Shown one piece after another: positions 1 through 64,000 of a DNA stretch of 64,000 nt. Location of the stretch: assembly GCA_009829735.1 (NCBI GenBank), contig CM020620.1:8634545-8698544 (forward strand), given 5' to 3'. A model generated the notes under the pieces. That model saw nothing but the letters and a program-made list of their open reading frames with translations. It had not been told where the DNA came from and did no database searches. Both the position numbers and the translations under genes were made by a program. Source of the stretch: Pyropia yezoensis (Eukaryota; Rhodophyta; Bangiophyceae; Bangiales; Bangiaceae). Positions within the stretch are counted from its first letter, which is position 1; each line of letters starts with the position of its first letter.

Positions 1-65
1 CTGCAGGCAACGCGCGCTTCTCTTCGGCCCGTTGACCGGTCCACCGTCTTACGTCGGTCGTGGTC

Positions 66-2250
66 ATGAGGTCCCTGTTGACGATGCAGCGGCCGAAGTC
101 GCTCAGGTGCCACAGCCCCTCCGCCCCGCGCGTAGCTATCTTCTCGGCGGTGACCGCCGTGATCCTTGCGGCCGCTGCAGCCGTCACCCCGTGCGCCGCC
201 CAGGCGTCCAACAGCACGTGGCGCACCCTCCCCTCGGAGGAAATCCCCGACGGCGGTCGCGAAGAGACCGCCCTTGCCGCCTGCGGCGATGGGCTGCTGT
301 GCATGGTTGGTGGGCGGTCTGTCAAGCCGGTAGCCATCTACAACACGAGCACCAACACTTGGTCGGCGGGCGCCCCGCCGCCACTCGAGATTCACCACTT
401 CCAAGCCACCACGGGACCGGATGGGTGCGTGTGGGTGGGCGGCGCCTTTACGGGCGGCTATCCTAACGAGGACAACGTGGGTGCCCTGTACACCTACTGC
501 GCCACCACCGACGTGTGGGCACCCGTGCCGGGAGGTAAGGAGCCCCGCCCCCGCGGCGGCGCCGGGGCGGCGTGGCACGACGGCAAGCTGTACATTGTGA
601 CGGGAAACGTGGGCGGCCACGGTCCCCAGTCGTCGGTGCAGAACGCGGTGGACGTGTTTGATCCAGCCGGGGGAGGCAGCTGGTCTACGCTGCCGCCGGT
701 ACCGCACCCGCGGGACCATGTGGGTGTGGCGATCGTGGACGGGCGGTGGCTGGTGGTGGCGGGGGGGCGGGACTCGGGGACGTCCAACTTTTTCAATAAC
801 AATGTGGCAGAGGTAGACGTACGTTGTTGGAGAGGGGGTCTACGCGCTCGTTGGGCAGGGGCGAGAGGGCGGAGGGGGAGGCGCCCGCCGACCGTGGCCG
901 CGACGGTGACGGTGGGACTCGCGGAAACGACCGACACGCCTCCTCGCGTCTTTGATTGAGAGGGACACTCACTAACCTGTGCGTCGCCACTCGCTCTCTC
1001 TCTGCTCGCTCTGCTCCCCCCTGCTGGCTCCCACCGCCTCACAGATCTTGGACCTGACGACCGGCACGTGGCTCCCAGATGGTACGGCCCCGCCCATCCC
1101 CTCCCCCCGCGCAGGCTCTGGCACGGCCGCCCTCGCCGGCGGGGTGCTCGTTGTGGGCGGCGAGGGCAATGGCCAGGCGTACGCCACCGCCTCTCATCTC
1201 ACCCGCTCTGCCGACGGCACCTGGTCGTGGGCCACCCTGGCACCGCTCTTGAATGCGCGTCACGGCGTCGGGGCGGTCTCGTGTGGGGGCGCCGTCTTTG
1301 TGGCGGGGGGGACGGGCAAGCAGGGCGGTGGGCAGCCCGTCTTCTCCGTTGAGGCGCTGGTGTTGGGCGGGGGGGAGCTACCCATCTGCTCCCTCTCGGC
1401 CGTGACGCCCGGCGGCAGCGGCGGCAATGGCACTGGTGGTGGCGGCACCGGCGGTGGGGGCAGCAGCGGTGGGGGGACCGACGAACCCGCCTGCTTCCCC
1501 GGCGACGCCGTCGTGGACACCCCCGCGGGCGCTGCGCGCCTGGCAGACCTCCGCGTCGGGGACACCTTGCGGGTCGTTTTGCGCAGCGGCGCCGTCGGCT
1601 GGTCCCCGCTGATGGGTTGGTCCCATGCCGACCCGACGGCGGCGGGCGCAACGTACGTGCGCCTTACCATCGGAGCGGGTCCGCCGTCGTCTGGGGCCGT
1701 TGCCTCGGCCGGCGCTCGCCTGACGCTCACGCCGGGGCACCTGTTGCCGGTTGGGACTCGACGGGCACTGATGCCCGCAGCGTCGGTGCGCGTCGGTGAC
1801 ACGGTGTACGTGGTGGGGCCGTCGTGGGCAGGCGGTAGTAACCAGAGTGCCCCCGCGTCGGCACCGTGTGGCACATCGTTGGGTGGTGGCGCCGACGGGC
1901 TGGTGACGGCCTCAGGGGATGCCGTGTGCGCAGCGGCTGCAGCGGCGCCCGCCACGGTCACGGCGGTCAGCCACACAATGGCGCCCACTGGGCTGTACGC
2001 TCCCCATGTGGCCACGTCGGGGGCGCTGCTGGTTGTCGACGGCGTGGCCGTGGCCGACACGACGACGGCCGTGCACCCGGCTGTGGCAGCTGTGGGACTG
2101 GCCCTCTGGCGAGCGATGTGGGCCGTGGCGGGTGGGGGGCGTCGGGACGTGACGGGAGGGGTGCTCGCAGGGGCAGGCGGTGTGAGGCTTGGGGGGGCTG
2201 GGGTGCGACGGACAGTGACGTGGGTATTGGGGGGGGGAGGCAAGGTGTAG
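66..2250 (+). CDS. Secreted Kelch-repeat protein with C-terminal Hint (Hog-type) domain, 2 exons
   Basis: Two exons: 66–818 and 1045–2250, with intron 819–1044 (GTACGT donor, CACAG acceptor, phase 0). The predicted protein has 652 residues. The first ATG after an in-frame stop at 33–35 is at 66; it is followed by a hydrophobic Ala/Val-rich stretch ending near AAQAS, a likely signal peptide. Residues ~45–370 hold about five to six Kelch repeats with GG and W landmarks (VGGRS, TGNVGG, VVAGGRDSG, VVGGEGNG, VAGGTG), enough for a beta-propeller; the splice joins one blade cleanly (VAEVD|ILDLTTGTW). A Gly/Ser linker follows, then a Hint domain from Cys401 (CFPGDAVV). It has the TxxH motif TPGH (His483) and a C-terminal LYAPHVATSGALLVVDG block like the Hog part of Hedgehog. 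Known of the family: Hint domains cleave the chain before the Cys. Inferred: an autoprocessed secreted propeller. No Hedge ligand domain is present. Confidence 0.88.
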
Positions 2251-2353
2251 TTTTGACCAAGGAGTGCAGCTGGATGCGTTTTGAGAGGGCAATCTGTGTA
2301 AAATCGAAAAAACTGCCGACACATGTCAACAAGCGGGAGACATACGGGCCAGA

Positions 2354-4850
2354 CTATGTCGCACTCCGGCGCTGCGTCGCACCACGAGCCCCATTGCCTG
2401 ACCGGTCGTTGGAAGAGACAGTCGCACCGGATCGCCCCCCTGTGCGACTAGACACGTTAGATACGGACACCCCCGACGGTGAGTCCATCAGGTCCGATGT
2501 CAGCCACGGGTGACGAAGCGCCTCCTCCGCCGTCAGGCGCTCCGCGGGGTCTTCACGGAGGAGGCCTTGCAGCAGGGACTTGGCATCCGACGAGATACGG
2601 TCCCATTCGGCACCGACAGGCGAGAAGCGGCCCTTGCACACCAGCTCCAATGTCTCCTGGATTGTCTCCCCAGCAAACGGGTACCGCCGCGTAAGGATGA
2701 TGTGCATGATGATCCCGCACGCCCACAGGTCCACGGGCGGTCCGTACATTTCCTCGCGTAAAACCTCCGGCGACACGTAGTGGGGGCTCCCAACCTGCGA
2801 CTGGAGGACAATACGGGACTGGGTGCGTACTCCGACGAAGTTGGCCAGCCTGCGAGGAGAAGGGAAACAAAGTGGAGAGCCCATGGTGAGCCAGCGGGAA
2901 ACGAGGGTGTGCGTCAGTAACCGTCAACAAGCCCCACACAACGCAAGCGCTCTTCGTGTCTGTCAAACAGTCTCAGGCGGCTGAAACATCCAACTCAGAG
3001 TCGTCTGCACAAAGCAATGTCGTCACAAGACGTACCCAAAGTCTGCACAACACGACGAAGGCAGCACCGCCAAGAACGGTCATCAGGAGCTCATCACGCA
3101 ATACAACGGCAACACCGGTACCCCAACCCAAGTCAGTCTTTGGCCAGGGTCAACGGAACCTGGGCAATGAAAATCACATCACTGCGGGCAGGCGGCAACC
3201 GCATGCAGAGCCCGCAGTCCAGATGCAGCAGCCCCCGCCACACTTCTGCATCCTGACCCAGCCCCACAAGACAAACGAAGCAAAACGCACCAGCCAGCTT
3301 GACCGACACGGGCAGCTCCCGTCGGTCACAGAGAATGTTCTTCAGCTTCAAGTCCCTATGCACCACCGACTTGGAGTGTAGGTACGCCACCCCCCGCAAA
3401 ATGTCTCTCAAAACAGGCCGTGCCTGGGCCTCCGTGAAGCGGCCCGTGTGTTTGAGCAGGTCCGCCAGCGTCCCGCCCGGCATGTACTCGAGCACAATGT
3501 ACAGGCGGGAACGCGTGTCAAAAATGTCGTACGTGCGAACAATGTTGGGATGGTTCACAGCCTTCATGACGTTCAGCTCCCGCCAGATAAATTCCAGGCC
3601 TTGCGCGTCATCTGACTGCTTCTCAATAACCTTAACCGCATACTGCTGGAGGGTGGTGCGGTCCAGGCCCATGACAACCCGCGCAAAGGCGCCTTCCCCA
3701 AGCAGGGATCCCAGCTCTGCATGAGGTCCAGACACGACAAAAAAAAGCGAAATCGCATGAAGGCGATCCACAACATGCGCTTCCCGAGCATGTCAGTCAC
3801 TGTGGTGCTGCCAGGAGAAGGGCAAGCGGCTGTAGGCCAATAAGGCCGACAAACACACAAAGCGCGGTCATCGTCCACGCAACGTATAAACAAACAATAC
3901 ACAAATGGCTGGCACCACGGCGACGACAATAGAAAACACGGCCTCGCGCAGCCCTCCTGACCACCCACTATGACAGAAAGGCTGCGACAGAAAATCCCCG
4001 GCGCGCATCACACCACCTAACGTACCGTAATGCTCCTCAATCCTTCTGGAGGACGCTTTCTGCAAAGCGTCCAGCCATGCCTCGTAGTCATCCCGTCGTG
4101 TCAGGAAAACACGCACCGACCGGTCCGGGCACGTCACGGTGATCCGCATGCGCCGAGAAGAGCCCGACACATCCGCGCCGAGGACGCTCTGCTCCCAGCT
4201 AGCTTGGGACGTCTGCACCATGCCCAGCCGCCAGCCAACCAATGCCACAATCAACCAGCAGAAACACGGCATGAACACCTCAGCCACGACGTACAAGTCA
4301 GTACATCCAGTCCCTTGCTGCACCACAACACTGGCCACGGCCACACCCTACATCTGTGCTTAACGCGCAGACCGCTTCGCCCCGTCACACAGCCACATCC
4401 CAACCAGTACTGCGACCTGCGACAACCAAGACTGGAAAGACGGGCAGGCGCTCGGCCACCTGGCCAAAGCACATTGTCCGCCTAACAACCATCTCTGCAG
4501 CAACGCTGGCCCAGATCAAACCACCCGCACGAGAAGCCTCCCGGCGACAAAAAACGCCGTGCGCCAGTCCACTTCGCAACCCCCCTGCCGTCCCGCATGT
4601 CCGCTCCCCCACCCCCGGGTCCACTGCATACCCAAACCACCCAGTCTACTGCAGCCTCCGCCAACAAACCCAGCAGTGCGACACCCCCCTCACCCCCCAA
4701 ACTCAAAAAACGTACATCCTTCACGTGGGACGAGAGCACCTGGGCGGCCAGTTTGAAGTACCGCTTCTTCTTGGTGGGCATCACCCGGTTGCGTTTAAGC
4801 ATCCACCCCGACAGGTCCTCCGGCACCCCATGGCGAAAGTTCTCCGCCAT
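2354..4850 (-). CDS. PH-domain serine/threonine protein kinase (CAMK-like), 5 exons including a 7-nt microexon
   Basis: Read on the minus strand. Exons: 4850–4716, 4212–4026, 3716–3291, 3042–3036 and 2849–2354. Together they make 1,251 nt (416 codons plus stop). Introns use GTACGT, GTACGT, GTGCGT and GTACGT donors with CAG acceptors. Exons 1–2 encode an N-terminal PH domain (LSGWMLKRN, KKKRYFKL, then the C-terminal helix YEAWLDALQKA). Exon 2 ends in phase 1 and joins the kinase at HYELGSLLGEGAFARV. Visible kinase motifs: glycine loop GEGAFA, AVK lysine, HRDLKLKN catalytic loop, DFG from the microexon, GSPHYVSPE activation/P+1 segment, DLWACG, and RLTAEEALRHPWL at the end. All catalytic residues are present. 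The Ser-rich tail after the kinase is short. PH domains usually bind phosphoinositides or proteins, so membrane recruitment is a reasonable inference. The stop lies about 100 bp from the stop of the Kelch–Hint gene. An extra 5' exon cannot be excluded. Confidence 0.88.
3036..3042 (-). other. 7-nt microexon encoding the kinase DFG motif
   Basis: On the minus strand the seven bases ACTTTGG are preceded by TTGTGCAG and followed by GTACGT. The upstream exon ends in phase 1 (GCT G) and the downstream exon starts with one base before CTG GCC. The microexon supplies the remaining bases of Asp, then Phe and most of Gly, giving KLA-DFG-LANF. Without it the two long kinase exons are out of frame and have no DFG. 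Flanking introns are 3290–3043 and 3035–2850. Confidence 0.85.
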
Positions 4851-7800
4851 CCCGCCCCAGAACGGCGCAGCACCTCGCCGCGCCTACGCAGCAGCGGGTG
4901 CTGACGGCCAACCAACGCAGCAGGGGCCCCTCCCAACCTGCAACCCCGGCGTCGGCGCCCACAAAAAAACAAAAAAAAAGCGAAGCGAGGCGTGCACAAT
5001 GCACAACGCGAGCGAGGACGGGGGTCAACACTGCAACGGAAAATCCCGATGCAGCTCTCCTCTTCCCCCAGGTGTGCAGGGAGAGAAAGGGGGAGAGAGG
5101 GTGGGTGGTTGCGACAGGGAGGGAACAGGGATGAGCCTCAACGAAGAGAATCACGCAGCGGACGGAGCAAGGCAACCCCGCGGCTCGCAACACCCGGTCG
5201 ACCCTCGGAGTGGGCCGACACGCCCCGTCCAGCAACGGTACACCCCCCCGCGGGTTCCAACCGCGCGCGTCCGCACGGGACCTCGGCTCCGCGACCCCGA
5301 TGATTGGCACGGCCGCGCCAGTCCACGCCAGTCACGCGGGGCAACTGCGCGGGACGGCGGCACCCTCCGCTCCCCCCTAGGCGCGGCCACACCCGACGTT
5401 GCGCTCGCGGCACGCGTGCGCTGATGGCGTGGCAGGCCGTCCCGCCCTCGACGCCGCTGACGCACACCGGGAACGGGGAGGAGGGGGATGGGAGCAGTGG
5501 CGGTGGCCCCGTGAGGCGCCGGCGCTCCTCCTTCCGTAGCAAGCACGGTGAGTCGGGCGGCACAGCCACGGCCACCGGCAGCAACCCTCCCCAAACTTCC
5601 CCCCCCCTCCCCCCCACCCACCGGTTCCACCCACCGCTCCCACACAAGAACAACAAAAGAAAAAAGGAGAGACGGGGCACAGGCGAGAAAATGGCGGCGC
5701 AAGCCACTGCTCCGCTCCAACTGCCGGGAACGGGTTCCCACGGAGAGCGGCGGGACCCACGGGGCAAGCGTTGGCGGTGCCGTGGGGGGGGGGGGGGGGC
5801 GCGCAAGGCACGGCAGCCCCGCCTCACTACCTCAAGCGCCGGTTGTGCACCCAGTCAGCGAGAACTCGAGAACGGCGAGCGTCGCCACGACTCTGCCGCC
5901 CCCGCCCGACGGAGGCCACGACGGTTGTGTGCCTCACCTGCCCAGACCGCGCTTCCTCGCCCCCGCGCTCCCCCACTCCCCTCTTCCCCCACAACCAGCA
6001 GAGCAGCACAAGCCCACCTGTGAGCCCGACCGACACCACAAATGCGCCGCCCCCGCCAACTGCGCGTTCGGTGGTGGTGTCCCCCCCGCCCGCGCGCGTG
6101 CGGGCCACTGCGTCAAGGGGGGTCGAAGGCGCGCGGTCTCAGGTGGCAGTCGGCGAGAGCGGTCGGGGGGGTGCGCGCAACGCACCAGCGCCAGCAACGC
6201 CGGGCGGCCCCGCGCTAATCTCTGTGTGCGCGCGGGCCGCCACAGAGAGCCAGAGGGGCAGGCGCGGCGCGCAGCGTGGAGACGGGGGGGGGGGGGGTGG
6301 GGGGGGCAGAGGTGGCGCGGAAGAGGGGGGTGTGGACGGCTCCGCTGCACGCGCGCCACGGCTTCGGCGGCAAGGGGCGGGGCCACGGGGGCGAGCTTTT
6401 GGCGTGTGGCCGTTCGCGCGCAACCGAGAGTGCTGCGCAGCAGCGACGGCGGGGCAGCAGCAGCGCCACGGACACTGCCAAACGGCGGCGGGCCCAAAGC
6501 TTCCGCAGCTCCTCGCCCTGTATTTCTGACGGACGAGAGGGGGGGGGGCCTCCTCAGTGGAGAGCCTGACGGCGACGACTCAAGGGCACCCTCCGTCTGT
6601 GTGGCGGGCTTCGGGTCAGCCACAAACTGTGGTGCAGGGGTGCTATTGCCACGAGCCAATGAGAGTCAGGGCTGCCCATGAATGGTGCCTCGAAGCCGGC
6701 CAGAGTGGTTGCTGGTCGTCCAGGGGACGCTTGGGTTTACACTACAGGCGGCCAATCCATATGCGCAAGGCATGCACAGGGCGACTGTGTGACCCGCCAC
6801 GCAGTCCAAACGACGCCTCGCCTCGAGTGGGGCGGGAACATACCTCAAGAGGGGTCAGATGACAAGGCGCCCACGGCCTGGAGTGACGACGGCCTGTGTG
6901 GGCCGCAGGGATCACTCGGCCTAATAGTTAACCAATCCGTGCGGTGACCGCCACGTCTGTCAGCGAGATCGAACGTGCCACCAACAAAGACTGAATTCGA
7001 GAGCGCCACATGGTGACGCACGTTGCACTACGGGGTGGGGGGTGGTGCGCTATAGGGGGGGGAGCTCGGTGTTTTTCTTGGTTGGGTCCTTCGCCACGGT
7101 CACGGCGCTGCGAGCAAAGCCGCCTTCCTCCCCGGCCACTTGGTGTTCCCCCTCTTGTCCGCACCTCATCCTAGTCTGATGCACCAGCACGACGGCGCGC
7201 CCCACCATGTGAGAATACATACACAACGTGCGCCCAAGCATGCAGCCAGATCGGCGTTACTTGTGCTTGCCTCCCTCTGCATGGCATATGCATAGAGACA
7301 GACCTCACACCCCGCACCTGCCTGGCTTGGCCTTTTCCAAATCAGCGGGCTACTCGGGCGGCGAGCGCGCCCTCGCACAGTCGTCTGGCCCTGGCGCCAG
7401 CGCGCGGACGCGTCTGCTAGCGATGGCCCGTACTCCGACAACCCCCCCCTCATGAGCGACACTGGTGGCAGGGACACATGGCCGCCCACCGTTGGCCGTC
7501 TACACCTTGACGATGTCCAATGCGGCCGCGGCCGGGCACTGGAGTGTTATCCCAGCCGAAGACGGCCCTTCTTCCCAAATCGGGCTACAAGGACCGCAGC
7601 GACACACTGCGCACCAAACAGTGGCGGGGCGGACAAGTTTGCCCAGGGATGGTGGGCGCGGGGTAGGGCGGGCCCAGGCGGCAGGTGGCCGCCATCATTG
7701 CGGCACCCAGGGCAGCGGTGCCGGCGCCAACCGACCGGCCCAGCTCTTCGGCAACGGCAAGCGCCCGGGTCAGATCATTGCCACCCTCACCATCATAGCC

Positions 7801-8570
7801 AGACAAGCTGGATGCCGAGTGCCCAACCCGCCACCCGGCGCGACCACCTGGCGCCACCACCTGGCGCCACCACCCAGCGCGACCACCCTGCGACCACCCG
7901 GCACAAGGAAGAGCGTCTGCTCTGAAGTACTCGGGTCCAGATACAACGGCCGAAAGGGGCACAGGGGGTGGCTCGACCAGCACAGTTATAGCCAGGCGCC
8001 AAATACAGACATCGTCAGGCACTCCGCCACACCGGGGACAGGAGCCTCTGAGACAGCCAGGGTGACGCGGCCGGCACCGGGAGGGCCGAGAACGGCGAGA
8101 AAAGGAGCCACCGCCGCTGCCATCGCCGACCGCTACCATCAAACCCCCTCACAGCAACAGCACGCTCTAGCCGACCGCCGCCATCAACCCCCCCCCCCCA
8201 GCAACAGTACGCTCTAGGCGAGCGGCGGCAACCAAACCCCGGCTGTGAAACCTTTCCATACTCTCCTCTCGCCCCGCCCTCACAGCTGCCAATCCCAGCT
8301 GCCTTTCCCACCGCACACCTGTGCGACCTGTTCAACCCGCCAGCAACACGGCAGGAGGGCCATGGACGCTGCGGGAGGTGCCCAAGCCCGAACCGTTCCA
8401 GAAGTGAGCGGCCGGTCCAAGCTTTAGTGTGTCGCTGAAAGTCCCGCTGAAGGTGGAACATGGTAACAGGGGAGCAGGCAGCGAAACTCAAAAAGGGACG
8501 GAAAGGCGTGACACGAGTGCGCCGTAGGGACGCGGGAAACCGCGTGTCGGCGCCGCCGACCGCAGCGCGA
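4851..8570. other. GC-rich stretch with no gene recognised
   Basis: Open frames occur on both strands because GC is high and stops are rare. They are Pro/Arg/Gly/Ala-rich, overlap one another, and show no domain I recognise. Runs of G or C (about 12 G near 5787; 12–14 G near 6286–6300; long C runs) interrupt the region. Any 5' exon or promoter of the minus-strand kinase would lie at its left end. Confidence 0.5.
7831..7901. repeat. Imperfect ~15-bp tandem repeat
   Basis: Four to five imperfect copies of a GCG(C/A)CCACCACC(T/C)G-like unit follow one another. No function is evident. Confidence 0.6.
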
Positions 8571-8645
8571 CGTGACGACAAGTGACGACAAGTGGCGAGA
8601 AGTGGCGAGAAGTGGCGAGAAGTGGCGAGAAGTGGCGAGAAGTGG
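8571..8645. repeat. 10-bp tandem repeat (AGTGGCGAGA)
   Basis: Seven and a half copies of a 10-bp unit. The first two read (A/C)GTGACGACA, the next five are identical AGTGGCGAGA, and the last is partial. The period is not a multiple of three, so all three frames read through it with rotating peptides; it is unlikely to be coding. Confidence 0.9.
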
Positions 8646-9313
8646 TCTCGACGGCTGCAGCTGCCCGAGCACATTGGTTCGACAACAAATGGGTTGTATT
8701 CTATGCACTGTATGTACCGTGCGTTTTTTTTCTATTCACCCAACCTCCCACCGATGACGCACAAATTTTCGCGCGGTCAAGTGTGCTAGAAAATACAACC
8801 AGAACAGTCGAAGCATTTATGTTGGAATTTTCTTCTTGTCCTCGCCCGGTGAGATGAATTTGCATCTGGGCGGTATCTCGTCTATTCTGGCCACACGACC
8901 TCCCCCTCCACCACGTGTGGCCACTCGCCGACCCGTTGGCGGGGCCGCCTCCACACCGCGGGCGTCTTTGCGCCACCCCAGCCCTAGCGTGGCAGGTGGT
9001 GGTGGCTGCCAGCCCAATCCGCCGCCGCCGCCTCGACGCCCAAGCCGACGCGTGCCGCCAGTTCCGGCCGGCCGCCGCCCACACTCTCCTCGTCGCCTTC
9101 GCCCCCGCTGGTCGCGTCAGCCAGCCGAAATCGGCGCCCCCTTTCCTGCCCGCGTGCTCCTCTGTCGGCAGTGGGGGCGGCGCGTGTCCCACCCCCCCCC
9201 CGTCCTTGACGTCCCCCACCCCGCCCTCCCTGTGCCACCCCCCCTCACCCCCCTCCACCACGTCCTCCCTCGTATTCCCCCCTTCCCCCCCCCCCCCCAA
9301 CCTTCCCGTTTCT

Positions 9314-10036
9314 ATGGTCACGGCCATGGTTTACGACGGTGGCCGTCAACGGGCGGCACCACTCGTCAGACGCCTCTGCCCCGCCGCCGCGTTTGTCGCG
9401 GCCCCCCCACCGCTGGCCGCTGCCGCCGCGGCATCGTGGCGGTGGGGCGGCCGCGCGCCGCCGTCATGGCGGTGGGGCGGCCGCGGACCACCGGCGTGGC
9501 CGCGGCGACGCGCGGCGGCCGCCACACCCACCGGTGCTCCCACCCTCGTCGCCCCCACCTCTGCGGCGGTGGCCATCCCACCGCCCCGTGCGGCGGCGGC
9601 CGCCGCCGCGTCGGCCGTGGTGGCGGCCGGCCGGGGTAGCGTGGCGGGGCTGCCCCCCCCGCCGCTCCTTCCGCCGCCCCCGCCCGCCGCGAGCTTGGCA
9701 GCAGCGTCAGCGGCCACCTCCGCCTCTGCCGCGCGCGGTGCGGTGGGCGCGGCGCTGCGGGTGGGCTGGCTCCCCGCCGGCGCGCTGTCGGTGGTGGCTG
9801 GCGCGGCATCGGTGCTGCTTGCGCTCGCCGCCCTCTGGTCGGTCCGTCGCGTCGTTGCGGCGGGCGTCCTCGGTGGCGGTGGTGGTGGGTGGGGGCGTGC
9901 CTCGGACGGCGACGAGGGGGACGCGGCGGTGGCCGCCTCCGACGCTGACGCAGCCGACGGCGCCCGCCCGTGGTGGAACACGTGGCGGCGCGAGATCGCC
10001 GCCGGCGCCGGGCCGGGGGCGGCGGCGAGTGTAGTG

Positions 10037-10067
<31 letters not shown>

Positions 10068-11374
10068 AGCCTTCGAGCCGCCGCCGGGGCGGCCGTGCGT
10101 CATCCGGCGGCGGCGGCAGCGGCGGCGGCAGCGGCGGCAGCGGCGGACGGCCAACCGGCCGCAGCGCATGGGCGTGGATCCGCTCCCGGGGGGAACCCGC
10201 GCCCGTGGCCACGCGCGCCCCCGCCGCGACCGCCGCCCCTTTTTGGACGGCCGCTGGCGCGGCGGCCGAAGCCGCGGAGGCATCCGCAGCAGCAGCAGCA
10301 GCGGCGGCGACCTCTGAGGCCGGCGGACCACCATCATCGGCGGCCGCCGCCACCGCCGCTGTCGGCGGGGAGCCCCCAGCGGGCGCGGGCGGTGTGACGA
10401 ACGGCGACTGGTCGGCGCGCCTGGACGCGCTCGCGGACGGCGCGTCGGCGGAGCTGGCGGCCAAGCTGCACCCCCGGCGGGACCAGACGCTGTGGTGGGC
10501 GTCGGCGGCGGAGGGCGCGGACCTTGCCGCTGCAGCGGTGCGCAAGGCAGACGTGGCGGCCGCCGAAGCGGCCGCCCGCTCCCCAGCCTATGCCCCTAAT
10601 GGGGAGTCGCTCAGCGGGTCGACCGCCGACGCTGCCGCGGGCGGCCGCCGCCGCGGCGGGGACCTCCGCGCCGCGTTTCGAGCCGCACGCGCGCGCGCGG
10701 CGGGCGGCGGCGTACGGGCCGACTCTCCGTCGATTGGGGGCCCCCCCGGCTGGGCCTCCGCCGCGGGGGTGGGGGAGGGCGCGTCGGCCGCTGCGGCCGC
10801 CGTAGCGGCGCTGTCGCCGCCGCGCGGCGGTAGCAACACCGTCACCGCCGCCGCCCGTGGTGGCCGCAGCAGCCCGTTTGACCAGTCCCCCCCCGAGCCA
10901 GACGAGCCCGCCTCGCTGTTCGACTCGGACTTTGAGGAGGGCTGGGGCCTCTTCCCCCGCACCGCTCCCGCGGCGCGCCGCTCGGGCTATACGCCCGTTT
11001 CGCTGGACAACGCCGCCGACGGCGCCCGCGGCGTCCGTGGCGGTCGTGGCGCGCTCGACGACGGCTCCCCGCCGTGGCGGTTCTTCCCCATGCAAGAGGG
11101 GGAGTCCGAGGCGGCGCGGCAGGCGCGCCTGCGCGCCGTCCTTCTCTCCCCCGGCGGGGTGCCGGCCCGGCTGGTCGCCACCGCCCTGGCGGTGGTGGTT
11201 GCGCGGGAGCTGCTCGAGCCCGCCCATCCAGGGGCGGGCGCGCAGCTGGTCTCCGCCGCTCGCCTGATGGTAGGGGGGGGGGTCGGGGTGCTTGGCCACT
11301 TGGCCCTCTCGGCCGCCGCGCTGCCGGTGCAGGCCGCGACGGCGGCCGCCCGGTTCACCGTGGATCTGCTGTGA
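9314..11374 (+). CDS. Hypothetical Ala/Gly-rich membrane-associated protein
   Basis: An uninterrupted frame of 686 codons from ATG 9314; an ATG at 9326 sits in a better GCCATGG context and may be the true start. The frame is open further upstream, but only with non-ATG codons. The N-terminus is Arg/Ala-rich and could be an organelle targeting sequence. One clear hydrophobic segment lies at about residues 150–180 (LPAGALSVVAGAASVLLALAA). Low-complexity Ala and Gly/Ser tracts follow. The C-terminal third looks more like structured protein: a charged block around RRDQTLWWASAAEG, an acidic segment SLFDSDFEEGWGLFP, then PPWRFFPMQ and two hydrophobic stretches (VATALAVVVARELLE and the last ~40 residues). 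I do not recognise the family. It converges on the uS13 gene. Frame-length evidence is weak in DNA this GC-rich, but the patterned C-terminus argues for a real gene. Confidence 0.6.
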
Positions 11375-11752
11375 GAGCGGAAAGGTGGTGGAAGGGGGGG
11401 GGCGGAGGCACGGGTGGGGACATGGGCTGTGGGAGGCGCGCACCGCCACCCGCCCCCGCCCCTGGCGTTTCCAGCGTGTTGGGTCGGCCGTCCTCGCGCG
11501 GGGAGCGGCCGGCACACCGCAATAGCCTTTATTTTTTTTTTCCTTTTTTTTTTCTTCTGTATGTTGATCCTTCCCTCCTCTCCCACCACCGCGGCGCATC
11601 GCCGGCGGCCGCGGCGGGGCAACGTCGGGAGTCGCAGCCGGGATGAGAGCGCAAAGATGACCGACCTGCGCGGGCGGAGTGTACGCCGCCGCGCCGCCAC
11701 TCGTCGCTACCGCACGAGCACACCCAGCATGCGCGACGCGACACCGAGTCCC

Positions 11753-11859
11753 CAGCTCGCGTCACTCCACGCCTTCTTTCCCTCCCCCCGAGCAAGTCCC
11801 ACTCACACAGCTCGCGTCACTCCACGCCTTCTTTCCCTCCCCCCGAGCAAGTCCCACTC
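11753..11859. repeat. 55-bp direct duplication
   Basis: Two almost identical 55-bp units in tandem (11753–11807 and 11808–11859) in the non-coding stretch between the stop at 11374 and the uS13 gene. They contain a pyrimidine-rich CTTCTTTCCCTCCCCCC core. Confidence 0.85.
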
Positions 11860-11957
11860 CCATCCGAGCCCCCGGCCCCCCCAAGTCCGACCCGTGCCCC
11901 CCCCCCCCCCCCCCCGCTCCCCCATCCCCACCCCATCCCCCCCTCCACCCCTGCGAA

Positions 11958-12311
11958 TCACAGCCGCTTCATCTTCTTTTGCGTGTGCGCGTTGGTGTGG
12001 GTGCGCTGCCCCCGGGTGGGCAATTTGGCGGTGTGGCGCCCCCCCCGGTAACACCCAATCCGTACCAGCCGGTCAATCGCCGCGCGCTCCGCCACCCGCC
12101 GCGCGTCCTGCACGGGCGCGCCCGCCTCGAGCGCCGCGTAGAGGGAGGCCACGTGGGAGGGCGCCAGGTCCCGCACCCGCAGCGACGCCGAGCCGCCCAC
12201 GGCGTGGACGAGGTCCACCGCCGTTGACCGGCCAATGCCGTAGACGCGCTGGAAGGCACGCCACGCGGGCTCGGCGGGGGGGAGGGCCACGCCGAGGAAG
12301 CGGAGGGCCAT
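11958..12311 (-). CDS. rps13: Ribosomal protein uS13, mitochondrial type
   Basis: A 117-residue protein starting at ATG 12311. The whole length matches bacterial/organellar S13: N-terminal MALRFLGVALP, helix–turn segment RVYGIGRSTAVDL (family: YGIG), central VRDLAPSHVASLYAAL, and the diagnostic C-terminus RIGCYRGGRHTAKLPTRGQR followed by THTNAHT. S13 sits in the head of the small subunit and contacts the P-site tRNA. The GRHxxxLPxRGQRTxTNAxT signature is of the bacterial type, so the protein serves an organelle. Mitochondrion is favoured because plastid rps13 is normally kept in the plastid genome of algae; that is inference. There is no obvious cleavable presequence before the S13 core. The gene appears intronless. 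Confidence 0.9.
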   Translation of the reverse strand: MALRFLGVALPPAEPAWRAFQRVYGIGRSTAVDLVHAVGGSASLRVRDLAPSHVASLYAALEAGAPVQDARRVAERAAIDRLVRIGCYRGGRHTAKLPTRGQRTHTNAHTQKKMKRL

Positions 12312-12513
12312 TGGAAGGGAAGGGGGGGGGGGCGAGCGGGGGAAAAGGGGGCGAGAGAAGGTTGGATATGGGGGAGGAAGGGCGAGGGGAGGTTAGACGT
12401 GGGGACAATGGGAAAGGGGGGTGGAAAAAGATGGGAGGGCGAGGAGAGGGACCAGGTGCGGGCGGGCTAAGATGGGGACTGGGCGAGAGACAACACGGGG
12501 AACACAGCGCCGC

Positions 12514-13223
12514 CATGGATGGCACCAATAAAATCGATGAATTAAGTTCATACAATTAATCATAGTTTATTAGAGATTAATCAGTTGGCGCTTTCCCGTC
12601 TTTTATATGTTTTTTAAAACTAAATGATGTGTGAACCCTGCCCCCCCCCCCCCCCCCCGCCCCCCCCCCCTCCTTCCGACTGCCCTGTGCCCTGTTCGTC
12701 ACACAATGATTTACCCCCGCCACGCCACGGAGTAGCTACAGCGGGACTGGCTCTGCGCGACGGTCCGTCGCTCACGCGAAGGCTGCCACTGGTGCCGCCA
12801 CTGCTGTCGCTGCTACTGCAGACTTCCTCGCCGCCGCCCTGGCCGCCGACCCTCCCACTCTGATAGTATCACGCGCCAAGTACGGGGGGGGGGATCGGTG
12901 CGACGCTGAAGAACACTGCCGAGACTGCTGCGGCCGCTGGCTCTGTCGCCCTTTACTGCAACGCCCAGGGTCGCAGCCGACCCATCGCCGCCTTCCACAT
13001 CGACCTGGGCGGCAACAACGTCAGCAACGAGAGTGCGACCAGCGAACAGGTCTGGAGAGAAGTGTACGGGCGACGAAGTAAGGGGAGCGCTCCACGGCGT
13101 CGCGGCAGCGAGGTCAGGCCAAGTCCAGCTAAAAACAATAGATTAATGAAAATCGAGATTTAATAGATTAATATATAGAGTAATCTATCTGAGATGTAAA
13201 AAATCATCTTTTTTCCATCCATG
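12514..13223. mobile_element. Short TIR element, family A copy 1
   Basis: A ~710-bp unit that begins CATGGATGG and ends CCATCCATG (inverted termini). It shares AT-rich ends, the phrase CAGTTGGCGCTTTC near the left end and internal coding-like sequence with 46988–47681. The interior is GC-rich and contains a long C run. It carries no intact transposase, so it resembles a non-autonomous DNA transposon. Confidence 0.65.
12641..12670 (+). repeat. C homopolymer tract
   Basis: Thirty bases that are all C except one G, near the left end of the family A element. Confidence 0.9.
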
Positions 13224-14701
13224 AGGCGCTGCGCCGCCTATCCGCAGCAAATAAGTAAGTATACAAAAAAGTTGATTAGCCCTATACATACGATGTGGAC
13301 AGCCTTAAGGAGAGTGGTGGCTCACAATCGCTCTGAGCCTGACGCCAATAGGTGCGATGATTGGTCAACTGCCGCGTCGCCCGGATTAAGATTGAACAGC
13401 ACTCAGCAGCATGTTCTGAATCGGCGCCTTGTGATTGGGTGATGCATGGTCGACGAATGTGGTCCAAACCAGGGGTTGTCAAGCGACCATAATTTCGGCA
13501 AACGTCGATCGGATGGGTGAGCAAACCATCAAGCGACCGCGTATCTACGCTGTTCTAATGATGGAACACTTTTAATTGTTTTTATTACGCAGGAATACAG
13601 CAGCTTGTCCCCGACAGTGCGACGAGACATGAAAAAAAAGCTTGTGAGCTGCGCCACAACACCGCTGCCGCAACGTATGTCTTTTCCTTACGCGTTCACC
13701 CATGGCGTCCATCTGGAAGTCGTCCACCAGGTGGTGGTCCTCAAGGATGTAAACGCTCGAACTCTGGAACACCTAACTACCGAGACAAGTCTGTAACTGC
13801 AACCGGATCTCAGCCTGAGCACGATATGCGCCGGCCCGCGGCTTGTGCCCAACCAACCGCAGCCAATCAGCGCGTCCGCTCACGTGCGCGTGCCCCCACC
13901 TCCTGGACCCGACTCGACCACCCAGCCCTCCTTCCGCCCGCACACCCCCCACGCGCCACCCTCCCTTTCCTCTTTCCCACGCCCCCCCCTCTCAAGCCCC
14001 CCCCTCCCATGCCGCCCTGAAGGCGCCCCTGCCGTGCAACCGCTCCCTCGCGTTCCCTTCTCTGGGAGGCAGAGTAGATCATAGTTTGACCACGAAACCA
14101 TAACTCATCGAGTTTGCTGGCATTTGCGTACTGGTCGGGGACTATACGACGTATGACCGCTTCCACTGCTTGTTTCCGGGTGGAGGTTTGGAAGATCATC
14201 GTTGCTATGTAGTTTTTTTACGTTGTCAGAGAAATCGTCCGGATAGCCTTCTTGCCTCTGTAAATTTTTTTTTCACAACGTCTTGCTTCTCTTTCTATTT
14301 GTTTGCCTGTTCTGAGAGGCAGACAATGGGCGAACGAGCTGGAAACGCACATCCAGCCGTGTTCCACCATTCGAGCGGTGTTCCAACATTCGAACAGCGT
14401 AGATATGAGAAAGTGTGAGCTCAGAGCCGAGCGCACATTTCCCAGACTAGCCATCGAGCGTAGTTTCTCGTGCATATATTCTACTTTTCAAACCAGTCGA
14501 GCGTACAATCAAGAGGTTGGTCGCGAGCGTGCTCTTGAGCACAGATCACTCACTCACGCTTGACTCAAGATCGACTTGAACAGACTACAAATACGATACC
14601 ACAGTGTATGCTCTTCGGACGACAAGTTGTCCCCGTCCCCAGCGACTTTTGGACGACCGCCCAGCGGTGTCATCATGGGGCCCACCCCTTCCCACACCTA
14701 G
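13224..14701. other. Intergenic, no gene recognised
   Basis: Mixed composition with AT-rich parts. The only open frames are short and I recognise none of them. The right edge abuts the truncated 3' end of the element 1 integrase. Confidence 0.5.
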
Positions 14702-15592
14702 TTAAAACGGCGTTTTCCTTTTTAGGATCTTCAAGGGCCACCTAGCGTACGCCGAGCGTGTCTCATTGGCCTTCTTGATGGCGGTAATGGCAGTCTCCTG
14801 AGCTTCCTGGAGACTGCTCAGCCAATCTGAGACTGCTGATAGTTTCGATTTCTTGCTGTCGAGGATGTCCACAGGTACCGTCCGTGTTTCAAGCCCACAG
14901 TTCAGGAGGAATGGGGAGTAGGTCGTGACCGCCTTAGGTGACCAGTCGTAAGCTACTTCTACAGGAGCAAGGAAGAGGCTCCAATCGCCCTGGTGATGGT
15001 TCACGAAGTTTCGCAGGATTTCTTCAATCTTCTTGTTCATGATCTCGATTTGTCCGTCCGTTTGGGGATGATAGGCCGAACATGCTTTGATTTTAACCTT
15101 GAGAATCTCGGTAAGCGACTGCCAGAAGTTGGAGAAAAGCATACGGTCTTGGTCGCAGACGACCTCGGATGGTAGACCGTGATGACGGTAGACGTGATCA
15201 TGGTAGAGTTGCGCTACCACTGGTGCAGTACAGTCGGGCTTCATTGGCGCTAGTCGAATCATCTTCGAGAGCCTGTCTACAATAACGTCAATGCCATTGT
15301 GGCCCCTTTGGGTCAGTGGAAGAGGGGTGATAAATTCCATGGACACACTTGCCCATCGTTGGTTCGGTGGATTCAGTGGCTTGAGGTGACCCGGAGGTGA
15401 ATGGGTGCCAGCCTTGTTCCGCTGGCACAAATCACATGATTGTACGTATCTTTGGATGTCCTTTCGCATCGTCTTCCAGTAGTACTTGGAAGCAATAGCG
15501 TTGGTGGTTTTCTTGACTCCCATGTGCCCTTGGCTTGGGATGTCGTGGTAGCCATGGAGTAGGCTTTGGCGTAGAGTACCACCGGGATGCAC
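14702..15592 (-). pseudogene. Element 1 integrase (truncated)
   Basis: The zinc-binding HHCC region is visible (HGYH...H...CDLCQRNK). The core has the second acidic residue in VVCDQDRM and the third in DGQIEIMN. The first catalytic position reads SMEFITPLP where the family has MDFI, so Asp is replaced by Glu. The C-terminus is lost after about NETRSAYA, and any chromodomain is missing. Confidence 0.85.
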
Positions 15593-15630
15593 GTACGGTC
15601 ACCTCGTTTCAGCAACCTCATGTGAGTCCG

Positions 15631-16954
15631 TTAGGGAGATACCGGGTCTTTGAGTAGGTCGGCAAACTCGGGGTCCGCGTTGTACTCTTGGTCTAGGGTG
15701 GCAAGGTCTTGATCACATTGGCTCATGGACATGAGGTCGTTGATTTCAGTTTTCTTGGGTAGGCGTCCGGTGGTCTTGGTTAGCACGCGACTAAGTAGAT
15801 CTTGATTGGAAGCGTGCTTGTCGGGGGCGTTTTGCGGTTGCCTCAAATGAGCATCAGCTACGGAGTTGGATGTGCCCTTGATGGGAATGATCTTAAAATC
15901 GAACTGCTCCAAGAGCTCTAGCCACTTGACGTGGCGGTCGTTGAGCTTCTGCTGGGTTTTCAGGTACCTCAGGGACTCATGGTCGCTGTGAACCTCGAAA
16001 GGTCTTCCATGGAGGTAGCAGCGCCAGTGTCTAATGGCTTGTGCTACTGCGAGCAGTTTGCGCTCACGGATACTGTAGCGCTGTTCGTGGATGTTGAGCG
16101 TCAATGAGAAGTAGGGCACTGGGCGTCGTCCTTTTCCGTCATCTTATTCAAGGACTGCACCAACAGCATACCGACTGGCATCTGTGGACCCAAAGATTGG
16201 GTACCTCTTTTCGAATGGCCTCGGTACTGGTGCACTTGTCGTCAGGGTTAGTAGTTGCTCAAAAGCCTTCTGGGCGTCAGAACTCCATTCAACGTCGACG
16301 TTCCCAGCGAGCATTGTGAGAGGTGCAGCCACGGATGCTATTCCTTTAATAAATCGACGATAGAAGTGGACCATGCCGAGGAAGGATTGCACATCTTATT
16401 TGCTGTGCGGCACAGCCGAGGATTGAATGGCTTGGACCTGGTAGTCCTCCATAGAAAAGCCTTCATCGGAAATGACGTGGCCGAGGCAGTCCCGAGTCGT
16501 TCGAGAAAATTGGCACTTGCTTAGCTTGGCGTAGAGTTTATGCTCTCACAACTTGTCCAGTGCTTGCCTTAGGTGCTTCAGGTGATCTTCGTAAGGTTCA
16601 CTACACACCAGAATGTCGTGGAGGTACACACAGATAAAATCATACATGTAAGGTCGGAAGACGTCATTCATTAGATTCATGAAGACCGCAGGGGCGTTTG
16701 ATAGCCCAAAGGGTAGCCCGGTAAACTCGTAGAACCCGTATTTTGTTCGGAACGCCGTCAGCGGGATAGTATCAGGGTCAAGCCGGATCTGGTGGTAACC
16801 TGATCGGAGGTCGATCTTCGTGAAGTACTTGGCCTTTCGCAGTTGGTCGAAGATGTCGTCAATTCGCGGCAAGGAATATACGTTCTTGACAGTTGCCTTG
16901 TTCAATGCTCGATAATCGATTCACGTTCGCCAGCCACTGTCCTTCATGGCTGCA
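15631..16954 (-). pseudogene. Element 1 RT core and RNase H
   Basis: Three broken reading frames. RT (16905–16546) includes [22 protein letters not shown] and [10 protein letters not shown]. The catalytic YxDD box reads YLHD, which loses one essential Asp. The connection domain (16392–16144, SFLGMVHFYRRFIKGI) and RNase H (16119–15631, with HSDHESLRYL) follow after frame breaks. At the right edge the sequence runs into the AATAG target duplication of element 2. Confidence 0.85.
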
Positions 16955-16959
16955 AATAG
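16955..16959. repeat. Target site duplication of element 2, left copy (AATAG)
   Basis: AATAG lies directly before the TGTGGCA start of the left LTR. The same five bases follow the right LTR at 26330–26334. Confidence 0.85.
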
Positions 16960-17428
16960 TGTGGCAGTATTGACCCCCAGGTACGGGGGCAACACGTGCC
17001 ATGCAAGGGGCGGCAGGCCACTAGCCTGATCCGTTCCTCCCCCTGCATTAGGGTCCGTATTCCCTAAGTTTGGGATAGTTAGCTTAGTAGTAAATCCAAC
17101 TTGGATTTGAGGGTTTTCTGCATTTATCGTCTTGAATTTTCGTGTGGCCCGGTGGGCAGGTGCTGGGGTGGGAGATTCTGAGTGGCGAGATTCTGAGGGG
17201 ACCCTGGGGGGATAAGGGGAGGGACAGCGGGTCTTGGCCCTGCGTCCCCGTCCCGACCAAGAAACTGTTGGACCACACACCATCCTCTTGTTTGTCAGTG
17301 GGGGGTTTGCCCCACAACAGGGACAGAGTGTGTGCGACTTGCACTTCTTCCGGTTCCCCCGACACGGGAGGCAGCTCTTGTACACCGCCCCAACTTGGGT
17401 GTCGTGTGTGCAAGTGGTTTTTGCCACA
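16960..17428 (+). repeat. Element 2 left (5') LTR
   Basis: 469 bp, TG...CA ends with 7-bp inverted termini TGTGGCA/TGCCACA. Nearly identical to 25861–26329. Confidence 0.92.
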
Positions 17429-17430
17429 TT

Positions 17431-17448
17431 TGGTGGAGCAGCAGGGGA
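17431..17448 (+). promoter_or_regulatory. Candidate primer-binding site of element 2
   Basis: Two bases after the LTR the sequence starts TGGTGGAGCAGCAGG. A leading TGG, complementary to tRNA CCA ends, is what a tRNA-primed element needs. I cannot name the tRNA. Confidence 0.4.
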
Positions 17449-17547
17449 CAGAGGTAAACTTTACCTCCGGGTGCACCCGGGTGTAGGGGGCCCTCTGTCT
17501 CAGAGGAACGGTGGACTTGGACCGTGTCATACGGATCGTCAGCCAAC

Positions 17548-19488
17548 ATGGCTAGTTCGGACCCCCCGTCGTCCGGGGAGTACACGGGTGACGCACGTAC
17601 TTCAGTGCCTTTGAATACTGGTGAGACACAGGTGGGTTTACCTGGGGTCGCAGAGGGACTGGAGGTCCCTCAAGCCAGCAGGACTGGAAGTGCGGGCGGG
17701 CAACAGGCCACCCCGACTCAGTCGCGAGTTCACTCGGGTGACACTTCTGATGTGGGTGGGCCGAAGTCTGGCCACCGTGTGGTATACTCAACGGGAACGT
17801 CCCAAGGGGTGAGAACTGTCCCCGCGGGTTCCACTCGGGTTGGAGCCAACTTTGGCTTGGAGCCGTCGCCAACTAGGCTTTCGGAGGACGGCGGACCTCC
17901 TTTGGTCGGCGATGGGCTCGCGCCCATGCCCCCGGTTGAGACCCCTGAGGAACGTGGATACCCCTCAGGTGGACTCCCGGAGGCGGACCGAGACTCAACT
18001 GGAGTCGTCAATCCACTCCTCGCGGAAACTGTCCGTCAGGAGGCGACTAATGTGTTGCGGCAGACTTTGCCGGACCTGGTGGTCACGATGACGTATATTA
18101 TTCTGAATCAGATTGTGGCGAGTTTGCCAGATGGCCTTAATGTCCAGACCGGATCGGGGCTTTCGAGCCCGCAGGCGCAGGGGGAATCCCTCCTGACGCC
18201 TACCTCTGGTCGCCCCGAACAGGGGGCGACACCTGAGACTCCCAACGAGGGAGCCACACCATACTCGGTGGGGCGTACGCCCTTCATGAGAGAGTTCCCC
18301 ACGGAAACGCCGGCGGCTACACCAAGCGCGCCGCGCCGGACTACAGGCACTGAGGGTGAACTTACCCCAGTGCCACAGCGGCTGTTCCCTCAACGTGAGG
18401 TGCCGCCCAAGATCCAGGTAGCCAACCCGGTCTACCAGAGGATCTTTGACTGTGAGACCTACGCCCTCCACAACAAGTCGGTGGCGTATGGTCCTGACCA
18501 GGCCCGAGCCATGGGCCGTGCCAAGAAGAATGCACTTCACTCTTTTGGGCACAAAGCGGAGTGGGATGGAACTCCCCCCCTCCGTGTCTTTGAGTTCCTA
18601 CGTCGTTTCACAAAAGCCTGTGACGACAATGCCATAAGTGAAGGCATGGCTTTTTACATGCTACAGGAGTTTACGAAGGGCGACCTGCGGACAGAACTTA
18701 TGTCCGTCATGCCCAGCTCCTCAAGTGGAGGCGCTGGTGAGGTGACGTCCTATTTGGATCTCGTCAACTGGTTGTTGAAAGCCATGCTTGATGAAGCGGC
18801 GTTGGCTTCTCAAGTCGAGGAGTTTACGCAAGCCCATCAGGAAGAGGCGGAGGACGAGTTGTCCTTTGCGGAGCGAGTCCGTAAGCTCAACAATCTTTGT
18901 GGGTTTCTTCATCCACAAGCTGTGGTGAAGAGTCGGTTTGTGGAGGGACTCCATTGGTCAGTCCGGATGGAGACCCGGGAGCATAACACTGCCCGGGCGA
19001 CCCTGGCTGAGTTGGCTAGGTTCTCCTACCGCAGAGGCGAGGCCTACCGCAAGTTGCGGGAGGAACAACGCCAGGAGCGTCAAGCCGAGTTGGCCAAGGA
19101 ACGGGAGGAGGCGCGCCAGGCCAGAGAGTTGAGAGAGGCACGCCGAATCCGCAAGGAGAGGGTGGTAGCTGCCGTGGCAACTTCCCAGGGTATCTCTTCG
19201 TCTTCACCAGTTGGGAAGACCCCTCCGGGAACTGACAATCGGTGTTGGAACTGCAACTCCGATGGACACTATGATTGCCCCAAGTTGAGTAAACGCATCC
19301 AACAACTTGTTAGGAATGCGAGTAAGAAGTCGGTTACGAACGAAGTACGTTCACGCCGCGAGGGTGGGTCTCGACCGGTGGTGGCGGTCGCCACACCCTC
19401 GACGAAGGGGGCGGACACGTCGTCCTCGGACTCGTCGTCTTCTCCTTCGTCCTCAGATTCGGACGCCAAGTCGGCGGGAAACGAATGA
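17548..19488 (+). CDS. gag: Element 2 gag polyprotein
   Basis: 646 codons from ATG 17548, the first ATG in frame and in a good context (AACATGGCT). The N-terminal third is Gly/Ser/Pro/Thr-rich. A capsid-like region follows at about residues 290–500 (HSFGHKAEWDGTPPLRVFEF; EEAEDELSFAERVRKLNNL, typical of retrotransposon gag). A highly charged coiled-coil-like stretch rich in Arg/Glu/Lys comes next, then a zinc knuckle (CWNCNSDGHYDC) and a Ser/Asp-rich tail. The knuckle spacing is CX2CX4HX2C, two residues shorter than the usual CX2CX4HX4C. The TGA stop overlaps the pol ATG in ATGA. Confidence 0.9.
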   Translation: MASSDPPSSGEYTGDARTSVPLNTGETQVGLPGVAEGLEVPQASRTGSAGGQQATPTQSRVHSGDTSDVGGPKSGHRVVYSTGTSQGVRTVPAGSTRVGANFGLEPSPTRLSEDGGPPLVGDGLAPMPPVETPEERGYPSGGLPEADRDSTGVVNPLLAETVRQEATNVLRQTLPDLVVTMTYIILNQIVASLPDGLNVQTGSGLSSPQAQGESLLTPTSGRPEQGATPETPNEGATPYSVGRTPFMREFPTETPAATPSAPRRTTGTEGELTPVPQRLFPQREVPPKIQVANPVYQRIFDCETYALHNKSVAYGPDQARAMGRAKKNALHSFGHKAEWDGTPPLRVFEFLRRFTKACDDNAISEGMAFYMLQEFTKGDLRTELMSVMPSSSSGGAGEVTSYLDLVNWLLKAMLDEAALASQVEEFTQAHQEEAEDELSFAERVRKLNNLCGFLHPQAVVKSRFVEGLHWSVRMETREHNTARATLAELARFSYRRGEAYRKLREEQRQERQAELAKEREEARQARELREARRIRKERVVAAVATSQGISSSSPVGKTPPGTDNRCWNCNSDGHYDCPKLSKRIQQLVRNASKKSVTNEVRSRREGGSRPVVAVATPSTKGADTSSSDSSSSPSSSDSDAKSAGNE

Positions 19489-22400
19489 CCGTTGGAGCTG
19501 GTCGTCCGAAGCTCACAACGGCAGCCTCGGCCAAGTGGGCCAAGAGGACGAGTCAACCGTGCCGGATACTGCGGCGACCTAAGGGAGTCCGCCCACCTCG
19601 GGTAGGACTCCCCAAGAACGTAAAACCACGTCGGGTCATCGCGGTGCTGACGGGTGAGAACTTCCAGGTGGCTGGACGGGTGCAACTTGCCCCCGGCCGC
19701 GCCTGTTGTGCCCGTATCGTACTTGATACCGGGTCAGGAGCCTCCTTGATACGCAAGTCGCTATTACCAAAGGAGATGAAGCTCCAACGCTGGAAGTCTA
19801 AAGCTGACCATCTGATCGATATCAATGGTGGGGTACTTCCCATCGTTGGTGCCGTAACCCTACCAACTAGGTTGGGGACCCATGAGGTCGACGTGACCTA
19901 TGGAGTAGTTGAGAATATATCGGTACCCCTGCTTCTGGGTACCCCTTATGTTGTTACACAAGTGCCTTTGATTTGTGGCCCTGAGTACTGGGTCAAGTTG
20001 ATGAATGGGGAGACTATCCCCATCCTTGGTAAGGGAAAGTCTGTGGCTCCTGTGACAGTCTCACAGTCGAAGCCTGTTTGCTCTGTGAGGGAAGGGTTTA
20101 CTGCTACCCTGCGTTTAGCCCGTAAAGTCACGTTGCCCCCCAACTCGGTGGCGCACGTTGATGTTGTAACTGATTATACGGGGAACGGGTTGGTGCACCC
20201 TCACCCCCGTCTTGCTCGCAAGCACCAAGTGCATGTCGCCCTTGGCACGATGGACTCCAAAACCGGAGTCCCGTGGAGGATCCAGGTTATGAACCTGAGC
20301 TCGTCGCCCAAGTACTTCAAGTCGGGAGCCAAGTTCGGCTATATCGACCAACATGAGGGACCGGTAGTAGCGGCCACCATCAACGCGGGCGCAAGAAGCG
20401 ACGCGAAGTCCGGAAAGGAGAAGCATCAAGCCAAGTCGGCCGCCTCTCCTCGGCCCCATGTGAACATGGAGGGTGTCCCACCCAGGTTGAGGGTTCAAGT
20501 TGAACGCCTCTTGGACCAATATCACAAGTTGTGGGATGGCCCATTGGGACTCATGAGAGCCACCCAACACCGGATCGAGTTGAAGCCCGGTGCACCCCCT
20601 ATACGCCAACAACCGTATAGGGGAGGACCCCGTTCAAGGGCCCTCGTTAAGGAGCAAGTTGCTCGCATGGAGGCCCTCGATGTGATCGATGCCAGCAACG
20701 CCGAGTGGGCGAGTCCGGTGGTTGTCTTCCCCAAAGTTGATGGGACCCCCCGGTTCTGTATCGACTACCGTAAGCTCAACGAGAGCACGGTGAAGGACCG
20801 TTATCCCCTACCTAGGATGGACGACTGTCTGGACTCTCTGGGGGAGGCGAACGTGTTCTCTACCCTGGACTGTAACGCGGGGTACTTGCAAATTCCCATT
20901 GCCCCGGAAGACAGGCATTAAACTACCTTTACCTGTCACTGTGGTACCTACCAGTGCAAGCGTCTGCCGTTTGGCCTGTGTAACGCGCCGGCAACTTTCC
21001 AGCGCGCTAAGGACATGATTCTGGCCGGAGTACGGTGGCAGATCTGTCTCGTGTACCTAGACGATATTATTGTGTTCTCCCGAAGTCCGGAGGAACACAT
21101 TGGCCATCTTGGCCAGGTGTTCAAGCTACTTGCTGACGCCGGTGTGTCACTGAAGGCGAGTAAGTGCCACCTCTTCACTCAAGAGGTGGAATACTTGGGA
21201 CATGTTGTCCGTCCGGGGCGTCTCAGTGTCAACGAGAAAAACTTGAGGGCCATCCGTAAGGCTCAGTACCCCCGGACCCAGACCCAGATGAGGAGCTTCC
21301 TCGGGATGTGTAACGTGTACCGACATTTCACCCAGGGCTTCGCCAAGGTGGCGAAACCGTTGAATGAGTTAGTGAGCTCAACGCTACCCAAGAACCTGCC
21401 TCCCCCAAGTCGGGTGGAGCAGGAATCCTTTGAGACTCTTCGGGACCTTCTGCAGAAGCCCCCTATCCTGGCTATTCCCAGGTTGGGAGGCCACTACATC
21501 CTGGATGTGGACGCTAGCTACGACCAACTTGGTTGTGTGTTGCTTCAGCAGCAGCCGGACAAGGAGTACTTGCCGGTGGGATACTTCAGCAAGGGGCTGA
21601 ACTCGGCCGAGAAGAACTACGGAGTCACCGAGTTGGAAGGACTCGCAGTGGTGTGGGCGGTGACGTCACTTCGTCACTACCTAGAGGGTGAGAAGCTCCT
21701 CATCCGCTGTGACCACCGCGCGTTGCAGTTCATCTTCAAGACGGACTGTACGAACACTCGTCTCAACCGGTGGAGGGTGCGACTGGCACCCTTCAACTTT
21801 GATATTGAGTACCGTCCCGGCCGGCAACATGCCTTGGTCGACGGTCTGTCTCGGGTACCTACCGAGGGGCTGGACACTAACCCAGTCGATGAGGACATCC
21901 CCATCGTGGGGGTAGGCACGCGCTCGGGTCAGGCGTTGAACCCCGAGGCGCCAGGGAACAAGAAATACTTGCCCCTGTCCCTGGACGAGGTGGTGAAGGC
22001 CCAGGCCGAGGATCCCTTCTGCAAGTCGCAGAGGGATACACTGGATACAGTGGCGGAGACGCGGTTCTTTCTGGGAGACGATGGCCTCCTCATGAGGAGG
22101 GGGGTATTCCAGGGGACCGAACAACTTGTCGTCCCCGCATCCCTCAAGGACAGTATCCTTGAGAGGGAGCATAACGCTCCCACAGGTTGACACCTGGGGT
22201 CTAGTAAACTGTACCGGACCCTGAGGACCAGGTACTACTGGCCGTCCATGGTGGTGGACATCTACAGTTGGGTGGCTGCCTGCACAAGTTGTGCACAGAA
22301 CCGTCTGATGGAACGGCGGCCTACTACGGCTATGCTATTGTTCCCGGCCAAGGAGCCCTTTGCCGCGTTGGCGATGGACATCCTTGGGCCACTGCCAGTG

Positions 22401-23468
22401 ACCGAGGAGGGCAACCAGTACCTCCTGGTAATCTGTGACCGCTTCACGAAACTTACGCGAGCGATCCCACTGGCAGAGATCACGGCCATGTCGGTCGTGT
22501 CAGCCTTCCTAGATCACTGGGTTGCCGCGTATGGCATTCCGAATAGTACACTATCGGACAATGGACCGCAATTTGCGTCTGTACTGTTTCAGGGAGTGCT
22601 GGATATGTTGGGGGTGCGGGCAAACTATGCCACCCCCTACCACCCACAAACTAATGGGCAGGTGGAGCGCTTCAACAAAACAATTGTTAGGCAGCTGCGC
22701 CACTATGTGAGTGAGCACGTGAAAACGTGGGACCAATACATTTCTATTCTTACCACTGCCTACAATTCGCAGGTTCACTCATCTACCGGGGAAGTACCCC
22801 TCGCTTTTGTGACCCCCCGTTGCGTGCGGTCTATTGCCGTGCGGCGGCCGCTCCCAACTAGGGAGGATGGCGGCAGTACGCCTACTCCTACTGAGAGTAA
22901 GGCGGAGTTCGCTGCTAGGCTTGAAAACCTCATCCCTAAAGTCAGGGCTGAGATGGACAAAGCACAAAAGCGCTACAAGCGTACCTTTGACAAAAAGGTG
23001 CGCAATGCTAAGCATGTCCCCGAGCAGGGTGACTGGGTGCTGGTACACTCACACACCCCAACTGGGGGTAAGTTGGTATTCCAGACGAAGGGGCCGTACC
23101 AGGTCCTTCGTACTGATGGGCGGCGCTTCACCATCGAAAGTGACGATGGGGTCCGCACAGTAAACGGACAGGACGTTGTCAAAGTTGCACCACCACCTGC
23201 AGGCGACCCAGCTTGGGCGCGTGCTTTGGAAGCGTGGCGCCTCCCCTCACTGCCTGCGGCCAAACAGGGCCCGCAGGAGTACGTGTTCGATCAGTTCATT
23301 GACCACGGATGGGATGAGGACACTGACCGCCGCATTTTGAGGGTGCGTTGGTTTGGCTACAAAGCAAAGGATGATACGTGGGAGTATGTGGAGGACCTTC
23401 CCGCTGAGAAGGTCCGGGCGTACTGTGCCCGGAATGAGATAGACCCTAACAGCCCTCCCTCATCGTGA
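19485..23468 (+). pseudogene. pol: Element 2 pol polyprotein with two in-frame stops
   Basis: One frame of 1,328 codons interrupted by TAA at 20919–20921 and TGA at 22188–22190; element 3 has sense codons at both places. Domains in order: aspartic protease (LDTGSGASLI); RT (IDYRKLNESTVKD, LPFGLCNAPATF, catalytic YLDDIIVF intact); RNase H (LDVDASYDQLGC, RCDHRALQ); integrase with HHCC zinc region, and catalytic Asp in AMDILGPLP, Asp in LSDNGPQF, Glu in QVERFNK; then a C-terminal chromodomain-like segment (VFDQFIDHGW, LRVRWFGYKAKDDTWEYVEDLP). Chromodomains steer such elements to particular chromatin. The start overlaps gag by four bases, suggesting termination–reinitiation or −1 frameshifting. 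Confidence 0.92.
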
Positions 23469-23579
23469 GGGAAGGCCGAGCAACAGTGCCAAGAGAGTGC
23501 TTCAAGTCGAAGTGGTACGCAGAGTGGCTTTTAACTACAGCCCTAACCCTCACACTCTCACAACAAAGGCAGCTGCCAA

Positions 23580-25523
23580 CTAGGCATGCATGCTTGACTC
23601 TCCAACCCCACGGCCCTCGCCCTCACGTAGAGGCGAGCGGCGAGACCCACGGCGATAACGCTCCCCACCAGTCGGCGGGGCCGGCGGCTCCAAGTCGGAC
23701 CAGTCGCGCCCCTCACGGTCGCGCAAGTGGCGACGACCGCGGCTGCTCTTCTGCTTAGTCTTGCGCGCAAGTTGGCGAAGCAGACGCCGGACCGACTCCG
23801 ACTCTGACGGAGTCGAGGACTCCGAGACGGAGCAAGACAACTCGTCTTCCGACACGGAGGGAGAGCGCCGCGAGCGTCGGCGACGACGGCGAGGAGGCGA
23901 GTATGCCCGGCTCGCACGACGTTTGCCACGCCCAAGTGGGGCTGGCTGGGGCATAATAGCCCCAATGCGAGCCAGCTCGGCCGTCATAAACTCCGCCACC
24001 GACTCGCAACTCGCGGTCGCCACTGCAGTACGAACGCGCTCCTCAAGTTGAGGAGTCTCGGAAGTTTGAAGGGTTGCGGTCGACGCGGCCAACCAGGAAA
24101 TGGTGCGCACCAACGTGGTGATCACCATCTCTGAGGTTAGAGGCGTGGGCGGTAACACCAACTTGGGGTATACCGTCAGGAGGGTGGCCCCCAAGTTGGG
24201 GGACACCGGGGTGGACGACTCAACGGCCACGCTAATCGGGATGTCCCCGTGGGGCTGGTAGGGGACAGGAGGAAGCGGAGGGGCACGCCGAGGTGGCGGG
24301 ACCCGGGTGTAACTGCGACCTCGACTTGGGGCCCCCGCAGTGGGTTGAGTCATATGGTCATCATGTGAGGGCACGGCCATAACTATGGCCTTGTCCGGGG
24401 GTGGCGCAGTGTGGCGATCCACCCCCGGGGCATACGGGTAGTCCCCGATGCCCAACCCCTCTTGTAGGACCACACGGCCGTCGTGAAGTTCACGAGCGAC
24501 CCACACGAACTGGCGAAGTGCGCCATCGTCCTTGGGCCCACGAGTGGGGCGGCGCAACTTGTGCTCAATGCTCTCCCACTCGATAAACTTGTGGAGGCGG
24601 AGCATCTCCTCAAGTAGAGTAAGTTGTCCTGATGAGCACCCCTCAGCAACTAGCTGAGGGGTGAGCTGTTCCAGACCTTGGATAAGCCGGAGTGGGAGAT
24701 GCCAGAGCATCCCCGGCCGCTGAACACAAGACACCCAGGTCGATATGACCTCGAGGAGCCACTGGGTGGCCAACATGGCCCACACCAGATGATCAGGGCC
24801 AGCCGTCAACATGACGGAGTCGAAGTGGTCAAGCAACCGTGGCAGCAACGCCGGGAACCCGTAGGGGACCTCTACTTGAGGCCACCACTCGGGCTTCTTC
24901 GGATAGTACTGCTCCTTACTGGCAGCAGACTGCTGAGGAAACTCAAGTTGAGCCGAGGTCACCAAGTAGGGACCTCGCCGGAAGTCCTTCTCCATCCGCA
25001 CATCAAAGTGATGAGTGTGCGGATCGGCCTCGTGAAGGTACGGGGGGCGAGTTGCCCTCGCGTCCCAAGTAAAGGTCGGCAAGTCGCCGGGACCCGGGAT
25101 AGTTCCCCCGCGGTCCACCATGGCCTTGGCCCGCTGTACGTCTTCGACCTCCTCGTCGTCCAGGAAGGCAAACTGGTCCGTCCTGAAGCCGGCAGGGAAC
25201 CCGACCCTACGGGGATACTTCTCCCGTAGGCGGTCCCATACCCGACCCATCGCTGCGCCAAGTCGGCCACAGCGAAGAACAGTCAACCCCTCCTCATATA
25301 GAGGCCAAGCGGGGTAAAACCACAGCCCCAAGGCCTCACGCGGGACAACTTGTCCCGCCTCCGGGGGAGATCCCGCCGTCAACCCAAAGCCGGGTGACGC
25401 GGGAGTCCCATCCCCCGGAGCGATCGCGGAGCCCCCGCCGGAAGTCCCGGCAGGCGCTGCACCGTAGGAGGTGTCCTCCTTACATTCGTCGAGAGAGTCC
25501 GTCTCCATCCCCGGGGTCGCCAT
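23580..25523 (-). CDS. Antisense ORF of element 2, unknown function
   Basis: 647 residues from ATG 25523 on the strand opposite gag-pol, between pol and the 3' LTR. The frame is open further upstream to about 25709 without an ATG, and that part is also similar in element 3, so an upstream exon is possible. The N-terminus is Gly/Ser/Pro-rich. The central part (about residues 70–450) looks globular, with many Trp and aromatic residues (YPAWPLYEEG, EWWPQVEVPYGFPALL, VWAMLATQWLLEVISTWV, FIEWESIEHKLRRP, VWVARELHDGRVV). The C-terminus is strongly basic and Arg/Ser-rich (PPRRRRRRSRRSPSVSEDE), which suggests nucleic acid binding or nuclear entry. I recognise no family. The same frame survives in element 3 (36850–38671) with four stops but no net frameshift, and differences concentrate at third positions. 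It converges on pol with a gap of 111 bp. Confidence 0.75.
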   Translation of the reverse strand: MATPGMETDSLDECKEDTSYGAAPAGTSGGGSAIAPGDGTPASPGFGLTAGSPPEAGQVVPREALGLWFYPAWPLYEEGLTVLRCGRLGAAMGRVWDRLREKYPRRVGFPAGFRTDQFAFLDDEEVEDVQRAKAMVDRGGTIPGPGDLPTFTWDARATRPPYLHEADPHTHHFDVRMEKDFRRGPYLVTSAQLEFPQQSAASKEQYYPKKPEWWPQVEVPYGFPALLPRLLDHFDSVMLTAGPDHLVWAMLATQWLLEVISTWVSCVQRPGMLWHLPLRLIQGLEQLTPQLVAEGCSSGQLTLLEEMLRLHKFIEWESIEHKLRRPTRGPKDDGALRQFVWVARELHDGRVVLQEGLGIGDYPYAPGVDRHTAPPPDKAIVMAVPSHDDHMTQPTAGAPSRGRSYTRVPPPRRAPPLPPVPYQPHGDIPISVAVESSTPVSPNLGATLLTVYPKLVLPPTPLTSEMVITTLVRTISWLAASTATLQTSETPQLEERVRTAVATASCESVAEFMTAELARIGAIMPQPAPLGRGKRRASRAYSPPRRRRRRSRRSPSVSEDELSCSVSESSTPSESESVRRLLRQLARKTKQKSSRGRRHLRDREGRDWSDLEPPAPPTGGERYRRGSRRSPLREGEGRGVGESSMHA

Positions 25524-25847
25524 GGCTCTCCCCAAGTTGGGGAGAGAAGCCCTGGCTACAGCGGCACGAGACCCGCCTCGAGCTGAGGGGGACTCGGATC
25601 GTGGGTAGACGGGTGGCCTCCCCAGCGTGGGGCGGCCCAGTGGAAGGTGAAGGGGAGGTGGTGGGATGGTGAAGTGAGAACCGGGGAGAGCAAGCTGCCG
25701 AGTGGGCAAGCTTGAGGAGAGGGGCGGTCAACGTGACCGCCTCCACATCCGCGTTACGTACTCCAGGGGGGACAGCAAGTCGCGCCCCCAACGCCCAGAC
25801 GTGCGTTTACGCACCCCCTCACAGGGCCGACCGGGTCGGTCGGAACT

Positions 25848-25860
25848 GAGGAGAGGGGAG
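25848..25860 (+). promoter_or_regulatory. Polypurine tract of element 2
   Basis: GAGGAGAGGGGAG directly precedes the TGTGGCA start of the right LTR, the usual place for the plus-strand primer. Confidence 0.75.
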
Positions 25861-26329
25861 TGTGGCAGTATTGACCCCCAGGTACGGGAGCAACACGTGC
25901 CATGCAAGGGGCGGCAGGCCACTAGCCTGATCCGTTCCTCCCCCTGCATTTGGGTCCGTATTCCCTAAGTTTGGGATAGTTAGCTTAGTAGTAAATCCAA
26001 CTTGGATTTGAGGGTTTTCTGCATTTATCGTCTTGAATTTTCGTGTGGCCCGGTGGGCAGGTGCTGGGGTGGGAGATTCTGAGTGGCGAGATTCTGAGGG
26101 GACCCTGGGGGGATAAGGGGAGGGACAGCGGGGCTTGGCCCTGCGTCCCCGTCCCGACCAAGAAACTGTTGGACCACACACCATCCTCTTGTTTGTCAGT
26201 GGGGGGTTTGCCCCACAACAGGGACAGAGTGTGTGCGACTTGCACTTCTTCCGGTTCCCCCGACACGGGAGGCAGCCCTTGTACACCGCCCCAACTTGGG
26301 TGTCGTGTGTGCAAGTGGTTTTTGCCACA
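25861..26329 (+). repeat. Element 2 right (3') LTR
   Basis: 469 bp, matching the left LTR with about four substitutions by eye. On the minus strand it carries an open frame with a Cys-rich stretch (CLPCRGNRKKCKSHTLCPCC), but its first codon is GTG, not ATG. It could be an exon of the antisense transcript or chance. Confidence 0.92.
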
Positions 26330-26334
26330 AATAG
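26330..26334. repeat. Target site duplication of element 2, right copy (AATAG)
   Basis: AATAG directly after the right LTR, matching 16955–16959. Confidence 0.85.
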
Positions 26335-27166
26335 GACAGAGGAGCCCCACGGTGAGGTCCTTGGTTAGATGAATCCCTGTTGTAAAAGGGTTGCCAGTTC
26401 TGTCTTGAGTTCATCGAGTTCCCACTCGGATAGACGATAAATGTCACTGCGACGTGGTTAAGCGTCCTCCGCAAGCTTGACGCTAACCTTGAGAAAGCGT
26501 TCAGGAAGAAGTCCATCCGGACGCTCTTCCAGGAAGACGTCGGTGTAATGCTTGAGCATCTCTTGGACGTCATTCTTGTCTTCAGCTGATCCGATTCTGA
26601 TGGCGTTGATGTCTAAGGTGCTAGAAGGATCTTCGGACTTCAGGTAGATGGCGAAGACAGAAACTTTTTGGAGAAGGTCCTTGGCGAGGCGTTGCCTACT
26701 AATCAGGCCATGGGGTTTCTTGATGGAGGCAGTGATGGAGATGTTCTTGTGGTTAAACTTGATGGAGATCTTGTTTTTTGTTGTTGATTTTGGCGTCCTT
26801 GTCGTCACGCCATTTCTTGCCGAGGATGATGTCGTACGCACTAAGGTCGCATACAGCAAACCGAAGACGTTCTTGGTATTGGCCGATGTGGATCTATAAG
26901 GGTTCAATGGTTTCCGCGAGGACGCGGGAGCGACCATCGGGCATGCTAGCTGCGAAGCCCGTTTCTTTCGTGGTCACATTCAGGGTATTCACGAGGCGCC
27001 TTGATAAGACGCTAATGGGAGATCCGTCGTCGAACGGCACCTTCGCAAGATGTCCATTGACAGAGGCAGTAGAAAGGAGGCCCGAGACGCGGGCCTTCGA
27101 ACGGTGTCGACGTGTATTCAGGAACCGAAGAAGCCTCTGGCACCGGTTTTGATGACGGCTGTTGCT
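26335..27166 (-). pseudogene. Element 1 protease and RT N-terminus
   Basis: Minus-strand pieces in shifting frames. CDLSAYDIILGKKW is the protease C-terminal region. YTDVFLEERPDGLLP and ELDELKTELATLLQQGFI are the start of RT. A stop follows GFI. The sequence breaks at the element 2 insertion after WGSSVLF. Confidence 0.78.
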
Positions 27167-27929
27167 TCAGTTCCGCTGGCCTTTTAGGCAGTTCTTGGCC
27201 ATATGTCCTTTCTCAAGGCAGCGGAGGCAGAGACATTCACGCATGCAACGCTGAAGCTCCTCAGGCGTGAGTTTCTCGACTTTGATGCTGGAGACATCCA
27301 CGGGAATCACACCCGTCCTGGACGGCTTCACAGTTGTGCCGCTGAGATGCGTCGAAACATCAGCCTTGGCAGCCTCCATGTGCACTGCGTCAGTCATCAG
27401 GGATGCGAGATCGGAGTAGGTATTGAGACAAAGGGCCTGCCAGATCTCCCGCTTCAGACATCTGGTATACCGGTCAATCTTTTCGGCATCAGTGATGTCA
27501 GGGATGTCCAAGAGGACGCTCAGAAACTTCCTGTTGAACGTTCCGACGTCGTTGATCTGGCGCCATGAGTGCAGCTTGTCTCGTGCCGCCTGTGTCTTGT
27601 TCAGTCGACTGAAGCGTCCGATTAGCACAGAACGGAAGGATTCCCAGTTCGGTACAGCTGTAGTCTGACTGTAGACTTTTCACCAGTCGAACGCTTCACC
27701 ATTGAGGAAGGAGCAAGCGATACTGCATGCATCGTCGGGGTCACTCAGTCGCACATAGAAATCCATGCTTCGGGAGGACCCCAAACAAGACCTCAGAGAT
27801 GTGGGATAGCAGTTTGTCTGAAGCAGTAGTGGTGTTCACGATTTGAAAAAGTGCTGCGGTAGTTGCTGCAACGTTCCAAATTCTGTACAGCACATTTTGG
27901 AGAAGCACAAGAAATTCGGTTGACATCAC
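27167..27929 (-). pseudogene. Element 1 gag
   Basis: The open part (27628–27167) has a capsid-like region (WRQINDVGTFNRKFLSVLLD) and a standard zinc knuckle CLRCLEKGHMAKNC (CX2CX4HX4C). The upstream portion to about 27929 is recognisable in broken frames. The knuckle differs in spacing from that of element 2, so the two elements belong to different lineages. Confidence 0.8.
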
Positions 27930-28054
27930 ACAAACGGACTATTCGGATGCGTCCGTGCATGGGCCCGAGTCGGGCCGTGTCGGATTTCCCAGCGGGGGGA
28001 TCAATGGGGGGAAATCAGGCTCCTAGGCCAGATCCAGGGGTTTGTCAACAGGTG

Positions 28055-28357
28055 TCAATCGGTGCGGTGCGCCAGAGGGCGATGATGATCCTTGCCACGT
28101 GTGTGCCGCACGAAATGTTCCACCGAACGAAATACGCGACCGCAGGGTTCGCAACGGGGAAAGGTGTCTCGACGGTTACTTGTGTCACGGTGTCGACGAG
28201 ATCCGCGGTGATCGCGCAGCACTGTGAGGCTCTTGCACCGCACACCGCATAGTTCGCAAAGGAGGTTCCCTTGCGCCCCACGGAGGCTCTTGTCAATTTG
28301 GCGCTGCTCGCGTTGCTCAACCGCGTGCGTGGTGGTGGGCTTAATGTGGCCAATCAC
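28055..28357 (-). pseudogene. Tandem U1/JAZ-type C2H2 zinc-finger ORF fragment
   Basis: Two fingers with identical spacing CX2CX12HX5H: C at CELCGVRC...H...RGSRRH, and CEPCGRVF...H...RGKDH. This wide His spacing marks U1/JAZ/matrin-type fingers, which bind double-stranded RNA or RNA–protein complexes in known families. A Lys/Gln/Arg-rich stretch precedes them. The fragment has no ATG of its own. The same frame is open upstream from 28912 to 28466 but is separated by a TAG at 28466–28468 and a TAA near 28400; an intron there would join them. Upstream frame: an ATG at about 28912 and a Pro/Arg/Ser-rich region with 6-residue repeats. Whether it is a live spliced gene or a relic is open. Confidence 0.5.
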
Positions 28358-28591
28358 CAGCGGTGGCGGGGCGGTGTAACGGCGCCCCGGTTGTTGCGGG
28401 GGTAGTTACAGGCAACGGTAGACGTGGGCTGCCTTGTTTTTGGTGGCAGGGCCCTTGCCTTTGCTCTAGAGGGGGGGCTTAGGTGCGGTCCGGCCCACCG
28501 AGGGAAGGCGGACTGGGACCGCCGGGGTACTGATAGAGAACGCGCCCGCCGGGAGATTGCATGCCCTCGGGCGGGCGTATGCCTGCGGGGG

Positions 28592-28660
28592 GCCGAGTGC
28601 CGACGGGGAGCCGCGTGCCGACGGGGGGCCGCGTCCTGACGGGGGGCCGCGTGCTGACGG
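28592..28660 (-). repeat. 18-bp tandem repeat
   Basis: Four imperfect copies of an 18-bp unit. On the minus strand in the zinc-finger frame it encodes hexapeptides SARGPP, SGRGPP, SARGSP and SALGPP, which suggests that this frame was translated. Confidence 0.75.
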
Positions 28661-28918
28661 ATCGTAGGCCGTGAAGGCGCCACGGGCCGTCGGGGATGCG
28701 CGGACCGTCCGGGGTGCGTCGGGGGTGCGCGGGTCGTCAAGGGTTTGCGCGCCGATGGGGTGCCACGTGACGTGCCCGTTTCGCGCGTCGAGGCCGCCGA
28801 GGATGTCGGGCCGGCCGCCAGTGCTAAGGAAGAATATTCCAAATCTGATGTTGATCTCTCTGGGATTCATCAATCGGTTGGCCAACAGACACATTCCGTG
28901 AAAAAAGACCACAAGGGT

Positions 28919-29934
28919 TGTGTCAGGAAATTGTTCGCTCGGTGTGATTCGTGGAATCCGCTACGTTCGTATTACAACGCGCATGGCAAGCCAAACGCAG
29001 GGGGCTGCACGACTGCACAATCGTAGGGAGAGCCAAGTCAAGAAGGGAATCGTAAGTCACCGCCAGGTGGATAGTCAAACTACCAGAAACTACCACCTGT
29101 GAGGAAGCACCCACACTTGGGCAGCCCTTAACTTACTCGTCGTGGGGTCAGCGAGCCATGCCAGCCAATAGCGCGACAGGGTGCGATAAAGATGAAGATG
29201 GTGACGGTGGTGCGTCTGGAGGACGGCGCGATGTCGGTGGTGATCGAGGGGTTTCAAAGGGTTCAGGTCGTCTTCGGTCTGCGTCGCGGTTTCCCCTCCG
29301 GTCTCCCCCGGTGCCACCGATGCCCACGCAATATATACTCGCGTCGGGGCACTCGAGGTCCCCCAAAGCATGCGTTTCTCCATCGCGCCGCTGGTAGGCA
29401 CATAACGGCCCAAAAACAAAGCATGGCCCTCAGAACAAAGCATGTACGGGCGTTTGCAATAAAGGACTGCTGCCCCAGTTTGCCCTAAACGAAGGGGTCC
29501 GGCGTGCGGCGCCTGGTGCGCGGCCCCAGTCGCCCCCAGACGTCAGTCGCTTCGAAGGTCCGAGAGGCGTGTGAGCACAGTTCGATCGAGTCGACCGAAT
29601 CGGCTAGCCGGCTAGCCAGTCACATCGCTGCAATGCTGCAGCGAGGACATTCTCACGGACTCGCCAGCTATGGCAGATGTGGCTCGTCATGGGTGCTGAT
29701 GGTGGCGCCTTTCGACAGGCCATGATGGGCTGTCGATGGCCGCTGTCGTGCGGTCGGCAGACACCGTGAGACAGCGGCTGACTCATCCTGATTCTGTAAG
29801 GTACACCGCTTCATGCCCCAGAATACAAGGATTTGATCGATGTTGCCAGGAGTTGGCTCGGCTGGATATGTAAGGACAGGTCCCAGATATCATCCCTTAG
29901 GTATCAGGCATGGGATTAGGGGGAAATCCTCACA
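28919..29934 (-). repeat. Candidate 3' LTR of element 4
   Basis: On the minus strand the integrase stop of element 4 is followed by a purine tract (GGGGGGGGAGG) and then TGTGAGGATTTCC. The candidate far end reads TCCTGACACA, giving TG...CA ends with partly matching inverted termini. A TATA-like TATATATT lies at about 29327–29334 in the same orientation. The other LTR is not in the window, so the far boundary is tentative. Confidence 0.4.
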
Positions 29935-29944
29935 CCTCCCCCCC

Positions 29945-30480
29945 TTAGGACGTGCGTTGAAAGAAAGCGTCGAGAACCTCAGGTGCGTTCTTGAGGTCTT
30001 GCTTGGTTTGCCAGGTGGTCTCACTGACATCGCAGCCTTTCCACGTGAACAGGTGCTGCAGTCGTCCATGGCGTTTTCGCGACCGTATAATGGAGTCCAC
30101 TTTGTACTCAACCAAACCGTCCGGAGGTGCTACTGCAGGTGAAGCGGGAGGAAGTCGACCATATGGAGCAGCGCTGTATGGCTTCAGTAGACTGGTGTGA
30201 AAGGCGTTGTGCACCCTTCGATCAAGGACTGCTTGAGGAAATTCCAGACGGAATGTAACATCGTTGATGCGAGCAGGGACTCGTTCCTGTCCCGAAAACT
30301 TGGGCATCATCTTGCGAGCGCCGTGGAAAGTGTCCAGCACATGGTTCTTGGTGCTCAGGAGCACGAGATCATTCAGAGTGATCGTGCATGGTTGACGTCG
30401 GCGGTTAGCGGACGCCGAGCGTGTCTCATTGGCCTTCTTGGTGGCGGCAATGGCTGTCTCCTGAGCGTCTTGCGGACTGC
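29945..30480 (-). pseudogene. Element 4 integrase C-terminus with chromodomain-like end
   Basis: The minus-strand segment begins ETAIAATKKANETRSA, nearly the same words as the end of the element 1 integrase. It continues through the GPY/F-like region (FRLEFPQAVLDRRVHNAFH, SLLKPY) to a chromodomain-like block (YKVDSIIRSRKRHGRLQHLF, TWKGCDVSETTWQ). The stop is at 29945. Everything upstream in the element is missing; the frame runs on into unrelated low-complexity sequence. Confidence 0.78.
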
Positions 30481-30489
30481 TAGTGGCGT

Positions 30490-30950
30490 GGCGGTGCTGG
30501 GCAGGCGCGCAGATACCCCTGCCGGTTGGCGGTGTTGTCAACGGCGTTGCGGTGGGTGGTGGTCGTGGCGGGGCGCCGCGTGGTGAGGGTAGTGTGAATC
30601 GCGCTCCTTGGGCGCGTGCTCCGGCGGCGGATGGCAACGGCAGCGACGACTTTGCTGCGGGTGGTGGTCGTTGCAGGCCGACGCGTCGTGGAGGTGTTGA
30701 CGGCGCGTGTGGTGCGGGTGGTGGCCGTGGCATTGTGCCTGCTTCTCCCTCTGACGCGCGTGGCGTTGCCGGGCTGGCGCGCAGCCACCCCTGCCGGGTG
30801 GCGTCGTAGGCGACGGCGGTGCGGCGGGTGGTGGTTGTGGCGGAGCGCCGCGTGGTGGGGGTGGTGCGGATCGCGCTGCTGGCGTTGGTGGGCGGGCGCC
30901 GGATGGCGACGGCGGCGATGATTATGCTGTGGGTGGCGTGGTGAAAGTGG
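30490..30950. repeat. Imperfect direct duplication, period about 278 bp
   Basis: Two diverged units (about 30490–30690 and 30768–30950) share phrases such as GCGGGTGGTGGT and GCGCCGCGTGGTG in the same order. On the minus strand they encode related peptides (TRRSATTTTRRTAV and TRRPATTTTHRNAV). Confidence 0.65.
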
Positions 30951-31421
30951 GCGAAGGCCTTTGTGTTGGGTTTGTGGCGTTTACCCGGCGGCGGACGGGG
31001 TAGCGTGAGGGAGTGATAATAGGCCGCCGGCGCCATCTGCCATACCCATATTTCTGCCCAGCACATGCCCTTCCAAGTGTGTGCCCCATCAGCTACTTTC
31101 GAGGCCACGGCGTTTGCCACAGAGCGTTTAAACAACAGCTCCCCAGTGCCTTTTTGACAGGCATGTCGTTTACAAGGACATGAGCTGAGCAGCTCAGGCG
31201 TACACCACATGAAAAGGCTCTCGCAAAATATTTCGCACGCACCCTCCACACAGACCAACACACACAGAGACAGGCAACAACATGTCAAAGCCAACAGACA
31301 CCCACAAGCGCGCCCGTCTAGTCGCTAGCGTCGACTTCTTCGTCGCTACTGCTGCCAAGCATTGGATCGGTCACCCCCCCATCAGCCTCCTTGTCGTTGT
31401 AGTCGAAAAGCTGCACCTCTA

Positions 31422-32943
31422 TCACCTCGAGGGAGGAAGGCAAGGTCGGGTCAACGACCGGCCTTTTCGACAAAGCCCGCATGGCCTTCGTCGCAAAAGC
31501 GTTCTCCCGCGTGCATTCCCCTGTGCCGTGATTGCGGTAGGGGTGCGCGGCGGCAAGGCTGCACTCATCCCATCGGCGCCAGAAGACGTGGAGGGAGCCC
31601 CACCCGTGCGACGCTGGAGGGAGCGCTCCAGCCCTGCGAGGACCAGGGCAAGCATCACCCGGTGGATGTCCTCCCTAAATGCAACCCCCTCAGGCGCGTA
31701 GCTCACTCCCTCCTGCTGGAAGTACTAGGCAGCGGCGCGTCGGTTCTCCGCTTGCTGGGCGGCCTCGCCCATATCTGCTCGCTTAGCAATTGACACGGCA
31801 GTTGTCTTCCCAGCTTCATTTGACTCCTTCATAGCCTCAACGAAGGCATCGAGCTCCTTCTTGGTCTGCTCGAAGGTCATGCGCCTGGCCGCCTTATGAC
31901 CAGTCGGGATTCCTTGGAGCGCAGGGCGCTTGTCGGTCTGCAGGGCGCCGCCGCTACCCCCAGCCCGATCATCCCCTGGGCCTCCCTCCTCCTCCAACAG
32001 CGCCGAGATGTCGAGGTCCGCCGCGGCACCGCCCCCACTTGTCCAACACCCGCGGTCCCTCCCAGCACGGCGGCCAATTTTCCGGTACCATTCGCGCCCC
32101 GCGCTGGGGCGCTGCCTTCCCTACCTGAGACGGCGGCTCCTCTTCGTCATAGTCCTTACGTAAATCTGAGTACGCGCTGCTTGCTGCGTAGAGCGCACGC
32201 ACAGCCCTCTTGAAATCCTCCTCGTCGGGGTTGCCGGTCAGTTTGTCGGAGCTGGCGACATAGTATTAGTGCACAAATCGCTGGCTACAAAGGCCATCAT
32301 TTCGCAAAATTTCCGTCATCGCGTCTGTCGCTGACCGGTTTCGCCAACGGCCTTGGAGCGCGTACAACGTCAGACCAGAAGAGCCTTGCTCCCCAAGGAC
32401 GCGGTAGACCGCTGCTCAGAATTCCTCCTCAGACTGGTCCGTCCCAAAAACGCCGTTCAGAGTGGCCACGGCGTACGCCTTCGCCAGTGCCTTGCGCTCG
32501 TCAGGCGACCAGCTTCGGCCTTTGACGCGCGGAACGACTGGGGCAGCGGCCGTCGTAGAAGGGGTCGGCGGCGCAGCCGGCGTGGGAGGGGCGGCTGCAG
32601 CAGCAGACGTGGGTGTCACTGTGGACGCTGTTGCCGCGGGCGCCGCGGCCGTGGCTGCCGCCGACGGAGCTACCGGGGAGCCCGCCATCGTGGACGGTGA
32701 TGATACATCTGACATCCCGGCGGTCGTCGTCATGGAGGCGTGCACAGACTGCACGACCGGGTTGGCGGGCCCAGCCGCCGGCGGGATAAGAGCGGTTGCG
32801 GGCTCGAAGTGCATGGACGAGATGGCGGCCGCGCCGGCGTCAGCCACAGCCTCCTCTACTCTGCGCGCCTGTGCGGCTGCTCGACGCACTGCGGCGTTAT
32901 CTGCCATGACCTTTGTGACAGCAGTCATCCTTGCCAGCCTCAT
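31422..32943 (-). pseudogene. SANT/Myb-like (NAM-associated type) DNA-binding protein, disrupted
   Basis: Read on minus from about ATG 32943. After an Ala/Pro/Thr-rich N-terminus comes GRSWSPDERKALAKAYAVAT, then GVFGTDQSEEEF, YALQGRWRNRS, then EDFKRAVRALYAASSAYSD. This is the order found in transposon-associated SANT/Myb-like proteins with a NAM-type C-terminus. A frameshift leads to RPALQGIPTGHKAARR and an acidic/basic helix (TFEQTKKELDAFVEAMKES). In-frame stops lie right after EEEF (TGA at 32416–32418) and before YYVASS. Such proteins usually accompany Harbinger-type transposases or are domesticated from them; no transposase is seen here. Confidence 0.6.
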
Positions 32944-33619
32944 GGGTCTCCTCCTTTTGCCCTGGACCTGCGCCGGCGAGGCACCGTAAGAGACAGAGGG
33001 GCGGGAGCTTGTTTCGCTCGTGCCCAGACCGACAGCCGGAGGGGTGTCCGCGTCAGCAGCCGTGGCAGTGCGAACTGCAGTGGCCACGAAGGCAGAGCCT
33101 TAGGAGGCGCGTGTGGGAATAGGCGTCTGTGAAGCCATAGGTGGATGGAGAGTGTGGGGTGCTGTGCAGATGGTGGACCGACAGAGGCTTTCCTGAAAGA
33201 GGCCACCGTCTCGATACTGGTTGTCCCCTCCGCCAACGCCGCTTGGACCGCGCGTTGCTCTTGAAGAGGCGCTTCCTTGGCCTTTGTCACAGCGATCCTT
33301 GGTGTGGTGATAGCATCCGTTGGCTTCTGGTCCTCCTGGTCTCACGAGCAAGGCTCCCTGGCACTTTCCTAAACAAGAAGGAATAGTGGCCGGCAGGCCC
33401 CCTCGCCCGTCCAAGGCCAAAACATGGCTAAAACTTCGAGGAGGATTGAGGGAAGCCAATTTGCACCCTACATGCCCATCGAAGAGATCACACAGTCTCA
33501 CGCTGTGATTCTATTGGCAGCCCTCATCTTGAAACATTTTTATTTTGTGAATGCGGATCTGCACGCCCTGCCCTACTGATCTTGGTTTCCGTTTGGACCC
33601 CTGCCCCGTTGCCCCTTGA
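32944..33619. other. No gene recognised
   Basis: Short frames only. The right end abuts the truncated start of element 3, where similarity to element 2 pol begins abruptly. Confidence 0.5.
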
Positions 33620-34162
33620 CCCAGGTTGCGGGTTCAAGCTGAACGCCTCTTGGACCGATATCACAAGTTATGGGATGGACAATTGAGACTCATGAAGGCC
33701 ACAGACCACCGAGTCGAGTTGAAGCCCGGTGTGGCCCCTATATGTGTACAACCGTATGGGGGAGGGCCCCGTTCAAGGGTTCTCGTCAAGGAGCAAGTTG
33801 CTCGCATGGAGGCCCTAGACGTGATTGAGGCCAGCAACCCCGAGTGGGCGAGCCCAGTCGTGATCGTCCCCAAGCCCGATGGGACATCACGGTTCTGTAT
33901 TGACTACCGTAAACTCAACGAGAGCACGGTGAAGGATAGTTATTCTCTTCCTAGGGTGAATGACTGTCTGGACTCGTTTGGGGAGGCACACGTGTTCTCC
34001 ACCCTTGACTGTAACGCGTGGTACTGGCAAATTCCCAATGCCCCGGAGGACACGCATAAATCTACCTTTACCTGTTACGGTGGTACCTACTAGGGCAAGC
34101 GGTTGCCGTTTGGGCTGTGCAATGCGCCGGCAACTTTCCAGCGCGCCATGGACATGATTCTG

Positions 34163-34369
34163 GTCGTGTAGCATAAAACATAATCACCGATCGGCTTACC
34201 TGAAACGGTAGGTAGTCGTAATAAGATGGAGACAAAAGCCCAAATCTGGCTCGAGATGTCAGGGATCTCGCCCGGATGCCTAGTGGTTTGAGCGCCCCAT
34301 TCCGCTTACTTCTCAAGGGCCCGGGCTCGATTCCGACTCTCCGATATCTACTTTTTCGTTATTCCACAG
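34163..34369 (+). mobile_element. 207-bp GT...AG-bounded insertion with tRNA-like core
   Basis: The RT sequence of element 2 reads ATTCTG|GCCGGA; in element 3 exactly 207 bp sit at that point, starting GTCGTG and ending CCACAG, with no clear target duplication. Inside, a stretch from about 34270 to 34340 resembles a tRNA: CCTAGTGGTT (A-box area, as in tRNA-Glu) and GGCCCGGGCTCGATTCC (T arm/B box). It may be a tRNA-derived SINE or an intron-like insertion. Confidence 0.5.
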
Positions 34370-34596
34370 GCCGGAGTACGGTGGCAGATCTGTCTTGTGT
34401 ACCTTGATGATATCTTTGTGTTTTCCCGAACTCCGGAAGAGCACATTGACCATTTTGGTCAGGTGTTCAAGCTACTCGCTGACGCCGGTGTATCGCCTAA
34501 GTCCAGCAAGTGCCACCTCTTCACTCAAGAGGTGGAACTCTTGGGACATATTGTCCGGCCGGAACGCCTCAGCGTGAATGAGAAAACGTTGTAGGC

Positions 34597-34601
34597 CATA
34601 C
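34597..34601. repeat. Target site duplication (CATAC), left copy
   Basis: CATAC lies before the solo LTR; the same five bases follow it at 35248–35252. Confidence 0.75.
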
Positions 34602-35247
34602 TGTGGCGTTCTGAGCCCCTGGGACCGTTGGAACCCAGGAGACTGACTTGGGACCCGGCTGGCAGCGTTACGTGGAACCACGCGCTGGCCGAGGATCCCT
34701 GCATCGGTGGCCCGGGGCAGTGGCGACACGCCCGGTGCCCTGATTGGTCACCCGGAGCGGTGGACTTGCCGGGTTGGGGCATACTGACCTTCGGGTTATT
34801 TGTTTGATTTTTCGCATTTGTTTTCCTTGCGTGATTTCGTGTCTTTCCCCTTTTTCCCACTGGGTTTTTTTTCGGGGATTGACATTTGTGTGTGGGGGGA
34901 TTTCGCTTACTTTTTATGTGTTGGCCCGGTGAGCGGCTGGTGCCTTGCTGGCACTTGGCCCTCTGGGGGCGCCCTCTGGGGGCCTCGCTCAGGGCCCCTG
35001 GGGGGGCCAGGGGGGGGAGGTTCTTGAGGGGTGCTCCGGGGTTCTCCCCGGGGCCATCTTGTAAAATCAACAGTACTTTGGGTTCCTTCTCCCTCGGGCT
35101 TTTGTCCTGTTTACCTTTGCCTCGTATCGTGGCGGGCGAGTGGATCAGCAAAGGCTCTTACCTGTTCCTTCCTGGGCTTCTGACTGTGGTCTCTGTGTGT
35201 GTGGTTGTGGTGTCTGGGTCCGGGAATCTGGGTCCCGTTACGCTACA
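34602..35247 (+). mobile_element. Solo LTR of an unrelated LTR retrotransposon
   Basis: 646 bp inserted in the RT of element 3 with TGTGGCG...CGCTACA ends (near-perfect inverted termini) and a 5-bp duplication CATAC. It has no coding capacity. Sequence outside the termini does not match the 469-bp LTRs, so it belongs to another family. Strand is arbitrary. Confidence 0.8.
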
Positions 35248-36849
35248 CATACGTCAGGCCCAGTACCGCCGGACGCAAACCCAGATGAGGAGCTTCCGCG
35301 GGATGTGTAACTTGTACCGACATTTCACAAAGGGCGTCGCCAATGTGGCGAAGCCGCTGAACGAGCTAGTCAGCTCGACGCTGCCGAAGAACCTACCTCC
35401 CCCAAGTCGGGAGGAGCAAACAGCCTTTGAGACCCTTCGGGATCAGTTGCTGAAACCTCCCATCTTGGCTATTCCCAGGTTGAAAGGCCACTACGTCCTA
35501 GACGTGGATGCTAGCCACGTCCAACTTGGTTGTGTGCTGCTACAGCAACAGCAGGACAAGGAGTACTTGCCGGTAGGATACTTCAGCAAGGGTCTGAACG
35601 CGGCCGAACGAAACTATGGAGTCACCGAGTTGGAGGGACTCGCAGTGTTGTGGGCGGTGACGTCACTTCGTCACTACCTGGAGGGTGAGATGTTCTTCAT
35701 CCGTTGTGACCACCGCGCGTTACAGTTCATCTTCAAGACGGATTGCACGAACACCCGCCCCAACAGGTGGAGGGTGCGACTTGCACCCTTCAACTTTGAC
35801 ATTGAGTACCGTCCCGGCCGGCAACATGCCTTGGTCGACGGTCTGTCTCGGGTACCTACCGAGGGGCTAGACACTAACCCAATCTATGAGGACATCCCCA
35901 TCGTGGGTGCGGTTCCGCGTTCGGGGCAAGCGTTGATCCCCGAGGCAGCAGGGAACAAGAAGCACTTGCCCCTGTCAGGGGACACAGTGGTGAACGCACA
36001 GGCCGATGTTCCCTTCTGCAAGTCGCATAGGGAGGCGCTTGATGTAGTGGCGGAGACGCGGTTCTTCGTCGTAGAGAACTGCGTCCTCTTGAGGAGAGGG
36101 GCCATCCAGGGGATTGAACAACTTGTTGTCCCCGCATCCCTCAAGGACAGTATTCTTGAGCGAAAGCATAATGCTCCTACAGGTGGACACCTGGGGTCTA
36201 GTCACCTATACCAGACCCCGAGGACCCGACACTACTGGCCCTTCATGGTTGTGGACATCTACAGCCGGGTGGCTGCATGCACAAATTGTGCGCAGAATCG
36301 CCTGATGGAACGGCGGCCACCTACTGCCCTGTTGCTGTTCCCAGCCAAGAAATCCTTTGCCGCGTTGGCTATGGATATCCTTGGAGCCCGTGCAGTGACC
36401 GAGCATGGCAACCAGTACCACCTGGTCATCTGCGATCGCTTCACGACACCTACGCGAGCGATCCAACTGGCAGAGATCACGGCCATGTCGGTCGTGTGAG
36501 GTCACTGGGTTGCCGCGTATGGCATCCCAGACAGTACGCTATCGGACAACGGACCGCAATTTTCGTCCGTCCTGTTTCTCGTAGTGCTGGTCCTGTTAGG
36601 GGTTCGGGCCAACTATGCCACCCTCTACCACCCACAGACTAATGGGCAGGTGAAGCGCTTCAACAAGACTATTGTATGGCAGAGGCGCCACTATGTGAGT
36701 GAGCACGTGAAAACGCGGGACAAATACATTTCTATTTTGAATACTGCCTACAATTCGCAGGTTCACTGTTCTACGGAGGAAGCACCCCTCGCTTTTGTGA
36801 CTCCGCGCCGTGTGCGGTCTATTGCTGTACAGGGGCGGCTTCCAAGTAT

Positions 36850-38671
36850 GGAGGCGCCCCTCACGGTCGCGCAAGTGGCGACGACCGCGGCTACTCTTCT
36901 CGTTGGTCTTGCGCGCAAGTTGGCGACGCAGACGCCGGACCGACTCCGTCTCCGACGGGGTAGAGGACTCCGAGACGGAATAAGACATTCCGTCTTCCGA
37001 CACGGAAGGAGATCGCTGCGAGTGGCGGCGACGACGACGAGGAGGAGAGTAGGTACGGCTCGCCCGAAGCTTGCCGCGCCCAAGTGGGGCCGACAAGGGC
37101 ATGATGGAGCCGATGCGAGGCAAGTCGGCCGTCATAAGCTCCGCAACCGACTCGCAACTTGCAGTCGAGACCACACTGCGAACGCGCTATTCAAGTTGAG
37201 GGGGCTCCGAAGTCTGCAGAGTCGCTGCCGACGCGGGCATCCACGAGATGGTGCGCACCAACGTGGTGATAAGCATCTCAGAAGTCAATGGCGCAGACGG
37301 CAACACGAACTTGGGGTAGACCGTAAGTAGAGTGGCTCCCATGTTGGGGGACACTGGCGTGGATGACTCATCTGCACTGCCAATCGTGATGTCCCCGTGC
37401 GGCTGGAACGCAACAGGAGGAAGAGGAAGGGCTCGCCGACTTGGCGGAGCCCGAAGGTAGCCCCGACCTCGAGTTGAGGCCGCCGCGGCACCTTGCGCCC
37501 GAAGCTCCTCAGGGTCGGTGACTGCAACCACAAGGTTCTTCTCCGGGAGCGGCGCAGTCTGGCGCTCCACCCCTGGGGCATACGGGTAGTCTCCAATGCC
37601 CAACCCCTTCTTGAGTACCACGCGGCCGTCGTGAAGTTCACGGCCGACCCAGACGAACTGGTGAAGTGAGCCGTCGTCTTTAGGCCCACAGGAAGGCCGG
37701 CGCAATTTGTGCTCAATGCTCTCCCACTCGATGCACTTGTGAAGCGTCAACATCTCCTCGATTACAGTGAGTTGACTCGACGAGCACCCCTCAGCAACTT
37801 ACCGAGGGGTGAGCTGCTCCAAACCTTGGATCAGGCGGGGTGGGAGGCGCCAGAACATCCTACGCCTCTGGACGCAGGCCACCCAGGTCGATATGACCTC
37901 GGAGAGCCAGAGTGTTGCCAACATGGCAAACACTATGTGGTCCGGGCTAGCCGTCATCATGAAGGAGCCAAAGTGGTCAACCAACCACGGTAGTAGCGCG
38001 GGGAACGCATATAGAACCTCAACTTGAGGCCACCACTCGGGCTTCTTGGGGTAGAGAAACTTCTTGTTCGCCGGCGCTTGTTGCGCAAACTCAAGTTAAG
38101 CCGAGGTCACCAAGAAGGGAACTCGTCGGATGTCCTTCTCCATCCGCACGTCGAAGTGATTGACGTGTGGATCAGAGGTACGGAGGAGCGGGGGGCAAGT
38201 TGCCACCACGTCCCACGTGAAAGTCGGTACGTTGCCGGGGCCCTCGGTGGTACCCCGGCGGGTCAACCAGGTCTTGACCCGCTGCCCGTCGTCGACCTAT
38301 TCGTCGTCAAGGAAAGAAAACTGGCCCGTCTTGAAGTCGGGAGGGAACCCGACCCTACGGGGGAATTTCTCCTGTAGGCGCCCCCAGATGCGATCCATCG
38401 ACGTGCCAACTCGGCCGCAGCGGATAATCGTCAAGCCCTTCTCGTCCAGGGGCCAGGGTGGGCAGTAACACCTCCCCAGGGCCTCCCGCGAAGTAACGGG
38501 GCCTACCTCCGGGGGAGAGCCCGCCGCCAACCCCGAGTCGGGTGGCGCAGGCATCCCAACTCCCGGGGCAACCGCGGAGCTCCCACCGGAAGTCCCGACG
38601 GGTGCTACAACGCGAGGCGTGTCTTCCATACGCTTGTCCAGGGAGTCAGACTTCACCCCGGAGTACACCAT
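36850..38671 (-). pseudogene. Antisense ORF relic in element 3
   Basis: Homologous to the antisense ORF of element 2 over nearly its whole length, including the Arg/Ser-rich C-terminus (YSPPRRRRRHSQRSPS) and the ATG position (38671). All similar segments fall in one frame, interrupted by four in-frame stops (near 38297, 38097, 37796 and 37184) and no net frameshift. Between 37295–37369 and 24147–24221, 25 codons differ at 13 bases. Eleven of these are third positions, and only three codons change their amino acid. Confidence 0.8.
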
Positions 38672-38996
38672 GTCTCTCCCCAAGTTCGGGAGAGGCAACT
38701 CGGTCGCAACTGCCCGAGGCCCACCTCGAGTTGAGGGGGACTTGGATCGTGGATATACCGGGGGCCTCTCCAGCGTGGGGTGACCCGCGGTAAGGTGAGT
38801 AGTTGGGGAAGGTGGTGGTAGGGTGTGTGCAAGCTGCAAAGCGGGCGAGCTTGAGGAGGAGGACGGTCGACGTGACCGCCTCCACGTCGAGGTGACGTAC
38901 CGGGGGACAGCGAGTCGCGCCCCCGGCGAGTGGAACTCGCGCTTTTATACCCCTTCTCAGGGCCTACCGGGTCGGTCGGATCTGAGGTGAGGGGAG

Positions 38997-39464
38997 TGTG
39001 GCAGAACTGACCCCACGCAAGGAGGCAGAGCGTGCCATACTGGGACGGGCGACAACTGGTCTGACCCGTTCCTCCCCCTGCATTTGGGTCCATATTCCCT
39101 AAATTTGGGAAAGTCAGCTTAGTAGTAAATCCAACTTGGATTTGAGGGTTTTCTGCATTTATCGTCTTGAATTTTCGTGTGGCCCGGTGGGCAGGTTCTG
39201 GGGTGGGAGACTCTTGAGTGGCGAGATTCTGAGAGGACCCTGGGATGATAAGGGGAGGGACGGTGGGGCTTGGCCGTGCATGCCCGTCCCGACCAAGAAA
39301 CTGTTGGCCCACACACCATCTTCTTGTTTGCTAGTGGGGGGATTGCCCCACAACAGAGACAGCGTGTGTGCGACTTTTACTTCTTCCCGTTCCACCGACA
39401 CGGGAGGCAGCCCTTGTGCATTACCCAACTTGGGTGCTGGGTGCACGAGCGGGTTTTGCCACAC
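38997..39464 (+). repeat. Element 3 3' LTR
   Basis: 468 bp, TGTGGCA...TTGCCACA. The first ~90 bp diverge from the element 2 LTRs; the remainder is very similar. No matching 5' LTR is present. Confidence 0.88.
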
Positions 39465-41469
39465 ATACATGATTGGCCCCAGCTACGCAGCGTGCAGCAT
39501 CGTAGGGTACGTCTTTGCCAGCCCCCCGCTTGTGCTTTTATCATGTGTCCTCGACGGACGCGCTCATTGTCCTCCGTCCGACGAGCTCGTGGTGATATAT
39601 GGGCCCAGCCGTCTGTGGCCGGTACGCGACAGCGCGACGCGGGACGGATCCCATTCAATGTCACCGGCGCCCGGGCGAAGGACGGACCTTGACCGAGGCG
39701 GCGTGTTCCACGGCGTCCTCGACACGAACTTATCAACTTGTCTTCTGTGCATTGGTTGAGCTTTACGTAATTGCGAACCCCAATACTCACCATGTATGTA
39801 TATTTAGCTTCAGATCAATTATTAGTGCATTACATTTAGACGAAATTAGAAATGCGTGAATGTTACATAGCTATATAACAGCTCAAAAAGACGCTGATGC
39901 CTCTCTAGTGCCTCCCTTGTGCGAACCTTCCCGAACGCCTTGTTTTGGGAGCACGTCGGTGCGCAAGCTGTGCTCTTACAAGCGATTACAAGGTCTTTTT
40001 CGTCTTCATTGATCCTTATATCGTCCTGCATGAGTTTTTATCCCCTCTTGCACTGGCACGATCTCCTGTGATTACAACCTCTTAAGTTCGGTCTTTTGTG
40101 GCGGTTCTTGGGTGACAAGGACCTCCGTAAGGATCCCATAAGGACACCAAAACCTGTCCCCCGACGATGTTAACAGGCGGGCGAGCGCACTTCAAGGTCA
40201 CGGAAGTGCCCGATATCACGGGGCTCGTGAAGCGTAAATTTTCTCATGCCTGCCTTTTACAGCAAGCAGACATGATTGTCACAGAAAGAGAGAGCCTGTG
40301 AGTTGCTTTTCCTTTTCGAAAAAGAACTATGTGAAGCGGGGCTATAGCCCCATCAGCTACGACCGGTCAAAAATGGACCATGCAAACCGCTCGAGCTAAA
40401 TGGAATCCACTTTTAGCTGTCGCCCGTCCAGAGGCTCTCCCGATCGCGCAGGAGAAGTCAGCAGCATACATCCTATGCGTTCCCTCTAATTCGGCGATCT
40501 TCCTGTGACACTCCTCCTTCTCGCGTATGAGGGCTGTACAGGTCTGTGGCCCGAGTGCCCTGTTCGTCTCCACGACAGTAATTAATCGCCAGAGTCCTCT
40601 TCTTGGGCCGTTCCAAGCACGTCACAGCAGCCCAAGCCGGTCACAGTAGCTGTCCAAGCAACGCATGCTACTTAATATCGATCAATCAGTGCATCGTAAT
40701 CCGTGCCATGACTCTTCTTGTGGCTGCCTGAGGCGTTCTAAGCAGGTCCAAGTAGCCCCGTGCTGGTCACAGCAGTTCACCGCCAGACAGAGTGGCAATG
40801 AGATTCTGGATCCCAGTTTGATATCACAAAAGCTCCATTCCGAGCTAAAGAAGATGCCTACGATGTGGTCCATCCCAGTGCGCTGGTTCCACCCGGGATT
40901 TGTTGTGGCCCTGAACACGCGGGCGCGTAGACTGCACTGTGTGTGAATCTTGCTGTGCACTGCATGCATTGTTCGGCCTTTCTCATCGGTTTTCTGTGAC
41001 GCGCCACTCTCCTTGGCTTCAGCGATCGTTTTCCATTCGATCTGTATGGAGTCCACTGACGGCAAACTGCGGAACGGCTAGACCCCAGAGAAGTGCTTGC
41101 GGAGAGACGTGGACTCCGCTGCCCCTGGAATAAATGGTGCAGACGTGAGATGACAGAACCGAACCGCTTAAATTTGGGGAGCTGCACATAGGCGCTCACT
41201 ATCTTTGTTTGCTCACCGAGTGCCGCGTACAGGTAGGAGAAGCCTGTTTTCAGCACTCTGAAGCGTGAACGTGATCTACGGCTTCCTGTCACCGTCTATG
41301 TATGCAAAGGGCACATACCCAGCCTCCCGAGTTTTTTTTTTTTGCAGTCGTTATCACACTTGTCTCATCGTCAATATTCCAATTGTTGTAAGCGAGGCTT
41401 ACTGATACGATGAATCAGCCGAATCTCTTCTGTCCCTGAGATACATTCATTACAAAGACTTGTGCTATT

Positions 41470-41575
41470 GCTGATGCGTTCATTCTGTCCTGGTGGACCG
41501 AGACTGACTCTCACACACGTGCTCTCAGCCAATCAGATACGCCGCTGGGACCGACTCCCAGGCCGATGTGCCACG
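41470..41575. repeat. Dispersed repeat family D, copy 1
   Basis: Shares GAGACTGACTCTC, the CTCAGCCAATCAGATACGCC-like phrase and GACC-GA-TCCCAGGCCGATG with 45390–45490, and partly with 42240–42335. Confidence 0.7.
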
Positions 41576-41579
41576 ACGA

Positions 41580-41850
41580 GCTGGAATCGCCTCTACTTCT
41601 CTTCACAACTACGGGGGAAAAAGTGGTTCTGCGAAGATCTCCTGGCAAAGTGCTCCTGACAGCAGAAAACCTCATGCTTCGGACAAGAAATTGAGAGAAA
41701 CAATTGTGGCCCCTTCTAGCCCCACATACGACCAAAGGATTCGGTTTTTAAGCAGCTGATAGCGCTGTCCAGCCAATGCGGTGTCCGTAAAGTTCAGAAA
41801 TTGACGCTTTGTCTCCGTCTCGTGCCACCAGTACAAAATTCAGAGAGCAG
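41580..41850. repeat. Dispersed repeat family C, copy 1
   Basis: About 270 bp matching 45098–45370 and 47690–47960. Shared features include TTCTTCACA-like and CCCACATACGACCA-like phrases and AGCAGCTGA. On the minus strand the three copies encode related fragments such as MWSYAGPE. Confidence 0.7.
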
Positions 41851-42239
41851 CATTACGTCTACGAGGGGCCTGGGGAAACAGAAGAACATAAGTAGCGCGA
41901 GGACTGTGCTCCTAAAATGTGGGCGGATCTTTACTCTCGTCCAGTTCTCTATACGGATAGTGCATGGACACTACCCCGGGCACGCTCGTTTTACGCGAAG
42001 CTCGAAGAGCTTCCAGAACTACTCGTGACCAGTTTCTTCATTGCTAAACAGCGCTCTCGTTGGCACGACCAACGAAGCGTGCCACTCAGCACCGGGGAAG
42101 GCCAATGTCTTGGATGTAGACTATGATAAGATACTGAGGCTCGTATTCTAGCAAGAGTCACAGTTTGCGTGGGGCCTCTAAGCGAACGTGTTGAATTCCC
42201 CAGCACTTGCCATTCGCATCATTGGAGGATATCGCTGAT

Positions 42240-42335
42240 CTGAATTCTGTCCTGGGGGACGGAGACTGACTCTCTCAGACGGGCTCTCAGCTATCCTGAT
42301 ACATGCTGCTGAGACCGACTCCCTGCACAGTGGCG
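42240..42335. repeat. Dispersed repeat family D, copy 2
   Basis: Contains GGAGACTGACTCTCTCAGAC and CTGCTGAGACCGACTCCC, as in the other two copies. Confidence 0.65.
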
Positions 42336-45097
42336 TGCGAGAATTTTCAAAAAATAGTATCGCAGAACGGCTCAACTACAGACGATAACCAAGAGAACAC
42401 AAGACCAGCTACTGAACAAAACGGTGACACTGCCTTCAATACAATCTCAAGAATATCCCTGAAACGTCTTCTCAGAAATAATCCTGTGGCGCTCAACAAG
42501 AGTTGTCGAACCGATCTTCGAACTGTTCGAGAGTCACGAAGAAAATTGTTAACAAGAATGATCGGCGCACGTTCTCGGAATCGCTCTGAGAACCGTACAG
42601 GGATTCTGAACGACGAAAATATGGGAATGTTATGACGGGAACTGGTCGCGATTTTCCTGAAGTCTGCCACGCGCAGTTTCTGCAGGCGTGGAGGTATATC
42701 TTCGGCTGACAACCTCAAGAAAAAGAATGTCTGCGATCTGAATTCGACCAGATTGTCTGCATTTCTTGAAAAAACCGTTCATGTCCCCTGTTGAAGGTGC
42801 GCCCTGGTTGGCTGCAGGGGTGATGGTCCCGTGCGATGTGTATATTTGTGCAGATACGGTATACTCTTGCGTATCTCTCATATGGTGTGCCCGTTCGAGA
42901 CCGGGGCGTCTGGGTTCACATGTGAGATCTGTTCGCATGTACGTGCTGTATCGACTAGTCTGGGCGATATAGATTTATTAGAATGCTTGCCCACAGCGAA
43001 ACTGTGGTGAACCTACTGTGCTTCCTGTAACAGGTGGATGTTGATGAGACGTGAGGTGCAGGATCCATTGGTCCAGACGACGATTTCATCACCTTCACGT
43101 ACCGTCATCATTCACTTTTTTAGAGGAAGCACTACAAACGACGTAAAAATTTGAGACGCATATATTGGTGTTCGCTCTGCATCATGCGCTGTTCGCGTTC
43201 TGGCGTGAAGGTTCTGAGCCGCACCAGTCTGGCCACTCGCGACTCTGGTGTTTTTCGAGAAGCGAGAGGACTAGCATGCGGGAGCAGCTTGTGGTTTCAG
43301 ACAGCTTTGGTGTTGGCTGCCGGAGTCGCCACAGCCACCGCTCATATCTCGGCAGTTGTGGGCCACGGTGGCGGGCACCCCTTCCCCCCTCCTCAAGGAC
43401 ATTCGGTGCTCGCAACCCTTAGGTTGCACACGACATGCACGACGGCGCCTGGTGTCCGCCGGGGGCGTGAAGCGCTTCGACAACAAGTGCACGCCAAAGT
43501 AGTTTAGCACCATCTAAGAAAAGAGCATACATACACGGCGTCTATAACTTGTCGCACAGATTGTGATACCGGACTTGACTTCAAGTCGACTGCCCACGGT
43601 TCATCGATGGGATCCGGATACAGCCATGGGGGAACGTGCCGCCCTGAAGCATACTCTGTGCAGCCGGTTGTGAGCATTCTGAGATGACTGACATCGCTTA
43701 TTCGTCTTCCGAGCCTTTCAAAGAGCTCACTCACTCACACTCAGTGCGGAGGGCCTTCTTGCCGCCATCGCGCTCCCTCCCCGCAAGGGCAGAGTGAATC
43801 ACAGACGAAAGAAAAAAAAGCATGAAGTGGGGAAGCTTTGAGCGCTGATACTGTTTTGCCCGCGATTTCCTGCCGTCAGTCTCACCCGAGATGCCTGTTT
43901 GCTACTCTCTTCCGCTTTTTTCCTCGCTCCAAGGGGCTTTCAGCAATTCCGCTCTTCTTTGAGAGTGCCGGAGATGGGTGGAGAGCTGCTTCGCCAAACC
44001 AGCGTACACCATTTCTCGATAAGTGGGCGGCGAAACCGTGGGACCACCCGGCCTGACACGCCCGCTCCCGCGCCTCAGAAGCTTTCAGTTGCACGCTAAA
44101 CTATCCGGGCGAGCAACATGAGTTGGCCGCGAGAGCAGTACGAGGGACAAAGTACTAGCTAACTACAAACAGGGTACAAGCTGCGCTTAGAGCAGCCGTG
44201 AGAACTAAAGCCAGAACTCTCCCGAGAACAATCTCGAGAATTCTTCCTGGATACTGTCGGAGACAGGAGTGCGTCAGCTCCGCCACAACGCATTGCAAGA
44301 CTGTTGCAGCACGACGAGAAAAGCATTCACAGAGTATTGCAGTTCTCCCAATATTGTCCCATGTGGACAAGAGCAAGAGCAAACTGTGTTTGACCAATGA
44401 TATGACTCAGATGCTGCCTCTCTGGCCAATGACTGCTCTGCATGAGGGTCCGTTGTTGTACTAACAGCGTGATCGGGGGTTCTCTCGGGATTTCTGACCA
44501 CTTCCAGGGCAGAATAAGCACCGGCTGAGCGCTTCAGACTGTTCTTGACAGAGATGACCTGAGATGAAGGGCCAACCGGCGAGATCCGATGAAAAAACAA
44601 GACTGTTTTGACCAACCAGCGTTCGTTGCGAGAGCAGTTGTGGCCATAGCCAATCAGCAGGTTCTTCCGACAGACGTGTTGCAGCACGCTATTGGTCAGA
44701 CCTCTTCTGCGAGCATGCGATTGGCCCTTGCTCTTGTACACTTGCTCTTGCTCTTGTCCACATGGGACTAAATTCGGAAAACTGCAATGATTCAGACACA
44801 GTTCCCTGGCACGGCAGGACTTTTCTTCGCCTTTCATGGAGCGTCAGATACCTCAGAACTGCTCCCAGAAACGCAAGAGTATGTGCTGATATTTTCTTAG
44901 AAAATGCTTTGTATTTTATGTCAAGGAGTGCTCGAATCGGATACTCCCGTTTGTATTTTGAATCGTGCTCATGGCTATCCCAGGATCCCCACGGAACACT
45001 ACCGACGAATTCATTCAAGACTGTTCGAGATCTGTCAATCTCAGCTTCCAGAAAGCGTCTACAAAACGCTGTGTGGCCGATGTGTCCCCACAGGCTG

Positions 45098-45370
45098 GAA
45101 TTGCATCTACCTTTTTTCACATCCCTGGGGAAACAAGTGGATCAGCGAATATCTCCAGGTAGAGGTCTCCTGACAGTGAATAATACCAAGCTTCCGAAGA
45201 GAAATATTGAAAAATAGTTCCGGCCCATTCTGGCCCGGCATACGACCACATGATTGGGTTGTCAAGCATCTGACGCCTCCATTCAGCCAATGCAGTACCC
45301 GTATTCATCAGTCATTGACTCTATGTCTCAGTTTCAGACCACAAGGACAATTCTGCAAGCAGCAATCGCT
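45098..45370. repeat. Dispersed repeat family C, copy 2
   Basis: Second copy of the ~270-bp repeat, with CATACGACCACATGATTGGG in common with the copy at 47690. Confidence 0.75.
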
Positions 45371-45389
45371 TTACAAAGATCGCGATTGC

Positions 45390-45490
45390 TGATCTCTGCA
45401 TTCTCTTCTGGTCAACCGAGACTGACTCTCTCAGACAGGCCCTGAGCCAATCAGACATGCCGCTGAGACCGAGTACCAGGCCGATGTGCG
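45390..45490. repeat. Dispersed repeat family D, copy 3
   Basis: Lies just right of a family C copy. In copy 1 the D segment lies just left of C, so the two segments were probably parts of one longer element that has been rearranged. Confidence 0.65.
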
Positions 45491-46111
45491 TCCACAAGAA
45501 CGGAGTTGCTAGTGGGCGTTCAATGTCGACCAGGGCCGGATATGTCGGCCAGCCTCACGACCCCAAGAATGCTGATTCTTGATACATGTGATTTTCTCTG
45601 CTACTTTCAACGCACCGGCACGAGAAGCACACCTGAACTGGACATGAAACCTTCTTCCAACAGACGGGTACGAGTTTTGTCCTTTTCATGGCCAAGCGTC
45701 ATCACCTGTGCGCGGGCGCGCACTGCGCTGACCTTGTGCTCCGGTTCGGAGGGCTCTCTTTCGACAACAAAAAGCACCCTGATGGGCCCCAAGTGCGTGG
45801 TCGTGCCACACTCAGCATGGTTGACGCGCTTACAGTGCACCGCTGGCCCGGATAGATCGCGGATCAGGTGTCTCCACTGGCTTAATGTCCTGGTCGAGAT
45901 TACCAACATATCAGAAACAGTTCGTAGGGCTTCTTTAGCTCGTAGCTCGAAGAGAACAGGAACATTCAAAAAAAAAAAAAAAAAAACCATTGTCTAGCTC
46001 GCCTCGCTCTCGTCTACAACCACGTAGGGCATGCTTCTCATGTGTGCACGGGCTCCGCAGATCTCAGCGAGAATAGTCGACATTTGGCTCATACTAGCTA
46101 TCTGGATGTGA

Positions 46112-46960
46112 CCACCCGTCTCGTCGAGGTTCGGCTCGGCCCATCGCTTGCGTGCGTGGCGATTCGGGCAGCCTGCTCCAGAACCGTGACCCGCGACGGT
46201 CACAGCGATCGTGGCAAGCCTTATTCTTCTTCGGTATACTTCTCAGAGCGGAGTTACAAAGGCGGACTGCATAGGTGCGGTGTGCCACGTTCTGTCAATC
46301 TTTTCGCAGCCACGTGCGGGAAGCACTGAAAAGAGAATACGGGAGCGGGTGCTGATGGGTAACGGGGACGTGAGCGCCTAGTGGTCGGGGGAAGCCGGAG
46401 GTGGCAATTCTGCGCTCTGTCGTGTGGGCGGAGAGGGACGGATGCAGCTGTTAAGTGGGCGGAGGCGGGCGGAGCCCACGGGCATCGTGGAAATGGGGCG
46501 GCAGCTGTTTAGTTTGGGAGGGTGTGGCAACCTGGCCGTCGCTGGCGCAGGCCAGCGTAGTGAGGGTCAGGGTGCATTGGAGGATGGCTGGGGGGATGAC
46601 GACGGCGCGCTGGGGAGGCGGGGACGAAGGACGTGCATGGGGAATGGCAGAGACGTCGCAGGGGAAGACAAAGACGGCAGAACGCAGCGCGAACGTGCGT
46701 CGCTATGAAAAAAAGCCTAACTAACACAGTTGTTTTTTTTCGGGGGGGGCGGCAAACAGGTCGCAAGCTCGTGGCGCACCACCTGCCCGTGCAGTCCTCG
46801 CCTGTTAACTCCGTTTGGAGAAGTATCTCCTGTGGGAATAATGCTGCCCACGATCGCTGGGACCGTCGCGCAACGCGGTTACGTGGCGGGCTGCCCGATT
46901 GGTCATGCGCGCGTACCATTGAGCGAGAGCGAGTCTCGGCGGAATCGGTGAACACGTCCA
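46112..46960. mobile_element. Element with ~150-bp diverged inverted ends
   Basis: 46112–46262 and 46805–46960 are inverted copies: the phrases CCACGATCGCTG(T/G)GACCGTCGCG and TCGGGCAGCC occur in opposite orientation in the same relative order. The ~540-bp centre is GC-rich without a recognised gene. This looks like a foldback-type or other TIR DNA element. Confidence 0.55.
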
Positions 46961-46987
46961 GTTACACCCTCCCCACATGCTGAATTC

Positions 46988-47681
46988 CATGGATGGCGCC
47001 AACGAAGTCCATGTATTACATGAAGTACAATCAAACACAGTCTATTGATAGGTCACTCAGTTGGCGCTTTCTTGATTTTATGTGTTTTTTAACTATATGC
47101 TGGGTGAGCCCCCCCCGCCCACCTCCCAACTTCTCCCCACTGCCCCTTGTCCTGTTGATTACCTCGTCATTTGCCCCCGCTACGCCGCGGAGCAGCCACA
47201 GTAGGACTGGCGCTGCGTGACGGTCAGTCGCTCACGCGGACGCTCCTTGCGCCACCACTGCTGTCGCTGAAACCGCAGACTTCCTCGCCGCCGCCCTGGC
47301 CGCTCACTCTCCCACTCTGATGGTTGTACGCGCCAAGTACGATGGGGGGTCCGTGCGACCCGGAAGAACCCTAGTGCCAAGACTGCTACGGCCACGGGCT
47401 CTGTCGGCTTTGAAACCACGCTGAAGGTTGCAGCCGATCCATCGTCGCCCCTTCATCACCGTCCTGGGGGGCAAGAAGGTCACCAACGAAAGTGCGAGGA
47501 GCCACCAGGTGTCATGCGAGATTTCAGGGTGACCGCGTCAGAGGCGCGTCCCACGGCGTCGCGACAGTGCGGGTCTGATTCAGTCCAGAAAAAACCTTAC
47601 GGGAAACATGTAGATTCAATTGAGTAATCTAAAGATTACTCTATTTGGTACGTAAAAACCCCATTTTTTATTCCATCCATG
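46988..47681. mobile_element. Short TIR element, family A copy 2
   Basis: 694 bp from CATGGATGG to CCATCCATG, alignable along its length with 12514–13223, including CAGTTGGCGCTTTC, the Pro-rich middle and the AT-rich right end with AGTAATCTA-like words. Confidence 0.65.
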
Positions 47682-47689
47682 GTGGAATC

Positions 47690-47960
47690 GCCTCAACTCT
47701 TCTTCACATCTCCAGAGTACTGAGCGGTGCCGCAAAGAGCTCCCCGACAATTGATCCTGACAGTAGAAAACCCCAAGCTTCTGAGGAGAAATAGTGAGAA
47801 ACATTGCGGCTCTTTCTGGCCCCGCATACGACCACATGATTGGGTTTTAAAGCAGCTGACAGTGCTTTCCAGCCACTGCGGTGCTCGTAAAGTTTAGAAC
47901 TTGACTCCTTCTCTCGGTTTCGGGCCACGGTGTCAGAATTCAGCAAGGCGCAATATTGAT
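47690..47960. repeat. Dispersed repeat family C, copy 3
   Basis: Follows directly on the right end of family A copy 2. It shares CATACGACCACATGATTGGG with copy 2 and TTAAAGCAGCTGA-type sequence with copy 1. Confidence 0.75.
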
Positions 47961-48839
47961 CCACTAACCCATTGGAACGTGGGAGATTTACTCTCCATAG
48001 TTACCCGCTCACAAAGCGTTCAGTGCTCAGCGCCACTTGAACTACTATAATCGCAAGTGTATTAAATACATTTCTTGTAACTTTTGCTCATTATGATCCA
48101 ACAATATATGTATTCTATCGACTGGAGGGCGTCGAAAGTCTGCTCGCAGGCACGTATCCGTACACATCTATGAGATGTGTATGAAACTCATTTGCTGAAT
48201 ACATTGCACTTGGACCGTGTCTAATTGGCGCGCCACCTCAATACCGAGGCTGATCGTTGGGCTTGCGCCTTTTTATTGTACGTGCACTTTGGTGGATGAA
48301 CTTGCCGCCACAGAGCCACCAAGCCTGGTCACAGTTGCTCTCTTGATGGATGGAGACCGTCCTCGAGTTCGACTCAGCTTCTTTCGGCCATCGACAAGGG
48401 GACACCGATTGCAGGTCAGCAAACGAGTGGTACATCTGTCGTGGCGACCACATAGTAGTTCGTGTCGTCCTGGGACCCCATTGCGAGGGTTTGACGCGTC
48501 ACCGAACGACCTCAGGGTTCTGTTGCTGGGACCCTTGGGAATGCCTCTCTGCAATAGTAGAGACCAAGAGGCCTGCTGAAGGACAGTCGGACGGGGTGTT
48601 TGCGTTGGTGCTGATAATGCTCAGAGCAAGGTCTGGGAGACCGGAAAGTGGGCAATTTGATTGTCACGCTGAGACAGAAATGTGGTCTCCGGGAGCAGGC
48701 AGTGCGGAGAGTGGCACGTCAAAGCATCTTAGGGGGCCCAGAGTATTCGGTGGCGGAGCTCCACGTCATGCATCCGAGGCTGTGGTTCATGGCTTTCACA
48801 GGACAAACGTATGCATTTAAGACTCTATGCATGTATCAA
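47961..48839. other. No gene recognised
   Basis: Contains an open frame on + of about 156 codons (48350–48820) without a domain I recognise. Its neighbourhood is entirely repeats, so I do not call it a gene. Confidence 0.45.
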
Positions 48840-49625
48840 AACATTAATTAATCAGGGTCTTTTACGGTTTTTTATTAGCCAACAACAGTTCACATACGTT
48901 CCCGGTTTCGCAGCGACGGCGGTGGCAATAGTATTTCTTCAGACCGATCCCTCACCCAATCCTAAATAAGCCCCCCGCGAAGCTGAAGTTGCGATGGTCG
49001 CCGACTGAATTCAGCGGCGTCAGAGAGGCGTTGCGGGACTGGACACACTTCTACTTTGAGAACGGACCCTCGACAGCACAGGATGACGAGACCATGCCAG
49101 CCAGCCGCTCCCCAATATCCCGCAAGGCGCGCGTGGAGCCCCGAAAGAGGGACACCACACACATGTCCTATGGCGAGGCTACTACAAAGCGTACGTCTAC
49201 GGCCGAGCCAGGAGTGCGCACAGAATTAGCTTCCTGCGTGGACCTGCCAGACAGCGCGGCGAACCTCATGCACTCTTCTCGAAACAGCAGCATGCGGTGG
49301 TCTTCATCCAGCCCCGTGAACTGGTCGGCAGTGAGCGCGTGGGGTGAACGCGAGAAGCATAGGCGGATTGCCTCATGAAAGCTCGACATGCACCACGTCA
49401 GCTGCCTGCTCGTTGAACACCGTCGGGTCCAGAGCAGCCGCGAAGTAGTGCACACCGGTCTACTTATACATTCAAGTTTTTGTTGACGTCGTTCAAGACT
49501 TGGCTGATAGAGAGATTTACTCTGGTTGGATAAAACGTAATAAAACTGAAAAACCAAAAGCATTCACTTAAATCAGCTTTATCTATGTTAATTAAAGGAA
49601 CTGGAAAGGATAAACATATCATTTT
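48840..49625 (-). mobile_element. Dispersed element family B, copy 1
   Basis: Alignable with 50480–51195. Shared words include CTGAAG/GCTG-TTGCGATGGTCGCCG, GACAGCACAGGATGA and CCCAATCTTCCGCAAGGCG-like sequence. Minus-strand fragments are related (LHARLAGYWGAAGWHGLVIL here). A further minus frame at 49563–49168 (SFHEAIRLCFSRSPHALTAD) looks protein-like but I do not recognise it. CCATCCATG at 49630 echoes family A termini. Confidence 0.6.
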
Positions 49626-50479
49626 TGCCATCCATGCTGTGGTTGGCCAAGACAGTGGTCAACGAAACTAACACGCCGTACATTGATGACTGCTCATGGC
49701 TAGGCGGCAACACATGTTATATCTCCAAACACCCAACACGACGTGCATCTCCTCGCACTCAGGCTCCTCCCATTCGTGTATATATTGCTACGTCCGCCAA
49801 AAGTGATACATGCGCCCGGGCGGGTCACCGACACGCATTAAGCTTTTTTTGATCTCGCGATCGAGTCGTTGTCCAATGAGTGGCCGAGCCAAGTGCCCTT
49901 GTAGCGGACCATGCCTGGATCTGATCGCTATCCCCGTTGGTCATGGGACCATGCCCTTGTAGCGGTCGTCCAGTTGACTTGCGGGCCTGCCCGTCGGAGC
50001 GTGCCTTCGAGAGAGGCCATCAGAAGATGATCCCGTGACGTCCACCGCATGCCGTCACACGAATCAGAAGAACCCCTGCAAGACACCAGCACCCCCAGCC
50101 CTGCCCTGACAAAAAGAACACCTTCCACGTTAACACAGAGCCGCCATAGTTCCTGAAAAGAATGGATCCCCGTGTTGGGCACGGCCGGCCTATTCAAACC
50201 CCCCCGCCGTCCCAGGCCGGATTAAGACAAGCCCTGGTGGCTTAATGCTCGACAAGTCATAAATGTTTTCTGACAAGTTCTCTCTGGGCTCGGGTCTTCA
50301 TCACAGCGGTCGCCCCACAGGTGCCCACTTGACGAAAATTAGGATGGCGGGCCCACTCATGTGCATCGAGACTGCGACGGAGTCGCTCGCCAAAGCTACG
50401 TTTCGCCTGGCCCCGCGCAGGGGAGGCATCTGGGGCACGGTTGTCGCAGGAAAAAGGTGTACGGTTAGGTTTTAATTGA

Positions 50480-51195
50480 TCCATATTTTATTCTATAGAT
50501 CAATCTATCTGGGTCTCTTACGTTTTACTATTAATCAACTGGAGTTCTTGTGCATCTTCGTCTTACATTCCTGATTCTGAGGCGACGGCGGCGGCAATTG
50601 TATTTCCTCCGACCGATCCCGTCTGCGCATCCCTAGGAAGCCCTCCTGGAAGCTGAGGCTGCGATGGTCGCCGTCTTTAACATCGGCGGTGCCACAGGGG
50701 CGTTGGCGAAACAGGGAACTCCGCTCTCTCCATCCTGCGCAGCAACCGCACTAAGAAGTCCTGGTCGTCCTCACAGATGTAAAGGCCATCCCTTACGTTG
50801 GGCTTCATGTGCACGAACATGAGCTTTGCCACCTCTCCATGGGTCAACCTGTTGCGAATAAGAAATTAAATAGACTTCTGCGTTGACAAGGACCTCTCGA
50901 CAGCACAGGATGAGCGGGCCATACCAGCCGGCGCCTTCCCAATCTTCCGCAAGGCGGGCGCGGAGCCCCCAAAGAGAAACAACCACCCCCACAGGTCCCA
51001 TGCAGAGGCAACCACGTCTATGACCGAGCCAATTCCACTTCTATGCTCAACTTGTTGAGTGCCTCCTTCAAGACCTGACTTATATCATATTTACTATGGT
51101 CGGATTATACGCAATACAGTATGAAACTAAAAAACGTATTGATTGAGGTAAATAAACGAACCGCAGAGGAAAACGTAACGTTTTTGCCACTACAG
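50480..51195 (-). mobile_element. Dispersed element family B, copy 2
   Basis: Second copy of family B; the minus-strand fragment reads LRARLAEDWEGAGWYGPLIL, clearly related to copy 1. The two copies keep similar peptide sequence despite indels, so the family once coded for protein. Confidence 0.6.
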
Positions 51196-51746
51196 ACGGG
51201 CTACTATCTATTACGTACTGACTTTCCGACCGACTGGCGTATCCATGCCATCATATGGCACGTCAGGAGGGAAATTGTGCAGTCACTTAAACTACAGAAG
51301 CCGTTAATGGGCGACCCTTACTGCGAGACGAGCCATGGATGGCAGGTATCGTGGAGGTTCGTGCTCGTGTGGCGTGAGCTGTCGCGGGAGCGTTGAGGGT
51401 CCCGCGTTTGGTGTTTCTTCTCGCTTACGGTGCATCTGGGAAGGCTGGGGAGTCCTCTACCGGCCAGCGGACCGGTCGCGAATCCGCCAACCAAAGAACC
51501 TTCGTTCCAATGCAGCTGTCCTCGCACCATTCCGCGCGCCTGCGGGCTGCGTGCCAGGGCGCAGGACCGTGGTCGTGGGCCAGACCCCCCGCGGCCTACC
51601 CATCACATGAACCAAGGACTGGGCTCAACACGCCCGCCAGTCGTAGCCACCAAACCATGGCCGAGAGTTCGAGTTCTGTGGCAAATATCACCACACTTTC
51701 ACTGGTGAACGCTGTCGCGGTGGAAGAGCTCCCGCGGTTTCCACAT

Positions 51747-51930
51747 CATGGTTGGTATAAAAAAAATCGATGTATGAATCAATGTTTCTACTTTAGATGT
51801 TTAAGTAGATGTTAATCAGTTGGCGCTTTCCCGTTCTCTACTATGTTCATTAAAATGTTATGGGTGAGCCCCTCTCCCGCTCCCACCCTTCTCCCCACTG
51901 CCCCTTGTCCTGTTCGTTATCTCACTATTG
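51747..51930. mobile_element. Family A, left-end fragment
   Basis: Starts CATGGTTGGTATAAAA and shares AATCGATG, CAGTTGGCGCTTTCCCG and the following pyrimidine-rich stretch with copy 1. The rest of the element is absent. Confidence 0.6.
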
Positions 51931-52834
51931 ACCACTGCCATGACATTTCCACCCATGTGCCCCAGTGCGCACGAAGATCGGGCATCGAATATTGATCTAA
52001 GCTGTAGTGAAACATTTCGGTAATGCCTCAAAGGGACAGCATACTGCGGTGTCTTGCTGAGTGTTTATGCTGAGATTGCGTCTGTGGCTGTATCTATGGT
52101 CTCGACAGGATACGTTCGCACTGTACTGTTCATTCAATAATTGGCGCACTTGAGTGCGAGGCCTCCGGTCGCTGGTTCGCCGCTGCAGCGGAGAGCTCCC
52201 AAGCCCGAGACCCGTCTGGCACTGGCTGTCCTTGCGGGCGGGCAGGCAGCGGCGTGCGGGTGGTGTTGAACGTGAGAGCACGCGACCACGGTGGCCATTC
52301 CTGGGCCTTTGTCAGCGGGTGAAGCCGCTAGTATGCCTCCCCTCGGCGGCCCGGGAAGAGTTTAGTGACCCTTCAAGAGTCAACCCAGTACACATGCCGT
52401 ACTGGCCGGTGGGATCTCGTGGGAGGGCTGGCGAGGAGGCGGTGCCCACAGCGTTAGTACAGGCACAACGGCTCAATGGGAACTACCGTTGGTGGCCTAA
52501 TGGGGGATGTGATCAGCCACCGAGGCACGATTTCTTGACACACATGAGGAGTTACGACGGTCCGTTCGCTTTTCGGTGAGACGTACTTCCTTGGGCAAAC
52601 GTCGAAAAATGGTTGGACGTCAACACGAGACATACATAGGTCTACAGAACGTGGCAACGTGAGCACCACACCATCGCTCTGGTTGCATCGTTATGGCTGT
52701 GAGAGACGCGAGCTCACAGGCTGAGGCGGCACAAGTCTGAATCTCCGTGCCTGTCTCTGCGCTTCGTGTGCACGCATTGGTCGGCAGCAGCTGGGAACAC
52801 TCGCGTGTTTTCTCACGCTGTCGACCAACAGTCC

Positions 52835-52898
52835 AGTTCAGGGACACCCCGGTTCAGGGACACCCCAGTTCAGGGACACCCCGGTTCAGGGACACCCC
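52835..52898. repeat. 16-bp tandem repeat, four exact units
   Basis: Four copies of (A/G)GTTCAGGGACACCCC with the first base alternating A, G, A, G. The alternation suggests amplification of a 32-bp dimer. Confidence 0.95.
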
Positions 52899-52899
52899 A

Positions 52900-55448
52900 G
52901 CTGTGAGCTGCAGCAATAGGTACAACACAGTTGTGCAAAAGAAATGGAAATGAAACTTCAGCAACCAATCGGTCTGTGGAACGAGAGCGCCCCCTTGCGC
53001 GACGGATGCCGTCGGTGCTATACGGTGGCAGACGGGATAGCGGCGTTCCCGGTCCCCCCCACCCGCCTGGAAGCGGTCACTGGTGCACATGGTGGATTCA
53101 AACTCTCGCCGCCAGGTGAATGCCGGCCTCTTCGTCAGCGGTGGGGCTCCCCACGCCCACCCCGGCGATTGACGAGGAGACACGTCCGGAGCTCCCCACC
53201 GAGGGCGGAAGCGGCGCAGCGCTCGCAGACCAGAGCGGATCCCCCCCCCCACACGCTGTGCTGCCGAACGCTGCCGGGCGCCCGGCACACGCCCTTACTC
53301 TGCCTCCCCCCTCCCCCCTCCGACGACCGCTGGCCCCTGGATGTGCCCTTAGCACCGAGGTCGGCACTGCGGGCGCAGGACACGCGACGCCCGCCGGGTT
53401 GGTGTGCCTTGCGCCGCCCACGGCGCGCCGCAGAGAAGAGCATCCGCGTCCGCGACGGCGGGGAGGAGCCGCGCGACGCGCCGCACCGACGAGCAGCTCT
53501 ATTAGGGGGATGCCGACCTGTAATGGGGAAGGGGCTCGGACAACGTTGGTGTGTGGGGGGTGGGGGAGGGGGGGGGGAAGTTTTGAGCCGAGACACGCCC
53601 TGCATGTTGGTGGCTGCGCTGAGCCGCCGGGGGTGTGACAGGCTGGTGCGGACGAGTGTCGCGCCGCCGCGCACCGCCGCCAACGCCACTGTCGCGTGGC
53701 AGCGTCTCGGCAACGCCCGCGGCGCGCCCGGCTCATCACCTCGGGCGGTGACGCTCGTCGGCGTCGCACAGGGGACGTGCCCGCGCGCCGACGCTCCCTG
53801 CGTTTTGCGACGGGAGGCCGCAAACGCGTGACACGCTGCCGCCGACGCTGTCACGGACGCTGCCGCCGACGCTGCTACTGACGCCGAAGCTGTCGCCGAC
53901 GCTACGGGACGCTGGCGCCGTCGTCGCTGCCGACGCGGGTGCCAAGACAGCCACGACCGCCGCGACCACGGCCGCATCTGTCCCGACGGCCGTCACCGCC
54001 GGCCCGCCGACCCCACTGCAGGTGCCGTCATCGTCGCTGCGTCATACCCTCCTGATCGCGCACGCTGCGTTGCTCACTCGCCACTACCTGCTGCGTTCGC
54101 CCAGGTTATTGAGGAACGACGCGGCTGAAGAGAATTTGGGTGAGAGGAGGAGAGAAGACGGGAGGAGGTTGTTGGTGGGAAGAGGCAGGGGAGAGGGGAG
54201 CGCTTGTTGGCGGCCCCGCCGCTGCCAAGGTCGTAGAGGCCACGACGTCGGCACCTCCCCCCCGTCCGATGCGCGCTGCCCGATAAGGGCGGGAGGTACA
54301 TTGGGTCCTTGAACTGCGAATGTTTGCTGCCATCCCGTGAGCCCTTGGGGTGACCGACAGCTGCGGCTGACGCAGGGACAGAGTGTCGGCTGTGAGAGGG
54401 TTAAGGGGTGGCGGCGTATTTGGCACATCTGTCTGCCTGTCTTTCCGCTTCCCCGCCCTGCCGCTGCGCCTCGCGCCTGCCTGTCTGCTCGCCACTCTGC
54501 CTGCCGCCGCCGCCGCCACCACCGCGAGAAGAAGACTAGGCAACCACCCGTGCTGCTGCGGCCCCCCAACCGCCGCTGTGACCTTGCACCGCCACCCCGC
54601 AGCCACTGCGCCAGGGTCGCACATGCCCTCCTCGCCAACCGGCCCGCCTCTCCACCGTGCCACCGCTCCACAGCGGCTGCTGACGGTAGTGACGCCGACA
54701 ATAGCGGCGTGGTTGCCGGTGGTGGAAGTGCGTGGAGGAGAGGGGGGGGCGGGGGCAGCCGAGGGAACAGCAGTCGACGGGGTTGACCGACACTGCCCTT
54801 CTTACTGTTGGTGAGCCGGAGAGAGAAGGGAAAGGGGCAACGGGGGCGGGGGGAGGAGGGGGGACGAGGGGGAGCGCACGCCGTTGAGGTCGACGACTTC
54901 CGCTCGTCGGCAGGCGTCCCGTCATTCGACGAACGCCGGCCGTTGCGGGACCAGTCGGTGGGGGGGCGTTGCGACTCGAACGCATCCGGGGGTCGGCCAA
55001 AGAGGTAAGGGACCGCCGACGCGCACCTCGCGGGGTCCCCCACCACCTTGTGGTGTGACGACCGCGTGAGGGAGGCACCCACAGTGCCTCATTCACCACC
55101 GTGGCACGCCTGCCAGGCATTATTCTCGTCGCCCCCTGCCGACGAGGCTGCTCCAACCATTCCGGGTCGGACAGGCGGGCTAGTGGTGCTGCGTTCCAAC
55201 GGACGCCGCCGTACAGGACGTCGCGGAAGGACGCGTCGCCGTCAGCGCGACTTTGTGAAGGCGAAGGGCCGGACGGTGGGGGGGGCCGGCGGCGGCGGCG
55301 CGTCTCCGCTTCCCGTGCCCTGATAACTTGCGTTGTGGGGAGTCGTTGATGAGGACGACGGGCGGGTGTGAGGGGGACTGGACCACCCGTACGGACCGAG
55401 TCACGCCATCCACCGGTGTTGGCACGCTGGGCGCGTTTCACGGTTAGG
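52900..55448. other. GC-rich stretch, no gene recognised
   Basis: Overlapping Pro/Arg/Ala-rich frames on both strands with no domain. Includes an imperfect 12–18-bp repeat of GACGCTGCCGCC type (about 53829–53925). Confidence 0.5.
53829..53925. repeat. Imperfect GACGCTGCCGCC-type repeat
   Basis: Six or more imperfect copies of a 12–18-bp unit built on GACGCTG.CGCCGAC. Confidence 0.6.
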
Positions 55449-58400
55449 ATGGGGCAGAAGCGGCCGCCGAGAACGCCCCCCAACGGTTCTTCATCACCAA
55501 CACTGCCTCCATTGCCACCGCCGCCCCCACCACCACCGCCGCCGCCGCCTCCACCGCGGCGATGGCCTGACCACTCGTTTGGCCTCGGGGACGCTACTGG
55601 CCGGCCACCGCGGCCGCCCAAGGGGTCAACAGTGATGGCGATGACGATGCCGGGCGCGACAGCAGCTTCATGCGGGCGTTTGCCGCCCGCCACAGGGACC
55701 ACCACCACCCCTTCGCCGCCGCCCAACACGCCACGTTCTTTTGCTACAACGGCCAGTGGTGAGGGCGGCGGCAGCGGCGGCAGCAGTTACGGTGGCAGCG
55801 GCGGCGGCGGCGACAACCGTCGTTGGGCGGCCTCGTACATTGGCTCGGTGCAACCCCTCGCTCTGCCGCACCCACCTCAAGAGTTGCGACGGCCACCGCT
55901 GCTGCCTTCACTAGCGCCAACACAGCGAGCCGAGGCAGTACTGCGGGGGGATGGGGGCACCCGCTTGAGCGGCAGTGGCGACGGGGACGGCGCCAGCGGG
56001 GCCGCCAGGGGAGTGCACCCCATCATGGGAGGACCGCTTCGCCCTGCAGCACGGCAGCAACGGGCGGGGGTGTATGGACCACATGCCTCAGCGCATGCCA
56101 TCCCTGGACTGGTGCCATTTCACGTGGCTTCGTCGCCCACCACACCGGCGACGGGGGAAGTCACCACACTGGCAAGCGGCACACTTGGTAGCATCGATGG
56201 TCGCCGCGAAATGCCTGGTACGGCGAGTGGTCATGCCCCAGCCGCCACTGCTGTCGCCGCCTCGGCAGCGTCCCACCCGCCCAACCTCTCCGGAGCAGAC
56301 AGTTGGCGTCTGTTGCCGCCGCTCCTGTCGCCCGATGAGCCAGTGAGACGCACACCAGGGGTGTCACCCCTGACGTTGACGCTGCCCCCCCTTCACACCA
56401 TGCTTCGGGGGATGGGCGGTGGCCGCGGGGGCGGGGCAAGAGCAGCGCAGCAGACGAGTGACCACCTTCCGTTTCCGGTCGGCGGCGAGTTGCGGCCGCC
56501 GGTGCGGGCATCAAAACGACAGCGTATGTCGTTGCCTGTAGATAGACGTGGGGAGGGGGCGGCGACGGAGGCAGCGGCGGGGAAAACAGCGGCAGGGGGA
56601 CCTGCGGCGTCGGGGGCGACCGCGAGAGGGGCGGCGGTGGTAGCTGACCATTGGCCGTTTGCCCGTCACCGGGCCATCCCCCCGCCCCTGTCGTTGTTGC
56701 CCGCTCGCGACCATGGAAGCCCCAGCGGCGGCGGCAGCAGCTCTACCGGCGGCTTGCAGTCCACGGCGGCGGGCCCCACTCGGATGGCATCGATGCCATG
56801 CACCAGCACAGCCATGCTGTCAGTAGCGCAGGGCTACGCTGACAGGAACTACGGCGGCGTCGGCGGTGGACGTGGAGGTGGCGGTGGAAGTGGAGATGGA
56901 GGTGGCAGTGGCGCGAGAGGCGGTAACGGACAGGTACATGGCAGACCCGGCGCCACGGCCGCTGGTGGCGCCGACAAAGTGCACGTCACTCACCACTTCC
57001 ACGTCTGTGGCCACGTGAACATCACGACAACACCGGGGTCGACCGTTCGCATTGCGGGGCTGGGCGCCGGAGACACATTCACCCGGATGGGGGCAGCGCC
57101 TCCTGAGGAGCGAGGCCACGGTGAAGCGGGGACATCGCCACCGCTGTCGCCGCCGCCGCGGCGCTCGTCACGGTCGGAAGAGACGCTCCCGTGGAAGCCA
57201 CGCGCAGGCACTGCGGAGCCAACAGGTGCTTCGGCCGACGGCGGCAGCAACCGGCGTGGGGAGGTCGCACGGTCGCCTCGGCCGCCGCTGGGTGCCTCGC
57301 CACCTGCTGCTGAGCGGCGCGATGGACAGCGGCGGGCAGCGTTCATGGCGAGCGTGCTACCAGTACGGCAAGGCCCGTTCCGACCAGCAGCGCCGCCGGT
57401 TCGGCAGCCACCGCGGCCACCGCCGCCACCACCTCACCGACACGCGCGATCTCCTCGGGACGGCGAACCGCAAGGCCTGCCGCCCCTCCACTCGCTTCTA
57501 CTCCACCGTCCACGGTCGTCTAAACCGGCGTCCAACACGGAAACCTTCAGTACGGGCGGTAGCCAACAGCCACGTGAGGATACAGCAGCGCCGGTGCCGG
57601 CAGCGACATTGTCAATGGCCACTGCGGCGGCCGGCAGCGGCGCCGCCACCGGCCGCAGGGGCGGTCTTGACGACAGCGCCTCTTCTTTGCCCGCTAAAAA
57701 CACGAGCGACGGCGGCGGTGGTCGGGCCAGTGCTGCTAGCGACGGTGGCCCCTCCTCCGGCCTTCTCGCCACCACCTCGACGTCCTCCTGGGAGCGTCAT
57801 GACGGGCGGAGGGTAGCTCCCGACGTGTGCGGTAGGCAAACGACGAGGGATCCTCGCCTCCCGTACGCACGTCAAACGATGCGTGGCAACGGCGGCGGCA
57901 TAGGCCATCACGCCAAGATGGTTCCCGGCCGGCCGGTGACGTACCCTGGCCAGCCCCTGCCCCTTCTCCAATCCAAGCGGCCTCGACCAAACCACCGTCA
58001 AGGGGACAATGGCAACGTCCCTCCAGGGGGCAGGGGGCGGGGCTTCACGTTGCTGTCAGAGCTCCCCTCAACGGCTCTGGGGGCCTCCGCCGAGAACTAT
58101 GGATGGCCTTCACGGACCGACCCGGCTGTCGCGGCAATGCCGTCGTCACCGCGGCGGCGACCACGCAGCCGAATCGAGGAAGCAGCCAGTAAGGTGACCC
58201 ACCCCCCTCCCCCCGCAACCCCCACGGGCTTTACGCCGTTGCCGCTCACCCCCTTGTTACCTATGGCGTCTCTACCGCCGCTGGGCGTGGCTGCTGCGCT
58301 TACGACAGCAGCCAGCATTGGCTGCCAACAAGGGGGGGGGGGACGCCGAGTTTTGCCGGTGGGAGGAGGGCGCGGCCGTTACTCGTCCCCGTCCGCTTCC

Positions 58401-59945
58401 CCAGGCAGCGCCAGCGGCGGACCGCTGCTGCCACCGCCGCGCGGACCCCCGCCGACCGCCTTCAACCCGACGGGCCTGGCAGGCGACCGGCGGTCATCGC
58501 CGCCACACCCCTGGGAACGGGGTGGTAGACACGGCGTCGGCGGCGGGGGCGTCGGCAGTGGCGGCGGTGAAGCGTGGCGCAGCACCTGTGGCAGCGCTCC
58601 GAGCGTTGGCGCATCAGACGGACAGGCGACTTCAACGACTGGCGGCGGCCTCGGTGCGGGAGCTGGTGGCAGTCGTGTTCGCGGCGGGGGTGTCAGCTCG
58701 GGGTTAGTGATGAGCGGTGCAGCCGGTAGTGGCGGGGGTGGCAGTGGCGGGGCCGTCGCCCCACCAGGCTTGGATCTTTCTGACTGGGAGAACGTCGTGT
58801 CGCTTTACGTCGAATGTCATTCCGCGCGTGACGGGCGGCCGGTGGCGGACTGGGTCAAACCACCCGATACGCGTGGCATCGGCAGTGGGGCAGGCATAGC
58901 GGCGATGGGTGGGGGGAGAAGCACCAGTGGTGGCAGTGGCGGTCGCAGCGGTGGCGGTGGCCAGAGCAGTGGCCTCGGTGTGGGGGGAGGCACACCCGGC
59001 GTTGGCCATGGCGCCCGCCCTGGGGTCGGAGGCGGTGGCAGTGGCACTGCCTCCATCAGCTGCTACAGCGACGTGACCGGCGGTGGCAGCGGCGTCGGCG
59101 GTGGCGTCGGCGGAAGCGGCGGGGGCAGCGGCGGCCAACACAGCGCGGCGGTTGTGGCTGCGGCAGCCGCCACCAGTAGCGGCGGCGACGACCGCAAGCG
59201 AGTGGAAAAATGGCGCACCACAGGACGGACGTTTGAACTTCTTGGCCGCCCCCTCTTTGAGGAGGCCATCGGTTACAAGCGTGACGTCGACGGGCGGCGG
59301 ACCAAGCAGAAAATCTACCTCGTCGTTGCCCGCTGCCGTGTCGTCTCGGAGATGCGGCGGAAGAAGGAGGCCATCCCAGTGAATGCCGCGGAGCTGACGG
59401 CGCTTATTGACCGGCGGCTGGAAGAGAAGCGGCTGGAGCGCGATCGAGCCCGGCACGAGAGGGAGGGAGGAGGAAGCGGAGTAGGAGGGGGGGGGGAGGG
59501 GGAAGGTGGGAGGACGGGAGGAGCGGGAGGAGCGGCGGGAGCGGGGGGGGCGAGCGGAGGGGGGGGGGGGGGGGAGGAGGGGGGGCAGGGGCAGCAGTCG
59601 GGGCTACGCCGACAGGAACTGCCGGAGCGGCCGGGGCGGCTGGGGCGGCTGGAGTGGCAGGCCAAGATCGAGGCACACCGGGTGGTGGCGGGGGAGGGGG
59701 TGAAGGGGATGGCGCGGAAGGGCAAGGTGGGGCGGTGGCGGGCGGAGCGGGTGCCCCGGCTACCTCAGGATGACTTGCGCTGGGTTGGGGGGAGCATTCA
59801 CGAACTCGGCGGCAGGTGGCGCGTAGTCTCGAGCCCTGGTTTCACCGGTGGACCAGACCGCTTCCACTCTTGCAGGCTGTGTTCCGGAACCGAACGAAAG
59901 GGGATGTATCCCACCCCGCACACAAGGGCAGTGCAAACCCCATAA
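55449..59945 (+). CDS. Large Gly/Ser/Pro-rich protein with conserved-looking C-terminal block, unknown function
   Basis: 1,498 codons from ATG 55449 (the first ATG in frame; the frame is open slightly further upstream). Most of the protein is low complexity: Pro runs near the start, then Gly-, Ser- and Arg-rich stretches, consistent with a disordered nuclear protein. Three islands look structured: KVHVTHHFHVCGHVNI at about residue 510, LDLSDWENVVSLYVECHS with GRPVADWVKPP at about residue 1110, and a C-terminal block VEKWRTTGRTFELLGRPLFE, YLVVARCRVVSEMRRKK, then a charged helix with Arg/Glu (LIDRRLEEKRLERDRARHER). After that come Gly runs and a basic tail. I do not recognise the family; the tryptophan and basic pattern would suit nucleic acid binding, but this is a guess. 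Unseen introns are possible. It converges on the channel gene 188 bp away. Confidence 0.6.
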   Translation: MGQKRPPRTPPNGSSSPTLPPLPPPPPPPPPPPPPPRRWPDHSFGLGDATGRPPRPPKGSTVMAMTMPGATAASCGRLPPATGTTTTPSPPPNTPRSFATTASGEGGGSGGSSYGGSGGGGDNRRWAASYIGSVQPLALPHPPQELRRPPLLPSLAPTQRAEAVLRGDGGTRLSGSGDGDGASGAARGVHPIMGGPLRPAARQQRAGVYGPHASAHAIPGLVPFHVASSPTTPATGEVTTLASGTLGSIDGRREMPGTASGHAPAATAVAASAASHPPNLSGADSWRLLPPLLSPDEPVRRTPGVSPLTLTLPPLHTMLRGMGGGRGGGARAAQQTSDHLPFPVGGELRPPVRASKRQRMSLPVDRRGEGAATEAAAGKTAAGGPAASGATARGAAVVADHWPFARHRAIPPPLSLLPARDHGSPSGGGSSSTGGLQSTAAGPTRMASMPCTSTAMLSVAQGYADRNYGGVGGGRGGGGGSGDGGGSGARGGNGQVHGRPGATAAGGADKVHVTHHFHVCGHVNITTTPGSTVRIAGLGAGDTFTRMGAAPPEERGHGEAGTSPPLSPPPRRSSRSEETLPWKPRAGTAEPTGASADGGSNRRGEVARSPRPPLGASPPAAERRDGQRRAAFMASVLPVRQGPFRPAAPPVRQPPRPPPPPPHRHARSPRDGEPQGLPPLHSLLLHRPRSSKPASNTETFSTGGSQQPREDTAAPVPAATLSMATAAAGSGAATGRRGGLDDSASSLPAKNTSDGGGGRASAASDGGPSSGLLATTSTSSWERHDGRRVAPDVCGRQTTRDPRLPYARQTMRGNGGGIGHHAKMVPGRPVTYPGQPLPLLQSKRPRPNHRQGDNGNVPPGGRGRGFTLLSELPSTALGASAENYGWPSRTDPAVAAMPSSPRRRPRSRIEEAASKVTHPPPPATPTGFTPLPLTPLLPMASLPPLGVAAALTTAASIGCQQGGGGRRVLPVGGGRGRYSSPSASPGSASGGPLLPPPRGPPPTAFNPTGLAGDRRSSPPHPWERGGRHGVGGGGVGSGGGEAWRSTCGSAPSVGASDGQATSTTGGGLGAGAGGSRVRGGGVSSGLVMSGAAGSGGGGSGGAVAPPGLDLSDWENVVSLYVECHSARDGRPVADWVKPPDTRGIGSGAGIAAMGGGRSTSGGSGGRSGGGGQSSGLGVGGGTPGVGHGARPGVGGGGSGTASISCYSDVTGGGSGVGGGVGGSGGGSGGQHSAAVVAAAAATSSGGDDRKRVEKWRTTGRTFELLGRPLFEEAIGYKRDVDGRRTKQKIYLVVARCRVVSEMRRKKEAIPVNAAELTALIDRRLEEKRLERDRARHEREGGGSGVGGGGEGEGGRTGGAGGAAGAGGASGGGGGGEEGGQGQQSGLRRQELPERPGRLGRLEWQAKIEAHRVVAGEGVKGMARKGKVGRWRAERVPRLPQDDLRWVGGSIHELGGRWRVVSSPGFTGGPDRFHSCRLCSGTERKGMYPTPHTRAVQTP

Positions 59946-60133
59946 GTCTGCACGGCAGCTTGGCGACGCTGCAGCCGTCGACCCAACGCTTCACGTCGTC
60001 CCTGTGCGCTTCCCGTCCCTCGTCCCCATACTTAAATGTTTTACACCTTGCGCCTTCCTGTGCGCACCTTCCTTCCATCCTTCCCTCCCGCCTTGGCCCT
60101 CCCCCCGACACCACACTCTCGCCCCCCTCCCCC

Positions 60134-61627
60134 TCACAGCTGCTCATACTCTTCGCGGATTTCTGCCAGCAGCGTCCGTCGGACCCCTCTTTGCAGCAGC
60201 CGATGCTCGAGGTACTCGGCCCAACTCAGCCCCCCGCACGCCGTCGTGGCGGCCCCCGTCCCCACGTCGCACCTAGGGGGTGAAACGGCCGCCACGTCCC
60301 GTTGGCGGCGTCGGCGGCGAGCCGCCCCCCGCTGCTGCTCTATTTCCCACTCGAGGCGGAGCACATCGGCCACCCGCCCAAGCGTCGTTGCGTAAATGGC
60401 GACCCCGCTGACGAGAAAGACAATGGTAAAGACGTGCCCCACGTCGTCTGGATGAGGGGAGATGAGGCCAAAGGTGGTCAGGGAACTGACGCTCGCCAGC
60501 AGCGCCCGCGCCGGGGGGAGGCCATCGTGGGTGGCAAAGAAGAGGGCGCCCACGCCAATCCACGTCCACAGCAGCGTGTAGCCCGACAGGACGCGGCCAA
60601 TGGCGCTCCCGGCCACGTCGCTAACAAAGGCCGCTAGCTCACGCCGCAGGTCGGCTACGCCAGGGGGAGGCGTACTCGAGTCGGTTTGCGCAGGCGGTGA
60701 CGGCTCGACGGCGCCGTCAGCGTCGACAAGGCCAAGCGTCTCAAGGTCCTCATCAAGGAGGACCTTGGAGCCTCCCCCCCCGAGGTATAACACCTCCACC
60801 GCCGCTTCAAAAGTTTGAGGCAACGACAGCGACCGGAGGAGGGACACAATGGTGAGGGCATCGGCGATGAGGAGCGCGACGCCGCGTAGTTCGTCCACTT
60901 TGCACTCACTGTGAGGGGACTGGGGAGAACCGCGGCGCCTCACAGTGGCCGCCACGGTGGCAGCGTCCCGGCCCACGGAGTCCGCCCTACGGCCATCACC
61001 TCGTGGGACGGTCGCCAACGCGGCGGCTGCCATGCCCTCCCCCCCCCCTTCCGCAGCAACCCCCGGGCGTCCCGCCTCCGCCGTCCGCGCCACGCTTGCC
61101 TGCACAAACAGGGCAATCGCCCCCGACGCCAGCACGTTGCCCGTCAGCACATAGGCTGCGGTGAAGAGCTCAGACGCGGAGCTCGTCAGCGCCACCCCCG
61201 AGTACCCAACGCACAGCGCCGCTTGGACGGCAAAAAAAGCAGCGTCCACGGGGGACCACCCCTCCAGCCCCATGTACACGGCTGTGCCCATGGACACGTA
61301 CGCCGCCGTGACGGCCGCCGCGCGCGGGATGACGCGCCGCCACACGGGGGTGGTCTCCTCCCCGTCCAAGTCATCACCCTCCTCGTCGTCGTACGCGAGG
61401 GCGTCAGACGGGGGGGCCACATCCACCGGCGCGGAGGGCGCTGCCACTGAGAAAGGGGGGGGGGAGCATGGGGGGGAGGGGGGGCGAGCGGCAGCCACCG
61501 TCGACGCTGACAGGGGTGCCAGCAGAGGCGGCGGCGGCGGCGGCGGCGGCGGTGCTGGCCACGAGTACAGCTCGGCGGGGGGCGCCTCCGTTCCCCCCCC
61601 CCCCCCCCATCGGAGGCGGCCGCCCAT
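60134..61627 (-). CDS. Two-pore-domain K+ channel-like membrane protein with altered selectivity filters
   Basis: 497 codons from ATG 61627; an in-frame stop lies just upstream. The N-terminus is Pro/Ala-rich, then acidic (DDEEGDDLDGEE). Two pore modules follow. First: hydrophobic AAVTAAYVSMGTAVYMGL, pore loop SPVDAAFFAVQAALCVGYSG, then LFTAAYVLTGNVLASGAIALF. A cytosolic linker of ~170 residues separates them. Second: GYTLLWTWIGVGALFFATHD, pore loop LLASVSSLTTFGLISP, then HVFTIVFLVSGVAIYATTL. The tail is basic (QQRGAARRRRRQRD) with a C-terminal helix. The layout TM–P–TM–linker–TM–P–TM matches TPK/K2P channels. The filters are not canonical TxGYG: the first reads CVGYS and the second TFGL with about two residues fewer. 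It may conduct with changed selectivity or not at all. Confidence 0.75.
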   Translation of the reverse strand: MGGRLRWGGGGGTEAPPAELYSWPAPPPPPPPPPLLAPLSASTVAAARPPSPPCSPPPFSVAAPSAPVDVAPPSDALAYDDEEGDDLDGEETTPVWRRVIPRAAAVTAAYVSMGTAVYMGLEGWSPVDAAFFAVQAALCVGYSGVALTSSASELFTAAYVLTGNVLASGAIALFVQASVARTAEAGRPGVAAEGGGEGMAAAALATVPRGDGRRADSVGRDAATVAATVRRRGSPQSPHSECKVDELRGVALLIADALTIVSLLRSLSLPQTFEAAVEVLYLGGGGSKVLLDEDLETLGLVDADGAVEPSPPAQTDSSTPPPGVADLRRELAAFVSDVAGSAIGRVLSGYTLLWTWIGVGALFFATHDGLPPARALLASVSSLTTFGLISPHPDDVGHVFTIVFLVSGVAIYATTLGRVADVLRLEWEIEQQRGAARRRRRQRDVAAVSPPRCDVGTGAATTACGGLSWAEYLEHRLLQRGVRRTLLAEIREEYEQL

Positions 61628-61989
61628 GGCGGGGGCGCCGCCCCCCTACGCCGCCGCGGCGGTGGCGGCAGACGCTGGGCCCGGGCGCCCACGGTGCCGC
61701 CCCTGCAGCGGCAGCGGAGGGGGCTGGCGCCGCCCGCTGCGGCGGCGAGCGTCGGCGAATGGGGCGGCGCCTGCGGCGGCGGCCGCCGCAACGGCCGCGC
61801 GGCGGCCCGCGACGGGCGCCACGACGCCGGCGCGGCCGCGGCGGGGCCCGCGGCGGGGGGTGGCCGGCTCAGGCGCGGGGCGGCCACGAACCCGGCAGCC
61901 CCAAGCGCCACCCGCCGCGTGCGGGGCGGCAGCACAGGGGCGGCCAGCGCGGCGGGGGAGGCTGCCGTCGCCGTCGATGTCGCCACCGC

Positions 61990-62020
<31 letters not shown>

Positions 62021-64000
62021 GTTGACGGGGTGGCTACAGGCGTGGACGCCGCCGCCGCCGTCGCCGCCACCGCCGCTGCCAGCCGGCGACCCGTCGGGGG
62101 GCGGTGTGGTGCACCCGCCCGGCAGCCCCTCACCCGGACGGCGGCGGCTGCCGACGAGGCCGACGGCGGGGGGGTCCAGGCGGGTCGGGCAGCCACGGCG
62201 GCCATCCGAGGAGAGCAGAGGAGTGGGGCGTAGAAAGGGTGGGGGACGGGCTGCGCGGGAGGGAGGGCGGTGCGCCCCGATGGGGCGGCGGCCGCGGCAG
62301 GCACCTACCCCCCAGGCGGCACAAGGGCGCGGGGGAGGGTGCGCACCGTGCCGCCAATGGTACATACGGCGGGGTGCGCCTCGGCCTTCTCAGACGACGC
62401 CCCGTGGGGCGCGGCATGAAGGGGGCGGGCCATCGACGTGGGGGCGCGGGCCCCCGACCCTCTCTTTGGCGGCTGCTCAGAGAAACACGCCCACAGCCGT
62501 CCGACTGAGGACGGACGACACGGGGGAGCTTTGTGCCGTCTGGGGAGCTGTGGGCGCGGAGCGATCCAGCCCAACCCCCCCCCCACCTTGGGAACCTCGT
62601 CGTGGATTGGGCTGGACGGCCGGAGCTCCGCATCCGGATACAGTAGCTATGTGTCCATAGGCTGCCGGCGGTGCGTGCCACGCCGCCGCACCACGGCTGC
62701 GGGCCACAGCTCTCGAGGAGGCAAAGACACTTGACGGGGGAGCACACGCACCGACGAAAAAAGAGAGGAGACGTTGGCCGCCGTCGACGGTTGCCCATGT
62801 ACAGTACGTACTGTACTGTACCGCAGACAGACGCTCAGCCAATCAATGGGCAAGAAAAAAACGGGGTCAGGGGCCATGTTCCGCTCGTGCGCACCCACAA
62901 GAAGCCAGCCCAACCAACCTACGTGCGCACCCGTTTCATTTTTTTTCGAGCGCTCCCACCCCCCCCCCCCCCCCCCCCCCCCCCACCGCGCTCCCCCAGT
63001 GTGCCAGCGGCGATGGCGGATCACGAGGCGCCGGCGGCTCCCAACGTCACGGCACGGCCACGGTGGGCATCCGCCGCACACAGTGTGAGCGGTGGCGGCG
63101 CCCACACTGGTGGCAGCCGGCCCGCCCGACGGTTTGACCACCTGCTCGGTCACCCCCACGGTGGCCTGTTTCTTTTGAATCGCGGGCCCCCCTCCCGGCC
63201 ACCCGGGCCACCGCCGCCTGTTGCGAGTCCCAGGCCCCCCCCAACCCCCCCCCCTCCATTGCACAGTCGGTCCCCCCCGCGTCCCTGGCACACACCCAAT
63301 GGCCCGAGCCGGGCCAAGCTCCCGCGCGCCCCCCCCCTCCCCCCCCCCACGGGGCGGGGAAGAGGGGCCCCACCCCCCCCCCCCCCCCCCCCCCGCCGCT
63401 GTCACCCTCTTGCTTTACACTGGTCGCCCTCCTTGAAACCACAGCCCGGGGGGGGGGGGCGAGTGGGTTGGTTGGCCGCGCCGCCGTTGGCGCCCGCACG
63501 CACCTCTCCCCCCCCCCCCCCGCCCCCCCCTCCCCCACCGGGGCCCCGCGTGTGCCCGCGGTGGGAGGGCGTGGCGGGGGGGTGGGGGCCCGACCCGCCA
63601 CACCCGCCCCCACGCGTTTTTGAAACGGCGGGGCCACCAGACTGGTGTGCCACCGTCTACGCCCCCGTCCTGACGAGCGCGTGGGACAACTGGCAACGGG
63701 GCCCCCCGCAGCTGGGAGCGGGGCGGGGGGGGGGGGGGCGGCGCCGGCGACTGGGCACGGCCGACGCGGGGGGGGTGGGGGGGCCCCCCCGCCGTGGGGA
63801 CGGCGGCGGCCCAGGCCAGCCGCCCCCACCCCCCCCCCCCCGGCCGCCCCCCCCCACCCACCGCGCCCCCCCCCCGCCGTGGCGACGGCGCCACCTGCAC
63901 CGTGCGCCGCCGTCTCCCTTCTCCCCCCGCCCCCGCCAAACCGCCCGCGCCCGTCCCAAATCCCGTCTGGGCCCCCCTCTCTCCCCCCGCCCGCCTCCTC
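61628..64000. other. Very GC-rich end region, no gene recognised
   Basis: Both strands carry long frames of Ala/Gly/Pro/Arg low complexity. C or G homopolymers of 10–30 bases are frequent (for example 62957–62985 and 63367–63395). A frame on the minus strand starting near 62202 begins with an Ala/Arg-rich, targeting-like sequence but no domain follows. Confidence 0.5.
62799..62816. repeat. Perfect 18-bp palindrome
   Basis: GTACAGTAC followed by its reverse complement GTACTGTAC, with a further CTGTAC word adjacent. Confidence 0.85.

What the first reader, a model, noticed from the sequence alone, without database searches (positions are those of the whole stretch)
23580..25523. Long antisense gene in a chromovirus, preserved by selection
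Seen: a 647-codon ORF opposite to gag-pol occupies the space between pol and 3' LTR. The older element 3 keeps the same frame with stops but no net frameshift. In a 25-codon sample (24147–24221 vs 37295–37369) 11 of 13 base differences are third positions of the antisense frame and 9 of 12 changed codons are synonymous. Established: antisense ORFs at this place are known in a few plant Ty3/gypsy lineages. Inference: this element family has acquired an extra antisense gene with an Arg/Ser-rich C-terminus, possibly regulating its own RNA or chromatin. I recognise no domain.
Basis: partly seen in the sequence, partly recalled or inferred. Interest (0 to 1): 0.9.

Follow-up and report, generated by a model that had tools for sequence, protein, structure and literature searches.

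The report
Conserved antisense gene in algal retrotransposon
A jumping element in a nori seaweed genome carries a further gene, written on the opposite strand, that selection has kept about as strictly as the element's own integrase; its protein is unlike any we could find, and its job is unknown.

Summary
Confirmed. A 647-codon ORF (23580-25523, minus strand) lies between the pol end (23468) and the 3' LTR (25861) of a 9,370-bp Ty3/gypsy element. The host's scaffold sizes match Pyropia yezoensis. The ORF behaves as a gene. Among 46 distinct young copies, variants shared by two or more copies give dN/dS 0.22 (95% CI 0.17-0.29; 68 nonsynonymous, 160 synonymous) in the antisense frame, against 0.26 for integrase in its own frame and 0.71-1.38 in three LTR frames. 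Other frames lack constraint, except a sense 'shadow' frame holding 23 stops. The start ATG is kept in 48 of 48 young copies, window included; one old copy is open over 641 residues at 74% identity. Genome probes count 1,177 integrase and 1,125 aORF sites. The protein has no significant family or PDB match and one relative (96%) among 5.8 billion proteins. Both structure predictions failed (pLDDT about 31). A mildly acidic body (pI 5.5) and very basic tail (pI 11.7) suggest, by inference, a nuclear nucleic-acid-binding accessory factor. Antisense genes at this place are known in Grande, RIRE2, Retand, PvRetro13 and Boty; my searches found none reported in red algae.

The parts
16960..17428 (+). 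5' LTR (469 bp, TGTGG...CCACA); AATAG on its outer flank repeats after the 3' LTR
   Evidence: ends trimmed by eye
17524..19488 (+). gag ORF, 654 aa (no Pfam match; named by position and a zinc-knuckle-like CX2CX4HX2C read by eye)
   Evidence: naming is inference
19485..22190 (+). pol: protease / RT / RNase H, in one frame but interrupted in this copy by in-frame stops (ORFs 19485-20921 and 21015-22190)
   Evidence: Asp_protease_2 E 0.01 and N-terminal RVT_1 E 9.7e-5, both below cut-off; RVT_1 E 3e-12 and RT_RNaseH E 2e-30 above
22248..23468 (+). integrase with C-terminal chromodomain-like end
   Evidence: rve E 5.7e-12; Chromo E 0.0046, below its cut-off
23580..25523 (-). antisense ORF (aORF), 647 aa: G/S/P-rich N-terminus 1-60, body 61-395, P-rich linker 396-460, predicted helices about 464-522 (low confidence), Arg-rich tail 526-647
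25524..25860 (-). spacer between aORF start and 3' LTR: the aORF frame stays open 77 codons upstream in 34 of 48 young copies but without an in-frame ATG there; holds the polypurine tract next to the LTR
25861..26329 (+). 3' LTR (469 bp), followed by AATAG
36854..38800 (-). decayed aORF region of an older related element (element 3): same frame with 4 stops, last ~42 codons missing

Best explanation
The ORF is a true protein-coding gene of the retrotransposon, read from an antisense mRNA that starts in or near the 3' LTR and runs tail-to-tail towards gag-pol. Lineages that kept transposing kept the protein. Shown here: location, integrity in many copies, fixed place in the family, purifying selection in this frame at about the strength of integrase. 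Inferred: that an antisense mRNA exists; that the protein, a mildly acidic body with a very basic Arg-rich tail, enters the nucleus and binds nucleic acid (element RNA, cDNA or chromatin) as an accessory factor helping the element's own expression, RNA handling or integration. I put 'real gene under selection' at about 0.97 and 'nuclear nucleic-acid-binding accessory factor' at about 0.6.
For: dN/dS against a trinucleotide-context null: variants shared by >=2 copies 0.22 (CI 0.17-0.29; 46 distinct copies) versus integrase 0.26 (CI 0.19-0.35) and three LTR frames 0.71-1.38; singletons 0.72 versus 0.63 and 0.98-1.06. Shared by >=4 copies: 0.18 versus 0.19. Holds in the 24 fetched copies that the DNA search had also listed, plus the window copy: 0.19 versus 0.18 for variants in >=3 copies. 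Fixed differences between young and old subfamilies 0.42 (integrase 0.15). All ten blocks of up to 65 codons are at 0.35 or less for shared variants of the young set. Stops in this frame 0-2 per copy against 9-29 in the other five. 47 of 47 fetched young copies without indels, 34 of 47 without stops. Copy numbers 1,177 integrase and 1,125 aORF probe sites. Tail pI 11.7, residues 1-525 pI 5.5. By analogy: the Grande antisense protein is nuclear and transcribed from its own promoter (passages of PMC7264820 and PMC11963269).
Against: No RNA evidence was available. No significant domain match; both structure models unusable (pLDDT 30.6 and 31.8), so nothing independent supports nucleic-acid binding beyond charge. 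RS dipeptides are not enriched. The young copies were picked by similarity to the window copy, so 34 of 47 without stops probably overstates the family-wide rate; 9 of the 24 DNA-listed copies carry a stop. Amino-acid divergence between subfamilies is faster than in integrase (0.42 versus 0.15), and one block (codons 131-195) reaches 0.78 for fixed differences. Singletons in the old set give 0.84.
Confidence: 0.65

Rival explanations
1. The aORF is a real gene whose protein is structural: a second capsid- or nucleocapsid-like protein packed into the particle, with the basic tail binding the genomic RNA.
For: Overall layout (low-complexity N-terminus, body, basic tail) resembles a Gag in outline (impression); constraint about equals integrase.
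Against: No sequence similarity to the element's own gag (local score 48, reached by 138 of 300 shuffles); no zinc knuckle seen by eye; no Pfam capsid match; expression from an antisense mRNA would be unusual for a structural protein (inference).
Confidence: 0.12
2. The protein counters host silencing (dsRNA or chromatin-based), so that converging sense and antisense transcripts do not shut the element down.
For: Two converging genes would make dsRNA; a basic RNA-binding protein could mask it (inference). dsRNA formation from such antisense transcripts is discussed in PMC7264820 (passages). The high copy number (about 1,100) fits an element that escapes control.
Against: No test of silencing was possible; no similarity to any suppressor family in Pfam.
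Confidence: 0.13
3. A captured host gene or nested foreign element carried as cargo, useful to the host or neutral, not part of the element's own cycle.
For: No relatives in known retroelement protein families; origin unknown.
Against: Present at the same place in young and old subfamilies and at about the integrase's copy number; constraint is seen in variants shared among copies and relaxed in singletons, as in integrase, the pattern of a gene needed while transposing.
Confidence: 0.06
4. Open frame by chance or by selection on an overlapping sense frame or on RNA structure; no protein.
For: The region is GC-rich (64%), which favours long ORFs.
Against: 2,000 Markov simulations reach at most 458 codons against 715; third-position bias and dN/dS single out this frame; sense +2 carries 22-29 stops per copy; no Rfam match at gathering score in 16900-26400.
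Confidence: 0.02

Closest known systems
Grande gene23 / RIRE2 / Retand antisense ORFs (plant Ty3/gypsy)
   Same: [quoted passage not shown] Grande's product is nuclear and has its own promoter (passages of PMC7264820 and PMC11963269).
   Different: Retand is described as non-chromovirus and its ORFs mostly carry TRP28 (PF04195); no PF04195 match here. Host is a red alga. Similarity to the Grande or RIRE2 proteins was not tested directly.
brtn in Boty-like elements of Botrytis cinerea
   Same: Additional antisense gene in a fungal gypsy-type element (title of Zhao et al. 2011 and mentions seen).
   Different: brtn's sequence was not at hand, so homology was not tested directly; the two searches of 5.8 billion proteins returned only P0001.
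PvRetro13 ORF2 (Phaseolus)
   Same: Antisense ORF at the same place.
   Different: PvRetro13 ORF2 is reported to contain an SMC domain; none found here.
HTLV antisense genes (HBZ, APH-2)
   Same: Antisense gene near the 3' LTR of a retroelement, with a nuclear product (the name HBZ is recalled).
   Different: HBZ has a bZIP domain and is spliced from the 3' LTR (recalled); no bZIP match here, splicing untested.

Membership tests
[quoted passage not shown]
Antisense additional ORF between pol and 3' LTR (aORF-3R), as a kind | Present in all or most copies of the family | tested here: met
   1,125 aORF against 1,177 integrase probe sites at up to 2 mismatches. Of the 100 integrase places listed (exact matches), 64 have an exact aORF probe at 2034+-60 bp on the same strand; of 98 exact aORF places in the same range, 64 have an exact integrase probe. 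Mismatched probes were not listed, so both are lower bounds.
Antisense additional ORF between pol and 3' LTR (aORF-3R), as a kind | Antisense transcript | not testable with these tools
   no RNA data held
Retand lineage | TRP28 domain (PF04195) in the antisense ORF | tested here: not met
   Pfam scan at E<=1 gave only ThiJ_like at E 0.18, below cut-off
Retand lineage | Non-chromovirus (no chromodomain) | tested here: inconclusive
   Chromo match E 0.0046, below the curated cut-off; several integrase relatives carry PF00385
Ty3/gypsy element | RT and RNase H before integrase, in this order | tested here: met
Chromovirus | Chromodomain at the integrase C-terminus | tested here: inconclusive
   sub-threshold Chromo match at residues 352-392 of the integrase ORF
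Chromovirus | Placement in the RT tree | not tested
   no tree built
HBZ-like antisense regulator | bZIP domain | tested here: not met
   no Pfam bZIP match
HBZ-like antisense regulator | Spliced mRNA from an antisense promoter in the 3' LTR | not testable with these tools
   only a splice-acceptor-like string read by eye

The most novel reading that the evidence does not exclude
The element has evolved, independently of retroviruses, an HBZ-style antisense regulator: an mRNA starting in the 3' LTR is spliced just inside the element, using the complement of the polypurine tract as polypyrimidine tract and acceptor, and encodes a nuclear protein essential for transposition. One tract would then serve both plus-strand priming and splicing of the antisense gene.
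Probability: 0.12. Interest if true: 0.82.

Novelty: new variant of a known kind. Interest (0 to 1): 0.6.

Why it matters
Functions of antisense ORFs in LTR retrotransposons are described as undetermined (PMC7264820). Here a family of about 1,100 copies gives a clean population-genetic answer to one part of the question: the antisense frame is constrained about as strongly as integrase, with integrase and LTR as built-in controls. The searches made here found no earlier report of such a gene in a red alga, and no TRP28 domain, so antisense accessory genes may have arisen more than once. Full-length cDNA reported for the host makes the missing transcript test directly possible.

Tried and rejected
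Homologues: the whole protein and residues 55-395 each found only P0001 (96%) in 5.8 billion proteins, while the integrase found 545 (up to 64% identity among the 120 listed). Faster aORF evolution and word-based sensitivity may explain part of the contrast, so I do not claim absence from relatives. The aORF found nothing in phage records or viral contigs; the integrase gave two pattern matches in viral contigs, neither confirmed.

Structure: two AlphaFold2 jobs (whole protein, residues 62-395) gave pLDDT 30.6 and 31.8; no fold search was run on them.

Similarity to the element's own proteins: gag (138 of 300 shuffles reach the score), RT part (37 of 300), RNase H part (294 of 300); the integrase ORF scored 59, reached by 1 of 300. 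With four tests and no follow-up I do not build on it.

N-terminal extension: in-frame shared variants in 25524-25858 give dN/dS 0.51 (23 N, 23 S), 0.30 in the part near the LTR (5 N, 9 S) and 0.64 near the ATG (18 N, 14 S). Singletons give 1.08 and fixed differences 0.73. No further in-frame ATG lies upstream in the stretch examined in 46 of 48 young copies; two have one 128 codons upstream. Left unexplained.

Minus-strand ORF in the LTR (169 aa, cysteine-rich): the three minus LTR frames show no significant constraint; rejected as a gene. In smaller or non-independent subsets single LTR frames dipped to 0.25-0.47; the dips sat in different frames and on few variants, so I do not read them as selection, but they show how noisy small counts are.

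Rows dropped: L057 got no BLAST match to the reference at default word size and was mis-oriented, so it is absent from all codon counts. One search stopped with an error on its last region (23469-23579), which was not analysed. One search dropped rows with under 80% coverage (5 old copies left for integrase, 10 for the LTR) and used every fourth young copy. Identical rows were collapsed, not. Searches scored only 40, 68 and 40 of 1,516, 3,585 and 1,526 candidates, so the copies are the most similar ones.

Full report
WHERE IT IS. The window lies in a 107.5-Mb genome with three large contigs of 43.6, 34.3 and 29.4 Mb. These match the three scaffolds published for Pyropia yezoensis (43.6, 34.3, 29.4 Mb; passages of PMC7423979), in which LTR retrotransposons are the predominant repeats. 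The identification rests on these sizes only. The element runs from 16960 to 26329 (9,370 bp): LTRs with 4 differences in the 471-bp BLAST pair, AATAG on both flanks, gag, then protease, RT, RNase H and integrase with a weak chromodomain match. In this copy pol is interrupted by in-frame stops, while the antisense ORF is whole.

OBSERVATION. The ORF at 23580-25523 on the minus strand is real, 647 codons from ATG. In 23469-25860 the longest open frame is 715 codons; 2,000 first-order Markov simulations of the same region had a median of 199 and a maximum of 458.

SELECTION. I fetched parts of 60 copies: 47 young (about 95-98% identical to the window copy over the aligned part) and 13 old (about 80%). 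L057 dropped out by mis-orientation; with element 3 the old set has 13. Expected nonsynonymous and synonymous counts came from moving each observed change to sites of the same trinucleotide context. Compared pairwise with the window copy, the antisense frame gave 0.44 against old and 0.41 against young copies (12 of 47), and four other frames 1.30-1.82; sense +2 gave 0.56 and 0.54. Integrase in its own frame gave 0.32 (5 old copies) and 0.26, with its own antisense shadow at 0.41. The sense +2 frame over the aORF has 23 stops in the window copy and 22-29 in the young set, so it is a shadow.

Counting each variable column once avoids weighting by relatedness. In 46 distinct young sequences, variants shared by two or more copies give 68 N and 160 S (expected 146.8 and 77.3): dN/dS 0.22, CI 0.17-0.29, binomial p 8e-28. 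Integrase gives 0.26 (CI 0.19-0.35), and three minus LTR frames 0.86, 0.71 and 1.38, none different from 1. Singletons, mostly post-insertion changes by inference, give 0.72, 0.63 and 0.98-1.06. Variants in four or more copies give 0.18 and 0.19. So constraint acts on lineages that go on transposing and relaxes afterwards, in the same way for the aORF and integrase. It is spread over the whole length: the ten blocks of up to 65 codons lie between 0.00 and 0.35 for shared variants of the young set. Because most copies were found by protein score, I repeated the test with the 24 fetched copies also listed by the DNA search, plus the window copy: 0.19 (integrase 0.18) for variants in three or more copies. 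Fixed differences between subfamilies give 0.42 (integrase 0.15), by block 0.13 to 0.78, so the protein changes faster than integrase over longer times. The old set's shared variants give 0.52 (integrase 0.51), its singletons 0.84 (integrase 0.99).

INTEGRITY AND COPY NUMBER. Of 47 fetched young copies, all keep the ATG, none has an indel, 34 have no stop, 13 have one or two. This sample favours good copies; in the 24 DNA-listed ones 9 have a stop. The start is probably 25523: it is kept in 48 of 48 including the window, and 46 of 48 have no further in-frame ATG upstream in the stretch examined. Of 13 old copies 12 carry a stop; the other, L059, is open over a stretch matching residues 1-641 at 74% identity. 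Probes of 24 bases, up to 2 mismatches, count 1,177 sites for integrase and 1,125 for the aORF, with none for the reversed controls. If all were full-length this would be about 11 Mb, a tenth of the genome (a rough figure).

THE PROTEIN. 71.6 kDa, with a G/S/P-rich N-terminus, a body, a proline-rich linker, helices predicted at low confidence, and a basic tail; pI 5.5 for residues 1-525 and 11.7 for 526-647. No family in Pfam beyond a sub-threshold ThiJ_like match, none in PHROGs or NCBIfam at E<=1, none in PDB sequences at E<=1. One protein (P0001, 576 aa, 96%) in 5.8 billion. AlphaFold2 failed twice, most likely for want of divergent relatives.

MECHANISM. Most likely an accessory gene on a separate antisense mRNA. 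The promoter is probably in the 337-bp spacer or the 3' LTR (inference; Grande has a promoter upstream of its antisense gene and HTLV one in the 3' LTR, PMC7264820 passages). The product probably enters the nucleus through its basic tail and binds the element's RNA, cDNA or chromatin. Structural protein and silencing suppressor are live rivals. A splice-acceptor-like string (polypyrimidine plus CAG) is the complement of the polypurine tract at the LTR edge (read by eye); this is only a lead.

WHAT IS KNOWN. [quoted passage not shown] In Retand, 97% of the clusters encode TRP28 (passages of PMC11963269). Boty's brtn was seen only as a title and mentions. The survey PMC6317226 has no 'antisense' in its main text. 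Searches of the open library for red algae with antisense, chromovirus or retrotransposon terms (related) listed no paper whose title or shown abstract start reports such a gene in red algae. Those lists were capped (20 of 48, 20 of 58 and 12 of 47 papers for the first three), the papers were not all read, and most subscription journals are missing. Hence: a known kind of gene, in a branch of life where I found none reported, with no detectable relation to the TRP28 type and firm evidence of selection.

Noticed in passing
19485-23468: In the window copy pol is one frame broken by in-frame stops (ORFs end at 20921 and 22190) while the antisense ORF is intact.
   Followed up: no
25846-25860: The polypurine tract next to the 3' LTR reads, on the minus strand, as a polypyrimidine stretch ending in CAG, like a splice acceptor for an antisense transcript.
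   Followed up: partly
25524-25858: In-frame upstream extension: shared variants give dN/dS 0.51 and are mostly third-position near the LTR (10 of 15), though 46 of 48 young copies have no further in-frame ATG in the stretch examined and stops follow; unexplained.
   Followed up: partly
25819-26328: Minus-strand 169-aa cysteine-rich ORF in the LTR; LTR frames show no significant constraint, so probably not a gene.
   Followed up: partly
36200-39467: Element 3 lacks the stretch matching 22867-23705 (integrase/chromodomain end and aORF C-terminus), a deletion across the meeting point of the two genes.
   Followed up: no
14702-16119 and 26458-31294, minus strand: Fragments of what look like other gypsy-type elements in the same window (by eye from ORF translations); no aORF-like ORF noticed next to them.
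   Followed up: no
L031 and L032 (G000:C3:9270985-9275275 and 9284086-9288376): Two copies about 13 kb apart are identical over the fetched 4,291 bp: a recent duplication or an assembly duplicate. L016/L021, about 11 kb apart and inverted, are 99.93% identical.
   Followed up: no
integrase relatives: 545 integrase relatives, the best near 60% identity over nearly full length, mostly from metagenome-type sources among the 120 listed, but no aORF relative beyond P0001; their contigs could not be read here and should be checked for an antisense ORF.
   Followed up: no
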